Assembly: GCA_009733575.1 (NCBI GenBank)
Contig: ML769534.1
Span: 104,009 to 168,008, forward strand
Direction of reading: 5' to 3'
From: Gymnopus androsaceus JB14
Lineage: Eukaryota > Basidiomycota > Agaricomycetes > Agaricales > Omphalotaceae
Length of the DNA stretch: 64,000 nt
How positions within the stretch are numbered: the first letter of the stretch is position 1; the number at the start of each line of letters is the position of its first letter. The notes under the pieces are model-generated. The model saw only the letters and a program-made list of their open reading frames with translations. It was not told where the DNA came from and did not search any database. The position numbers were made by a program, and so were the translations under genes. This document shows positions 1 to 64,000 of this stretch, piece by piece.

Positions 1-2180
1 AGTGCGATGTAGAGTCCCCAGAGCTCTAGCGACGCTTGCTCAAGGCGAAGGCACTCTGGTGTCGGACCGGGTGTCTCCTCCTCCTCTCTCCTCCTACAAG
101 GTCCCAGCGTACTAGTAGGTACAAGAAAATATCGAGAGTGAGTCGTAGTCGGCGATATACGTGTCCGGATAAGAAGCAATGTCAAACGGAGTGACAGCGA
201 AGGAGTTTGCGGTTGTCGTGGTAAGGGAAGTAAGGCGGGATTAGGAAGGCGCCCAAGGCGCGAAACGATCACCGTATTCCGTCGCGTATCGTGTCCCTTC
301 CACACTGTCTGACGTCTCATGTCGCTTCAAGTACTTATAGAGCTGGCAAGGCGCGGAGAGCCGGTTAGCATGTATGTCTTTTGTTGGTCATGGGCTGGGG
401 CAATCAAAATATATTTCGTAACATTTTCAATGCCAGTGTCATTGGAAATAAGAAGCTAGGTCGCCAGCGCACTGCGCCGAATCGTTTGTGCAGGTATCAT
501 TAAGTATGCATCTCGCTACACTGAGAATGCAACATGATTCATGAAACCAGAGTCCTTGCACTCCGAGAACGAAGATGAGCTCCAGCTCGAAAACGAATGA
601 AGTTATTGTTATCTCTTTATCTTGCCAAGCAGGATTGAATTGACCTTGAACCGAGTTCCTTGCAGCTCGGATGCAGCTCTACAATTGTGAGGAAATGGTT
701 GGTAAGTGCACATACTGTTCGGTGCCACAGCTCCTATACACACCTGTTGTTCTATATAACCTGTCGAGGTACTAGTGAGGCACTAAAACAACTCGGCATT
801 CGCAAATGCTCACCCAGTGAAACAGAGGCAATCGGGTCGAAGGAAAGTTGGGGTGATGTAAAAATGACTATCAAAAGTTAGCGAACGTTTGGAAGGAAGG
901 AAGATCCCAATCGCCACTTTTGACCGCCGGGATTCGAAAATCTGACATCCAATTCCCCTCCATTCGCAACTCTTTTTTTGAGAGCGGCGTTGAGTCACAG
1001 CTCGTGATAATAGAACACAATCATTATAGCGGGAGGAAGACGAAACCAAGAGTAACCTGAGAGCACGTCGTGGTCTAATTTAGCTCACGCGGCCCGTGCC
1101 ACGTGAAGCCAAAGCGACGAATATCAACTTTTCTATCTATGAAAGCATTGAACATATATATGTATCGTGAAACCGTAATAATCGTTTGAGCAATGTATAC
1201 TGTCACTGTGTATGAAAATAAATTATCATAGATTCACGGATTCCACTGAAAGCTGTGTACATTGCTATTAATAACGTTCGTTTGTTCTCACTACTAGTAT
1301 TTGCATCAACCAAATGGAAACAAAGAAAAAAGGAGACGAAGAAACGACTTGGAAATAACGTTTAGTACAGGCCATGACCGCGGCAGGAGCAACCTTTTGG
1401 TAAGCAGTTCAACAATCGAAGCCAAACACGCTATGCCAGGTAGCCATGTTCTAGCACAACAACGTGGACCGTGGTTAGTATAAGTCTTTGCAAAACCTTA
1501 AACTTACACTATGATATCAGCTTAACACCGTCCACCAATCGTATCCCAAGTAAATAGATGAAGAAGTATGGCTACGGACCTCAAGGTGCGGGGAGGTAAG
1601 GAATGCAGATTCCGCCGATTGCATGGTAGAGGAAATCACTGAACCGGGAGTGGGGTACTCAGAGCTAGAAAGTTGAAAGTAAGCAGAAAGAAAGACGAGC
1701 AAGAGGGTGCGAGGCTAAATTTATACTTATCACAATTCAGGGCCGACGATGGGCAACAACGAAGAGGCTAGTGAGCACATAGGCAAGGTTGAGATGGCCA
1801 TACATTTCAACCCTGCCTATATCATCATCAGTGTCTTGCATGCGCCGTTGAATGGGTACTAGTCTGAGGACTCTGGAGGAAGAGGTCATCGGAAGAACCA
1901 AAGGAAGGAAGAAGTGGGGATGCCGTGGACGAGTTATGGGGTTTATATCAAGTTTATATCGTTCTACGATTACTTATTATTAAGCGATCTCGAGATGTTT
2001 ATCGACGACTATGTGGCCGTTAGGGACGCAGCATACATTAGATTATGAGATCTACCGAGCGGAATGGGTGAAAAAAGCATAGCTACGGTAGTACGGATAA
2101 TATCTAGGTGCCCCATTTGCCAGACAAGCACGCTGTGTTGGCAGTTTGGCATGAAGTCTTCCCGGAAGCTCGGTGAATAG
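1..2180. other. No gene recognised
   Basis: Only short reading frames without recognisable domains are present, and no frame shows an extended intron-exon pattern. The sequence is of mixed composition with no clear tandem or inverted repeats visible by eye. It could contain the untranscribed flank of a neighbour outside the window or a heavily decayed element. Confidence 0.4.
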
Positions 2181-2184
2181 ACCT

Positions 2185-4890
2185 CAGTCGAAGGTCTACT
2201 AGTACAAGTGTCGAGTACAGAATCTGTATGACTACCCTCGATGGTAGAGCGTTTGGTCGATTGCTGAATTTATTTACCAAAAGGCTCCAGGTTCGAGTCC
2301 TACCGTGGTCATGAATCCTTTTGAGCTGGCTTCTTCTTTCGTTTTCTTTTGTGGAGCGAAAGCCTTCCTGACGATTCTTTTTATGTTTGCTCTATAATAT
2401 CACATATTTACAGAAGTATTACTCCACAAACGAACGCTGTTGTTAACAATGTACATAACTCATCCATACTGGTGCTGCAAGTAATCGAGGCTCGAAACAA
2501 AGTCCAAAGCACTATTTCTTCTACCCAATCTTAACTCTCTGTTCCTCTTCATCCTCTTCATCATCCTCCTCTGCTCCCCCAGCGCCAACCACTCGCTCAC
2601 CCCTCCAACACTACTAATAACCTCCTCCCGCCTCTCTTCCAACTCTTCTTTCTCCTCAGGATCCTTCTTCTCCCACTCCATCTCCTTTCTGGTCTTACGC
2701 CTCGGCGGGGGAGGAGGCGATACGGCGAGCGGGGAGCGCCGGTTCGGGTGCAACGGAGCGATGAGGGAGAGGAAGGAGCCGGAGGATTTGAGGTAGAGTG
2801 AGTAGGCTGTTAGGCCACCGGACCCGCTAGCACCTTCATCAGCGTTAGCGTTAGCACCCGCACCCGCACGACCACAACCAGCGCCCTTCACGACTGGACT
2901 CTTGAACCGTGAATTAGGCATCGAGTTGACTCGTCTGATAAGTTCGGACATTGGCGTTGATTTGGGCGCGATGGTGTAGCGGGAGGCAGGGTGGGGCATT
3001 TGAGTGGGGCTAGTGATGCTGAGGCTTTGGCGGAAGCGGAGGTGCTGCGGGCGCCGGTACTGACAATGGGAGTTTGAGGAACAGATGAAGGACACGGAAA
3101 TAGGGTTTCCTGTATAGAAACAGCGATTAATATTGGATACGAAAAGAAAGTTGCGGTATGAATAATCAAACGAACTTACTTATTTTCGATCTACTACTCG
3201 AGCTAGAACCAGAGGCTTCATCGATGACGGCGTCTGCCCTGGCGTCGGGTTCAAAGATCCCAGCCTCTTCATCCGCATCCTTATCCTTATCCTTGCTCGC
3301 TGAACCCTTTGATTTGGTTTTAGCTTTCGATTTCGATTTGGATGTCGACGCTCATACTACATCTGCCTTGGCTTTCGCTTTCGAGCGGGGCTTCGTTATC
3401 GTCGCAGTCTTAGCCGGTGGAGCCTACCATTCATAGCGTCGTCATCTATCCCAGTATCCGTGTCGTTCTCCTTCCCTTAACCGACTTCACCTTGAGCTTC
3501 CTCTTCCTCCTCGTCCTCAGAAAATACCACCCTTCCTTTCTTCGCATTCTTTCCCTTCTTCGGCTTCGACTTGGCCTGCATCTTAGAAGCTACTACTGCC
3601 ACTGCTGCCACTGCTATATCCATATCAACGTCCATCTCCAACTCCTCAGCCATAGCTCTAACTTCTGGCTCTGGCTCGACTTCGTCACTTTTCCGCATTT
3701 TCTTCTGACTCCGACTCTGAGCGCTTTTCCCATTCCTTTGAACAGTCCCACTTTCCCCCCATCTCTATAGCCCTCGCCTTCGCCATCGTCCTCCGCAGGT
3801 CGTTTATTCCCCGGTGAACTCGGCTATGGGTTTGGATGGATCTGAGGCTGAGTTCGAGGCGGGATTCGGATGTTGTTGGGAAGGGACTTCGCGTTGGCAT
3901 TGGCGCTGTTGCTCGTGCTCGTGTTCGGTTTCGGGAGAACAGCGACAAAGGACAGGATCGCTTCGTCGATATCCATGTTATCGTCAGAATCCTCGATGAA
4001 TTCAGGCTGCGGAGCCGAAGCACCAGTGGCGAAAGCAGCGTCTTTCTTCTTCGTTTCTTTATTCGGTCTACCTTGAACGAACGTTAATACACGAAGAAGC
4101 GAATGATCTTGTCAACTTACCAGAACTTTCTCTTTATCTTTCCCTTTCGCCGGCTTCTTGCCTTTCCTTTTTGGTCCAACCTCTGCCTTTAGCTCAAAAT
4201 CGTCATCATCATCGTTCTTCTTCTTTGCTTTGCTTTTGGTTTCGTACTGTCGTTTAGAGGTGTTGGCGGAGCAGTTTCGGGTTCGGTTTCAAATTCAGTA
4301 GCTGGAGGAAGGGGAAGAGAAGATGAATCCGGTGCAAAGAATGGCCGGGGCGGAGGGCCCATGCCAGTAGAAGCTGACGAAACGGGATTAGGCAGAGTCA
4401 CAATGGGCGGTATCCCAAGGTCTCGGATTTCGTCCAAATCGAAAGGAGTAGACTGGCGGAGGAGTTATGAAGATGTACTGGTAGCCAACGATTCTGCATT
4501 TCCAATGGCAGCTGAGCATGAACAGTCGAAGATCGTTTCCGCATTTATTTTGGCCCGATTGGCAATGAAGTCATATTGTTGAAGACTCTGCAGCTGCGTC
4601 GATAGATTTCGGAATGGGTTTTGGTTTGGTTTGAGTTTTATTTTGGGGTAGCCTGTTGCTTGGGTACAACAGAAGATATCACACTGTCATTCGTAGCCAT
4701 TGTGTTTTCAAGGCGTCAATACAGAAGTCTATGATTGTGTTGACAGTAAACTCGCAAATTGTTTAGCAGCTGACAAAAAGTCAAGTCAGTAAATAACGCA
4801 GAAAAGCAAGAGCTCAACGCACCAGCGACTGCGGCGATCGGCGGAATAAGAAGATCCTCGTCCTCTCCTTCACTATCTGCGACGATTCCA
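2185..4890. repeat. Segmental duplication, copy 1
   Basis: This stretch matches 6715-9635 along most of its length, including a tRNA-like sequence at its left end and the whole of a minus-strand low-complexity gene. Matching landmarks are the 'TTTACTAGT'-type left border, the CATCATCATCGTTCTTC tract and the exon encoding LLIPPI. Similarity fades to the right of about 4890 (9635 in copy 2). The copies lie in the same orientation about 4.5 kb apart, with retroelement and MITE sequence between them. Confidence 0.85.
2230..2311 (+). tRNA. tRNA-like sequence, probably a tRNA pseudogene
   Basis: The 5' and 3' ends pair as a mostly complementary acceptor stem (GACTACC with CGTGGTC, one mismatch and one wobble). 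A D-arm-like GATGGTAGAGC and a perfect internal promoter B box GGTTCGAGTCC follow in the correct order. A TTTGG/CCAAA stem encloses about 20 nt, which could be an anticodon loop plus intron, but U33 and a clear anticodon are not visible and the T stem is only three pairs. A decayed tRNA, or the tRNA-derived head of a SINE, fits better than a working tRNA. Confidence 0.35.
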
Positions 4891-4893
4891 TTG
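2460..4893 (-). pseudogene. Acidic/basic low-complexity protein gene, damaged copy 1
   Basis: This is the duplicate of the gene at 7047-9640. It keeps an intact acidic first exon (…ADSEGEDEDLLIPPI…), a Pro/Ser-rich segment (GIPPIVTLPNP), a Lys-rich segment and a C-terminal basic/acidic helix (RRKTRKEMEWEKKDPEEKE). Lesions: the ATG seen at the same place in copy 2 reads GTG here; the D/E-rich block before GIPPIV is deleted; the Lys-rich segment is frameshifted to end in TMMMTILS; and the stop is displaced, so the last exon ends LRLGRRNSALDF instead of LGLGGWEE-stop. Function is unknown. The composition (alternating KK and DDDD runs) suggests a nuclear chromatin-associated protein, which is inference from composition only. 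Confidence 0.6.
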
Positions 4894-5009
4894 AGATAGT
4901 ACACTGAAGATGTAGACGTTAGACGCGCTGCCAAGCAACATCTACGCAAAACAGAGCTCACGGAGATCGTGTTTGGTTCCGGTCGAGTCGCTTTTGTAAG
5001 GTACGGCGG

Positions 5010-5839
5010 TGTAACGAGTACCTACAGATTAGATAGGACCCCTGATAATACCGCTGGAGCTCTGATCCCGAATGGTCGAAATTCGCCCTTTTTTATGGCC
5101 CGATTTGGGGAAAATCCGGCCTTTTGCACTATACCTGCTCTGAAAATTTACATTTTCGGCCCTTTTAGGCATCATACCTCTGATAAGTTCGTTTTCCGCC
5201 GTTTAAGCATTTTCAGCCCATTTTGGACTACAATTTCTGCAATTATAAGTTACAGACATTCAAATATCGGAACGCCTGGTCGCCGGCAATAATTCCTCTA
5301 CGTCAACATCTCCCTTACGCTTTCCACGATGGAATGGATCTGCGAGAATTTTCTGAACGGCGCTTTGAACGTCGAGGATCTTCAAAGATCATTATGTGTG
5401 TTGTGGCGTTGGCTTCGTTTCGTTTTTCCAGCAAATGAAAGTACGAGTAGAAAGTACGAGTACTCTTGAGTCTGATCACTCCAAAAATCCAAGAATTTGG
5501 CCCAGAATTCGGCCCTTTTGGATCAAACCTGGTCTCCGATCGGTCTTTTTCGGCCTTTCTTTACACTAGACCTACCATCCAAAAAGCGTCAAAATTCGGC
5601 CTTTGGCATGATACATTCCCTCTAAATTTGGCCAAAATCCGGCCTTTTGGGATCAGAGCTCAGGCGGTATTATCAGGGGTCCTGATTAGATACAGATCCC
5701 TCCATCCTGCCGGCCGATCCGGCACCTATCCTATATATACAGTAGAGTAGAGTACTTAGAGTAGTCGTACCTGAGTTCACTCTGAATCGTAACGCTATCC
5801 CTATCGTTCGAGTGCCCTCTCTGTAACCACAAGGTTACA
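5010..5839 (+). mobile_element. Short LTR of a retroelement, split by a MITE
   Basis: The block starts TGTAACG and ends GGTTACA, i.e. TG…CA with matching inverted termini. It contains a TATA-like CTATATATACAG near 5731 and is followed by a leader and then a gag-like reading frame at 6035. Removing the MITE at 5035-5683 and its extra 8 bp leaves about 173 bp, a small LTR. A second inverted partial copy lies at 6323-6585. The element family is not identifiable because no pol sequence is present. Confidence 0.55.
5035..5683. mobile_element. MITE with 8-bp target duplication (hAT-like)
   Basis: The 649 bp element begins AGGACCCCTGATAATACCGC and ends with its inverse complement. Flanking GATTAGAT is present at 5027-5034 and again at 5684-5691, a perfect 8-bp target site duplication. 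Imperfect inverted similarity extends beyond the terminal 20 bp (GAGCTCTGATCCC on both sides). The interior is non-coding and contains degenerate repeats of a TTCGGCCCTTTT-like motif. An 8-bp TSD is usual for hAT superfamily elements; the family assignment rests on that alone. Confidence 0.85.
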
Positions 5840-6585
5840 TTTTTTTTTTGATATCCACAGCGTTTACCTCTCTCTCTACCTCTCACAAAAACTCCAACTC
5901 CAACTCACTTCCCTTGTCCCTGCTCTGGACCAGCCTCAGCTTGATCAACTGGGCCATTCCGACATCGACAAGGCTCCCCTCACTCTCAAAAAGTTGACGA
6001 AAATTTTACAGAAATTTTTCAAGGACAACACAGCATGTCGAAACCCGACAAATCGCAAGACCGAGATTCGGATGTCACCTCCAAACGGGTACTCCGATCT
6101 CATTTAAAATTCAACCCGGCTCCCGAAGCACAGCAAGGCCCTCAAGAGGAGTCTGGCCCTGGCGGCCAGACCCATACGCAGGATAGTCCCGTTGGGCTGT
6201 CCATAAGTCGGACCCAGGTTGAGCGTTCTACCCATGTCCCTCAACCTGACAGTTCTTCTGATTCAGAGGGCGATCCCGATGATCATGCTGATAGTAATAA
6301 TAATAATAATAATAAATTATCTTTTTCTGTAAAATTTTCATCGACTTTTTGAGAGTGAGGGGAGCCTTGTCGATGTTGGAATGGCCCAGTTGATCAAGCT
6401 GAGGCTGGTCCAGAGCAGGGACAAGGGAAGTGAGTTGGAGTTGGAGTTTTTGTGAGAGGTCGAGAGAGAGAGAGGTAAACACTGTGGATATCAAAAAAAA
6501 ATGTAACCTTGTGGTTACAGAGAGGGCACTCAAACGATAGGGATAGCGTTACGATTCAGAGTGAACTCAGGTACGACTACTCTAC
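5758..6585. repeat. Large palindrome: inverted LTR/leader arms around a gag start
   Basis: The left arm 5758-6014 and the right arm 6323-6585 are near-perfect reverse complements of about 260 bp. They include the LTR end with its TGTAACC…GGTTACA mini-palindrome, a CT-rich leader and the GAAAATTTTACAG sequence just before the gag ATG. The loop, 6015-6322, holds the first part of a gag-like frame and an (AAT)n tract at about 6294-6318. The arrangement is an LTR followed by a turned-around copy of itself and could form a long hairpin. Confidence 0.85.
6035..6352 (+). pseudogene. Gag N-terminus fragment of the LTR element
   Basis: A 105-residue frame begins MSKPDKSQDRDS about 195 bp after the LTR end. 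It is hydrophilic and rich in Ser, Asp, Pro and Gln (RVLRSHLKF; PDSSSDSEGDPDDH), as in the disordered N-termini of fungal Gypsy Gag proteins. It runs into a poly-Asn tract from (AAT)n and stops inside the inverted arm, so the frame is truncated before any capsid domain. Assignment as Gag is from position and composition, not from a recognisable domain. Confidence 0.5.
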
Positions 6586-6714
6586 AGTAGTCTCTCTTAA
6601 TTACTGCAATGAATTCGTAGTTGGCAGTTCGGTTGTCCGAGGATATGAGGTCCGTCCCGAAGTTCAACCGTTCAAGCTTCAAGTTGAGCAGGCTGATGAT
6701 GTCAATGGACCCGA

Positions 6715-9635
6715 TTTGAGTCGAAAGGTTTACTAGTCCAAGTATTGCACTTCATAGCTGACGCAATGGTAGCGCCGTGTTTGATTAATCCGGTAGCCAT
6801 CTGGTGTTTTGCCAAGGCGATCTTGTGTTTTCGTGATGTGTTTCCTTCACAAAGGGTTCGAGCTCGAATCTTACGGTGGTCTTAGAGCTATCTTCAAGAA
6901 TCCTTTTTCGTATCCCTTTTTTTCTTGTTCCATTTTTAGTCATCGATAGAAGTACTACAAATGAACGTTGTTTCGATAGCAATGTACATAACTCATCCAT
7001 ACTAATACTGCAAGTAATCGCTCTCAAAACACGAAAGTCCAAAGCACTATTCCTCCCACCCACCTAACCCCAACTCCCTATCCCTCTTCATCCTCTTCAT
7101 CATTTTCCTCTGCTCCTCCCCCAGCGCCAACCACTCACTCACCCTCCAACACTACTAATAACCTCCTCCTCCCACCTCTCTTCCAGCTCCTCTTTCTCCT
7201 CGGGATCCTTCTTCTCCCACTCCATCTCCTTTCTGGTTTTACGCCGAGGCGGGGGAGGAGGCGGGACAAGCGGCGGAGAGCGCCGATTTGGGTGCAGTGG
7301 AGCGATGACGGGAGAGGAAGGCACGGGAAGATTTGAGGTAGGGGGAGTAGGCTGTTAAGCCACCGGACCCGACTGGAGTTGTGCTTCCGCTAGCACCTTC
7401 ATCAGCGTTAGCGTTAGCACCCGCTCTCCCACGACCACGACCAGCGACCCTTCATGACTGGACTCTTGAACTGTGAATTCGGCATCGAGTTGACTCGTCT
7501 GATGAGTTCGGACATTGGCGTTGATTGATTTCGTGTGGATTTGGGCGCGATGGTGTAGCGGGAGGCGAGGGTAGGGTATTTGAGTGGGGCTGGTGATGCT
7601 GAGGCTTTGGCGGAAGCGCGCGCGCTGGTACTGGCAATGGGAGTTTGAGGGACAGGTGAAGTCAGGCGGAAATAGGTTTTCCTGGATGGATGATACAGAG
7701 ACAGCGATTAATAATCCATCGAAAGAGAAAGTCGGTAATCAAAGCGAGCAAACTCACTTTGAGTCTACTGCTCGAGCCAGAACCAGCGACTTCACCAATG
7801 TCGGCGTCGGGTTCAGCGATCCCAGTCTCTTCATCCCCATCCCATCCTTATCCTTGCTCGCTGTAGCCTTTGACTTGCCTTTAGCTTTCGACTTCGATTT
7901 GGATGTCGACGTCAATGCTACAACTACCTTGGCTTTCGCTTTCGAGCGGGACTTTGTCGTCGTGATCATCGCAGTAGTCGGAGCCAAAGCCATAGTGGCG
8001 TCCATAGCGTCGTCATCCAATGCTTTCTCCTTCCCTTCACCGACCTCAGCTTCGTCTTCCTCCTCGTCCTCAGAAAGTACCACCCTTCCTTTCTTCGCGT
8101 TCTTTCCCTTCTTCGACTTCGACTTGGCCTGCACCTTGGAAGCTGCTGCTGCGACTGTCATAGCCACATCGAAGTCCATCTCCATATCCTCGTTAGCTCC
8201 AGCTCCAGTCTCGGGCTCAGGCTCAGCGTCGACTTCGTCACTTTTCCGCATCTTCTTCCGACTCCGACTCTGAGCGCCTTTCCCGTTTCTGTTTCCGTTT
8301 TCTAGCTGAGGTTCACCGAACTCGCCCAAGTCCTCGCCTTCGCCATTCGTCCTCCGCAGGTCGTTTATTCACTGGTGAGCCTGGCGTACGTTCCGACTGC
8401 GGGTTTGGATGAGTCTCGTCGGTTTGAGGCGGGATTCGAGGCGGGATTCGGATGCGAGTAGAGTGGGATTTTGCGTTAGCATTGGTACTGTTGCTCGTGC
8501 TCGTGCTAGGTTTCGGGAGCACGGCTACAGAAGACAGGATCGCTTCGTCGATATCCATGTTATCGTCAGAATCCATGATGAATTCATGACTCTTGAATTC
8601 AGGTTGCGGAACTCGAAGCACGCAGCAGAAGCAGCATCTTTCTTCTTCTTCGTTTCCTTCTTCGGTTTTACCTTGAACAAACGTGAATACACGAAGAAGC
8701 GAATGATCAGAGGAGATCTTGTCAACTTACTGGCGCTTTATCTTTATCTTTCCCTTTCGCCGGCTTCTTGCCTTTCCCTTTCGTTCCAACTTCTGCCTCT
8801 AGCTCAAAATCGTCATCATCATCGTTCTTCTTCGTCCGTGTTTTCTTCGCCTTTGGTTTCGTATTGTCGTTTACAGGTGTTGGCGGAGCGGGTTCGGGTT
8901 CGGGTTCAAGTTCAGCAGCCGGAGGAAGAGGAAGAGAAGACGAATCTGGTGCGAAGAATGGCGGAGGCGGAGGGCCCATACCAGTAGAAGCTGACGAAGA
9001 GGGATTAGGAAGAGTCACAATGGGCGGAATCCCAAAGTCTCGGAATTCGTCCCAAGGAGTAGACTGCGGTGGATCAGACGGAGGAAGTTGTGAATTCGAA
9101 GATGTACTGGTAGCCATGGGTAATGATGATTCAGGTGGAGCAGGCAAATACAAAGCCTTCTTCGGGTTCGACTTTCTCTGCTTCTTTGGTTTCAAAATCA
9201 ACTCGTCGTCGTCGTCGGTTAATTCGATGATTTCCGATATAGGCTGAGCATGAACGGTCGAGGTCCGTTTCCGCATTTTAGCTCGATCAGCAATGCTTGG
9301 AGTCATGTTATCCGTAAATATGTGCGAATAATCTGCAGCTGCGGCGACTCTAGATTTCGAAATGGGCCGTGCTTTGGGTCGAGTTTTATTTGAGGCTGAG
9401 GTGGTAGCCTGTTGCTGAGGTACAAGGGAAGAAAAGTTGGATATTACACTGTCGTTCGCAGCGGTTGTGTTGATAGTAAACTCGGAAATTGTTGAAGTAG
9501 CTGCCCAGAAAGATGAAAGTCAATAAATAACGCAGAAAAGCAAGAGTTCACCTCACCAGCGACAGCAACAATCGGTGGAATAAGAAGTTCTTCGTTCTTC
9601 TCCTTCACTATCTGCGACGATTTCGTTGGGATCGT
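6715..9635. repeat. Segmental duplication, copy 2
   Basis: This is the partner of 2185-4890, in the same orientation. It carries the better preserved coding sequence. The unmatched parts between copies are small insertions or deletions, for example a block encoding an acidic IIELTDDDDE stretch that is present only here. Confidence 0.85.
6750..6882 (+). tRNA. Decayed tRNA-like sequence in duplication copy 2
   Basis: The region corresponds to the tRNA-like sequence of copy 1. It keeps GCAATGGTAGCGC, resembling the D arm, and a B-box-like GGTTCGAG followed by a CTTACGGTGGTC acceptor-like end. The two are about 100 nt apart with extra sequence between them, so it cannot fold as a normal tRNA. 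Confidence 0.25.
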
Positions 9636-9640
9636 ACATG
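7047..9640 (-). CDS. Low-complexity acidic/basic nuclear-type protein, better preserved copy
   Basis: Function not recognised. Reading from the right: a first exon ending near 9557 (LLIPPIVAVAG); an exon from about 9500 to 8731 with an S/T-rich start, an acidic IIELTDDDDE patch, GIPPIVTLPNP, Pro-rich and Lys-rich stretches and five Asp in a row; then exons with MDSDDNMDIDEAI and a Lys/Ser/Ala-rich segment (SKSKSKAKGKSKA); and a last exon ending RRKTRKEMEWEKK … MKRMKRDRELGLGGWEE-stop at 7047. Alternating KK and DE runs suggest a nuclear protein. The first exon carries one extra A relative to copy 1, so the acidic start (ADSEGE) and LLIPPI fall in different frames. This copy may therefore also be inactive or begin differently. 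Introns are about 50-60 nt. Confidence 0.5.
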
Positions 9641-10330
9641 ATAAAAGTATAGCCAGTTCGTACAAGAAAGAGAGGAAGAAATCAACGTGACGCGTGACAA
9701 CGCGCGGCAAACCGTGGCACGTGGCACGTGTTTCCTCTTCCCGACTCACTATGAAATCTATTTTTTGTGCAAGTGCGCGCAAATGGTTACCGTTCGAACT
9801 ACGAGTGCAGGCTTAAAGGTTTGAATTTTTACATAATTATCTCCGTGGATGTTACGCTTTGAGACAACAGTTTGCAGGGGACGCCGACAGATGATCGAGA
9901 AAGGGAAGAGCGCAGTCTTGAATTTCACGCACTCGGAGGATACGTGTCAACAATGCGATGTTATGGGACTACGGATTCATACTTGGACTCATATGATACC
10001 ATCCAAACAGTGCGTCTTCTTCTGACAGCTTGCTACAAGCTTTGTTTTCTTTTTCAAGGAGAGCTAGCCACCGTCGAGTCAAAAGATTTTACGGGCGCAC
10101 CAGCGCACAAGCGAACAAGCCAATAACTCGACTCCAATCAACTTGAATGACGAGTAGCTCATCTGCAAGATTGGAGAACAGCAACCCAAGATCAGGGAAC
10201 ACAAGTGAGGCGACCGCTGTAGAAAGCCTATATCATTACTATTCCTAGCCACTTCGCAATTATCCTCACCAGCACATTATCAGTACATCAAGATCTCGGA
10301 GGTCGAAACTCATATCCGTCCACGACTCAG
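9641..10330. other. Intergenic, nothing recognised
   Basis: No conserved coding pattern is visible. The short frame at 9872-10126 has no domain and no exon context. Confidence 0.4.
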
Positions 10331-10334
10331 TATG

Positions 10335-11440
10335 TTGAAGCACCATAGGAGGAGATGCTTCCGCTAAAGTGTCTCTTTATGCATTTCATTCATCTTATTG
10401 ACAGTATGTCCACGATTTTCATGGAAAGTTGGAGGAACATGCTTCATCTCGGATGCAGCACCCTACATGGACCGGTGATGGAAGCGAGTTCGGTCCAGCT
10501 GAGCCAAAGGAGTGCTCAAACGAAACACATTCTACTAACATTAACATGATATGCGCTGACAGCAAGATTCTGTAAATCTTCGCTCCCACCGTGATATCAC
10601 GATACTTTCACCAGAAGTATCTGCGCATGCTTGACTACGCGCAGATCATTGGTGTCGATGTTTCAATCAATGAGCCAGGTGTAAGCATATCTCCTACCAC
10701 ACTCGATGTTCTCTGGGCTCAAAGGTTCCGCCTTGATGAAAAATATCATGGTGCGAGTGGAGTTTTTCCTGATAGTGATTCAAACGCCTATGGTGTTCTT
10801 AACCCAGGCAAGGTGGTATGAGAATCCCACATTATTCCTGCATTTGCGCATGGAAGAACGAGCGCAGTGCATGATCTCGAAGAATGGGAGGATCGGAATG
10901 AAGGCGAGCCGGATGAAGATCTTGATTGGCGGTATCACTGCGTGAGTATGTGAGCATTTTTTCTCTCTTCAAATTACTTTGAGGCTCATCATCTTCATAG
11001 ATTTCCTGATTGGGATGTGTATTTACATTATACTGGGGGCCTAGTCATTATCCAGTTGAAGAACACTTTGAGAACGCCCGGTAATTTCTGCACAAGACAA
11101 AGTTGTTCAGTCCGCAAGCTTTTGGGGTGCAGTTACTCCATCATCCTTAGACGTATGATATATCAGAAGATGATAGTGGAAGCTCTGACTCGGAAGAAGA
11201 AGAGGAAGATTTAAGAGAAGACTATGGGGATGTCGACGCAGATGATGGTTACAATGTATGTAGATCAAAAGATGCATATATTTGTTCTGCGCACACTTGT
11301 GAGAGAGAAAACATTGTATGGTACTTTTGACTCGAATTATCTGGTAGTTCAAGCTCTGACATCTGTGATAAAGCACAGAGAGAAGAGTTTCCTTACCAAT
11401 GTCTGGTTGGGCTATAATGCGACCTAAGGCGAGGCCAAGG
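10335..11440 (+). pseudogene. Decayed hypothetical gene
   Basis: Fragments of one protein appear in shifting frames: VHDFHGKLEEHASS… near 10400, then FHQKYLRMLDYAQIIGVDV … YGVLNPGKVV (10591-10821), then DLEEWEDRNEGEPDEDLDW near 10880, and FPDWDVYLHYTGGL near 11010 after a possible intron. Stop codons and frame changes separate the pieces. The pattern of D/E-W-rich text resembles proteins found scattered in Agaricomycete repeats, but no named family is recognisable. Confidence 0.35.
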
Positions 11441-11860
11441 CACATATCAATCCATCAATGGGTAAGCCGCGGCGCCGAGATCCAACTCTCACGGAGCAAT
11501 GTAGAGACCCTATGTTATCTTTCCTAGTTAGGCAAGACCCTATGTGAGATTTTGATTAGCGCGCTTGGCCCTACTACTTCCATAATGAACACGTCGACAT
11601 TCTTTTCGTTCACTCGGTTCAAGCGTCTGAATGCTCTCATCGGCCCTCTATACCTCTGATCCTTTTAGCAATAGAGTCCCTGCCCTCTACGATGCAAAAG
11701 GCTTAACGCGATAGTCGTTAAACGCTCGGATCGGCATTGCGGCATTTTGACGTAGAGTTATAACTAATGATCCTTCTTATATTACTAATCATTTGACACC
11801 TTGACAGGTCACGTTTATGCCATTCTGTCTGCCGCCCTACTGCCGAATGCCCCTTGCGCG
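11441..11860. other. Intergenic upstream of the NACHT-ankyrin gene
   Basis: No coding pattern is visible. The end of this stretch leads into a good TATA box. Confidence 0.4.
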
Positions 11861-11865
11861 TTGGG

Positions 11866-11872
11866 TATATAA
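11866..11872 (+). promoter_or_regulatory. TATA box of the NACHT-ankyrin gene
   Basis: TATATAA lies 40-46 bp upstream of the ATG at 11912. It is the only strong TATA in the vicinity, and the spacing suits a core promoter with a short 5' leader. Confidence 0.6.
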
Positions 11873-14738
11873 GGAACTGACAGTTCGCAGCTTTCGCCCC
11901 CACCATCAATCATGTCAGGCCAATTGAAGGGGTAAGCAATCTTAACAACTTGAATAGTGGAACATAATGGATAACCTTGCCTTTCAAAGTGGGGAACCTG
12001 TATCAATCCATAACTATCCTGGTCCTAGGTAAATCTTAAAGTTTACAGCTTTGATAATTGACAATGACTCATCATCTATCAAAGTTTATTTGCAAATGCT
12101 TCAAATTTTCGAGATTCATGGTGGCCAATTCATTCTTATGTGTAGGTTCAAGGTCAAACTTCTCTGCTTAATGTGCTGCTCTCAATTAGATGCTATTTAG
12201 CAAATGATGAAGAGCAGAAAATTCACAATTGGCTAAGTGCTCCAAATTGCTTCATTAATTTCACTGCAGCTACAAACAAGAAAGCAGCTGGAACTGGACA
12301 ATGGATACTCAACCATCCAGAGTATGTCAAGTGGAAAAATGGACCTAGCATGCTGTGGATCCAAGGCAAAGGTATGGCTTTCACCTCTTTAACAATGATA
12401 TATGTCTTCAATGTTATTTTCTAGCTGGGTCAGGGAAAACTGTGTTGTCGTGGGTTGATTCAACTGTTTGAATCAATTATTGATTCTGAAATTTCCTCTT
12501 AGAACAACAATTATTAAAGATCTTTCCACAATTGCTCCTGATGCTGTGTGGTCCCACTATTTTGATTCCAGGGACAACTCTGGTGCCAAATCTTCATATC
12601 AAGGATTTCTGTTGTCTCTTTTGCAACAGATGGGTTTCCACCATCACTCCATTCACCATGCTTTACAGGACTTGTATCACAGCTGCAAACATGGCCTTTC
12701 AGCTGCTCCACCCACCAATTTGCAACTGGAAAGTACCCTGAGCACTATTATGAAAGAGAAACTGGCAGGATATATTGTACTTGATGCATTAGATGAATGC
12801 ACCAAAGCAGCACAGGGCCAGGTTCTAAAATGGATCACAAGTCATTCAGAAACACTTTGTATTGCTATCACAAGTCGTTACTCTCCAGAGGGCAAAGCAG
12901 CAAGAACTGCTATACAAATTACTCTTGATGCTGAAAATTCAGGGATTCATGAAGATATTTCCACTTTTTTGGAAGTTGTGCTCCAGAACCTTGACTTTAG
13001 TAAAAGTTTGCATTCTGAAGTTATGGTAACACTATTTCAAAAATCTCAAGGACAGTAAGCAGGACCTGATTTTGAATAATTTTTTTTTGCTCACATAGAT
13101 GATGTTTTAGATTTCGTTGGGTTGACTGTCAACTCAGGACATTGGAAGAATGTACAACTGAAAAAATGGTCCGGCAAGCCTTAAAAAATCTACCAAGCGA
13201 CTTGGAAACAACTTATATACAGGCAATGCAAAGGTCCTACAAAGGTGTACATGGCAAAGATGCCCATTATCTGCTTCTGTGGCTTACTTATGCATTTGAA
13301 CCATTGAACCTAAAACAAGTTGCAGATATTTTAGCTGTAGACCTGGAACATCACCAAGTTGAACAGAGCAGTGCAGTACACCTCAAAGTTCATGTAATCA
13401 TTGATTCCAATCTTGTAACAGTTGGCTCAAATAATGTTGTTCAGCTGTCACATAACTCAGTGAAGGAGTTCTTAATCCACACTTCCAACTGGACTCAGAC
13501 AGTGGGCTTGTTTGAAATCAATGAACAATTAGCTCATGATAACATTGCCCAAGCATGTCTTTTATATCTGTTAAAATTGGACACTTCTGTATTTCAGAAT
13601 GATGATGTGTGGCACCTATTTCCACTAATACCCTATGCGGCCAAATACTGGCTATCTCACATGAGAGAAGTTCAACCTCAAAGATCAGACCACCCATTAT
13701 ATGGTTTGTGTTGTGAAATTTTACAGGATGGAACCCATCAATTTGGGAACTGGGCACGGATGTATGAATATTATGAAACTTGGAGGGAATGGAGATATGA
13801 TAATAGTGAGCGATTGAGTAACATGTTAACCAAGATGAAGGAAGGGATCAATATTGGTGAACCAATTTATTATGCAGCTCTCACAAATCACAAAAATTTA
13901 GTTGAGTTACTTCTTCAAAGTGGTGCCCATATCAATGGACAGGGAGGGTACTACGGAAATGCACTCCAAGCAGCAGTATCTGGTAACAATGGGCCTATTG
14001 TGATGCACCTTTTAGAAAGTGGGGCTGATGCCAATGCACAGGGTGGCTACTATGGAAATGTTATTTATGCTGCAGTCTCTAATAACTATGACTCTATACT
14101 TCTGATCCTTCTCAAGAATGTCAGGATTTGGACTGGAAGCCATGCATATTCACTCTATGTTGCAGCTTCCAATAATTATGAGGAGATTGTCAAGCTTCTT
14201 CTCAACAATAAGAAAAATCTAAATTTGGGCGGATATACAAATGCTTTACATGAGGCTATTTCCAAGGGATATGGAAATATTGTCAAACTTTTTTCACAAG
14301 CTCATATCAGAACTTATCTGACAAGGTATAGAAATACACTGCAAGAAGCAGTGTCCAATAACCATGAAGAAGTTGTTAAGCTTCTTCTAGATCATGGAGC
14401 TGATATCAAAGGTCTACGGAGTGACGTTCTTCAAGTTGCAACTCTAAATGGCCATGATGCCATTGTAAAACACTTTATAAGCCATAGTACCAATGGCAAT
14501 GCACAAGATGGAGATCATGTTAATGTCCTCTGTTCAAATGTCCTCTATTCAGCAACATCAAGCGAGGCTGTAGATGTAGCGAGGGTTCTGCTAGGCAATG
14601 GAGTGAGTGCCAATACACAAGGGGGAAATGGTGGCAATGCTCTCCAATTAGCAGCATTCAAGGGATATGCAACCATTATTAAATTTTTACTAGACAATGG
14701 AGCTGATGTAAATGCACAAAGTGGATACTATGGAAATG

Positions 14739-15438
14739 CATCAGCAAAACCTGGGCGTACTGGACAGAGCTGTACAGCTCTGTCCAGCAGTCATAGCACT
14801 CATAGCACCCATAGCAAGGTCCCCATCTGTCCAGAACTATGGACTGCTATGGATTGCTATAAGTTGCTATGGATTTCTCGCAAATGACATCTGTCAGGGC
14901 GGTTTCAATTGAAAAATGAATGTATGACTGCTTTCGGAATCAATTCCCTCACTTAGTTGCGAGACGAAAGAAATAATAATAAAATCATATTATATTGTCA
15001 ATGGCCTTGGTACTGTAGTAAGCATAGCGAGTCAAAAAGTACAACTACGTAGTGTAAACGAAGCTATAGTACTCTAAGTACCAAATGGTAACACTACCGA
15101 TGCTTAATTAGATATATCAAGTAAAGTCCAAGGGTGACACTTACCAAGGACATCCAAACTAAAGCAACTCGGAGCTTCGACTTGGGAAAAAAAAGGAAGT
15201 TGGGGGAGGGAAGGAAGGGAACTTGGGGAAGTTATAACGCCGAAGCATCGATGCTATATAGCATTGGCGGGAGAGACTGACAGCTGTCAAGATGTTGACA
15301 GCTAGTTTGCGCGCTCGGTAATCTCATAGGAGCTCATAGGAGCTCATAGGAAGCCATAGCATTTCATAGCACTATGGCTGCTATGGCTTCCTATAGATTG
15401 CTATGGCCTCTATGGCCATCACCCAGGTTTTGCTGATG
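14739..15438. mobile_element. CATCAGC-family MITE inserted in the ankyrin gene
   Basis: The element begins CATCAGCAAAACCTGGG and ends CCCAGGTTTTGCTGATG. TG dinucleotides at 14737-14738 and 15439-15440 flank it, while the uninterrupted repeat text in the same gene reads GGAAATGCACTTC. The interior is non-coding and is built of CTATGG/CATAGC-type short repeats and a TGACAGCTGTCA palindrome near 15283. Two other elements in the window share the termini. Confidence 0.85.
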
Positions 15439-15630
15439 TGCACTTCAAGCTGCAGCATCAGGTGGACATGAAGCACTGTCAAGCTACTTCTTGACAATGG
15501 GCTGATGATTGTTTACAAGGTGGATACTATGGAAATGCACTTCAAGCTGCAGCATCAGGTGGACATGAAGCCACTGGTCAAGCTACTTCTTGACAATGGG
15601 GCTGATGATTGTTTACAAGGTGGGTACCAT
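15439..15630 (+). repeat. 98-bp tandem duplication beside the MITE
   Basis: Text starting at GCACTTCAAGCTGCAGCATC (15440) recurs at about 15538. The first copy lacks single bases (GAAGCACTG versus GAAGCCACTG; ATGGGCTG versus ATGGGGCTG), while the second has one extra G (ACTGGTCAAG). The ankyrin frame is shifted in both. Confidence 0.75.
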
Positions 15631-16539
15631 GGAAATGCTCTACAAGCTGCAATAATTACAGGAAATCAAGCTATTGTTGAAGTCCTTCTAAAGAATGGTA
15701 CAAATGTCGATGTGAATCCTGGATATTATGGAAAGGGTCTCCACTCAGCAGTATCCGGTGGAAATGAAGGTATTGTCAAACTCCTGCTGAGACATGGAGG
15801 TGATTTAGAAAGTGATTACTATGAGAATATCCTCCAGGTTGCAGCTGGATGTGGGAATGAAACTATTGTCAAGCTTCTTGTAGGCTGCAGGCCTGATATC
15901 AGCTTACAGGTCAGCTGGTATGGAACTGCTCTGCAAGAAGCTGTATCTAAGGGACATGAATCTACTGTCAAGCTTCTTGTGGCTCATGGAGCTGATGCCA
16001 TTTGTGAGGGTGCATACTATCAGAATGCTTTACAAGAGGCAATATTAGAGTGTAATCAAGCTATTATCATGCTTCTTCTACTTCAAGCAGCAGTGTCTAC
16101 TAAAGGGCATGATCTCACTGTAAAAATGCTTCTAGACAACAGAGCTAATCTTGATGTACAAAGCAAAATCTTTAGAGCTGCTCTCCATGATGCAGCATCT
16201 GAAGGGGATAAAGCTATTGTCAGCCTGCTTCTCAATAATGGAGCTGATGTAAATGTTGTGGATTATGGAAACCCATTCCAAGCAGCGGTCTCAAATGGAC
16301 ATGAAGGCATTGTCAAGCTCCTTATAGATCATGGAGGTTTCGTAAATGGCACAACTTTTAGAAACCCACTCCAAGCAGCAGCATTAATAGGTCATGAAGC
16401 CATTGCGAGAATGCTACTTGAAAACGGAGCTGATGTCAATGCAGTATGCTATACGGGAACTTGTCTCCATGCTGCAGCCTTCAACGGGCATGAAGCTATT
16501 GTCAACCTTCTTTTATGTAATGGAGCTGATGTGAACCGT

Positions 16540-17480
16540 GCAGGTTACGGAAATCTACTCCAAGCAGCAGCATCAAGGGGTCACAAGGTTATTGTGAGAA
16601 TGCTACTTGAAAATGGAGCTAATGTCAATGCAGTATGCTTTGTGGGAACCTGTCTCCATGCTGCAGCACTGAATGGGCATGAAGCTATTGTCAAGCTCCT
16701 TCTAGGATATGAAGCTGATGTGAATGGTGCAGGTTATGAAAGTCCACTCCAAGCAGCAGCATCAAAAGGTCATGAGGCTATTGTGTCAATACTACTTGAA
16801 AATGGAGCTAATGTCAATGCAGTACGCTATGCGGGAACTTGTCTCCATGGTGCAGCATTCAATGGGCATGGAGAAATTGTCAATTTCCTTCTAGGACATG
16901 GAGCTGATGTGAATGGTGCAGGTTATGCAAGTCCACTCCAAGCAGCAGCATCAAAGGGTCATGAAGCCATTGTGAAAATGCTACTCAGATATGGAGCTAG
17001 TATCAAAGCAATATGTCATGTTGGAACCTGTCTCCATAGTGCAGCATTGAATGGGCATGAAGCTATTGTCAAGCTCCTTCTAAGATATGGAGCTGATGTG
17101 AATGGTGCAGGTTATGAAAGTCCACTCCGAGTAGCAGTATCAATGGGTCATGAAGCCATTGCAAGAATGCTACTTGAAAATGGAGCTGATGCCAATGCAG
17201 TATGCTATGCAAAAACCTGTCTTTATGTAGCAGCATTCCACGGGCATGAAGCTATTGTCGATCTCCTTCTAGAAAATGGAGCTGATGTGAATGGTGCAGG
17301 TCATGCAAGTCCACTTCAAGCAGCCACTTTGATGGGTCATGAAGCTATTGTGAGAACACTACTTGAAAATGGAGCTGATATCAATGCAGGCAGTGGAAGA
17401 TATGAAAGTCCACTTCAAGCAGCAGCATCAATGGGTCATGAAGCTATTGTGAGAACGCTACTCAAAAAAGAAGTGAAATT
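16540..17480 (+). repeat. 189-bp higher-order repeat of paired ankyrin units
   Basis: The text GGTGCAGGTTATG recurs at exactly 189 bp steps (about 16542, 16731, 16920, 17109, 17298). Each period encodes 63 residues, two alternating ankyrin repeats: one type with SPLQAAASKGHEAI and one with GTCLHAAALNGHEAI. The unit-to-unit similarity is much higher than in the upstream ankyrin repeats, which indicates recent expansion or gene conversion. Confidence 0.85.
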
Positions 17481-17517
17481 CCAAGTCTTGCACTCAAATA
17501 TTAAATTTCACGTCTAA

Positions 17518-18840
17518 AATGTCTTTCAATGAGAATTATGTGATTTACATGTAGGTTTTTTGGTTAAAATAGTAGGATTCCTGTGAAAAGTGTTACAAGT
17601 TTTATAAATCATACAAAATTGAAAATACTAGTATTGCTGGAGTAACAATGCTTGGTATTCATTCTTTTCTTTTTGAGGTCTCTAGGAAATATCTACTTGA
17701 AATTAAAATTATTAGAAGAATCAGTAAGTACTAAGTACTGTATAGTTACTGAGATTAGCTCAATTCTTCTTTCATTCATCAAGTGTCTTAGCTTGTTAAA
17801 TTCTTCCGCTCCCATTACGGATCCTCTCCAAGTCAACTAATCATTATTGGTAGGTAATGTGAGGACAAATAATAATGATTAACTTATCTGTAGCGGCAGA
17901 AAATACGCCCAGTGAGAAATTGGGCGGAGTCGATGAAAGTAGTGCCTTGTACACCACTGGCATAATCCATTCATCGCATGTAGCAGATCTACGAATCAAG
18001 ATATTTATCGTGTCAAGCATGAGTCGCGTTGAGATTTATATCTCGCTTTCCGTCAACTATGCAGAAGCCTTGAAGATGAGATAACCTTTTATAACCTTCC
18101 CAGCTCAATCAAATCGAGTATCAGGCGGGATTGCATACGTAGTTACCTGTTGAAAGCTCCGAGTTCGACGTTAGACCCTACGGCGAGATATTTAGAGACA
18201 TTTCTTTTGTTGGATGTGCTACTTTCCCTCCTACAATCTAACAACAGCATGAGTCTAACGAAGTTCATCCTACGCTCCATCCGCACCAGTCTCCTTCCTG
18301 CCCAGCTCATTATCACCAAACTATTGATAACCTCCGCTTTCGGAAGTCCATTCGGTTGCCACACCTCCTACGCTCCAGCTCTCCTCCTCAAAAACCACTC
18401 GGGTGCGCTCCGCCGCCTCTGACCATTCCGAACGTTCAAGCCCAACCATTGAGCTCACACCGTCAGTCGACAATTGACCCAACGTTAAAGCTGAGTCGAT
18501 GATGAGTTTTCCTTTGTGCCCTCCCGGTTGGATCCTACTGCAGAGTTACAGATTACAGATTCGGAAGAATCAGAATCGCGTCCGCCGTCCACCAACTGCG
18601 CCAGCCGCCGCCTCCTAGCATGGAGTCTATGCCCACTGACATAGTGTGACGCGTTAACGGACGAGAATGAATTGAGAGGATTCATGTTCAAGCGATAGCG
18701 ACGAAGATGAGGTGAAAGGTATAGGGAAGTGAAGAAGAAAAACGCTAAAAAGAAAGTAGGCCTCTGAATTAGACAACGTATCTCAGACTGAGAGTGCAAC
18801 ACGTACTTGAATATTTCTGAACAGTGAAACGTCGGACGCA
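17518..18840. other. Intergenic, nothing recognised
   Basis: Short frames occur on both strands around 17650-18420 and 18485-18847, but none has a recognisable domain or intron context. The right end is the 3' flank of the minus-strand gene that follows. Confidence 0.4.
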
Positions 18841-18847
18841 GCCTCAT

Positions 18848-19636
18848 TCATTCGCGATTGTTCTTTGCCATCGGCGAACAAATGTCTGTGGAAAGACGGC
18901 GGTCCCTTCGGAAGACCGACTCTTTGGGACAACTACAGAGTATATTAGACGAGGACCCAGTCAATCATAAACGAAAACACTTACGTCGCTGCGTTCCTTT
19001 TTGGTTCGTCTCAATTAAGAAGTAGGTTTTTAGATGAGATACAAAAAGTTCATGCATCTTGCTCGGCTCTGAGGGCGGTAGTGGAACTCGAGGCTTTTTC
19101 TTTATGACATGTTTCTCAATCCTCCTCATCTCGTTCCCCACCATTCGTGACATTCGTTGCAACGTCACCTTATCCCGCTGTAAGACGAATTTAAGTCGTT
19201 TGACCCTCTTGTCAAGCCAGGTCCTCCCTTTGGCGTCGGTCACCGAATTTGCAGAGTTACGTTCGTTCTTCGTACGCTCCTCTTCCCCCTCAAGAATCTG
19301 ATTCGCTTCCATCCTAAGCTCCCTTTGCTGCTCTCCATCTCTCTCCTGCGCCCATTCGAAAAGGATTTCATTCATTTTCCCTTCAAGCTCTCCATCCATA
19401 TCGCGCTGCTGAAACGATTCTTTCTTGGGTTTCAACTTTTTCTTTTTTTCGCGTTTCAAAGGAGTCGTAAAAGCTGGCGCAGAGGAAGAATGTAAAATAG
19501 TGTCGGTGGCGGAGGAGGCGAATCTCGAAAAAGGATATGGAAAAGAGAGTCGCGGGGTGGAAGTTATCGGAGTTGTTGGTGCTGATAATAACGAGCGATA
19601 TAATGAGCGTGCAGTCGGGCCATAAATCCAATGCAT
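18848..19636 (-). CDS. Hypothetical protein with mitochondrial-type N-terminus
   Basis: Exon 1 (19636-18985) starts MHWIYGPTARSLYRSLLSAP. This Arg/Ser/Ala-rich, acid-free leader resembles a mitochondrial presequence. A basic stretch (KREKKKKLKPKK), an acidic helix-rich centre (MDGELEGKMNEILFEWAQERD) and a KGRTWLDKRVKRLKF segment follow. A GTAAG donor at 18984 joins in phase to 18885-18848, giving a 229-residue protein ending KNNRE. The family is not recognised; size and charge would fit a mitochondrial RNA- or ribosome-associated factor, which is only a guess. It is divergent from CPS1 (268 bp between starts). Its first codons (MHWIYGPT) recur in the duplicated block at 45078-45092, where the frame then stops. 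Confidence 0.55.
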
Positions 19637-19903
19637 CTAGTCGTGGTCGCGGGAGAGAGCAGGAGTAATCTTATCTTTCCAGATTTGAATATGAGCGCCT
19701 AGATCATTTCGCCACGGCGAAAGAGCGTCTACTATTAGCGTTCCTCTTCCTTCCCATGCTCACGAAGGCAATTCCGCGCTGCTTGGTTCTTCAACTTCTC
19801 GGCAACACATGCCTTCCGCCGTCCGGCAAAATATCGCTCCCAATGTGTATAAAAGGCTCGCATGATACGTATATGATTATTTCCACTTGCCCTCATCCGC
19901 GAT

Positions 19904-22366
19904 ATGGATAGCAAAGTTTCCGAAAGCCCGTCCAACTGGGTCATGACGCGTCCGAGGTCTCGATATCACCTTTACGCCCTCCTCCTCATCCCTTGTCTCC
20001 TACTTGGTTCTCTTGCTGGACACAGGCGCTACTACTATGCTATTTCCAACCCTGACATCGACTTTAGCGCTTCTTCCTGCGCTCAGGTCGATGCACTGTA
20101 CCCTCAGAGCTCCAAGAATACAGGCCTTTGGGAAGAGTTTGGTCAAATGCTCGGGACTGACGAGTTTAAAGAGCTGGCAATTGGAAAATTGAGTGGGTTG
20201 ATACAGATTCCGTGAGATTTAGCCTGCTTTCCTTACGATTTACAATGTACTAACATCTGCATAGTTCCGAATCTTACGACAACATGCCACCGCCAGGCCA
20301 AGACTCACGATGGGAGACAATGGGTCTCGTACATGATTATTTGGTAGCAGAGTTTCCCCTGATGTGCGTTACTGCAATTCCTAACGAGTCTACTTACAAA
20401 TTTATCGTATTCTCAGTAACAAAACTTTCTCTCTTGCCAAAGTAAACACTTATGGGCTCATATACGAATGGACTGGGACAAACTCTTCTCTCAAACCGTA
20501 CATTCTCGCTGCTCATCAAGGTATTACTTGTCTCTTTATTTACCCCATTCTGTACTTACTAGCACTCTGATAGATGTTGTACCTGTCAATCCCGAAACTG
20601 TCTCTACCTGGACACATCCGCCCTACTCCGGCTTTTTCGATGGGGAAAGCATTTGGGGTCGAGGCGCATCAGACGATAAAGCCAGTTTAACAGCCATTAT
20701 GCTGACACTGGAGACGCTGATTAAGAAGGATTGGACACCCGAGAGAACGATCGTGCTCGCGTTTGGATTTGATGAGGAGGCTAGCGGGATTTATGTGAGG
20801 GACGACTTGATTATTCGCATTCTCATCCACTAATTTCCATACCAGGGTGCAAAATATCTCGGTAAAGCTCTCGAAGAGACTTATGGTAGAGATGCGTTTG
20901 CGTTTATTGTCGACGAAGGAGGTGCGTGCATCTCTATCTACACGGGGAAAACGCTGACGGATGATTGCCTTTTAAACAGGAGGATTCAAAGACGTCTATG
21001 GAACCATCTTCGCTACTCCCGGTGTTGCAGAGAAAGGACACGCCGATATCAAGTTGGAAGTAACGTCACCTGGAGGTCATTCCAGTGTTCCTCCAGTTCA
21101 TACGGTGCGACACTCTTTTTAATTGTTCCTACGTCTGCTTAGTTCCATTGACAGACAATTGGATACCTTGCCTCGCTTATTACGGAGTTTGAGAAAAACC
21201 CATATCCCGTTGAGCTTGTGAGCTTTGGACCTTTCGCTCTACATTTCTTGTCTGATTCGTCCCGTACCATAGGCCCGAGACACTGTTCCCTACGACAACC
21301 TCGTCTGCATGGCCGCACATAGCCGCGACATTCCTCACTCTCTCAAACGCGCCATATTCCGCTCCGGTCACTCCAATGCCGCCTTACATCGAGTCGAAAA
21401 GGATTTCGTGCTACAGGACAAATTCTATTCTAGTCTCGTCGGGACGACGCAAGCAGTGGATATCGTTTCCGGAGGGGTCAAGTCAAATGCGTTACCGGAG
21501 AGTGCATTTGCGATTATTAACCATCGGATTAATACTCTTAGGTATTGCACTTGTTCTTTCTTTTCCGATATTGTGACTGACCAAGAGTGCTATTGACAGC
21601 TCAGTAAACGAAACCGCCGCACGCGACACACAGACTATCACTTCCCTCGCCCGGTCGCTCAACCTCACTCTCAAAGCGTTTGGGGAAGACGTTATTCCCG
21701 AGTCCTTCTACACCACCTCTCATTGCTCTTCCCAATCTTCCTCAACATCATCATCAAAGGGCCACATCGAACTCTCGCTTGCATTCAACCATGAGCTCGA
21801 GCCCGCTCCACGTACGCCGACTTCAGGAAAAGATAGCAAGCCATGGGACTTTTTGAGTGGGACGATCAAGGCGACGTATTATTCTCATCGGGCCCAAGGA
21901 ATCAAGGCTGAAACGACTGCGACAAAGGGTGATGATGTCAACTTCGACGTTGAGGACGAGAAGAAAATCATCGTTAGCCCAGGAATGTCGACGGGAAATA
22001 CGGGTGAGGTTTCGCTTCTGAGATTTAACGATTACTGACGTGAAATTCTTTTTTTTTAATCACTCCCCAGACACGAAATATTACTGGAATCTTACTCGAC
22101 ACATCTTCCGATACAACCACAAAAACGCGGCGTATGGAAGCGAGATTGCAACCGGCGTGCATACGGTTAATGAGAGTGAGTTTTTTGTTTCATTGAAAAT
22201 TTGCTTCCCTCGAGTTCCATTCGTTCATTCGTCGCTTCTCTCTGACCTGCCTTGCGTGAAAACTGACCACATGCACCCTGTAGATATTCCTCTAGACCAC
22301 TACCTCGAGATCATCAGGTTTTTCACGACGCTAATAATGAATGCAGATGAAGCGGAGGTGTTTTGA
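19904..22366 (+). CDS. CPS1: Carboxypeptidase S (Gly-X carboxypeptidase), M20 metallopeptidase
   Basis: A vacuolar zinc exopeptidase that releases C-terminal residues from short peptides. Eleven exons: 19904-20211, 20265-20363, 20417-20520, 20574-20794, 20846-20921, 20980-21104, 21155-21217, 21273-21541, 21600-22003, 22071-22175 and 22284-22366. They total 1857 nt (618 residues), close to the family's usual length. After about 25 residues there is one hydrophobic anchor (LYALLLIPCLLLGSLAG), as expected of a type II vacuolar membrane precursor. Zinc-ligand motifs appear in M20 order: AAHQDVVPV, GRGASDDKAS, FDEEASG, VDEGGGF and, near the C-terminus, TGVHTVNE. The dimerisation region has SPGGHSSVPP. 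No lesion was found. A truncated copy lies at 45279-45765. Confidence 0.93.
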
Positions 22367-22785
22367 ATTTGAACGGCGGCTGACTGCCATGTAGTATGTA
22401 TGTGTACTACTTAGTAACTGGGTTGTATACTATGTGTTATAAAGTAAGTAAAGTCGAGTGTCCTAAATGACAAATCATCGAAAAGAGGTCTCGCTACGCT
22501 GTTTAGAAAACGAAACAAGAGAAGAGGGGAAATATCTATTGACAGCACAATCCGAAGGCAATGTTGAGGCAATGAGCAATCGGCGTCCAAATTTCGAACT
22601 GGCGCCAGAACATTCCGGGACGAAGCAATCTCTCTCTGACGCGTCATCGACTCTGAAATTCCTGGAAAATATCAAGTGGCCGAGATTTTCAATTTTCTGG
22701 ATTATAGCCCCTTTCCAAAATGCGACATGTCGTGACACATAAAGGAGTCTTTTTCTGCGCTCTAAACCTAAACCACCATCTCAGC

Positions 22786-24342
22786 ATGGACGATGACCCT
22801 TGGCTCGGTGTAAGCATCAACTTGGATGCGCTCCAAGGTATTATTTGCCAGGTTTTCCGTGTCTCTCCCCACGAAGTCGGACAACCAATTCCTATTGGCT
22901 CCCAACTGTTCAAAAACTACGCCCAGGTTTACTCTTTCCAGATTGCACCCTCTTGTGACGCTGAGACTCATAGTGTCGTTGCTCGTTTGGTATTACCAGT
23001 CAAACCACTCTTCAAAACTGAGAATGAAGTCGCTGCTATGGACTTTGTAAGAAGTAATTATCCGAAATTTATCAGAGTAAAGCTGAATCTTAATACTGCT
23101 CCGTATAGATCACACTACGCTACCTGTCCCAAAGGTCTATGCGTATTGCTCGGATTCCAATAACCCAGTAGGCGTTGAATGGATACTTATGGAGCATATG
23201 CCCGGTGTCGAGATGGGTGAGGGATGGGAGCAACTCGATTACACCCAAAAGCGGACGCTGGCTCTGGATCTCGTCGATCTTTACGACCAGCTGTCCAGAC
23301 TCAAAGCAGACGGCTGTGGTGGGATCTATCACAAGGTTGTCAACTCGGAAGATTCTTCTATACCCGGCACTACTATAAGATCCAGCAGCAGGTCTCTGCG
23401 GTGGTCATCCTTGTCTCCGGAATTTTTACGTGCTTTAAGAAGCCATTGCAACCACAAAGTTACTATCAAGAACCATTACGAACTGGGACCTCTCAATGAT
23501 ATATCTCTCGTAAACTATCGTCTTACGGTTCCTACTCCTTCCCAAACAATGCCCATCTTCACATCAGACGAATACGTCAAACTCATCGCTTTCAACGGTA
23601 ATCCCTCTACTAGGTCAACCTATGATCTACCTACTCGAGAAAAATGTGTCGAACTCTTCCAGAGTATCTACAAACTTTACCCTAATTCCACTGTTTTTGG
23701 GCCTTCTGCAGATGCTTGCAAATTTTGCTTTTCTCATGGTGATTTACACGATGGCAATATCCTCATTGACCCCCAATCTGGTATCATCACAGGTATCATC
23801 GACTGGGAATCGGCCGCCTTTCGCCCATTATGGGCAGAGGTCCGCGGTGTGGGGTGGTTCGAAGAGGGTCGTCAACGATTCATATTTGGCTCTGACCCTC
23901 CCGGAGACTTCAAGGATGATATTGATCCTGAGGATGTGCGATTACGTGCGTTCTTTCGTACAGAGCTACACAAGAGGAACCCGGAATTGTATTCTGCTTT
24001 CGTTGGGGGCGTTGAGTTACGTGCTGTGGTTCATGCTGCGGCGGATGATCCACGTCCTATTGGTGAGACGGATATTTTCCTTAGTCGGTATTATAGGTAT
24101 GAGCTGCCAAGGAAGGAAGGAAAGAAGGAAAGGTATTGGGAGGAGAGGAGAAGAGGGCCGTTCCCGTGGGATATGAATGCGTGGCGGCACAGGCGAATGG
24201 ACTTGGATGAAATGCTTATGGTATGTCGTCGTACCTCGAGGCTCGTCTTTATGAACACTACTGATTCCGCTTATACATAACTCGTACTAAGAAACAGGAG
24301 AAGCTTCTCGAGTCGCTGAACGGTGAGGAGATTAGGAAATAA
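22786..24342 (+). CDS. APH-family phosphotransferase (aminoglycoside phosphotransferase-like kinase)
   Basis: Three exons (22786-23053, 23109-24220, 24298-24342) sum to 1425 nt, 474 residues. The start MDDDPWLG was chosen because the in-frame codons upstream of it look like leader sequence. The N-lobe has MDFVRNHTTLPVPKVYAY across the first splice, then WILMEHMPGVEM. The catalytic loop is HGDLHDGNILID (Brenner-type motif with the catalytic Asp), and the metal-binding motif is GIIDWESA. Fungal members of this expanded family phosphorylate unknown small molecules or act as protein-kinase-like enzymes; the substrate cannot be read from the sequence. The protein is cytosolic by lack of signals. 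It is co-directional with CPS1, 420 bp downstream. Confidence 0.88.
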
Positions 24343-24395
24343 TGAGGGATTCCCCACGAGAGCTAGCAGCCGAATGCGACCAAAGGGGATGAAGC

Positions 24396-24911
24396 TCAAC
24401 GAATAGCTGGCATCGGGTACAATCTTAAAATATCCAAATAAAAGTCCAAGGGATGATCTAGAGTTCGAGAAATCCACTCATTAATGCACCCAACTTCTCC
24501 CAAGCAGGCTTCAAGTTGAGATACTGTCTCCGGCCAAGACCTACAGTGTACCAGAGTCGAGGAGTTCCATGGGCTGCTTTTTTCCAAGCCACACACACAC
24601 CGCAAACATTATACACTTTCCTAGTAAAATTCTGCCAGCGAAACGAATATTTGTCGAGAAAACAAGAAAGCTCGAAGATTTCAGAAAGAATCTCCAGCGG
24701 GACTCGTAGAATGGGTGCCAGGATATTACGGAGCGAAGCAATGTCGATGAGGTTCAAATCTTTTTGACGCCTCAATTCGGAGCCTCCCTGGCACTTTTAA
24801 TCTGACCTTCGAGATCCTCTATCTGCGTTTCCGTTTCCGATGTTTGAGTTCGAAGGGAGGGTATGTCGCATGGTTTAAGCCATATTGGCTCTTCGATACG
24901 AGGTTGGGACA
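24396..24911 (-). pseudogene. F-box protein, frameshifted and truncated
   Basis: From 24911 leftward the frame starts MSQPRIEEPIWLK. A coiled coil follows (TETQIEDLEGQIKSAREAP) and ends at a stop after APN. One base off, the text continues RRQKDLNLIDIASLRNILAPILRVPLEILSEIFELSC, the typical Agaricomycete F-box with the LPxEIL-like core, then VCVAWKKAAHGTPRLWYTV. It ends near 24396 without the usual leucine-rich C-terminal half. Basidiomycete F-box proteins of this type supply substrates to SCF ubiquitin ligases. One frameshift and the missing C-terminus make it non-functional as read. Confidence 0.75.
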
Positions 24912-24944
24912 TCTTGAGTAGAATGAAGCTGAGGGAAGAATAAT

Positions 24945-26650
<1,706 letters not shown>

Positions 26651-28040
26651 CAATAATGGGGTCGTTTCTGTACTCTATAGCGGAACCAACGAAAGACCAT
26701 ACGGAGCAAGGTATAGAGCGTATTTTGCTCTCTGTCCGTGAATACAAGACATTGAAGCTGTAGCAGTTGAACGTTCGGAACAAAGCCCAGGATTTTGGTT
26801 CTCACACGCTTCTTTTTCCTTTCTTCCATGGTCTCGAATTATCTAGCTCCCTTAGATTTCACCAAGTCTCCCTCTGCATACTCGGAAAGACTTTCTGGAA
26901 ATATAGGTATGCTTCTTACCACTTTTAACGGCACACATTCTGACCAGGCTACTTTCAATCAGGCTACCATATCTTGGAGCGTCTTATGGATTATCCATTG
27001 ATTATACACCTCGTTATCTTCAAGTAGTCGTGAACCTCTGGATCTTGTACTACAGCATCACTCGAGCCGTGGCTGCTGGATCTATGATGTAGAAGGTTAA
27101 GGACAACGGTGCGTATTGTATATCGTTCTGCAGGTAACGTCGGTGGTATTTATTCTTAAAGCGAAAGATATCCCGGCTCTGTCCAGCAGGCAACTCGTAT
27201 ATGCCAGCACCGGAATCGACGTTTTGGTGCACTCCAATGCTGGTGGCTCCCTCTCCGAGCAGCATGAAGGTACCCTTCTGTGATTCCTGTCCGCAAACGC
27301 CCCGGTCTTTACAGCACCGTAGCTGGACATTCCCATGCGACATCTGTGTTCAGGCACGAGAGGTTTGAATTCGGTGTAGGCTGGTAGCTTTCGGAGGGCC
27401 AAATGCTGAGAAGGAGTTTACGGGCAAAGATAGCGAGAGCGTCACCAGGTTCGGCGTCTCTTCATGCTTACATTGTCTCAGTGTAGTTCTCTGCTGTTGG
27501 CTCGCCATTGACAGGAACCGGAATCGAGGTTACATACGGGTTGTTCTGCGGTTCGCCGCATCGGGCTCCTTGTTATCTGTCCTCGTCTTTCGGGCCCATA
27601 TCGTTATCCTTTGGGATCGCTCGACATGTACCTTTCCGTAACACTCATCTTCCCGAGCAATGAAATGTTAATTCAGACGATCCATATCCGAGGCATAGTC
27701 CCCAGCCTATCAGTCTGAGACTTTGGCGGTAAGGAATTACAATTCACAAATCACCAACCGTCTAGAGAGAAAAGTAAATGCAACCGTACATAAGCATTCG
27801 AGACCTTGAGCTCCGTATACACCACGCCATACCATCGATAACCCTGGCAGTGGCACTATGTTCCGCAGCGTGTCACGGTGACTGAGTAGGAAAGACAAAA
27901 CAGGAAGGAGCAGCTGACCAGTGGCCATCGAATGTCATCGAATGTCATTGAGCATTCAGCTGTGCCTTTGCAACAGCTTTGCAATGTGTTCACACACTTA
28001 TATACTTGACTGCGTTATTCACCCCATGCCGATTCTTTCC
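26651..28040. other. Decayed sequence, no gene recognised
   Basis: Overlapping short minus-strand frames (26605-26829, 27050-27402) look like pieces of a degraded gene seen in several frames, but no family is recognisable. The rest has no coding pattern. Confidence 0.35.
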
Positions 28041-28043
28041 CTC

Positions 28044-31000
28044 ATGTCTTTACCAAACATCCCTCCTGTGACTTCCTTGTCTGGTCCACACCAATTGTTT
28101 TCAGGTGCCCATGACTTCCAAATATCTAGAAGTACATTCCAAGTTGCGAGTGGAGACATTTACAACCAAACACGTGTGTAACATTCTTCGTCATGGTATT
28201 CCTTTCGTTGGCTTACTAGCTGACTACCTGTGGCTTCTCCAATTCCTTATCTTTGAAAAGCGGTGTGTTCATCATATTTATGGTTGCATGAACTCACTGA
28301 ACATTACAATCCGCAGATTGTTTACTATTGCAAATGGCGCTTGTCATCTGCTCCCCCTGATTATTATATTATTGGTTGTATAAAACCTGGAAGCCCTGGG
28401 GAGACTTCTCATATTGTACGGAGGTTTACGCGGGAGGAAGACCGAGATCGCTTTGAATCAATGCTGAACAAATTTGGGTAAGTTTATAAAGTTGTAACTT
28501 GTTATGTAACTGATTATTGTGGATTACTTGTGTGTTCAAGATGGTCCCCGTTTACAAGTAAAGCACTTTGGAAGCTCACCGTGAATGGAGACCCATGTTT
28601 AGCTGTATCGTCTGCAGGTGAGTTTGTATTTTGGCCTTCAAATCGAGAATCTAAAACCGGGAAGCTGTCTATACATTACAGGAAGTGATGCCAGAGCACA
28701 ATTTTGAGCAGCGGCTTCGAATGGTGAGATTCAAGGTGATTTGATTTTTGGCTGTTGTTTTTGCTCACAACACAATCAAGTTCCTCAAAATTTCAGTATG
28801 GCTAATGGTTTATGAGAATTGGGCATTTTGATGATACAGCTTTAGTCATTTTTTATGGAAAATCAAGATGTTTATCCAGGAAAATGGAACTGGAGGCACC
28901 TTTGGGATTGTTGGGGTCCATACAAAAGTTTAAAACTGTTTGATGGGAATGGAAATCTGATAATTGACCTGGAACTGCTGGAATCCTATGGTTTGCTTTA
29001 TCAAGAAGGATCACAATTTCTGGTGAGAATAGTGCATCATCAATGAATGAAGGTTGAGTGACAATTATCAGAGACATGGGGACCAAGAATTATATTCAAA
29101 AGTTGAAAGGATGAACGAGAAGATTAAAAATAAAATAGGTGAGTGTAAATTATGGTTGAGCAGTAGTGGAAAATCCATGTTTTATAACAGGGAGAGCTGG
29201 ACTTGCTAAATTGAGAGAGGGTAACTTGAAAGAAAGTAAAGTAAGCTTTGATGTATTGATTGAAATAAGATGCAAGCCCAGTTAACTCTCATCCCCTGTC
29301 CTCCAGTTTGTGGGTGCCTCCATTCCCCTCTCCAGGTTCTCCCCTCTGCTGACTCTTGTCCCTTCTCCTCTCTCCAGTCTGTGAGTGCCTCCCATCCCCT
29401 CTGCAGTTTCTCCCTCCTGCTGACTCTTGTCCCCTCTCCTCTCCACAGCATGTGAGTGCCTCCCATCCCCTCTGCAGTTTCTCCCTCCTGCTGACTCTTG
29501 TCCCCTCTCCTCTCTCCAGCTTGTGAGTGCCTCCCATCCCTTCTGCAGTTCCTACCTCCTGCTGACTCTTCTCTCTCCAGTTTGTGAGTGCCTCCCATCC
29601 CCTCTGCAGTTTCTCCCTCCTGCTGATTCTTGTCCCCTCTCTTATTTCTAGTGGGTGAGTGCCTCCCATCCCCTCTGCAGTTTCTCCCTCCTGCTGACTC
29701 TTGCCTGCTCTCCTCTCTCCAGCGTGTGAGTGCCTCTCATCCCCTCTGCAGTTTCTCCCTCCTGCTGACTCTTGTCCCCTCTCCTCTCTCCAGCTTGTGA
29801 GTGCCTCCCATCCCCTCTGCAGTTTCTCCCTCCTGCTGACTCTTGTCCCCTCTTCTCTCTCCAGCTTGTGAGTGCCTCCCATCCCCTCTGCAGTTTCTCC
29901 CTCCTGCTGACTCTTGTCCCCTCTCCTCTCTCCAGTGGGTGAGTGCCTCCCATCCCCTCTGCAGTTTCTCCCTCCTGCTGACTCTTGTCCCCTCTCCTCT
30001 CTCCAGCTTGTGAGTGCCTCCCATCCCCTCTGCAGTTTTTCCCTCCTGCTGACTCTTGTCCCCTCTCCTCTCTCCAGTGGGTGAGTGCCTCTCATCCCCT
30101 CTGCAGTTTCTCCCTCCTGCTGACTCTTGTCCCTCTCCTCTCTCCAGTCTGTGAGTGCCTCTCATCCTCTCTGCAGTTTCTCCCTCCTGCTGACTCTTGT
30201 CCCCTCTCCTTTCTCCAGCCTGTGAGTGCCTCTCATCCCCTCTGCAGTTTCTCCCTCCTGCTGACTCTTGTCCCCTCTCCTCTCTCCAGCTTGTGAGTGC
30301 CTCCCATCCCCTCTGCAGTTTCTCCCTCCTGCTGACTCTTGTCCCCTCTCCTCTCTCCAGGATGTGAGTGCCTCCCATCCCCTCTGCAGTTTCTCCCTCC
30401 TGCTAACTCTTGTCCCCTCTCCAGTTTGTGAGTGCCTCCCATCCCCTCTGCAGTTTCTCCCTCCTGCTGACTCTTGTCCCCTCTCCTCTCTCCAGTATGT
30501 GAGTGCCTCACATTCCCTCTGCAGTTTCTCCCTCCTGCTGACTCTTGTCCCTTCTCCTCTCTCCAGCATGTGAGTGCCTCCCATCCCCTCTGCAGTTTCT
30601 CCCTCCTGCTGACTCTTGTCCCCTCTCCTCTCCACAGGATGTGAGTGCCTCCCATCCCCTCTGCAGTTTCTCCCTCCTGCTGACTCTTGTCCCCTCTCCT
30701 CTCTCCAGCATGTGAGTGCCTCCCATCCCCTCTGCAGTTTCTCCCTCCTGCTGACTCTTGTCCCCTCTCCTCTCCACAGGATGTGAGTGCCTCCCATCCC
30801 CTCTGCAGTTTCTCCCTCCTGCTGACTCTTGTCCCCTCTCCTCTCTCCAGCTTGTGAGTGCCTCCCATCCCTTCTGCAGTTCCTACCTCCTGCTGACTCT
30901 TCTCTCTCCAGTTTGTGAGTGCCTCCCATCCCCTCTGCAGTTTCTCCCTCCTGCTGATTCTTGTCCCCTCTCTTATTTCTAGTGGGTGAGTGCCTCCCAT

Positions 31001-31622
31001 CCCCTCTGCAGTTTCTCCCTCCTGCTGACTCTTGCCTGCTCTCCTCTCTCCAGCGTGTGAGTGCCTCTCATCCCCTCTGCAGTTTCTCCCTCCTGCTGAC
31101 TCTTGTCCCCTCTTCTCTCTCCAGGATGTGAGTGCCCCCCATCCCCTCTGCAGTTTCTCCCTCCTGCTGACTCTTGTCCCCTCTCCTCTCTCCAGTGGGT
31201 GAGTGCCTCCCATCCCCTCTGCAGTTTCTCCCTCCTGCTGACTCTTGTCCCCTCTCCTCTCTCCAGCTTGTGAGTGCCTCCCATCCCCTCTGCAGTTTCT
31301 CCCTCCTGCTGACTCTTGTCCCCTCTCCTCTCTCCAGTGGGTGAGTGCCTCTCATCCCCTCTGCAGTTTCTCCCTCCTGCTGACTCTTGTCCCCTCTCCT
31401 CTCTCCAGTGGGTGAGTGCCTCTCATCCTCTCTGCAGTTTCTCCCTCCTGCTGACTCTTGTCCTCTCTGCTCTCCTCTTCTCCAGCCTGTGAGTGTCTCC
31501 CATCCCCTCTGCAGCTTCTTTCTCCTGCTGACTCTTGTCTCTGTACTCCCTAACAGCAGTATGATGATGCTGATCAGTTTGAAGAAGTTCCTTGCTCAGA
31601 AACTGAGTCAGCATTCTATTAA
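28044..31622 (+). CDS. Hypothetical multi-exon gene containing a tandem intron-like array
   Basis: The frame from 28044 reads MSLPNIPPVTSLSG…LFSGAHDFQISRSTF, the same leader type (LFxxAxxFxI…F) as the NACHT-ankyrin gene at 12085. Later exons read LWLHELTEHYNPQIVYY … CIKPGSPGETSHIVRRF (28270-28478) and WSPFTSKALWKLTVNGD (28543). Text around 28680-28960 is less certain (one stop). The next three exons join cleanly: …LELLESYGLLYQEGSQFL (ends 29020), RHGDQELYSKVERMNEKIK (29071-29137) and GRAGLAKLREGNLKESK (ends 29240, before GTAAGC). After the array, a terminal exon 31557-31622 reads QYDDADQFEEVPCSETES and ends AFY-stop. It is in phase with the exon ending at 29240. No enzyme domain recognised. 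Exon structure in the middle needs transcript support. Confidence 0.5.
29307..31556 (+). repeat. 71-bp tandem array of intron-like units with variable triplets
   Basis: Thirty-two units, most of 71 bp (a few near 61-63 bp). Each unit has GTGAGTG at its 5' end, a GCTGAC branch-like site, a long pyrimidine tract and a CAG (rarely TAG) end. Exactly three bases then precede the next GTGAGTG. Those triplets vary (CTT 7, TGG 7, TTT 4, GAT 4, CAT 3, TCT 2, CGT 2, CCT 2, TAT 1), while the 68 nt around them hardly change. None is a stop codon. The block 29440-29780 recurs almost identically at 30771-31110, showing unequal exchange. Because 71 is not a multiple of 3 and the minus strand lacks stops, spurious long minus-strand frames arise here. 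Confidence 0.93.
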
Positions 31623-32315
31623 ATCAAGAATTTATGTGATGATGAAGCCAATGATCATGGTGTTGGAGATGGAGATGTATCAACCAATTGAGCCATATGT
31701 TGTATCATTTTCTGATCCTATTTCATTTATGCACTTGATGTGCCATTTATATATTTCAGTTTATCTTACTTATCACCTGGCAGAGATAGCTTAGATAGCT
31801 CAACCTATCATTAGATCCATTACAGTAGCTGTATAAAGTATTGTAATTGTGTGCTTGCTAGGGCTTATTTGCTATAGACAATGGTTTCCTGACTTTACTC
31901 CAACACATGGTACCATGAATATTATCACAGCATATCTTGCAGGCCCATTTCCCTTGTGGAAATCTCTCTCAGGTGCCAGATATGGACAATATCCAAAGGA
32001 CCAAATTTAACTCTTATATCTGTGTTTCGTATAGCTGCCTATATCATTTGCTGCATGTCTAGACTGTTCAGGCTTTGGAGGATCAGGACAATAAAGTCAA
32101 GTTCTCTTTACCTGAGTTTAGTTCCACATTCAATGAAGACATTATCTCTTTGTTATTGAAACCTGTGATTTTAAACACTGAAATACTAGAATTTTATTGA
32201 AAAATGAATGTGTAATCAAACACACCCATAACTACAGCTGTAAACCCATAAAAACACTGGTACCATACTGTACAAAGTCCTGAAGTATTCTCTACAGTTA
32301 TGGGTACAGTCTGCA
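31623..32315. other. Intergenic, nothing recognised
   Basis: AT-rich text with no coding pattern and no obvious repeats. Confidence 0.4.
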
Positions 32316-33674
32316 CATCAGAAAAAAACTGTTTTGGGCCCGGGAGGATCCAAGGTCACCTAGTTCTCTTAAGCAAGCTGAGGCAACTTAGTTGGCCCAG
32401 GAAAAAGGGTAAAACCTTGGACACCTCAGGTATCCTAGTAATGATGGACACGAGTCTGGATCCGGAATAGGTACCTGCAGATCCCGGTACCTGTTTCCCA
32501 TGGATCCGGCACAGGTCACAGGTCATCCTTTGGGATATTTTCAATGACCTGCAGGTACCTATGGATCTAGCATCAATAAAAATTTTACTACTCAAGTACT
32601 GTAAATATTGAGTCATTTCATTAAAGTTTGACTGATATTGGTACATTCATACTTGATGAAGTTATGAGCACTAGTATATGACTAATACCAGTCAATATTG
32701 ACTGTACATATTAGTACTACAGTCTAGTATTGGTATGTTTTGAATACAATACTATTGTATTCAAATCAAAACCACTGAACTATCTTGATGTAAGGTATGC
32801 TAGAAACTTTATGGACTATATACACTAACTAGTGGGGTCAGCATCACCTATAAGAAAATTGGTGAGCACTTGGTCATAAGTGCACATGAACCCATTCTCT
32901 CACCATAGTCTACTGAGACTATCTACAGTGTTACCAGTAATTATTCTTAGGTAAAAAGGGCTTGAAATGTGAAAACTAGACTCAATTTTTTCTCTTTTGG
33001 TTAATTTAATTTTGTTGTGGATATAATACATTGTAGCTTTTAATTAAAACATAAAGTATGCAGCCAAAATGTCAGATGGGCGCTTAAATCACGTGCTCAT
33101 AAGCACGAGCACATGACCCCTCTTCCAGGGCGTCCCAGGGCTTCCCTTTGCATTGGTATTTACTTACAAGTTGCTACTTACTTACTAGTACTCACTGTTA
33201 AAATAACAATACCTACTTATACTTACTGTTGGTACTTAGTTAGTACTTAGCTGCAGTCTTAATTACAAGTAAATATTGGTACTTACTTACTTACCAGTTA
33301 CTTACTAGTATGTATTAGTACTTACTCACCTACTATTAAGTACTTACTACTAATATATACATATATTATTGGATATATTAGTACTTACTTACTAGTAATT
33401 AAGTTACTTACAGGTACCTGCAGGTATACCTGTTGCGGATCCGGATCCCAGTTGACCTGTTTCCCACGGATCCGGACCCGGTCACAGGTCAGCCTTTTCA
33501 AGCCACAGGTACCTGTCTGGTGGATCCAGGTCAACCTGGATCCGGACTTGTGTCCATCTTTATATCCTAGTCATCTTAAGTGTCCTGGGACATCCTGGAC
33601 TAGGGTGCCTCAAGTTGCCTAAGAGGCCTAGGAGACTTTGGATCCTCCTGGGCTCAAAACAGTTTTTGCTGATG
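32316..33674. mobile_element. CATCAG-terminus element with long imperfect inverted arms
   Basis: The 1359 bp element starts CATCAGAAAAAAACTGTTTTG and ends with the near-inverse CAAAACAGTTTTTGCTGATG. The terminal similarity extends through GGAGGATCCAA for well over 60 bp. CA dinucleotides flank both ends (32314-32315, 33675-33676). Inside lie GGATCC- and GGTACCTGCAGGTACC-like palindromes and, in the middle, a stretch of short ACTTACTAGTA-like repeats. No coding sequence, so it is non-autonomous. Confidence 0.75.
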
Positions 33675-35017
33675 CAAGGCACCCATAAAGCACTGTAAAT
33701 TATATGGTGGCAATCCCTACTTTTATTTACCTACCCTCCTTCATGAATGCCCTGCCTTCCATGAGTTTCTTCACCATGATACAGTGTAATGTGTCAGCAA
33801 ATTGGCAAAAGTATGGTGCATATGGTGTGTATGATGGTATCAAATCTATGCACACCATACCATCAGTTTTGGAAATTCTCCATACATGGCCAAATTGTTC
33901 ATACAGTGATACATATCTTCTGCCTCCATACTGTCCATATGTAGTCCTAAGTACTTCCATAACTAGCACTTGTCTTCATAAACTTGGGTTACTGTCAGTA
34001 AGCTACTTATTCCTCTCATAAGTACAGTGACTTGGATATATTCACCAATGGCCATGCCAAACAGTTGTTACATAGTAATAATATATACTCATGTAAAGCT
34101 GGCCATGGTTTGCAAAAAATTTGTGCACTGTACAGTAGTGATTGTCAAGGCTGAAGCATTGAACCCTTTGGTTGAAACTTGGCTTGACCAAGGGAAGGAG
34201 GGTGGGAATTGCAACTTGAGAAAAATTGAGAAAAATACTGCATGTGTGCTGTGGAGTTGTGATCACAAGTTGCCATTGATATGTCAGAGTTTCAATCATA
34301 ATGGTTTGATTCTGTTTGGTTTTTCATTTTTCATTTTTCATTTTTCATTTTTCATTCCCTTTCCACCACCACTGTCAGTCCATACATTCATTATCTAGCA
34401 TTGTATTGCTGTTGTGTCATACAGTTCAGTACATATGAGTGTTTGACATTGAACCTCTGTTGCACCTCTTCTCTCCTTCTAACTCACTCCAATAATGTAT
34501 CCTATAATTTGCTGAGTCACCTGCCATTTAACCAATGCTCTTCTCAGCTATTGGTTCCTTCTTACAGGTTCTTTCCAGTGAGCTTAGCCTCCAGTAAATG
34601 ATATATGTATGGCATTCAATGAGTTATTATTCAATTATCAAAACAAATTCTAACTTCTCATCTGCAGATATTGATTGTTCAGTCAAGTCAGAATTTTGCA
34701 TACTCCTAGCAGGTAAGCTCATTATCTTCTCCCCTCCCCATGCAACTATTTCTGGCACTGCTGTTTTTGTATCTTCATTCATTTTTATTTCTAATGCTCA
34801 ATGAAACAAGATGCTTACTACTCTTCCTCCCACTGCTCTCCTCCACACCTCCCATTCCGCTAATCCATTCAGTGTTAAACATTTTTCATTCATCTCCCAC
34901 TGACAGACCTCTGGAAAGGCATCCAACACATAACATATCTGCAAGTCAAGTGAGTGCCTTCTTGTTAGGAGCTAATCTTTGAGACTACTAAGTAATGTAA
35001 TGTGTAAGTAAACAATA
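33675..35017. other. Intergenic, with a TTTTCA microsatellite
   Basis: No gene is recognisable. A hexamer microsatellite (TTTTCA, about six copies) lies at 34320-34357. Around 33800-33960 there are short direct and inverted copies of a TATGGTGTGTATGG-type motif. Confidence 0.45.
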
Positions 35018-35189
35018 GGGATGTTCACAGTAGAACATACTTTTTCTAAATAACCTAAAAATTCTAAAGCACCGTAATCTATCACAGATAGTCACATAAC
35101 ATCACATTTGAGTAACAACGCGCTAAAAGACAGGCGCTACATTTCTTTTTCTCTCTCTCAATGCTCGTTATTTAATTTCTTTCCCGTTC

Positions 35190-36531
35190 ATGGACTCGTC
35201 TGGCACCGCTGAGACACCAGTGCCAGCGAAGGCAAAATGCCGCCGTCAAAATGCTGCTGACATTGGCATAGAAGCAATGAAGTGGACTGTTGACCTTGTG
35301 AATTCTCTCCTCACTATCATCGAAAGGCTGGAAATTCAGAAGAAGATGTTTGGAATTAATGTCATTACTGAAGATGGCGAGGAAGTGGCAAGTCTCTGTA
35401 TTCCAATTCGTATATTTATAACTAACTGCAGTAGTAGAAGGCAAACGGCGATAGCAAAAGCAAGTGTCTTGATGGCATTGCAAGGGAGCTCTTTCCAACC
35501 GAGAGTGCAATTAATATCAAGAGCATGTCGTTGCATATTGCTGGGAAAATTGTCAAGTTAGCTTTTGGTTATCTTTCCTGAAGGGTTTTTATTGACCATG
35601 CACTTATAAAGCCTGCAAAATACTTATCGCAAGAAGGCTGCGCAGCTCAAACAGACTGGCGGAGGTGTTCAGGAAGATGTTCCCTTGTATGTTCCAAACA
35701 CTGGGCCTGACCACGACACTGCACCACTTGCTCGGAACATCTGGGATCGCTTGATCTCAGATGATAAGTGGCCGTTTTTTGCTCGCTGCCATAGTCTATG
35801 GGCTACATGCAATAGCACCATCCCTCCTATGGCAACTACTGGTATTGGACCCCATGGACGGACTGCAACTGTGTACCGACCACTGGTCTCTCATCCGCTG
35901 CCATTCAATGATCAAATGCGCAAAATTGCTCCAATTCCTGATGAGCTTTTAGAACCAGCATACCATGAACTGCTCAACCTTGGTGATGTCATCCCCGATT
36001 CACTCATTGATCCCATCCTTCTTCAACAAGTGCAGAGGAGTGAGCCAATCTTTGCTCATACTCCCACTGCTACCAAGGTTGTTCCGAAGACCTCATCTGG
36101 CTCTTCACTGTCAGAAATGGCTCAGAAGGCTCAAGCGAGTGTCCACAAGGCTCCGCCAAAAGCTGACAGCTTTGAAGATAAAGTCCTCAAGATCTCATCG
36201 TATGTTCTTTTTCGATTTTTCAGGCTGCATACTCACTTTTTGATTAAGTACTGGCATGAAGCTTAGTCGTAAACGCGAACAAGAACAGCTGCAGATTCAA
36301 CGCCAGCAGCTCCATCTTGATGAGCAACGCCAGGTACTCCAGGAGAAGAATGCTGGACTCCTTTCAACCCCACAAGCAAAACAAATGCTTGCACGTTTGG
36401 TAGATGAGGATACCGAGAATGATGATGATGCTCATCCCTCACCCTCTATTTATCATTGTAAACGTCGTCGTGTATCCCCGGAGTGGAGCTGTGAGGGTGA
36501 TGGTAATCTTGCATCCTCTGATGTTGAGTAG
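35190..36531 (+). CDS. Harbinger-associated Myb/trihelix-like DNA-binding protein
   Basis: Exons 35190-35384, 35438-35556, 35612-36199 and 36267-36531 total 1167 nt (388 residues) with consistent phases. Residues 20-110 hold a three-helix-like pattern with spaced aromatic and basic residues (MKWTVDLVNSLLTI … LDGIARELFPTESA … NTYRKKAAQLKQ), as in SANT/Myb-like partner proteins of PIF/Harbinger elements. The middle is Pro-rich. The C-terminus has a Gln/Arg coiled coil (QEQLQIQRQQLHLDEQRQ) and an acidic tail with a KRRR-type basic patch. In characterised Harbinger elements this partner carries the transposase to the nucleus and to the TIRs; here that role is inferred from position. No lesion seen. 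Confidence 0.75.
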
Positions 36532-36576
36532 GATTCAAACGGATATACTTTTTTTATAAATGTTGTCACTCATTTA

Positions 36577-36654
36577 CAGAGGCGGCCAAAAGACATTCCC
36601 CAGCTTAACAGGGAATATTGTTCCCACGTGGGGAATATCTTTTGGCCGCCTCTG
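36577..36654. repeat. 78-bp palindromic mini-element between convergent genes
   Basis: The element starts CAGAGGCGGCCAAAAGA and ends TCTTTTGGCCGCCTCTG, with TA on both sides. The inner part is again palindromic (GGGAATATTGTTCCC, CCACGTGG). It sits 46 bp after the stop of the plus-strand gene and 38 bp beyond the 3' end of the transposase. It may be a tiny Tc1/mariner-type MITE (TA duplication), or a structure that serves as a shared terminator. Confidence 0.75.
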
Positions 36655-36691
36655 TATATATTGTAGAATCATTTTAACAACCAGTTCTTTT

Positions 36692-38030
36692 CTATATACC
36701 TAGATCTGCCCAATGTTCCATAACCTGGCATACAAGGTGTTTTCTCTTCTCTTCACCACCTGTGTGGTCATTGCTCCCATCCGCACCATACAGATCTGCA
36801 AAGTCTAGGTTGGGACTGTCTTCATCTTCCTCAACATGTCCATGGAGATTTTGAAAAGCTGCAGCTGAAGTGGGACCCTTGAGATCAATGACCAAATTAT
36901 GTAGAATGATACAGATTGTGATCCACTGGCATGCATGCCTTGACATGGTCTTCATCACCATTGATTTCAACTCGAAGGCCTCGTAGGCATTGCCAACAAC
37001 CCTTCAAAGCACCCATGCAATGCTCTGAGCGCACACGGATGTGGGATACAGCCTTGTTGTATTTTGTATTCTTGAATCTGTCTGCAGCTGGTTTCTTGTG
37101 AATAGGCATCATGTATGGTGATAAGGCATACACCAAGTCACCCCATGCAAATTCTTCACCTTTAAACAGAAATTGCAGGAATCTTGATGCACAAGTAGCC
37201 TCAAATGCCAGAGCATCATGAGTAGCACCAGTATTTCCATGTGCATAGTCAATAATTCGGAGATTTGAAGGTGTATTTCCAACCTGTATATAAATCAGCC
37301 TTTGTAAAGCATAACTGGAACAGGATATCTGCACCTGAAGGTTGAGGCCATAGTTTGCTTTGCAGGTACAGTAACCGTCCCCCTGGTGCCCTGGACACTT
37401 GAAAAGTACTACAATTGTTCCATCATACATCAGCCATCCTTCACTCCAAAGTCCATCCATGCCAGAGTGTTCTCGCATCCACTTCTTCTCTTTCTCCTTC
37501 TCCTCATCAGTTAACAGTCACACAAATAGGTCATGCAGGCCATCAATAGCTTCAAAGCAATGCTCTGTATACTTTTCAACTGCTCCTTCAGAACATCCAA
37601 ACACATGTGCAACTGCCAAGACACTGGCAGCACTTCCATAGTGTCCAAGCCTAAAGAGTGTAACTGCAAGCTGCTCATCAACTGGGGCCTGTGGATTGTT
37701 TGAGTTGTTTTGGAATACAGGATGATCCTCAATCATCTCAAGAATAAAGTCAAATACATGTGGTGAAACGCGAACCATCTTTGTGAATCAGTGATGATGA
37801 GCAGGATCTTCATAATACTGCCATAAAAGTCCTAGTTGAGATGATTTGGGAATGTGTTCTCGCCGTCAAAGGTATCTAGCTGTTTTGAGCTCAGCAAGAG
37901 TCTTGAGATCAGCCAGTAACTGCTCCCATTCCTCCTCCGAGTCCTCTGGAGGCAAAGACCAGGTGCCCCGAAGAAGCATATGAATCATATATGCCCATAT
38001 ACACCTTGTACAATAGGTGGGACTAGGCAT
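36692..38030 (-). pseudogene. Harbinger DDE transposase, inactivated
   Basis: From 38030 leftward: MPSPTYCTRCIWAYMIHMLL, an acidic segment, the helix-turn-helix-like text VDEQLAVTLFRLGHYGS … VFGCSEGAVEKY, then the catalytic domain. The first Asp is in LMYDGTIVVLF, the second in RIIDYAHGNTGATHDALAF, and the Glu in HIRVRSEHCMGALKG. A 51 nt intron (37284-37334) joins YGLNLQ to VGNTPSNL. Three in-frame TGA codons (after TARYL, after AHHH and after HDLFV) replace what look like CGA Arg codons. A 4-bp ATGC duplication near 36933 shifts the frame before CQWITICIILHNLVID. The last residues are EHWADLGI. Confidence 0.9.
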
Positions 38031-38158
38031 TATGACAAGCAAGAGGATTATCAGATGAATGGTTAGATTGCAGCAATAGCCGGACATGACATTTGAGTGA
38101 CAGATTTTACATTTGATTTAGGTTATTTAGAAAAAGTATATTCTACTGTGAACGTCCC

Positions 38159-38906
38159 TAATGGATCAATATACTTGTTAGTAAGTCTATGTACAGTGGG
38201 AGTCACTATGTGCAGACAATAACTAGCACACGTACCTTTGTTAGATGTAATAAGTGTTGTAAGTGAGGTTATTAGTTGATAAGTACTGGACACTGGTTGT
38301 CAACAGTATTGGTGATAATATTTGGTGAGTACTGGACAATTGGTTGTCAACAGTAATGGTACTGATAAGTGCCTACTATTCTGTAGTGGCAAGGGTTCTG
38401 TATGATTGGATAATGCACAACAATAGGAAGATTTGATCAGACATCAAATGTAGTTGAGATAGCAGAAAGTAGTAAACAAGACAGTGAGCTCAATATCTTC
38501 AAGATTGTCATCCCAAAGAGAAGTAAGTTAATCAAAATACTCAAGCTGAGGCTTTACAGTGGATTTAGCCCAGCTTTTATAGTGTTTCTACTGTATGTAA
38601 GGCTATGCTATATAATAGAACTAACCAATAGTATTATAGTATATCTCTAAAGCTGTAGAGAGGCTGTATCTAGGTATCGAAATATTAGTGGGCTGTGTGC
38701 ATAGCCTTGATAGGCTATGAGGTGGCTATGGGGATAAGTATTGAGTTGAGTGTGGGCTATGTGCATAGCCCTTGGAGGCTATGGTGTGGCTATAGGTACA
38801 GCCTTAGTAGGCTGTGGTACAGCCAGTGAAGGCTATGGGAAGGCTATGTCAGCTGTATGTAAGTGTATCCACATGACTGGGACTGATGGTTAATAGTTGT
38901 GAGATA
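38159..38906. other. Intergenic with GGCTATG-rich stretch
   Basis: No gene is visible. From about 38600 to 38850 the text is dominated by GGCTATG and CATAGCC motifs, similar in flavour to the interior of the MITE at 14739-15438, so it may be an old relative of that element. Confidence 0.4.
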
Positions 38907-39084
38907 CATCAGCAAAACCTGGTTGGTCTCCAGAGGTCTCCAGAGATCTCCAGAGCTCTGACAGCTGTCAAAAAGCTGTCAAACTCCTCCAGGCATCTCC
39001 AGAGGTCTCTGGAGATCTCTGGAATTACTATCCTTGCTCCAGAGACAAAAGAAATGTATTGTGATGGTACAGGTTTTGCTGATG
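38907..39084. mobile_element. CATCAGC-family MITE, 178 bp
   Basis: The element starts CATCAGCAAAACCTGG and ends ACAGGTTTTGCTGATG, with TA on both sides (38905-38906, 39085-39086). The interior is an imperfect palindrome of CTCCAGAGGTCT-type repeats around a TGACAGCTGTCA core. Termini match the 700 bp insertion in the ankyrin gene. Confidence 0.85.
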
Positions 39085-39337
39085 TAAGATAACCCAGTAG
39101 TTGTAGATAGTTATCAGTTGGAAAAAAGTGTAGGGGGCTGGGTCATAACACTTCTATACCTGTGTATTGTCATTTGTTAATAGACTGATTATCTTTCTAC
39201 CTCCCTCCAATGTATTCCCATTTAATCCTTCAATCTTGTGCTCCTTCCCTTGACTGACAGACTTGGATACATTCACCTAAGGCTTGCATCATGTCTTGCA
39301 GATGATTATTCAATGTCAACCCAGGAGACAAATTTAT

Positions 39338-40425
39338 TGTGAGACCCGGTGCACGAAACGGATCTCAAACCAAGGTATCCCAAATGTCTCGCACCTAGAT
39401 GTAGGTGGAGACCAAATGCGACCACCCCGGGTAACCATGCCGTAAGGTGGGTCTAGACAGTAGTATGAGCGTTGTACGGAACAGTACAAGCCTCAGAGGT
39501 GCAAGGAACAGTGTACGGGCCACCTGATGACGTAATCAGGAGGAAGCGGGTGGTATTGTGGTCCGATGACCAGAAATGAGTGGAAGTGGATGGAATATGG
39601 ATAAAGGGGTGGTCCAAAAAGGTGTAATAAGTCCGAATATGGATAATGCGGGTGGAATACAGCAAAAGCAGACGGGAATAGCGTGGGAGCGGGTGGAATG
39701 GGGTGAAAGCGGGCGGAAATAGCGTGGGAGCGGATGGAATAGCACAAGAGCGGACGGAAATACCGTGGGAGTGGATAGAATAGGGTGAAAGCGGATGGGA
39801 ATAGCGTGGGAGTGGATGGATTAGCGTGAGAGCGGGTGGAAATAGCGTGGGAGCGGGCGGAATTGAGTGAAAGCGAACGGTCCCAGAGGTTCTAGAGGTA
39901 GCAAAACCCAAATAAGAAGCTCCCGGGGAGCTTTAGTTGTAAAGTTGTAAACAGAGATAGAAGACAGTGAGCTCTGGACGTAGATTTGGTATCTACGGAC
40001 AGAGCCTCGCAGTTAATGCAGATGACAGTGGGCCTTCGAACGGAGCTCGGAAGGCACAGCTGGTTAGAACAGATAGAAATAGAGAGACAGAGACAGAGAC
40101 AGAGGCAAAATGGGATTGATTCGGTAACAATGGTAATAACAGACTAGGGTGCATGGACTCGGGGTGTCTACTTATATACTGTAGGGTGGCTGTGTAAGTC
40201 GTCGGGAGGGCCTGATGGATGGTTATCAAGTGCGGGAGGCACCCGGGAGGCAGGATAAGTAGTAATCACATGTAGAAAGTGCCCGGCAGGCAGGATAAAT
40301 GGTAAATAAGCATGGAAAGCACCCGCAATGTAGGTAATGAGTGCGGGAAGTATCCGCAGACAGTCAGGAAGCGTGGGAAACATCAGCGGGTGGATAGCGG
40401 ATGAGAAATGAGCCAAGTCCTGACA
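39338..40425 (-). mobile_element. Solo LTR (1.1 kb family), with target duplication
   Basis: The 1088 bp block is the reverse complement of the LTRs at 45766 and 48631. It runs TGTGAGACC…GTCCTGACA on the plus strand. A perfect 5-bp duplication TTTAT flanks it (39333-39337, 40426-40430), as expected after LTR-LTR recombination of an inserted element. Internally there are about ten degenerate copies of a roughly 22 bp motif (GTGGGAGCGGA-type) and a TATATA near 40175. Confidence 0.93.
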
Positions 40426-40430
40426 TTTAT

Positions 40431-42050
40431 GTGAGTTTGGTGCTCTTCTTAGTCTTTCTTTTTTCTGTGTTTCCTCTACATTACCTTTTGTCCTCCCTCC
40501 TTGGACTCAGACATCCAACATGTAAACTGAGTTGCTATGTGCTCTGAATGTAGGCTTGATACTTGCTACTGTCCTCCATCACACAACCAAAACCAAGCCC
40601 AGATCAACCACAGTCTTGTTCTGGATGGGGAGGTGAGATTGCAGGCTGGATTGGGCAGTTTTGGTAGCGCTACAATGTAGGTAGGTGTATAAATGGTCAA
40701 TGCATCTCTTTCAATGTACAATAAAGTAATACCTTCAATGCAATCACTTTATTGCTCCTCCAATTATGTGACCAATGGAATCTATTTGTATGGGATGTAT
40801 GGCACTGTGTATGGGATGTATGGGGAAGCTGTTATGGAGAAGTTGGTATGGGATGTATGGATTTTATGCACCCTCCAATTCTCCATATGCATATGGAAAG
40901 TGTATGGGAGGTATGGTGCCATACTTTCATACATTTGCCAACTTGCTGATGATGTGATGCTACGTCTATGATAAAGATACAAAAGCCAATTTCAGGTACA
41001 GAGTACAGACACAAACCCAAGAACTGAAAGATGCCCGGAAGCAAAAGATTTGATTTTTGAGCCATGTAGAATAAATTTTAGTTGTTATACAACATCTAAG
41101 AAGGTTTATGGGCATGAATATGATAGCTAGGATATATAAAACTTTTCATAATACAAACACTATGCCAAAATGCAATATTTCTCAATCTTTGAAATATTAT
41201 GAATTGTACCATGGAGTATGTGATATTTTTGGGCATACAACACATTCAACAGTCCAATGAAAGAATATCAGCAGAAAACAGTCAAAAATATTCAAATCAA
41301 GGCCATTAAATTCAAAATTACCCCAGAAAAATTACTACTTGAAGCTTATTAAGCTCTAATTCAACAAATTTCCCATATTTTTTCATTCTGTAAATTGAGA
41401 TCATTTCAGTATTCAAATGCTATACAATCACCCACTAAAACTTCTCATGATTTTTCCTCATTCATCTGCTCTTGTAATTTTGAATAAAAACAGACATCTT
41501 CAATTTGAATTGATACATCAACATGGCATGTTCCTTCTGGATTTAAGCCATGATATAGAAGCCTTATGATCCCCATAGTAAGCCTGTGCAAAAATAATTG
41601 CAAGAAAAGGTCAGGAACACATTGAAAAATACACATTAGAGTCAAAATCCATAAAGATTATCTCAAAAAATTTGATACTCTGTACTTGTTGGCCTATAAC
41701 TATACTATTTTTACATATTTTTTAAATGTGTAAAATGGAGTATCTGTGGATTCCAAAGGGCTACAATATTGCCCCCAAACACTAATTGTAATATGCCCTA
41801 CTTGCCCCACTATGGCCATTACAAGGTGAACTTTCACATGCTGATACAACTGCCATTGTACCACTAATTTTCCAAGTTCCAACACCTCATCAGAGACAAT
41901 TACAAGTCTATAACATGTACAAATCCACTTCTAAGTCTGGCAATGAGCAGAGTTGTGTGAGCTCTCAGTACTGTAATATTGGAATCACTCCAATTAGCCA
42001 TTATGTTGACTATTCAAACTAATTGTATTAATAAAAAGTGTCACAGAGGT
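40431..42050. other. Intergenic, nothing recognised
   Basis: No gene is seen. At about 40780-40930 there are several copies of a GTATGGGATGTATGG motif. The remainder is AT-rich without clear repeats. Confidence 0.4.
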
Positions 42051-42084
42051 TGTTATGACATAGCTGACTCCGAAGTAATAAAGA

Positions 42085-42330
42085 GATGAACTGTCAACAT
42101 TGTAATTGACAGAAATGAAGTGTCAAAGATTATATTGACAGAAATAGCTGTCAAAAGTGACAGTAGAAGCCGTGACAGGTAGAGCCCATGACAGGTAGAG
42201 TCCGTGACAGGAAGAAGCCATGACAAGACAGCTAGAATGGCGGAAATGAAAAGTGTATTAATTGTGGCATGTATTGGACACATGGAGCATACTATATGGA
42301 GAATGCAAGAAGAATATATAAGGAGGAAAC
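42085..42330 (+). promoter_or_regulatory. TGACAG-motif cluster followed by a TATA box
   Basis: Six TGACAG and two CTGTCA hexamers fall within about 120 bp (42089-42211). ATATATAAGG follows at about 42315. The layout resembles a promoter or an LTR control region, but neither a downstream gene nor LTR boundaries could be established. The same hexamer forms palindromes in two MITEs and in the centre of the foldback element. Confidence 0.4.
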
Positions 42331-42724
42331 CTCGCAGCAAGACAGGTTCTGGCACCCCCCTCATCACTAGGCATTCAATCTAGGGACTGACTATAGTGCA
42401 GAACTTCAGAGTTATAAGTCTTAAAGTCAAAGGTTGGTGTTCTATTGATACATTGTGTTTGTTTTTGTGTAACTTGGTTATTGGTATATTGAACTTGGTA
42501 TATTTGGTTTTGGTTATAAAACTTGTGTTTTGATTCACAATTACTCCTATCACACTCTCTCTGAATTAGTGAACTTCATCTGCATTTACCCCATTGCACT
42601 TAGTGTTGGTGTGTTGTTTTGTGGTTTATATTTCACTTACAAACACAAGCATATCAATGCTCAATTAATTTCTGCTGCCACAGTCTATTTGAGTTCATAT
42701 ATCCCTCTTCGATATGAGGTTTGC

Positions 42725-45065
<2,341 letters not shown>

Positions 45066-45278
45066 ACTTCAAAGGGTCGGGCCATAAATCCAATGCATCT
45101 AGTTGTGGTCGAAGCCTTAAAGAGAGTAAGTGCTTAACTTTAATCTTATCGATGAAGATCCACGGCGAAAGAGCGCCTACTCCCATGCTCACAAAAGCAA
45201 CTCCGCGCTGCTTGGTTGCCACCCGGAAAAATATCGTATAAAAGGCTCGTATACTTTCTACTTGCCCTCATCCGCGAT

Positions 45279-45765
45279 ATGGATGGCAAAGTTTCCAAGA
45301 GCCCATCCAACTGGGCCATGACGCGTCCGAGGTCTCGATATCACCTTTACACCCTCCTCCTCATCCCTTGTCTCCTACTTGGTTCTCTTGCTGGACACAG
45401 GCACTACTACTATGCTATTTTCAATACAAGCATAGACTTTAGCGCTTCTTCCTGTCCTCAAGTCGATGCACTGTCCAAGAACGCAGAGCTTTGGGAAGAG
45501 TTTGGTCAAATGCTTGGGCCAGACGAGTGGCAATTGGAAAATTGAATGGGTTGATACAGATTCCGTGAGACTCAGCCTGCTTTCCTTACAATTTACAATG
45601 TACTAATATTTGCACAGCTCCGAATCTTACGACAACATGCCACCGCCAGGCCAAGACCCACGATGGGAGAAAATGGGTCTTGTACATGATTATTTGGCAG
45701 CAGAGTTTCTCCTGATGTGTGTTACTGCAATTTCTAACGAGTCTGTTTACAAATTTATCGTATTC
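45279..45765 (+). pseudogene. CPS1: Truncated second copy of carboxypeptidase S
   Basis: The sequence matches the 5' part of the gene at 19904 (MDGKVSKSPSNWAMTRP; the hydrophobic anchor LYTLLLIPCLLLGSLAG). A 10-bp deletion after GPDE shifts the frame to a stop at QLEN. Exon 2 text (MPPPGQDPRWEKMGLVHDY) follows the intron, and the copy ends inside intron 2 at 45765, exactly where the LTR element begins. The rest of the gene is absent on the other side of the element. It is head-to-head with CYP51 pseudogene B. Confidence 0.92.
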
Positions 45766-46884
45766 TGTCAGGCCTTGGCTCATTTCTCATCCGCTATCCA
45801 CACGCTGATGTTTCCCACGCTTCCTGGCCATCCGCGGATACTTCCCACGCTTCCTGACCGTCCGCGGATACTTCCTGCACTCATTACCTACATTGCGGGC
45901 ACTTTCCATGCTTATTTACCATTTATCCTGCCTGCCGGGCACTTTCTGCATGTGATTACCACTTATCCTGCCTCCCGGGTGCCTCCCACACTTGATAACC
46001 ATCCATCAGGCCCTCCCGACGACTTACACAGCCACCCTACAGTATATAAGTAGACACCCCGAGTCCATGCACCCCAGTCTGTTATTACCATTGTTACCAA
46101 ATCGATCCTGTTTTGCTCTGTCTCTGTCTCTGTCTCTCTATTTCTATCTGTTCTAATCAGCTGTGCCTTCCGAGCTCTGTTCGAAGGCCCACTGTCATCT
46201 GCATTAACTGCGAGGCTCTGTCCGTAGATACCAAATCTACGTCCAGAGCTCACTGTCTTCTATCTCTGTTTACAACTTTACAACCAAAGCTCCTTGGGAG
46301 CTTCCTATTTGGGTTTTGCTACCTCTAGAACCTCTGGGACCATCCGCTTTCACTCAATTCCGTCCACTCCCACGCTATTTCCATCCGCTCTCACGCTATT
46401 CCGTCCGCTCTCACACTATTCCCATCCGCTTTCACCCTATTCCATCCACTCCCACGCTATTTCCGTCCGCTTCTGCACTATTCCGTCCGCTCCCACGCTA
46501 TTTCCGCCCGCTTTCACCCTATTCCACCCGCTCTCACGCTATTTCCGTCCGCATTTGCTGTATTCCATCCGCATTATCCATATTTGGACTTATTACACCT
46601 TTTTGGACCACCCCTTCACCCATATTCCATCCGCTCCCACTCATTTCTGGTCGATCGGACCACAATACCACCCGCTTCCTCCTGATTACGTCAGCGGGTG
46701 GCCCGTACACTGTTCCTTGCACCTCTGAGGCTTGTACTGTTCCGTACAACACTCATACTACTGTCCAGACCCACCTTACGGCATGGTTACCCCGGGTGGT
46801 TGCATTTGGTCTCCACCTACATCTAGGTGCGAGACATTCGGGATACGTTGGTCCGAGATCCAGTTTCGTGCACCGGGTCTCACA
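45766..46884 (+). repeat. 5' LTR
   Basis: 1119 bp, starting TGTCAGGCC and ending TCTCACA. TATATAAG lies at about 46043, a likely retroelement promoter. From about 46330 to 46560 the LTR holds tandem roughly 22 bp units with the core CCGTCCGCTCCCACGCTATT. Confidence 0.92.
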
Positions 46885-46948
46885 AAATAACAGACTCATT
46901 GGTCCCGGACAGTTTTCAAGTGTTGTGATTCGAGTTGGGGTTTAGTAA

Positions 46949-48163
46949 TTGGTGTGTTTTGTCTTTGTTATGAATTTCCACTCTTCCGCCCCACTTCCTG
47001 GCCAAGTACGACTGTCAAATGCTAAAAGTCGTCCGCCTCCTCCTATCCCATGGTCTACACGGCCACAATTGCATCCGGCTCATCCTGCCTACCATCCGTC
47101 CCCTTCATGTGACCTCAATCACACTGGTGGTCACGCTGTACGACTCATTTCTGGGAACCGTCGAGTACTGCGGGTGACTCACGTAATTGGGTGCCTGACC
47201 TTCATCGAGTGGCGTTCCACTCATCTTTTAGGTGATGTGGACCCACTCTCCCCTCTTACTCCCCGCCCAATGGGACCAGCTGCCGTTGCATATTGGCATA
47301 TGGTTAGGTACTACCAACCGACTTGGCAGTCAGCAGGTGCAGCAGCTTGGGAATGCCTGGGACAGTTGGGTGTGGCGGTTGCACTGGAGGAGCAGCCGGG
47401 TATTATGTGCACATCCTACGGGTACTGGGGAAAACTCGTTGGAGATCTGCAAGTCAGGAATTGCGGGCGAGACTTTCATCACCTACAGTCTACGCCAACT
47501 TTCTTTGGCTTGTACAGTGCCTTTTGGGAAATTTTCAGGAACCTGCAGCACCCCTGCGGATGTGGTCTCTTACCTGGAATGGCATAGCGTATGCTTACCA
47601 GCTGACGGAGGCAGTTTGGGAGGAGGAAAAAATTCAGCAGGGCTATTTCTTCAGTGTCATCTTTTCAACTGAAATCTCTGTCTGCTTCCGCATCTGCTTT
47701 TCCGTCCGCTTTTCCATCCGCTTTCCCACCTGCTTTCCCGTCCGCTTTTCCGTCCGCTTTTCATGAGTCATCCATGCGGACCACTACAGGACGACAATAT
47801 GACTATGATGATGATGATGAACCACCACAGTCTTCCCGAGCACCTACCCCTCCACCTGAATCTCCTGAAATTCATCATGCGGTTTTCGAATTTGGCTCGC
47901 AGGGTCCACCCAGTGATCTGGACAATGACGAATGGCCTCTGCTGGCTCCCGAGTCACCTGCCATTCATCACACAGTTTTTGACTTTGGGTCGGAAGGTCC
48001 CCCAAGTGATCTTGGAGATGAAGATATACCAGAGGGAGATCAGTTCTTAGCGGATGATTGGGAGTCGGAGAAGGATTTTGATGATGGTGAATATGAGGAG
48101 GAAGTAGAAGATGATGAGGGTGGGGAAGATGAAGATGAAGAAGATGATATTACGAGTGGTTAG
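46949..48163 (+). pseudogene. Internal ORF of the LTR element, frameshifted
   Basis: Coherent protein text appears in successive frames: …WDQLPLHIGIWLGTTNRLG … AWDSWVWRLHWRSSRVL (about 47270-47420), then SASQELRARLSSPTVYANFLW … PLRMWSLTWNGIAYAYQLT (about 47440-47620), then a Ser/Phe/Pro/Ala tract repeating FPSA (about 47690-47765) and an acidic tail (YDYDDDDEPP … EEEVEDDEGGEDE) ending at 48163. It does not resemble Gag or Pol. It looks like an element-specific or captured protein of unknown role, now broken by at least one frameshift near 47425. Confidence 0.5.
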
Positions 48164-48630
48164 TACTATGAGGAGTTGAAAGGAAAGGTGTGGCAGATGG
48201 TGATTAGTGGGGCTAGGAGGTCCAAGCAAAATCTTTGGTGAAGAGGCCACGGGTTGACAACCTTCAAACGGATGGTGGTTTAAGGTTCGAAGTGGTGTAT
48301 TGACGAGAAACCGTTGGGTGATGAGCTTCAAAGCTCGGAAGCGGTATGTTGATGAAGTCCGATGAGGAACCACTGGGTGACGAGTTGGAGGATGATGACT
48401 CCAAACTCCGAAATGGTTCAACTGGGAAGGGATATACTTGTGAGCAACATACTTCTCTGTTTTCTTTTGTTTCAATGCTCCCTTGCACCCTCCCAATTCT
48501 TTTACTTTTACTATTTCAAATTTACGAAGTATACTTTACCTTTCATGCTGGAGACTTTGCGTGTTTTTCATCTTTTGTTCACTTACAGTTGTCACATATC
48601 TTTGGGGCACTGGTTTTAAAGGGGGGATAA

Positions 48631-49747
48631 TGTCAGGCCTTGGCTCATTTCTCATCCGCTATCCACACACTGATGTTTCCCACGCTTCCTGGCCATCCGC
48701 GGATACTTCCCACGCTTCCTGACCGTCCGCAGATACTTCCTGCACTCATTACCTACATTGCGGGCACTTTCCATGCTTATTTACCATTTATCCTGCCTGC
48801 CGGGCACTTTCTGCATGTGATTACCACTTATCCTGCCTCCCGGGTGCCTCCCGCACTTGATAACCATCCATCAGGCCCTCCCGACGACTTACACAGCCAC
48901 CCTACAGTATATAAGTAGACACCCCGAGTCCATGCACCCTAGTCTGTTATTACCATTGTTACCGAATCAATCCTGTTTTGCTCTGTCTCTGTCTCTGTCT
49001 CTCTATTCCTATCTGTTCTAACCAGCTGTGCCTTCCGAGCTCCGTTCGAAGGCCCACTGTCATCTGCATTAACTGCGAGGCTCTGTCCGTAGATACCAAA
49101 TCTACGTCCAGAGCTCACTGTCTTCTATCTCTGTTTACAACTTTACAACCAAAGCTCCCCGGGAGCTTCCTATTTGGGTTTTGCTACCTCTAGAACCTCT
49201 GGGACCGTCCGCTTTCACTCAATTCCGCCCGCTCCCACGCTATTTCCACCTGCTCTCACGCTAATCCAACCGCTCTCACACTATTCCCATCCGCTTTCAC
49301 CCTATTCCATCCACTCCCACGCTATTTCCGTCCGCTTTTGCACTATTCCGTCCGCTCCCACGCTATTTCCGCCCGCTTTCACCCTATTCCACCCGCTCTC
49401 ACGCTATTTCCGTCCGCATTTGCTGTATTCCATCCGCACTATCCATATTTGGACTTATTACACCTTTTTGGACCACCCCTTCACCCATATTCCATCCACT
49501 CCCACTCATTTCTGGTCGTCGGACCACAATACCACCCGCTTCCTCCTGATTACATCAGCGGGTGGCCCGTACACTGTTCCTTGCACCTCTGAGGCTTGTA
49601 CTGTTCCGTACAACACTCATACTACTGTCCAGACCCACCTTACGGCATGGTTACCCCGGGTGGTTGCATTTGGTCTCCACCTACATCTAGGTGCGAGACA
49701 TTCGGGATACATTGGTCCGAGATCCATTTCGTGCACCGGGTCTCACA
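48631..49747 (+). repeat. 3' LTR
   Basis: 1117 bp, same orientation and nearly the same sequence as 45766-46884, preceded directly by the polypurine tract. Its 3' flank is unrelated to the carboxypeptidase S copy on the other side of the element. Confidence 0.92.
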
Positions 49748-49837
49748 AAACTACCACTGTAAGGGTTTTTTTTTTGAAAGTTTGATATTAAGCTTTGCTG
49801 AAACCATTGAAACCATTGACAGCAAATAGTTAACTGG

Positions 49838-52800
49838 ATGTATTGTTATGTCAGCAAAGTCTCTGAAATCTCTGCACCTGCCAAGCCAAAGGGAGTGGAC
49901 CCTTTTTTGTCATTGTTGAAGTTACTCCAGCAAATGGGAAAGGGTTGTCCACGTTGCACAGAGAATGTCAAGTTTTACATGCACCATGAAAATTATAGGC
50001 CCAAGGTTCAGGCGGAATATGAGCATCGAATGAAGGAGAATCCAGAAGCTGCAATTGGTGGCGGCATGAATCACTTGGGCTTCCGTGTCAAGATTGCGAG
50101 GGAGTTGTGGGCCGCCAAAGAGCAATCTGTCGGATTCCGTTGTGGAGGAGAATAAAACTGCTTTTGAGAAGATGTTGACTCTGCAGGAGAGGTTGTTGGA
50201 TGGCGGCTCGCTGACTGAAGACAACTTTGGGGATGTGATGGAAGATGAAGCTAGAGATGCGTAAGTTCAGATATTTGAGGTGTTTTAACTGGCACTAACC
50301 CACCATTTTCAGTTTACATGAAAGATTAGTCAATTTGCTGCAACCCCTTCTGGATCTCCTGCACGTTTGCACCAGCCTGAATTTCTTTGTTGTGGGGGGT
50401 GCACCGCCGGTAAAGGAGGGTGAAGAGTACTATATGATGATGTGAGTTAGTTTCTGACTTTGCAAGGAACTTGATTGTTGATTATAGTAATCAGGGTCAG
50501 CTCAGGAGAATCTCCTGGACTTAATCCTAAGAAGTTTGAGACTTGGCATTCCAACTATTTTCTCAAGTATGTCATTGGACTGTTTATGATATTCATGTTG
50601 AATGAAGATCCTGGTATGTCTTCCGTCTACCTCTTGAAGTCATCTTATAGTTTTTGTTTTCAAAGCTTCAAGGTACGACAACCCACGTAACAATGCTGGC
50701 AGTCAAGGTGCCGCTTCGTCATTAGCATTGGATTCAATTTTGAAGAACGCGTCTTTGTTTCAATTCGGCAATGAAGATGAAGATGAAGATGATCCTCCTG
50801 AAGACACTCCGAAGAAGAGGAAGAGAGGTGAAGAATCTGGCGGTAGACAAAGTCGGAAATGGAGGAGTGGGTGCAATGTCAGCGAAGAATCTGCAGAGCC
50901 ATCCGAGGAGCCTGATCAAGGCTCTATGAATCCCCCAGCTTCTACTACTGCACATTGTACCTCCGCTAGACTCACTCACATGGCAAAAACCAAGTTGTCC
51001 GCCAAGGCTGATACTGGGCCATCTCAACCTGCAATGCCTAAGAAGGATGGCATACCTGTCTATGGCCCTATTGTCCTGCCTTCACAAAAGATGGTACAAT
51101 ATCTTTTTGCAGTCAAGTCAGAGGCAGAGCTTCTAATGGAGGTCCGGCTTTGGGATACACTTCACATTGTCGAGTTGAAAAGAAGGATGGAGTTTTTGGA
51201 TTTATCTGCCGACCGTTATAACAGTTTGCAGAAGCTTTGGACTGATGAAGATAACTACTCACCGGTCCCATACCCAGCAGTGGCTGGGCCTGCATTTGCA
51301 GCAGCTGAGTCCTTGGCACTTGGAGAGAGGCCCAAGCTTCAGGATGATTACATACCTGCTGTGAATTCCATTCCTCTTTCTCCTCCTCCAGTTTCCCTTT
51401 CCATTGCCCATCCCACTTTAACACCTTATGATCTCTCTTCTCAGCTGTTGAACCTGATGTGGCTCCTATGCTTGTTGAGCCTGGAGACATGCAGGGGGGG
51501 AAAATGTCTGTAGAACCTCAGCTGGGCTTGGGGCCAGGGACACAGGATGATGACATGGTTATTGAATCCAGCCAAGCTACTTCCTCAAGTGATGCAAGGG
51601 GTGAGCTCACTGATGTGTCTAATCATTCCAATTCCACCGCACCCAACTCTTGCAATGCCATAGCATTCACTCACAGTTCAACTCCAGACCCAGCTCCTAC
51701 GCCTATCGAACCCAGAGAGGTTAACGGGGAAAAGATGACCATGGCTACTTCCTCGAGTGATGAAAGGGACAAGCTCACTGATTTCATTGCATCCAATACT
51801 TCCAATTCAACCATGTCCAATCCGTCTGAGCTCACTGATTCCATTGCATCCAATACTTCCAATGCCGCGGCTCCTGGTTCCACTCCATCTTCTGATGCTA
51901 CAGCATCCACTCTCAAGCCATGAGACATCGAGGGGAAAGAAATGCTTGTCGATATGGATGTTGATTCTGGTGAGGCTACTTCCTCAGCATCCAACTCTCC
52001 CAAGGCCATGGTATCCAGCGCTTCCGATTCCACTCTGTCTAACCCCCCTGATTCCAATGCATCCCACCCTTCTACTCAAGTGTTTAACCCGTCTATTACA
52101 AGTGAGTCAGAAATATCTGTCACTCTCAATGACATCCTCGTGTCAAAGGATAGCTGGCCATCATGGGTTCAGGAAGGCTTTGATAGTTTGCTGCAGCCTC
52201 TGCCTGGAACAGATGTCGGAGACACCTTGGGGGAGGTTGAATGGTCCAACGCAATGAAGGCCTGGGTGGTTCTGGAAAGAGTTTATGGTTTCAGTAACCC
52301 AAATGGTGCCGTGAGTTGAAATTGCACTGTCATGTGAGAATAATATCAAATACTAACTAATTTTTTCCTTTTTTTTTCTTTTTCAGAAATCTGCATACCC
52401 AGCCGAGGGTCGTCCTGCAATTGTTTGTGATTGGTTCAAGAACCGCAAAATGGCATGTTTGGTAATGGTAAAGGATTATGGAGGTGTAACAGTGTTTGGA
52501 GAACAATGGTGGACTTGGTGGTGGTCCACAATCTGTCCGGCATGGCAGGAGCGCAATGAGATGGGAAGAATTGTGGCATGTGGAGCAGGGGAGGGAAATT
52601 GGGATGTTTTTGAGCGGCCTGGACAAAGTGGATTGTTAAGCGTTCTGGTGTGTTTGAGGTGGTGGTTCTTGCATGCTAATTTGAATGCTGAATGTGAAGG
52701 ACTGCTCTGGGCATTGAGGGACGTGGTGGCCATTATGGAGGATATCACTTACGTGAAGGGGTATGTTTCAGTTTCCTGTTCCTTCTGGATCGAGCTAATC

Positions 52801-52947
52801 AGTAATTCTCACAGTGGATATGACAAACGGAAGGGTAAAAAATGTCGAGCAGAATTTGATCCCATGCTCAATGAAGAGGATAGGCGCCCCATGAAATGTG
52901 TAACCCAATCCTGTGGACTTTTAGCAGAACCTAGTGCAGTTTCGTAG
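49838..52947 (+). CDS. Hypothetical protein of an expanded Agaricomycete family
   Basis: Coding text runs through several exons. First VDPFLSLLKLLQQMGKG … NHLGFRVKIARELWAAK (to about 50120), then VEENKTAFEKMLTLQERLLDG (about 50142-50260, one base out of frame with the former). Next LHERLVNLLQPLLDLLH (about 50314), GLNPKKFETWHSNYF (50520) and an acidic/basic segment with the nuclear signal KKRKR (about 50810). A long Ser/Pro/Asn-rich middle part contains imperfect repeats of an IASNTSNS-type motif (51780-51900). The C-terminal region is WPSWVQEGFDSLLQ … WVVLERVYGFSN, then WFKNRKMACLV … WWTWWWSTICPAWQ. This W-rich C-terminal pattern recurs in many Agaricomycete hypothetical proteins of unknown function. 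One frameshift near 50120 and a stop near 51921 make integrity doubtful. Confidence 0.5.
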
Positions 52948-53384
52948 TCTTTTCTATTGCTTGTTATGGACTACTACGTAGTGCTTTGACCTGTAGCACC
53001 CGCGTAGCACTTGTATATATATAAGATTTGGCTATTTGGTTATACATAAGAATTTAGTCGAGATATAAGGTGTTATCTGTTATGCATAAGACTTAGATAT
53101 CATTTTCTGAGGTTATAAAAGTTACACATAAGACTTAAGCACTATCTGACTTACATAATTACAATTTTGGGCAATGCCAAGGGATAATTCCCTCGGCATC
53201 TGGAGCTATCCAGTAAACCTGCCAGCCCCCTGGCCAAAGCTCCAGGGCACCAATTAATATTGGTTAGTTACACATTAAACCAGCCCGAGACTTCTTGGGT
53301 TGTTATGCATTAATCTCACAGCTACAGCTGGTGAAGAAGAGTGTCCATGTCTGTGGCCTGATGTGTCGTTAACCTCTTCCAAGT
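52948..53384. other. Intergenic, nothing recognised
   Basis: The sequence includes a TATATATATAAG stretch near 53015 and short ACATAAGACTTA repeats. No gene seen. Confidence 0.4.
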
Positions 53385-54037
53385 GTGCTTGCAGGTGACT
53401 GTTGGGCAAGTTTCCTGAGTTTCCTTCCCAGGTGGCAGCTCCTCTTTGTTGATTTCTCTAGTTCCGAGCTTGTGATGCTGTCATCTGCAGTGTGGTTACA
53501 GGATTTGCCTCAATGCATGCTACAGGCTGATATTGAGGTTGAACCGGCACAGCCTGAGCGTATGGGATTGCAGGCAAGGGTTGATACGCAATCTGGGACT
53601 CAAGTTGCTCCAGAGGAACAACGAGGAAGCCCCTCTTGGTATTCCCTTACTGATCCATCAAGTTGCATCATTCTCCTTGTCCATCCCACATACGTATCAG
53701 GTGGGTTGGGTTGACTTGCAATGGAAAGCACTAACCACTCGTGTACTGCAGACAACAGGTTGTGTATCAGGGCATCATTGTTGTACCCTGTTCGGAAGGC
53801 ATATTCTTCAAACCGAATGATGAAATTGGCAAAGGATCCGTAGGGTTGCTGGGATATCCAGGAGAGTTTGGATTGTGCAGCCAATTTTTCATTCGGAAGA
53901 CCAAATATCTTGCCAGACTTGCATGAAGTCATCCCACACATGGAGAGCAGTATTCTGTACTCCACTCATAATCTCTCTGTCCAGGAGATTCTGATAGTGG
54001 ATTGCAGCTGCTTCTCTGAGGAAACTGACTGCATACG
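53385..54037 (-). pseudogene. Gypsy-type gag, 3' part
   Basis: Read leftward from 54030: AYAVSFLREAAAIHYQNLLDRE, VQNTALHVWDDFMQVWQDI, then after a one-base shift FGLPNEKLAAQSKL … QQPYGSFANFIIRFEEYAF … ALIHNLLSAV … PDTYVGWTRRMMQLD. This is the capsid-type pattern of fungal Ty3/Gypsy Gag proteins. The 5' part of the same gag lies at 60118-61800; the two are separated by the foldback insertion. No protease or reverse transcriptase follows on the left, so the element is truncated. Confidence 0.8.
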
Positions 54038-54063
54038 CACTTCAGGCTGCCCCAATTTATATC

Positions 54064-54446
54064 TTCTTAGATAGTCCAAAGTGTAACAATCCAGTAATTA
54101 ATATGATCAAAATCCACAGGAAATCCAGGGGCCCTGCCTGGATTCCATGCATGTCGCATGGATTCCATGCCCTAGTAGATAGTATTGTATGGATTCCAGG
54201 CATGTTGCATGGAATCCATGCACTAGTAAAAATAGCAGTGTATGGATTCCAGGCATGTCGCATGGAATCCATGCACTAGGAAAAATAGTAGTGTATGGAT
54301 TCCAGGTATGTTGCATGGAATCCATGCACTGGTAAAAATAGTAGTGTATGGCATTCCAGTCTACTGGGAAAAGTAACTAGTTAGATAGTCCAAAGTGTAA
54401 CAATCCAGTAACTAATATGATCAAAATCCACAGGAAATCCAGGGGC
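54064..54446 (+). repeat. Doubled left terminal segment of the foldback
   Basis: The segment starting TAGATAGTCCAAAGTGTAAC occurs twice, at about 54068 and 54385. Between them are a few 53 bp units and then a terminus of the other type (CATTCCAGTCTACTGGG at about 54353), which otherwise marks the right end of the element in opposite orientation. A second element end therefore appears to be nested in the left arm. Confidence 0.7.
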
Positions 54447-54479
54447 CCCGCCTGGAATCCATACACCCCACCTGGATTC

Positions 54480-56705
54480 CATGCATGTTGCATGGATTCC
54501 ATGCACTACTAAAAATAGTAGTGTATGGATTCCAGGCATGTTGCATGGAATCCATGCACTGGTAAAAAATAGTAGTGTATGGATTCCAGGCATGTTGCAT
54601 GGAATCCATGCACTAGTAAAAATAGCAGTGTATGGATTCCAGGCATGTCGCATGGAATCCATGAACTAGGAAAAATAGTAGTGTATGGATTCCAGGCATG
54701 TTGCATGGAAAATCCAGGGGCCCCGCCTGGAATCCATACACCCCACCTGGATTCCATGCACTACTAAAAATAGTAGTGTATGGATTCCAGGCATGTTGCA
54801 TGGAATCCATGCACTGGTAAAAATAGTAGTGTATGGATTCCAGGCATGTTGCATGGAATCCATGCACTAGTAAAAATAGTAGTGTATGGATTCCAGGCAT
54901 GTTGCATGGAATCCATGCACTAGTAAAAATAATAGTGTATGGATTCCAGGCATGTTGCATGGAATCCATGCACTAGTAAAAATAGCAGTGTATGGATTCC
55001 AGGCATGTCGCATGGAATCCATGCACTAGTAAAAATAGCAGTGTATGGATTCCAGGCATGTCGCATGGAATTCATGCACTAGTAAAAATAGTAGTGTATG
55101 GATTCCAGGCATGTTGCATGGAATCCATGCACTAGTAAAAATAGCAGTGTATGGATTCCAGGCATGTCGCATGGAATCCATGCACTAGGAAAAATAGTAG
55201 TGTATGGAATCCAGGCATGTTGCACACTTGTAAAAATAGTAGTGTATGGAAGTAGTGTATGGATTCCAGGCATGTTGCATGGAATCCATGCACTAGTAAA
55301 AATAGCAGTGTATGGATTCCAGGCATGTCGCATGGAATTCATGCACTAGTAAAAATAGTAGTGTATGGATTCCAGGCATGTTGCATGGAATCCATGCACT
55401 AGTAAAAATAGCAGTGTATGGATTCCAGGCATGTCACATGGAATCCATGCACTAGGAAAAATAGTAGTGTATGGAATCCAGGCATGTTGCACACTTGTAA
55501 AAATAGTAGTGTATGGAAGTAGTGTATGGATTCCAGGCATGTTGCATGGAATCCATGCACTAGTAAAAATAGCAGTGTATGGATTCCAGGCATGTTGCAT
55601 GGAATTCATGCACTAGTAAAAATAGTAGTGTATGGATTCCAGGCATGTTGCATGGAATCCATGCACTAGTAAAAATAGCAGTGTATGGATTCCAGGCATG
55701 TCGCATGGAATCCATGCACTAGAAAAAATAGTAGTGTATGGAATCCAGGCATGTTGCACACTTGTAAAAATAGTAGTGTATGGAAGTAGTGTATGGATTC
55801 CAGGCATGTTGCATGGAATCCATGCACTAGTAAAAATAGCAGTGTATGGATTCCAGGCATGTCGCATGGAATTCATGCACTAGTAAAAATAACAGTGTAT
55901 GGATTCCAGGCATGTCGCATGGAATCCATGCACTAGGAAAAATAGTAGTGTATGGAATCCAGGCGTGTTGCACACTAGTAAAAATAGTAGTGTATGGATT
56001 CCAGGCATGTTGCATGGAATCCATGCACTGGTAAAAATAGTAGTGTATGGATTCCAGGCATGTTGCATGGAATCCATGCACTAGTAAAAATAGTAGTGTA
56101 TGGATTCCAGGCATGTTGCATGGAATCCATGCACTAGTAAAAATAATAGTGTATGGATTCCAGGCATGTTGCATGGAATCCATGCACTAGTAAAAATAGC
56201 AGTGTATGGATTCCAGGCATGTCGCATGGAATCCATGCACTAGTAAAAATAGTAGTGTATGGATTCCAGGCATGTTGCATGGAATCCATGCACTAGTAAA
56301 AATAGCAGTGTATGGATTCCAGGCATGTCGCATGGAATCCATGGACTAGGAAAAATAGTAGTGTATGGAATCCAGGCATGTTGCACACTAGTAAAAATAG
56401 TAGTGTATGGAAGTAGTGTATGGATTCCAGGCATGTTGCATGGAATCCATGCACTCGTAAAAATAGCAGCGTATGGATTCCAGGCATGTCGCATGGAATT
56501 CATGCACTAGTAAAAATAGTAGTGTATGGATTCCAGGCATGTTGCATGGAATCCATGCACTAGTAAAAATAGCAGTGTATGGATTCCAGGCATGTCGCAT
56601 GGAATCCATGCACTAGGAAAAATAGTAGTGTATGGATTCCAGGCATGTTGCATGGATTCCATGCACTAGTAAATATAGTAGTGTATGGATTCCATGCATG
56701 TTGCA
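54480..56705 (+). repeat. Left satellite arm, 53-bp repeat
   Basis: About 40 or more copies of a 53 bp unit whose core is TGGATTCCAGGCATGTTGC followed by ATGGAATCCATGCACTAGT and an AAAAATAGTAGTG spacer. TGGATTCCA and TGGAATCCA within each unit are an inverted pair, so every unit can form a hairpin. Frequent variants are GTCGCA for GTTGCA and AGCAGTG for AGTAGTG. A 267-bp higher-order unit is repeated three times in tandem at about 55072-55872. Confidence 0.93.
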
Positions 56706-57885
56706 TTAGTACTAGTTCAACCATTAGATTAGTTACTAGTCCGAGTTATCAGTACTAGTACCACCATTAGGTTAGTTACCAGTTCGAGTTATTAGTACTA
56801 TTATAAGCCTTAGATTTGTTACTAGTACAACTTATTAGTCCTAGTTCAACCATTAGATTAGTTACTAGTCCAAGTTATTAGTACTAGTACAACCATTAGA
56901 TTCGTTACTAGTCCGAGTTATTAGTACTAGTACAACCATTAGATTAGTTACTAAGTAGTCCGAGTTATTAGTACTAGTACAACCATTAGATTAGTTACTA
57001 GTCCGAGTTCTTAGTATTAGTACCACCATCAGATTAGTTACTAGTCCGAGTTATCAGTACTAGTACCACCATTAGGTTAGTTACTAGTATGACTTATTGG
57101 TACCAGTACAACCATTAGCTTCCTTACTGGTATGACCTTATGCCCACCCTCCCGGTGCTTATGGGCGCTTATTTATCCAAAAAATGTTGGGAATCAGGCT
57201 TGATAAATCCTTAAAAAATCATCAAAGATCATCGAAACATTTCGGCATGATTGTACCCCCCCCCGGTGCGTATGGGCACATATGGGTGCTCATTTTACCA
57301 CAGAACATTGGGAATTGAGCATGATAAATTCTGGAAAAATCATGAAAAATAGCGAGAATATTTGCGCATTGTTTTCCCGCCCACTAGCACTTTTGGGTGT
57401 GTATTTTCCTGCCAAATAACGGGAATTGAGCTTGATAAATCTCGGAAAAATCATAAAAAATCATAAAAATATTTAGGGATTGTTTTTCCACCTCTCACTG
57501 ATTATGGCACCTCATGTCCAAATATGGTCATGTAACCCATGTGACACTGTCACACTACATATATGGTACACCTTAACTGATTATGGCACCTCATGCCTGA
57601 ATGTTCTCATGTGACACATGTGACACAGTCACACTACATATACAGTATACCTTAACCGTAACTCTCCTTCTGGAATTCATCCTCATTGCAATCAAAAGTG
57701 TAATTTGTAGTTTATGTGACAGTGTCACATGCAGGCTGATGGGATCAGCAGAGGTAGGTTGCTGGGTGTAGATGAGAAAGTTGTCACTGTAACTATCAAT
57801 CGCTATTTCACAAATTTCAATTTGTGCTGTGTGACAGTGTCACATGACTATTACTACACTTCGCATGCACTACTATATTTACTTG
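56706..57885. repeat. Centre of the foldback: nested tandem repeats, no transposase
   Basis: 56706-57125 holds about nine imperfect units of a TTAGTTACTAGTCCGAGTTA type (about 45 bp). 57128-57490 has three degenerate units of about 120 bp (TTGATAAATC…AAAAATCAT). 57500-57660 has two units of about 88 bp (GATTATGGCACCTCATG). Four near-palindromic TGTGACA(C/G)TGTCACA sites fall between 57535 and 57845. No reading frame with a domain was found. Confidence 0.8.
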
Positions 57886-59995
57886 TACATGGAATCCATA
57901 CACTACTATTTTTACTAGTGCATGGATTCCATGCAACATGCCTGGAATCCATACACTACTATTTTTACTAGTGCATGGATTCCATGCAACATGCCTGGAA
58001 TCCATACACTACTATTTCTACTAGTGCATGGATTCCATGCAACATGCCTGGAATCCATACACTACTATTTTTACTAGTGCATGGAATCCATGCAACATGC
58101 CTGGAATCCATACACTACTATTTTTCCTAGTGTATGGAATCCATGCAACATGCCTGGAATCCATACACTACTATTTTTACTAGTGCATGGAATCCATGCA
58201 ACATGCCTGGAATCCATACACTACTATTTTTCCTAGTGCATGGAATCCATGCAACATGCCTGGAATCCATACACTACTATTTTTACTAGTGCATGGAATC
58301 CATGCAACATGCCTGGAATCCATACACTACTAGTTTTCCTAGTGCATGGAATCCATGCAACATGCCTGGAATCCATACACTACTATTTTTACTAGTGCAT
58401 GGAATCCATGCAACATGCCTGGAATCCATACACTACTATTTTTACTAGTGCATGGAATCCATGCAACATGCCTGGAATCCATACACTACTATTTTTCCTA
58501 GTGCATGGAATCCATGCAACATGCCTGGAATCCATACACTACTAGTTTTCCTAGTGCATGGAATCCATGCAACATGCCTGGAATCCATACACTACTATTT
58601 TTACTAGTGCATGGAATCCATGCAACATGCCTGGAATCCATACACTACTATTTTTACTAGTGCATGGAATCCATGCAACATGCCTGGAATCCATACACTA
58701 CTATTTTTCCTAGTGCATGGAATCCATGCAACATGCCTGGAATCCATACACTACTATTTTTACTAGTGCATGGATTCCATGCAACATGCCTGGAATCCAT
58801 ACACTACTATTTTTCCTAGTGCATGGATTCCATGCAACATGCCTGGAATCCATACACTACTATATTTACTAGTGCATGGAATCCATGCAACATGCCTGGA
58901 ATCCATACACTACTATTTTTACTAGTGCATGGATTCCATGCGACATGCCTGGAATCCATACACTACTATTTTTACTAGTGCATGGAATCCATGCAACATG
59001 CCTGGAATCCATACACTACTATTTTTCCTAGTGCATGGAATCCATGCAACATGCCTGGAATCCATACACTACTATTTTTACTAGTGCATGGAATCCATGC
59101 AACATGCCTGGAATCCATACACTACTATTTTTACTAGTGCATGGAATCCATGCAACATGCCTGGAATCCATACACTACTATTTTTACTAGTGCATGGAAT
59201 CCATGCAACATGCCTGGAATCCATACACTACTATTTTTACTAGTGCATGGATTCCATGCAACATGCCTGGAATCCATACACTACTATTTTTCTAGTGCAT
59301 GGAATCCATGCAACATGCCTGGAATCCATACACTACTATTTTTACTAGTGCATGGAATCCATGCAACATGCCTGGAATCCATACACTACTATTTTCCTAG
59401 TGCATGGAATCCATGCAACATGCCTGGAATCCATACACTACTATTTTTACTAGTGCATGGAATCCATGCAACATGCCTGGAATCCATACACTACTATTTT
59501 TACTAGTGCATGGATTCCATGCAACATGCCTGGAATCCATACACTACTATTTTTCCAGTGCATGGATTCCATGCAACATGCCTGGAATCCATACACTACT
59601 ATTTTCCTAGTGCATGGAATCCATGCAACATGCCTGGAATCATACACTACTATTTTTACTAGTGCATGGAATCCATGCAACATGCCTGGAATCCATACAC
59701 TACTATTTACTAGTGCATGGATTCCATGCAACATGCCTGGAATCCATACACTACTATTTTCTAGTGCATGGATCCATGCAACATGCCTGGAATCCATACA
59801 CTACTATTTTTACTAGTGCATGGATTCCATGCAACATGCCTGGAATCCATACACTACTATTTTTCCTAGTGCATGGATTCCATGCAACATGCCTGGAATC
59901 CATACACTACTATTTTTCCTAGTGCATGGAATCCATGCAACATGCCTGGAATCCATACACTACTATTTTTCCTAGTGCATGGAATCCAGGTGGGG
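57886..59995 (-). repeat. Right satellite arm, 53-bp repeat in inverse orientation
   Basis: About 40 copies of the same 53 bp unit as in the left arm, reverse complemented (CATACACTACTATTTTTACTAGTGCATGG). Units here are more uniform than in the left arm, with single-base losses in a run near 59280-59780. Together with the left arm this gives a potential stem of about 2 kb. Confidence 0.93.
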
Positions 59996-60117
59996 AGTAT
60001 GGATATCAGGTGGGGCCCCTGGATTTCCTGTGGATTTTGATCATATTAGTTACTGGATTGTTACACTTTGGACTATTTAACTAGTTACTTTTCCCGGTAG
60101 ACTGGAATGGCATACGC

Positions 60118-61800
60118 CACCTTGGTCGAGTCCTCTTCATGGATTATGGGTTTTGCTGCAAATACTCATAGGATCTGTGATATTCATGGGCGGACGAGTT
60201 GACAGTCTTTTCCCGTGAAACTGTCAGGTTTCCTGACATCAATTTTCGATTCCACATTGATCCTGTCCTTCCGCTCGAAGTTTCCATTCTCCCTTCCAGG
60301 TGGTCCCTGTTTACCTCTTTCACCCTGGGGTCCTGGGATTGCCATCCAATGTATTCCATCCCACCATTGTGGATAGCCTGTTGGGGGTGGAGGTGGTCCA
60401 GGTGGTGGCCTACCATAAGGTCCCCCTGGTGGTCCTCCCCCTCCCATCAGTCCCAGTTGTCCCCATGGCCTGAGTGGTGGTCCAGTAGGTGGTCCCGCAG
60501 GTGGTACTCCCCATTCGCCTGGGGGTCCTCCTGGCCTGCCTGGGTTGGGAGGTCCTCCTCCCATGTTAGCATTCTGCCCTTGTGCACCCACATAGTTCCA
60601 ATTCCAATTCAGTTGATTTGGAGCTTGAATGAATGGTGCAGGAGGGAGAGTGGGAGGTCTATACACATACAGAATGTTTGCTGGCCCTTGCGGTTGAACC
60701 GGTGGGGGCGCTCCTTGAGTGTTAGGTGGGATGGTGGGTGGTGCAGGGTTTTGTGGGGATTGGGTAGGAGGTTGGAATATGGGTTGTATGGGGATTGAGT
60801 ATGGCAGCCACTGGGTGTGGTTCTGATTTCCCCTTATCCCTCCCTCTTCTTGATCCCCTCTTCCTATTATGCCTGGATACAAAAGGGCTTTTGGTAACCC
60901 AGTTTCTACCTCTCTCCTTCAAGGTTCTCCTCCCACAATCCCTCCCGCTTCCTGTAGTGCCTGTCTGGAAGTATGGGGTGGGCTATCTTGGATATGCCAC
61001 GTCACCTGTCCCTCCCTCACCCTCTGATGTTGTGGCTACGAGCTACGTCCCACATCTGGTTCAGACCTAGTGCATTCAGGTTGTGTTTGCAGTAGTTCCC
61101 CAATCGTCCAAAAAACCTGAGTAGCACTTGCATTCTGCTTCGGTTCAGGAATTGGGTTTTCCCTTCTTGTTCCTCCCGCAGATTGTGGAGATCTTGGTGG
61201 ACAAGCTGTGTAATCCTCCCCCTTGTTCGTATAGATACTGTCGCCATCTTCCTCATGTACTGTTTCGAGGGAAGCGGGTTTGAGTAACCCTGGGGATCCC
61301 AAGACATCTGGATTCTCTTCCTGTGTTTGCAATACTCTTTCCCCCCATTCTCTCCACATAGATGGTGGATGTAAATACGGCATGGGGTTTCGTGCTCCTT
61401 TGGGCAGAAGAGTCAGGGGGTTTTTGGAGGCAACATTGGGTGCATGAGAGGGGTTAGGAGCAGTAGAGGTAGGGTCAGCCGCCTGCTGTCCTTCATCGTT
61501 CACAGTGAGTAGCAAGTACTGTTGCTGGTCATCATCCTCCTCTATTGCCCGTTTTAGCTTTTTTGCCTGCTCCAACTCTTCTGGGGTGAGTGTTGTGCCA
61601 GGTCTCAACATGATCTCATCCAATTGCATTTGACGGGAAACACATCGCATTTTGGGCATGCTCACATTGAATCTACCATCCCCTGACAGTGCTACACTAT
61701 AGATGGTTTGGCCCCATCTATCTCCAAATGCAGAAGTTCCCCTCAGAGGAGTCATGGTGCCCTCCAGGTCAACATCAGCAGGGCGATGTCTATTTGTCAT
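60118..61800 (-). pseudogene. Gypsy-type gag, 5' and central part
   Basis: Two main frames on the minus strand. 61800-61036 starts MTNRHRPADVDLEG and is acidic and Gln-rich (EELEQAKKLKRAIEEDDDQQ). 60882-60184 is a Pro/Gly-rich disordered stretch (GPPPPPTGYPQWWDG) ending KPDSFTGKD, the usual entrance to the capsid domain, followed in another frame by FAAKPIIHEEDSTKVAYA up to the foldback insertion. It continues at 54030. Frame changes separate the parts, so this Gag is inactive. Confidence 0.7.
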
Positions 61801-63105
61801 CCGCTCTTGTCAAGGTTGGACCACGGCGGCTGACCCCCCACCTTCAGGTATCCCTCCCGATTGCACTGTTGGGTCGAGCATCCAAGATGCAACTGGTGTA
61901 GCTCATGCTAAGGGATCAGTCCGAATTCCATGCTGCCATTTGTAATGGGTGACTGGTGGGTGGACAGTGTTGTTTCCCTCCCATTGTGTGTGCAATGCTT
62001 CCCAAGCAGTTCATGCAGCCTCTGATGAGATGCTTCTTCCCCCTTGGCTCCAATCCAAACCTGGTCTATTTTCATGGTAAGATGGGGTGAGGGGAAGTGG
62101 CCCCCTGTCAGGGTTAGACGTTTGCAAAGCTTCATTAACGCGCTGGATAACTTCTGGATCCAAGAGCACATTGAAGAACCACAGCAAGTTGCAGTGATTT
62201 TCTGCAATGGAAAGGAAACTGGACACCATGGGGTGACCTGCTTGTACTGGTATGGGTCATTGACATACCTCGAGAAATGTTTCCCATAACTCTGAAGGGG
62301 TCAAACTCCCTTCCGCCGGCAGTCCCATCTCCCGCAGGAAGTAGTGGGAAACGTGAGCCAGGTCAGCCCAGGTGCAACACTTTGCCGCCAGAAGACCCTG
62401 CAGTTGGAATGTGGTCTCAGAGGATGGTCAAGGTCCAATCATTCCTCCTGACCAATCCATTTCTATCAAAGATAGGGAGGGTTGCCTTGACCTCGAGATG
62501 AAGTCCCCATGGTACTATTCTCACACCGTTGGGAGCTAGTTGGGAGCTAGTTTCCGATTGTTGAGCTTCCAAATTCCGACATTCTTTGTCAGGGGCTCCC
62601 TGCGGAGTATAACAAAGCTCCTGTGGGGGTGCTTGTTGGGCATGTCTCCCCTCAAAGATGGTGAGATGTCTGTTGGGCGGTATACTCCCACTCCCATTGA
62701 CTTTGTACAGAATTGTCTTCGACCCTGAGTAGTATCAGGGGAGATTCCTGATGATCCTGGCAGTGCGGGTAGCCCCAGGTGGAACACCAAAGTGGGCGGT
62801 TGAAGGGTCTGAATGTGTTGACCCTGTGCAATTGTCTGTATTGGCAGGTATTGCCGATCAGGAGGTGAATAGGCTACCAGAGCTGTTGGAGGGGTAACCT
62901 CAGCGGGTAACAATCCAAATACCCTGTTGGTGCTGGATCCTTGAGATCCTGCAGAAAGGCATTGTCCCCATTCTCCCCATTGGTAATTCCCAAAGTCGGG
63001 AGCTTCTTGTTGTTATTGTGTGTCACCCTCCTGTTGTCCCACGGACAAGGAAGGTGGTACTGTGAACGTCCCAACATATTCAACAACAGTTTGGTCTTGA
63101 TATTG
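61801..63105 (-). pseudogene. 5' internal region of the Gypsy-type element
   Basis: Between the LTR and the clear gag text there are several short minus-strand frames (62913-62536: LPAEVTPPTALVAYSPPD; 62207-61908) that read like decayed N-terminal Gag or leader. No domain is recognisable. Confidence 0.45.
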
Positions 63106-63643
63106 TGTAAGACCGGGGTCGACGGTCTTAGGGAAAGGTACTGAAAGTAGCTTTGTGGCCTTTAGTAAGAAAGGCAGGTGAGATCCGCAATTGAATATGT
63201 GTGTGGGTGGACTAGTTGAAGACTAGTAGTAAGAAGTGGGTGGATTGGGAATGCCAAAGCTCCTGTATGCAAGTTCTGAGTCTAGTTGTGTGAGCCAACA
63301 TTGAGTAGTCAACGGCAGCAAGTCTGATTGTTGTATGAGCTTGCTGGTAGTCAAGTCGACGCGTGAGTTGAAGAATGGAAGCCAGAACAAGCATATATTG
63401 TGAAAGTAGATGAAATGACAAGAGTATAAGAAAATAGAGAAAACAGAAGATACGAGAGTAAAACAGGTTAATATCAAGACAAGGGATTCTCCGAGGGAGT
63501 TTATGAATTATATACATGCGGGATGGTGCTGGGATATGCCATGGACTTAGCGGGTGGTTGTTGGGTTGGTAGGGTAGGTTATGCATAGGATCGGGAGGGC
63601 TAGAGGGTTGAAGATAGTGAAACCGGTGGTACAGGGCATGACA
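63106..63643 (-). mobile_element. 5' LTR of the Gypsy-type element
   Basis: On the minus strand the block starts TGTCATGCCC and ends GTCTTACA, about 538 bp. ATGTATATAA lies near 63510, and a pyrimidine-rich initiation region follows. It directly precedes the internal region that leads into gag. The matching 3' LTR was not found in the window. Confidence 0.65.
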
Positions 63644-63762
63644 GTGTACCAATATGTTATATTGCAGTCACCATTTCTAGCCAGATAAAACTCTTCCTTC
63701 CAAAGCCCTGTTTGGTACTACTGAAATGTATGGTTTCTGTTGAAGTAAATGTAGTATTGAAA

Positions 63763-64000
63763 CACTTCAGGCTGCCCCAATTTATATCTTCTTAGATAGT
63801 CCAAAGTGTAACGATCCAGTAACTAATATGATCAAAATCCACAGGAAATCCAGGGCCCTGGAATCCAGGGGCCCCGCCTGGAATCCATACACCCTGCCTG
63901 GATTCCATGCGTGTCGCATGGATTCCATGCCCTAGTAAATAGTAGTGTATGGATTCCAGGCATGTTGCATGGAATCCATGCACTAGTAAAAATAGTAGTG
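63763..64000 (+). mobile_element. Left end of a second foldback copy (runs off window)
   Basis: The sequence starts CACTTCAGGCTGCCCC exactly like the element at 54038, followed by ATAGTCCAAAGTGTAAC and the GATCAAAATCCAC segment, then the first 53 bp units. It is truncated by the end of the window. Its 5' flank ATTGAAA differs from that of the first copy, which supports CACTTC as the true terminus. Confidence 0.88.

What the first reader, a model, noticed from the sequence alone, without database searches (positions are those of the whole stretch)
29307..31556. Tandem array of 32 intron-like units separated by single variable codons
Each 71 bp unit reads as a complete fungal intron: donor GTGAGTG, branch-like GCTGAC about 20 nt before a long pyrimidine tract, acceptor CAG. 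The three bases left between one acceptor and the next donor are the only hypervariable positions and never form a stop. The exon before the array (ends 29240) and the exon after it (starts 31557) are both in phase 0. Splicing the block as one intron, or retaining any number of triplets as 3-nt microexons, therefore keeps the frame, and each retained triplet adds one residue. Possible explanations: an intron that expanded as a minisatellite, a local burst of introner-like elements, or stepwise (recursive) splicing with codon-level diversity.
Basis: partly seen in the sequence, partly recalled or inferred. Interest (0 to 1): 0.92.

Follow-up and report, generated by a model that had tools for sequence, protein, structure and literature searches.

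The report
Gene with tandem single-codon exons
In a mushroom, a family of related genes carries tandem arrays of short, similar intron-like sequences separated by just three bases, two of them highly variable; these introns are likely spliced out one by one, so that each triplet would add one residue to a variable peptide in the protein, which would be an unusually extreme use of tiny exons.

Summary
At 29241-31556 there are 33 intron-like segments and 32 three-base linkers, inside one gene of Gymnopus androsaceus JB14 (named through matching deposited proteins). All 14 loci of this gene family that I found carry such an array, in the 13 aligned ones right after the same exon. Two subfamilies have unit sequences with little in common beyond donor, branch-like motif, pyrimidine tract, acceptor and the 3-nt linker. 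Overall, GT/AG is kept far beyond the local change rate (not in two arrays), while linker positions 1-2 are among the most variable columns; no linker is a stop (0 of 303). In the window, 33 of 45 unit pairs with identical introns differ in their linker. Two deposited protein models equal, letter for letter, translations that use a 2-nt exon in this gene (P0002) and the first 3-nt linker of an array as an exon (P0004). Best reading: stepwise splicing with single-codon exons, giving a variable peptide. I had no RNA data, so inclusion of every codon is inferred. Introner burst, antisense gene and dispersed satellite are rejected; removal of the whole array as one intron is less likely but not excluded. 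The biological role is unknown.

The parts
28044..28173 (+). exon 1 (ATG; MSLPNIPPVTSLSGPHQLFSGAHDFQISRSTFQVASGDIYNQT + 1 nt)
   Evidence: open and alignable in paralogues; same start as deposited protein P0002 of a paralogue
28261..28262 (+). 2-nt micro-exon CG (AAAAG|CG|GTGTGT)
   Evidence: AG-NN-GT kept in 12 of 13 aligned paralogues; needed for frame; deposited protein P0002 equals the translation of the L011 paralogue with this exon
28317..28477 (+). exon 3
   Evidence: length 161 in the six closest copies
28541..28617 (+). exon 4
   Evidence: length 77 in the six closest copies and L017
28665..28723 (+). exon 5 (VYTLQEVMP motif)
   Evidence: motif kept in both subfamilies
28846..29022 (+). 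exon 6 (FFMENQDVYPGKWNW...)
   Evidence: 14 matches in the genome
29072..29138 (+). exon 7
29191..29240 (+). exon 8, last exon before the array, ends in phase 0
29241..29306 (+). first intron of the array (GTAAGC...CCTCCAG), sequence unlike the repeat unit
   Evidence: sequence
29307..29309 (+). first triplet, predicted 3-nt exon (TTT)
29310..31488 (+). 31 units of intron + one triplet; triplets 2 to 32: TCT CAT CTT TTT TGG CGT CTT CTT TGG CTT TGG TCT CCT CTT GAT TTT TAT CAT GAT CAT GAT CTT TTT TGG CGT GAT TGG CTT TGG TGG CCT
31489..31556 (+). last intron of the array, diverged 3' end (CCCTAACAG)
31557..31622 (+). last exon (QYDDADQFEEVPCSETESAFY stop), starts in phase 0
29381..30150 (+). block of units whose copy lies at 30712-31411 (offset 1331, one unit lost)

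Best explanation
Window 29241-31556 consists of 33 intron-like segments and 32 three-base linkers; the introns are likely removed one after another, so that the linkers would enter the mRNA as single-codon exons and add a 32-residue variable peptide (FSHLFWRLLWLWSPLDFYHDHDLFWRDWLWWP) before the conserved C-terminus. Each unit (intron plus one triplet) acts as the unit of duplication; the array grows and shrinks by block duplication and loss (shown for one block), and introns stay alike while the triplets diverge. The mechanism of splicing is inferred: short introns (58-91 nt over all arrays) with a strong pyrimidine tract would be recognised by intron definition, probably from the 5' side, each joined codon carrying the next donor with it. 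Shown: the sequence architecture, its presence in 14 loci, conserved GT/AG, hypervariable triplet positions, no stops, an open host gene, and two deposited models using a 2-nt and a 3-nt exon. Inferred: that all 32 triplets are included, that selection on the peptide drives their diversity, and any role (a recognition or binding surface is a guess).
For: (1) 14 of 14 gene-family loci found carry an array; in the 13 aligned it follows exon 8. (2) Units of the L033-L036 subfamily (about 77 bp) were not found by a DNA search with the window unit and have CTCAC instead of CTGAC, but keep CAG-NNN-GTGAGT. (3) In the 12 arrays with at least 9 scored units, 15 GT/AG letters are changed against 96.9 expected from the inner-intron rate; L034 0 of 108 (21.0 expected), L013 2 of 160 (22.6 expected). 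(4) Triplet positions 1 and 2 are the two highest-entropy columns in 8 of 14 arrays; at least one of them is in the top two in 13 of 14. (5) 33 of 45 pairs of window units with identical introns have different triplets; in a recent block duplication, 10 unit pairs show 4 intron events in about 670 nt and 5 letter changes in 30 triplet letters (pairs at the block edges left out). (6) 0 stops in 303 triplets, mean 11.8 after within-array shuffling, minimum 3 in 5000; counting each distinct triplet once per array, 0 of 101 against 3.8, fraction of shuffles with zero 0.010. (7) Composition is codon-like in the 272 triplets: W 19 against 1.7 expected and C 1 against 9.7 from independent positions. 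(8) P0004, a deposited protein of the L034 paralogue, equals the translation of exon 8 + CCT as a 3-nt exon + GAT...; that C-terminus is contiguous in no forward frame of the locus. P0002 equals a translation with a 2-nt exon. (9) Host exons: pairwise dN/dS 0.36-0.73 among six copies. (10) Pyrimidine content before the acceptor is 0.90 on average in 31 array introns against 0.35-0.65 in 7 other introns of the gene.
Against: No transcript was seen. Six linkers in the direct scan break frame: L009 4 nt, L010 2 nt, L012 4 nt, L017 4 nt and 2 nt, L035 2 nt. Linker length is no better kept than expected: 129 of 306 introns have a non-modal length, about 0.006 events per nt, which predicts about 5.5 linker changes; 3 (aligned) to 6 (direct scan) are seen. 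GT/AG is not better kept than background in L035 (3 changed, 3.0 expected) and L036 (6, 5.3 expected), and not significantly so in L012, L014 and the two short L011 arrays. The deposited models are truncated and may be ab initio: P0004 reads on into the third array intron and stops, P0002 stops before the array, and P0001 uses another splice pattern. Identical introns with different triplets could also come from conversion confined to introns or from local hypermutation. The stop test is weakened by shared ancestry of units. Triplet position 3 is almost never C, which a purely coding reading does not predict (CpG decay is possible).
Confidence: 0.72

Rival explanations
1. The block is one long intron that expanded as a minisatellite; it is removed in one step from 29241 to 31556 and the internal sites are unused copies.
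For: Outer donor and acceptor are in phase 0, so whole removal keeps the frame. Tandem block duplication is typical of minisatellites. Linker length is not kept beyond the indel rate.
Against: Unused internal sites should decay like the rest of the unit; in L034 none of 108 GT/AG letters changed while 19% of inner letters did. It does not explain hypervariable positions 1-2, missing stops, or P0004 using the first triplet as an exon.
Confidence: 0.14
2. The triplets are included in variable subsets: splice-site choice among similar donors and acceptors gives a library of isoforms per gene.
For: All units carry similar signals and any subset keeps the frame, except where one of the six frame-breaking linkers is included.
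Against: Short introns favour pairing of nearest sites (general knowledge); no isoform data. Not exclusive with the best explanation.
Confidence: 0.25
3. The array works as RNA only: many successive splicing steps delay or tune expression and the triplet sequence does not matter.
For: Splice signals are kept; 0-nt junctions (AG|GT) occur at the first array boundary of L033, L035 and L036 and at two more places in L036.
Against: A neutral triplet should not change far faster than its intron, avoid stops, or favour W over C.
Confidence: 0.08
4. A local burst of introner-like elements inserted into a coding region.
For: Near-identical introns.
Against: Insertion every 3 nt is implausible; 185 of 190 genome hits of the two-unit pattern lie in this family, and units share a block duplication.
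Confidence: 0.02
5. The array codes on the reverse strand (stop-free stretches up to 372 aa in the window).
For: All three reverse frames are long in the window (221-372 aa) and in L009 (569-834 aa).
Against: The longest reverse stretches fall to 38-95 aa per frame in the arrays of L016, L017 and L033-L036 (of L017 only 2400 bases were used there); the strand is purine-rich, so stops are rare anyway.
Confidence: 0.01

Closest known systems
Micro-exon genes (MEG) of Schistosoma mansoni
   Same: Protein built from very short exons, described as 3-81 bp, with variation by splicing (PMC10526429; abstract start, passages).
   Different: Introns there are long (up to 5 kbp); here introns are 58-91 nt, tandem and similar to one another, and every array exon would be one codon.
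Single-nucleotide exon of Arabidopsis APC11, and reported 3-nt exons
   Same: Shows that exons of 1-3 nt can be spliced (PMC4674806; abstract and introduction).
   Different: One isolated constitutive exon, no array, no variability.
Recursive splicing and cryptic microexons
   Same: A donor placed a few nt after a fresh exon junction can be used in a second step; a 6-nt microexon was made this way in a reporter (PMC6224609; passages).
   Different: Human cells, single steps; here tens of steps in a fungus are inferred.
Highly internally conserved (HiC) WD/ANK/TPR repeats of fungal NLR-like proteins
   Same: Homogenised repeats with a few hypervariable positions, length polymorphism, concerted evolution (PMC4986451; passages).
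   Different: There the conserved part is coding; here the homogenised part is an intron and only one codon per unit would be translated. No NLR domain was found.
Stwintrons (spliceosomal twin introns) of fungi
   Same: Complex fungal introns removed in consecutive reactions (PMC8469720, PMC9024468; search listing).
   Different: Stwintrons are nested, one inside a splice signal of another; here introns lie side by side with a triplet between.
Xlr2 microexon of Trichoderma virens
   Same: A functional fungal microexon; its authors state none had been described before in filamentous fungi (PMC11121469; abstract start, passages).
   Different: One 20-nt exon.

Membership tests
Schistosome-type micro-exon genes | many exons of at most a few tens of nt, multiples of 3 | tested here: met
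   by sequence only, not by RNA: 293 of 304 array junctions have 3 nt, 5 have 0 nt, 6 break frame (19 further rows of that scan, with 4 to 8 nt, use donor-like sites inside units or at array ends and were dropped)
Schistosome-type micro-exon genes | long introns between micro-exons | tested here: not met
   scored array introns are 58-91 nt
Schistosome-type micro-exon genes | secreted protein with signal peptide | not tested
   no signal-peptide tool used
Recursive (ratchet) splicing | zero-length junction AG|GT | tested here: not met
   3 nt at all 32 junctions of the window array; 0 nt at 5 junctions in L033, L035, L036
Recursive (ratchet) splicing | stepwise use of a regenerated donor | not testable with these tools
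   needs RNA intermediates
Introner-like elements | dispersed copies in many unrelated genes | tested here: not met
   185 of 190 pattern hits in one gene family, control 4
Stwintrons | internal intron interrupts a splice signal of an external intron | tested here: not met
   units carry their own donor, branch-like motif and acceptor side by side
Fungal NLR with HiC repeats | NACHT/NB-ARC domain and coding superstructure repeats | tested here: not met
   Pfam scan of a 255-aa product (earlier exon model, array peptide left out) gave no family above its cut-off
Ordinary satellite or minisatellite | unit occurs without relation to a gene position | tested here: not met
   14 of 14 exon-6 loci carry an array; only 5 of 190 pattern hits lie elsewhere

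The most novel reading that the evidence does not exclude
A codon-by-codon diversifier: a gene family in which dozens of successive codons are each their own exon inside a homogenised intron minisatellite, so that recombination between introns inserts, deletes and reorders single residues without breaking the frame, and the translated codons evolve as a hypervariable recognition peptide.
Probability: 0.5. Interest if true: 0.97.

Novelty: new variant of a known kind. Interest (0 to 1): 0.9.

Why it matters
If the triplets are translated, the spliceosome handles up to about 50 consecutive exons of 3 nt in one fungal transcript (L017 has 53 scored units), which tests the lower limit of exon size and the order of intron removal directly. 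It would also be a way to diversify a protein one residue at a time, with introns serving as homology for recombination, comparable in effect to the hypervariable repeats of fungal nonself-recognition genes but built differently. Exons this small are easily missed in genome annotation (stated for plants in PMC8831610, listing), so similar genes may be hidden elsewhere.

Tried and rejected
Antisense coding: rejected, frames not kept in diverged arrays. Introner burst and dispersed satellite: rejected. Conservation of linker length as proof of frame selection: rejected, it is what the indel rate predicts. First exon models used wrong splice sites for exons 1 and 5; replaced after comparing paralogues and deposited proteins. 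The single TAG counted is the final acceptor of L012 misread as a triplet; that row was dropped. L017 was first cut short; searches use the full array. Column counts drop units covering under 85% of the consensus and the two degenerate L010 arrays, which were not aligned. In one search, unit pairs at the edges of the duplicated block were left out of the count of 10, and the unit at 31057, which looks like a hybrid of two units, was paired with 29797. Structure predictions of two deposited relatives were of low confidence (mean pLDDT 43.9 and 46.8) and were not used. Phage collection search: no match. Homologues outside the species: one deposited protein of Collybiopsis luxurians (39% identity over 77% of the query) and two proteins from short contigs without organism name; their DNA could not be fetched, so whether they carry arrays is unknown. 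Seven paper searches listed no array of single-codon exons, but four of the listings were capped (20 of 48, 12 of 42, 15 of 161 and 8 of 16 papers shown) and the library is open-access only.
Full report
What is there. The stretch 29241-31556 reads, on the + strand, as an intron (66 nt, unlike the repeat unit), TTT, then 31 units of intron plus one triplet, and a last intron. Thirty-three intron-like segments and 32 triplets result. The typical intron is 68 nt: GTGAGTG donor, CTGAC about 25 nt before the end, a pyrimidine tract, CAG. That CTGAC fits a fungal branch site is recalled knowledge, as is the statement that such a length is ordinary for introns of these fungi. A second AG, 24-26 nt after the donor, is present in the consensus of each of the 14 aligned arrays; its role is unexplained.

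The host gene. The window lies in an 83.3-Mb genome of 934 contigs. A protein search identified it as Gymnopus androsaceus JB14, because deposited proteins P0001 and P0002 lie on contigs of exactly the lengths of C765 and C267. By comparing paralogues I built the gene: exons at 28044-28173, 28261-28262, 28317-28477, 28541-28617, 28665-28723, 28846-29022, 29072-29138, 29191-29240, the array, and 31557-31622. Exon 8 ends and the last exon begins in phase 0. With all 32 triplets included the frame stays open to the stop (with an earlier exon model; the corrected exons up to the array are open). Eight of the 14 loci give an open frame up to the array (window, L009, L011, L012, L013, L014, L017, L034); L015 is broken; L016, L033, L035 and L036 could not be read intact; L010 was not tested. 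Among the six closest copies pairwise dN/dS is 0.36-0.73, which points to purifying selection on the exons.

A family of arrays. The peptide of exon 6 finds 14 loci. All 14 have an array downstream, degenerate in L010; in the 13 that I aligned it follows exon 8. Ten loci were found by a DNA search with the window unit; four (L033-L036) were not, and have a unit of about 77 bp with CTCAC in place of CTGAC, yet the same CAG-NNN-GTGAGT order. The two-unit pattern CAG-NNN-GTGAGT-45..75-CAG-NNN-GTGAGT has 190 hits in the genome against 4 for the reversed pattern. The loci that I hold contain 185 of them (126 of 129 forward, 59 of 61 reverse). The architecture is therefore a property of this gene family, not of a dispersed satellite or introner.

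Selection on splice sites. I aligned each array to its own cyclic consensus, so that intact sites were not a condition. Over the 12 arrays with at least 9 scored units, 15 letters of GT/AG are changed where 96.9 would be expected from the change rate of inner intron letters. The strongest cases are L034 (0 of 108, 21.0 expected) and L013 (2 of 160, 22.6 expected). L035 and L036 show no excess conservation, and L012 and L014 no significant one. Since units of L013 and L034 differ from their consensus at 14% and 19% of inner positions, homogenisation alone does not explain this; in those arrays the internal sites appear to be needed.

The triplets. Positions 1 and 2 of the triplet are the two most variable columns of the unit in 8 of 14 arrays, and one of them is in the top two in 13 of 14. 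In the window, 45 pairs of units have identical introns; 33 of the pairs differ in the triplet. A block of units is duplicated with an offset of 1331 nt; in 10 unit pairs there are 4 intron events in about 670 nt and 5 letter changes in 30 triplet letters. No triplet of 303 is a stop, where shuffling positions within arrays gives 11.8 on average and never fewer than 3 in 5000 shuffles; with each distinct triplet counted once per array it is 0 of 101 against 3.8, P about 0.01. In 20 control windows of three columns inside the unit, none shows a deficit of stops larger than 1.0. TGG is frequent and TGT nearly absent, which is a codon-like dependence. The predicted peptides are rich in D, L, F and W (65, 49, 40 and 20 of 303); R (20) comes mostly from L017.

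Evidence against reading too much. Linker length is not a proof: introns change length at about 0.006 events per nt, which predicts about 5.5 changed linkers in 306, and 3 to 6 are seen. In the direct scan of all arrays, 293 of 304 junctions have 3 nt, 5 have none and 6 would break the frame if included, two of these (4 and 2 nt) in the same L017 array; 19 further rows of that scan, with 4 to 8 nt, use donor-like sites inside units or at array ends and were dropped. Position 3 is almost never C, perhaps because C before GTG makes a CpG; this is a guess.

Deposited gene models. P0002 (BT96DRAFT_945923, the L011 gene) is letter for letter the translation using a 2-nt exon CG between AAAAG and GTGTGT; it ends before the array. 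The AG-NN-GT is kept in 12 of 13 aligned paralogues, the exception (L033) not aligning there. P0004 (BT96DRAFT_119996, the L034 gene) is letter for letter exon 8, then CCT as a 3-nt exon of the array, then GAT followed by the unspliced third intron to a stop; this ending exists in no contiguous forward frame. So the annotators' software or data already spliced the first two array introns as proposed. Whether transcripts underlie these models is not known to me; the comparative paper that includes this species says RNA-seq was used to improve annotation of fungal genomes in it (PMC8480192, passages), but I could not establish that JB14 was one of those. The contig length given for P0004 (177,463) differs from that of C136 (167,532), which I cannot explain.

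Mechanism. The best-supported account is that the spliceosome removes the short introns by intron definition, most simply from the 5' end, each step joining one codon whose downstream donor is then used. That very short exons can be spliced is known: a 1-nt exon in Arabidopsis (PMC4674806, abstract and introduction seen) and a 6-nt microexon made by two-step splicing in a reporter (PMC6224609, passages seen). The pyrimidine content before the acceptors, 0.90 against 0.35-0.65 in the seven other introns of the gene, might help such a crowded arrangement. I put 0.72 on inclusion of the triplets by ordered splicing, 0.14 on removal in one piece.

Role. Homogenised repeats with a few hypervariable positions are a mark of repeats in fungal NLR-like genes (PMC4986451, passages seen). 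By analogy the array may diversify a recognition peptide, but no NLR or other domain was found and structure prediction was uninformative. A relative in Collybiopsis luxurians shows that the gene is not confined to this species; whether it has an array could not be checked.

Novelty. Seven paper searches of an open-access library, four with capped listings, showed microexon genes, stwintrons, introners and repeat effectors, but no array of single-codon exons. I file it as a new variant of micro-exon genes in how it would work, not as a member of any named family.

Noticed in passing
window 54139-56706 and 57890-59988: Long tandem arrays of a 53-bp unit (TGGATTCCAGGCATG...); by eye the two arrays are in opposite orientation.
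   Followed up: no
window 39648-39880, 46340-46572, 49205-49437: Three arrays of a related 41-bp unit; 40-bp repeats of similar look also appear in L035 and L036.
   Followed up: no
window 16294-17389: Tandem 96/189-bp repeat whose forward reading resembles ankyrin repeats (recognised from memory).
   Followed up: no
window 25362-26632, minus strand, and 42.7-44.8 kb: Open frames resembling a cytochrome P450 (FEAGRHRCIGEQ, recalled motif) beside the gene; the flanking DNA is shared with other loci of the family and is similar again at 42.7-44.8 kb.
   Followed up: partly
L011 about 3907-5600 and L010 about 4265-5930: About 1.7 kb of other DNA separates two parts of the array in two related copies on C267.
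   Followed up: no
L033, L035, L036, first array boundary: The first boundary of these arrays is AG directly followed by GTCAG, a zero-length junction like a recursive splice site; L036 has two more.
   Followed up: partly
all aligned arrays, 24-26 nt after the donor: A second AG in the consensus of every array, about 42 nt before the acceptor in the window unit, of unknown role.
   Followed up: partly
L034 array (4790-6850): In 12 places the inner AG is followed by 8 nt and a donor-like GTGAAT, GTGAGT, GTGGAT or GTGGGT, so each such unit could hold a second possible micro-exon.
   Followed up: no
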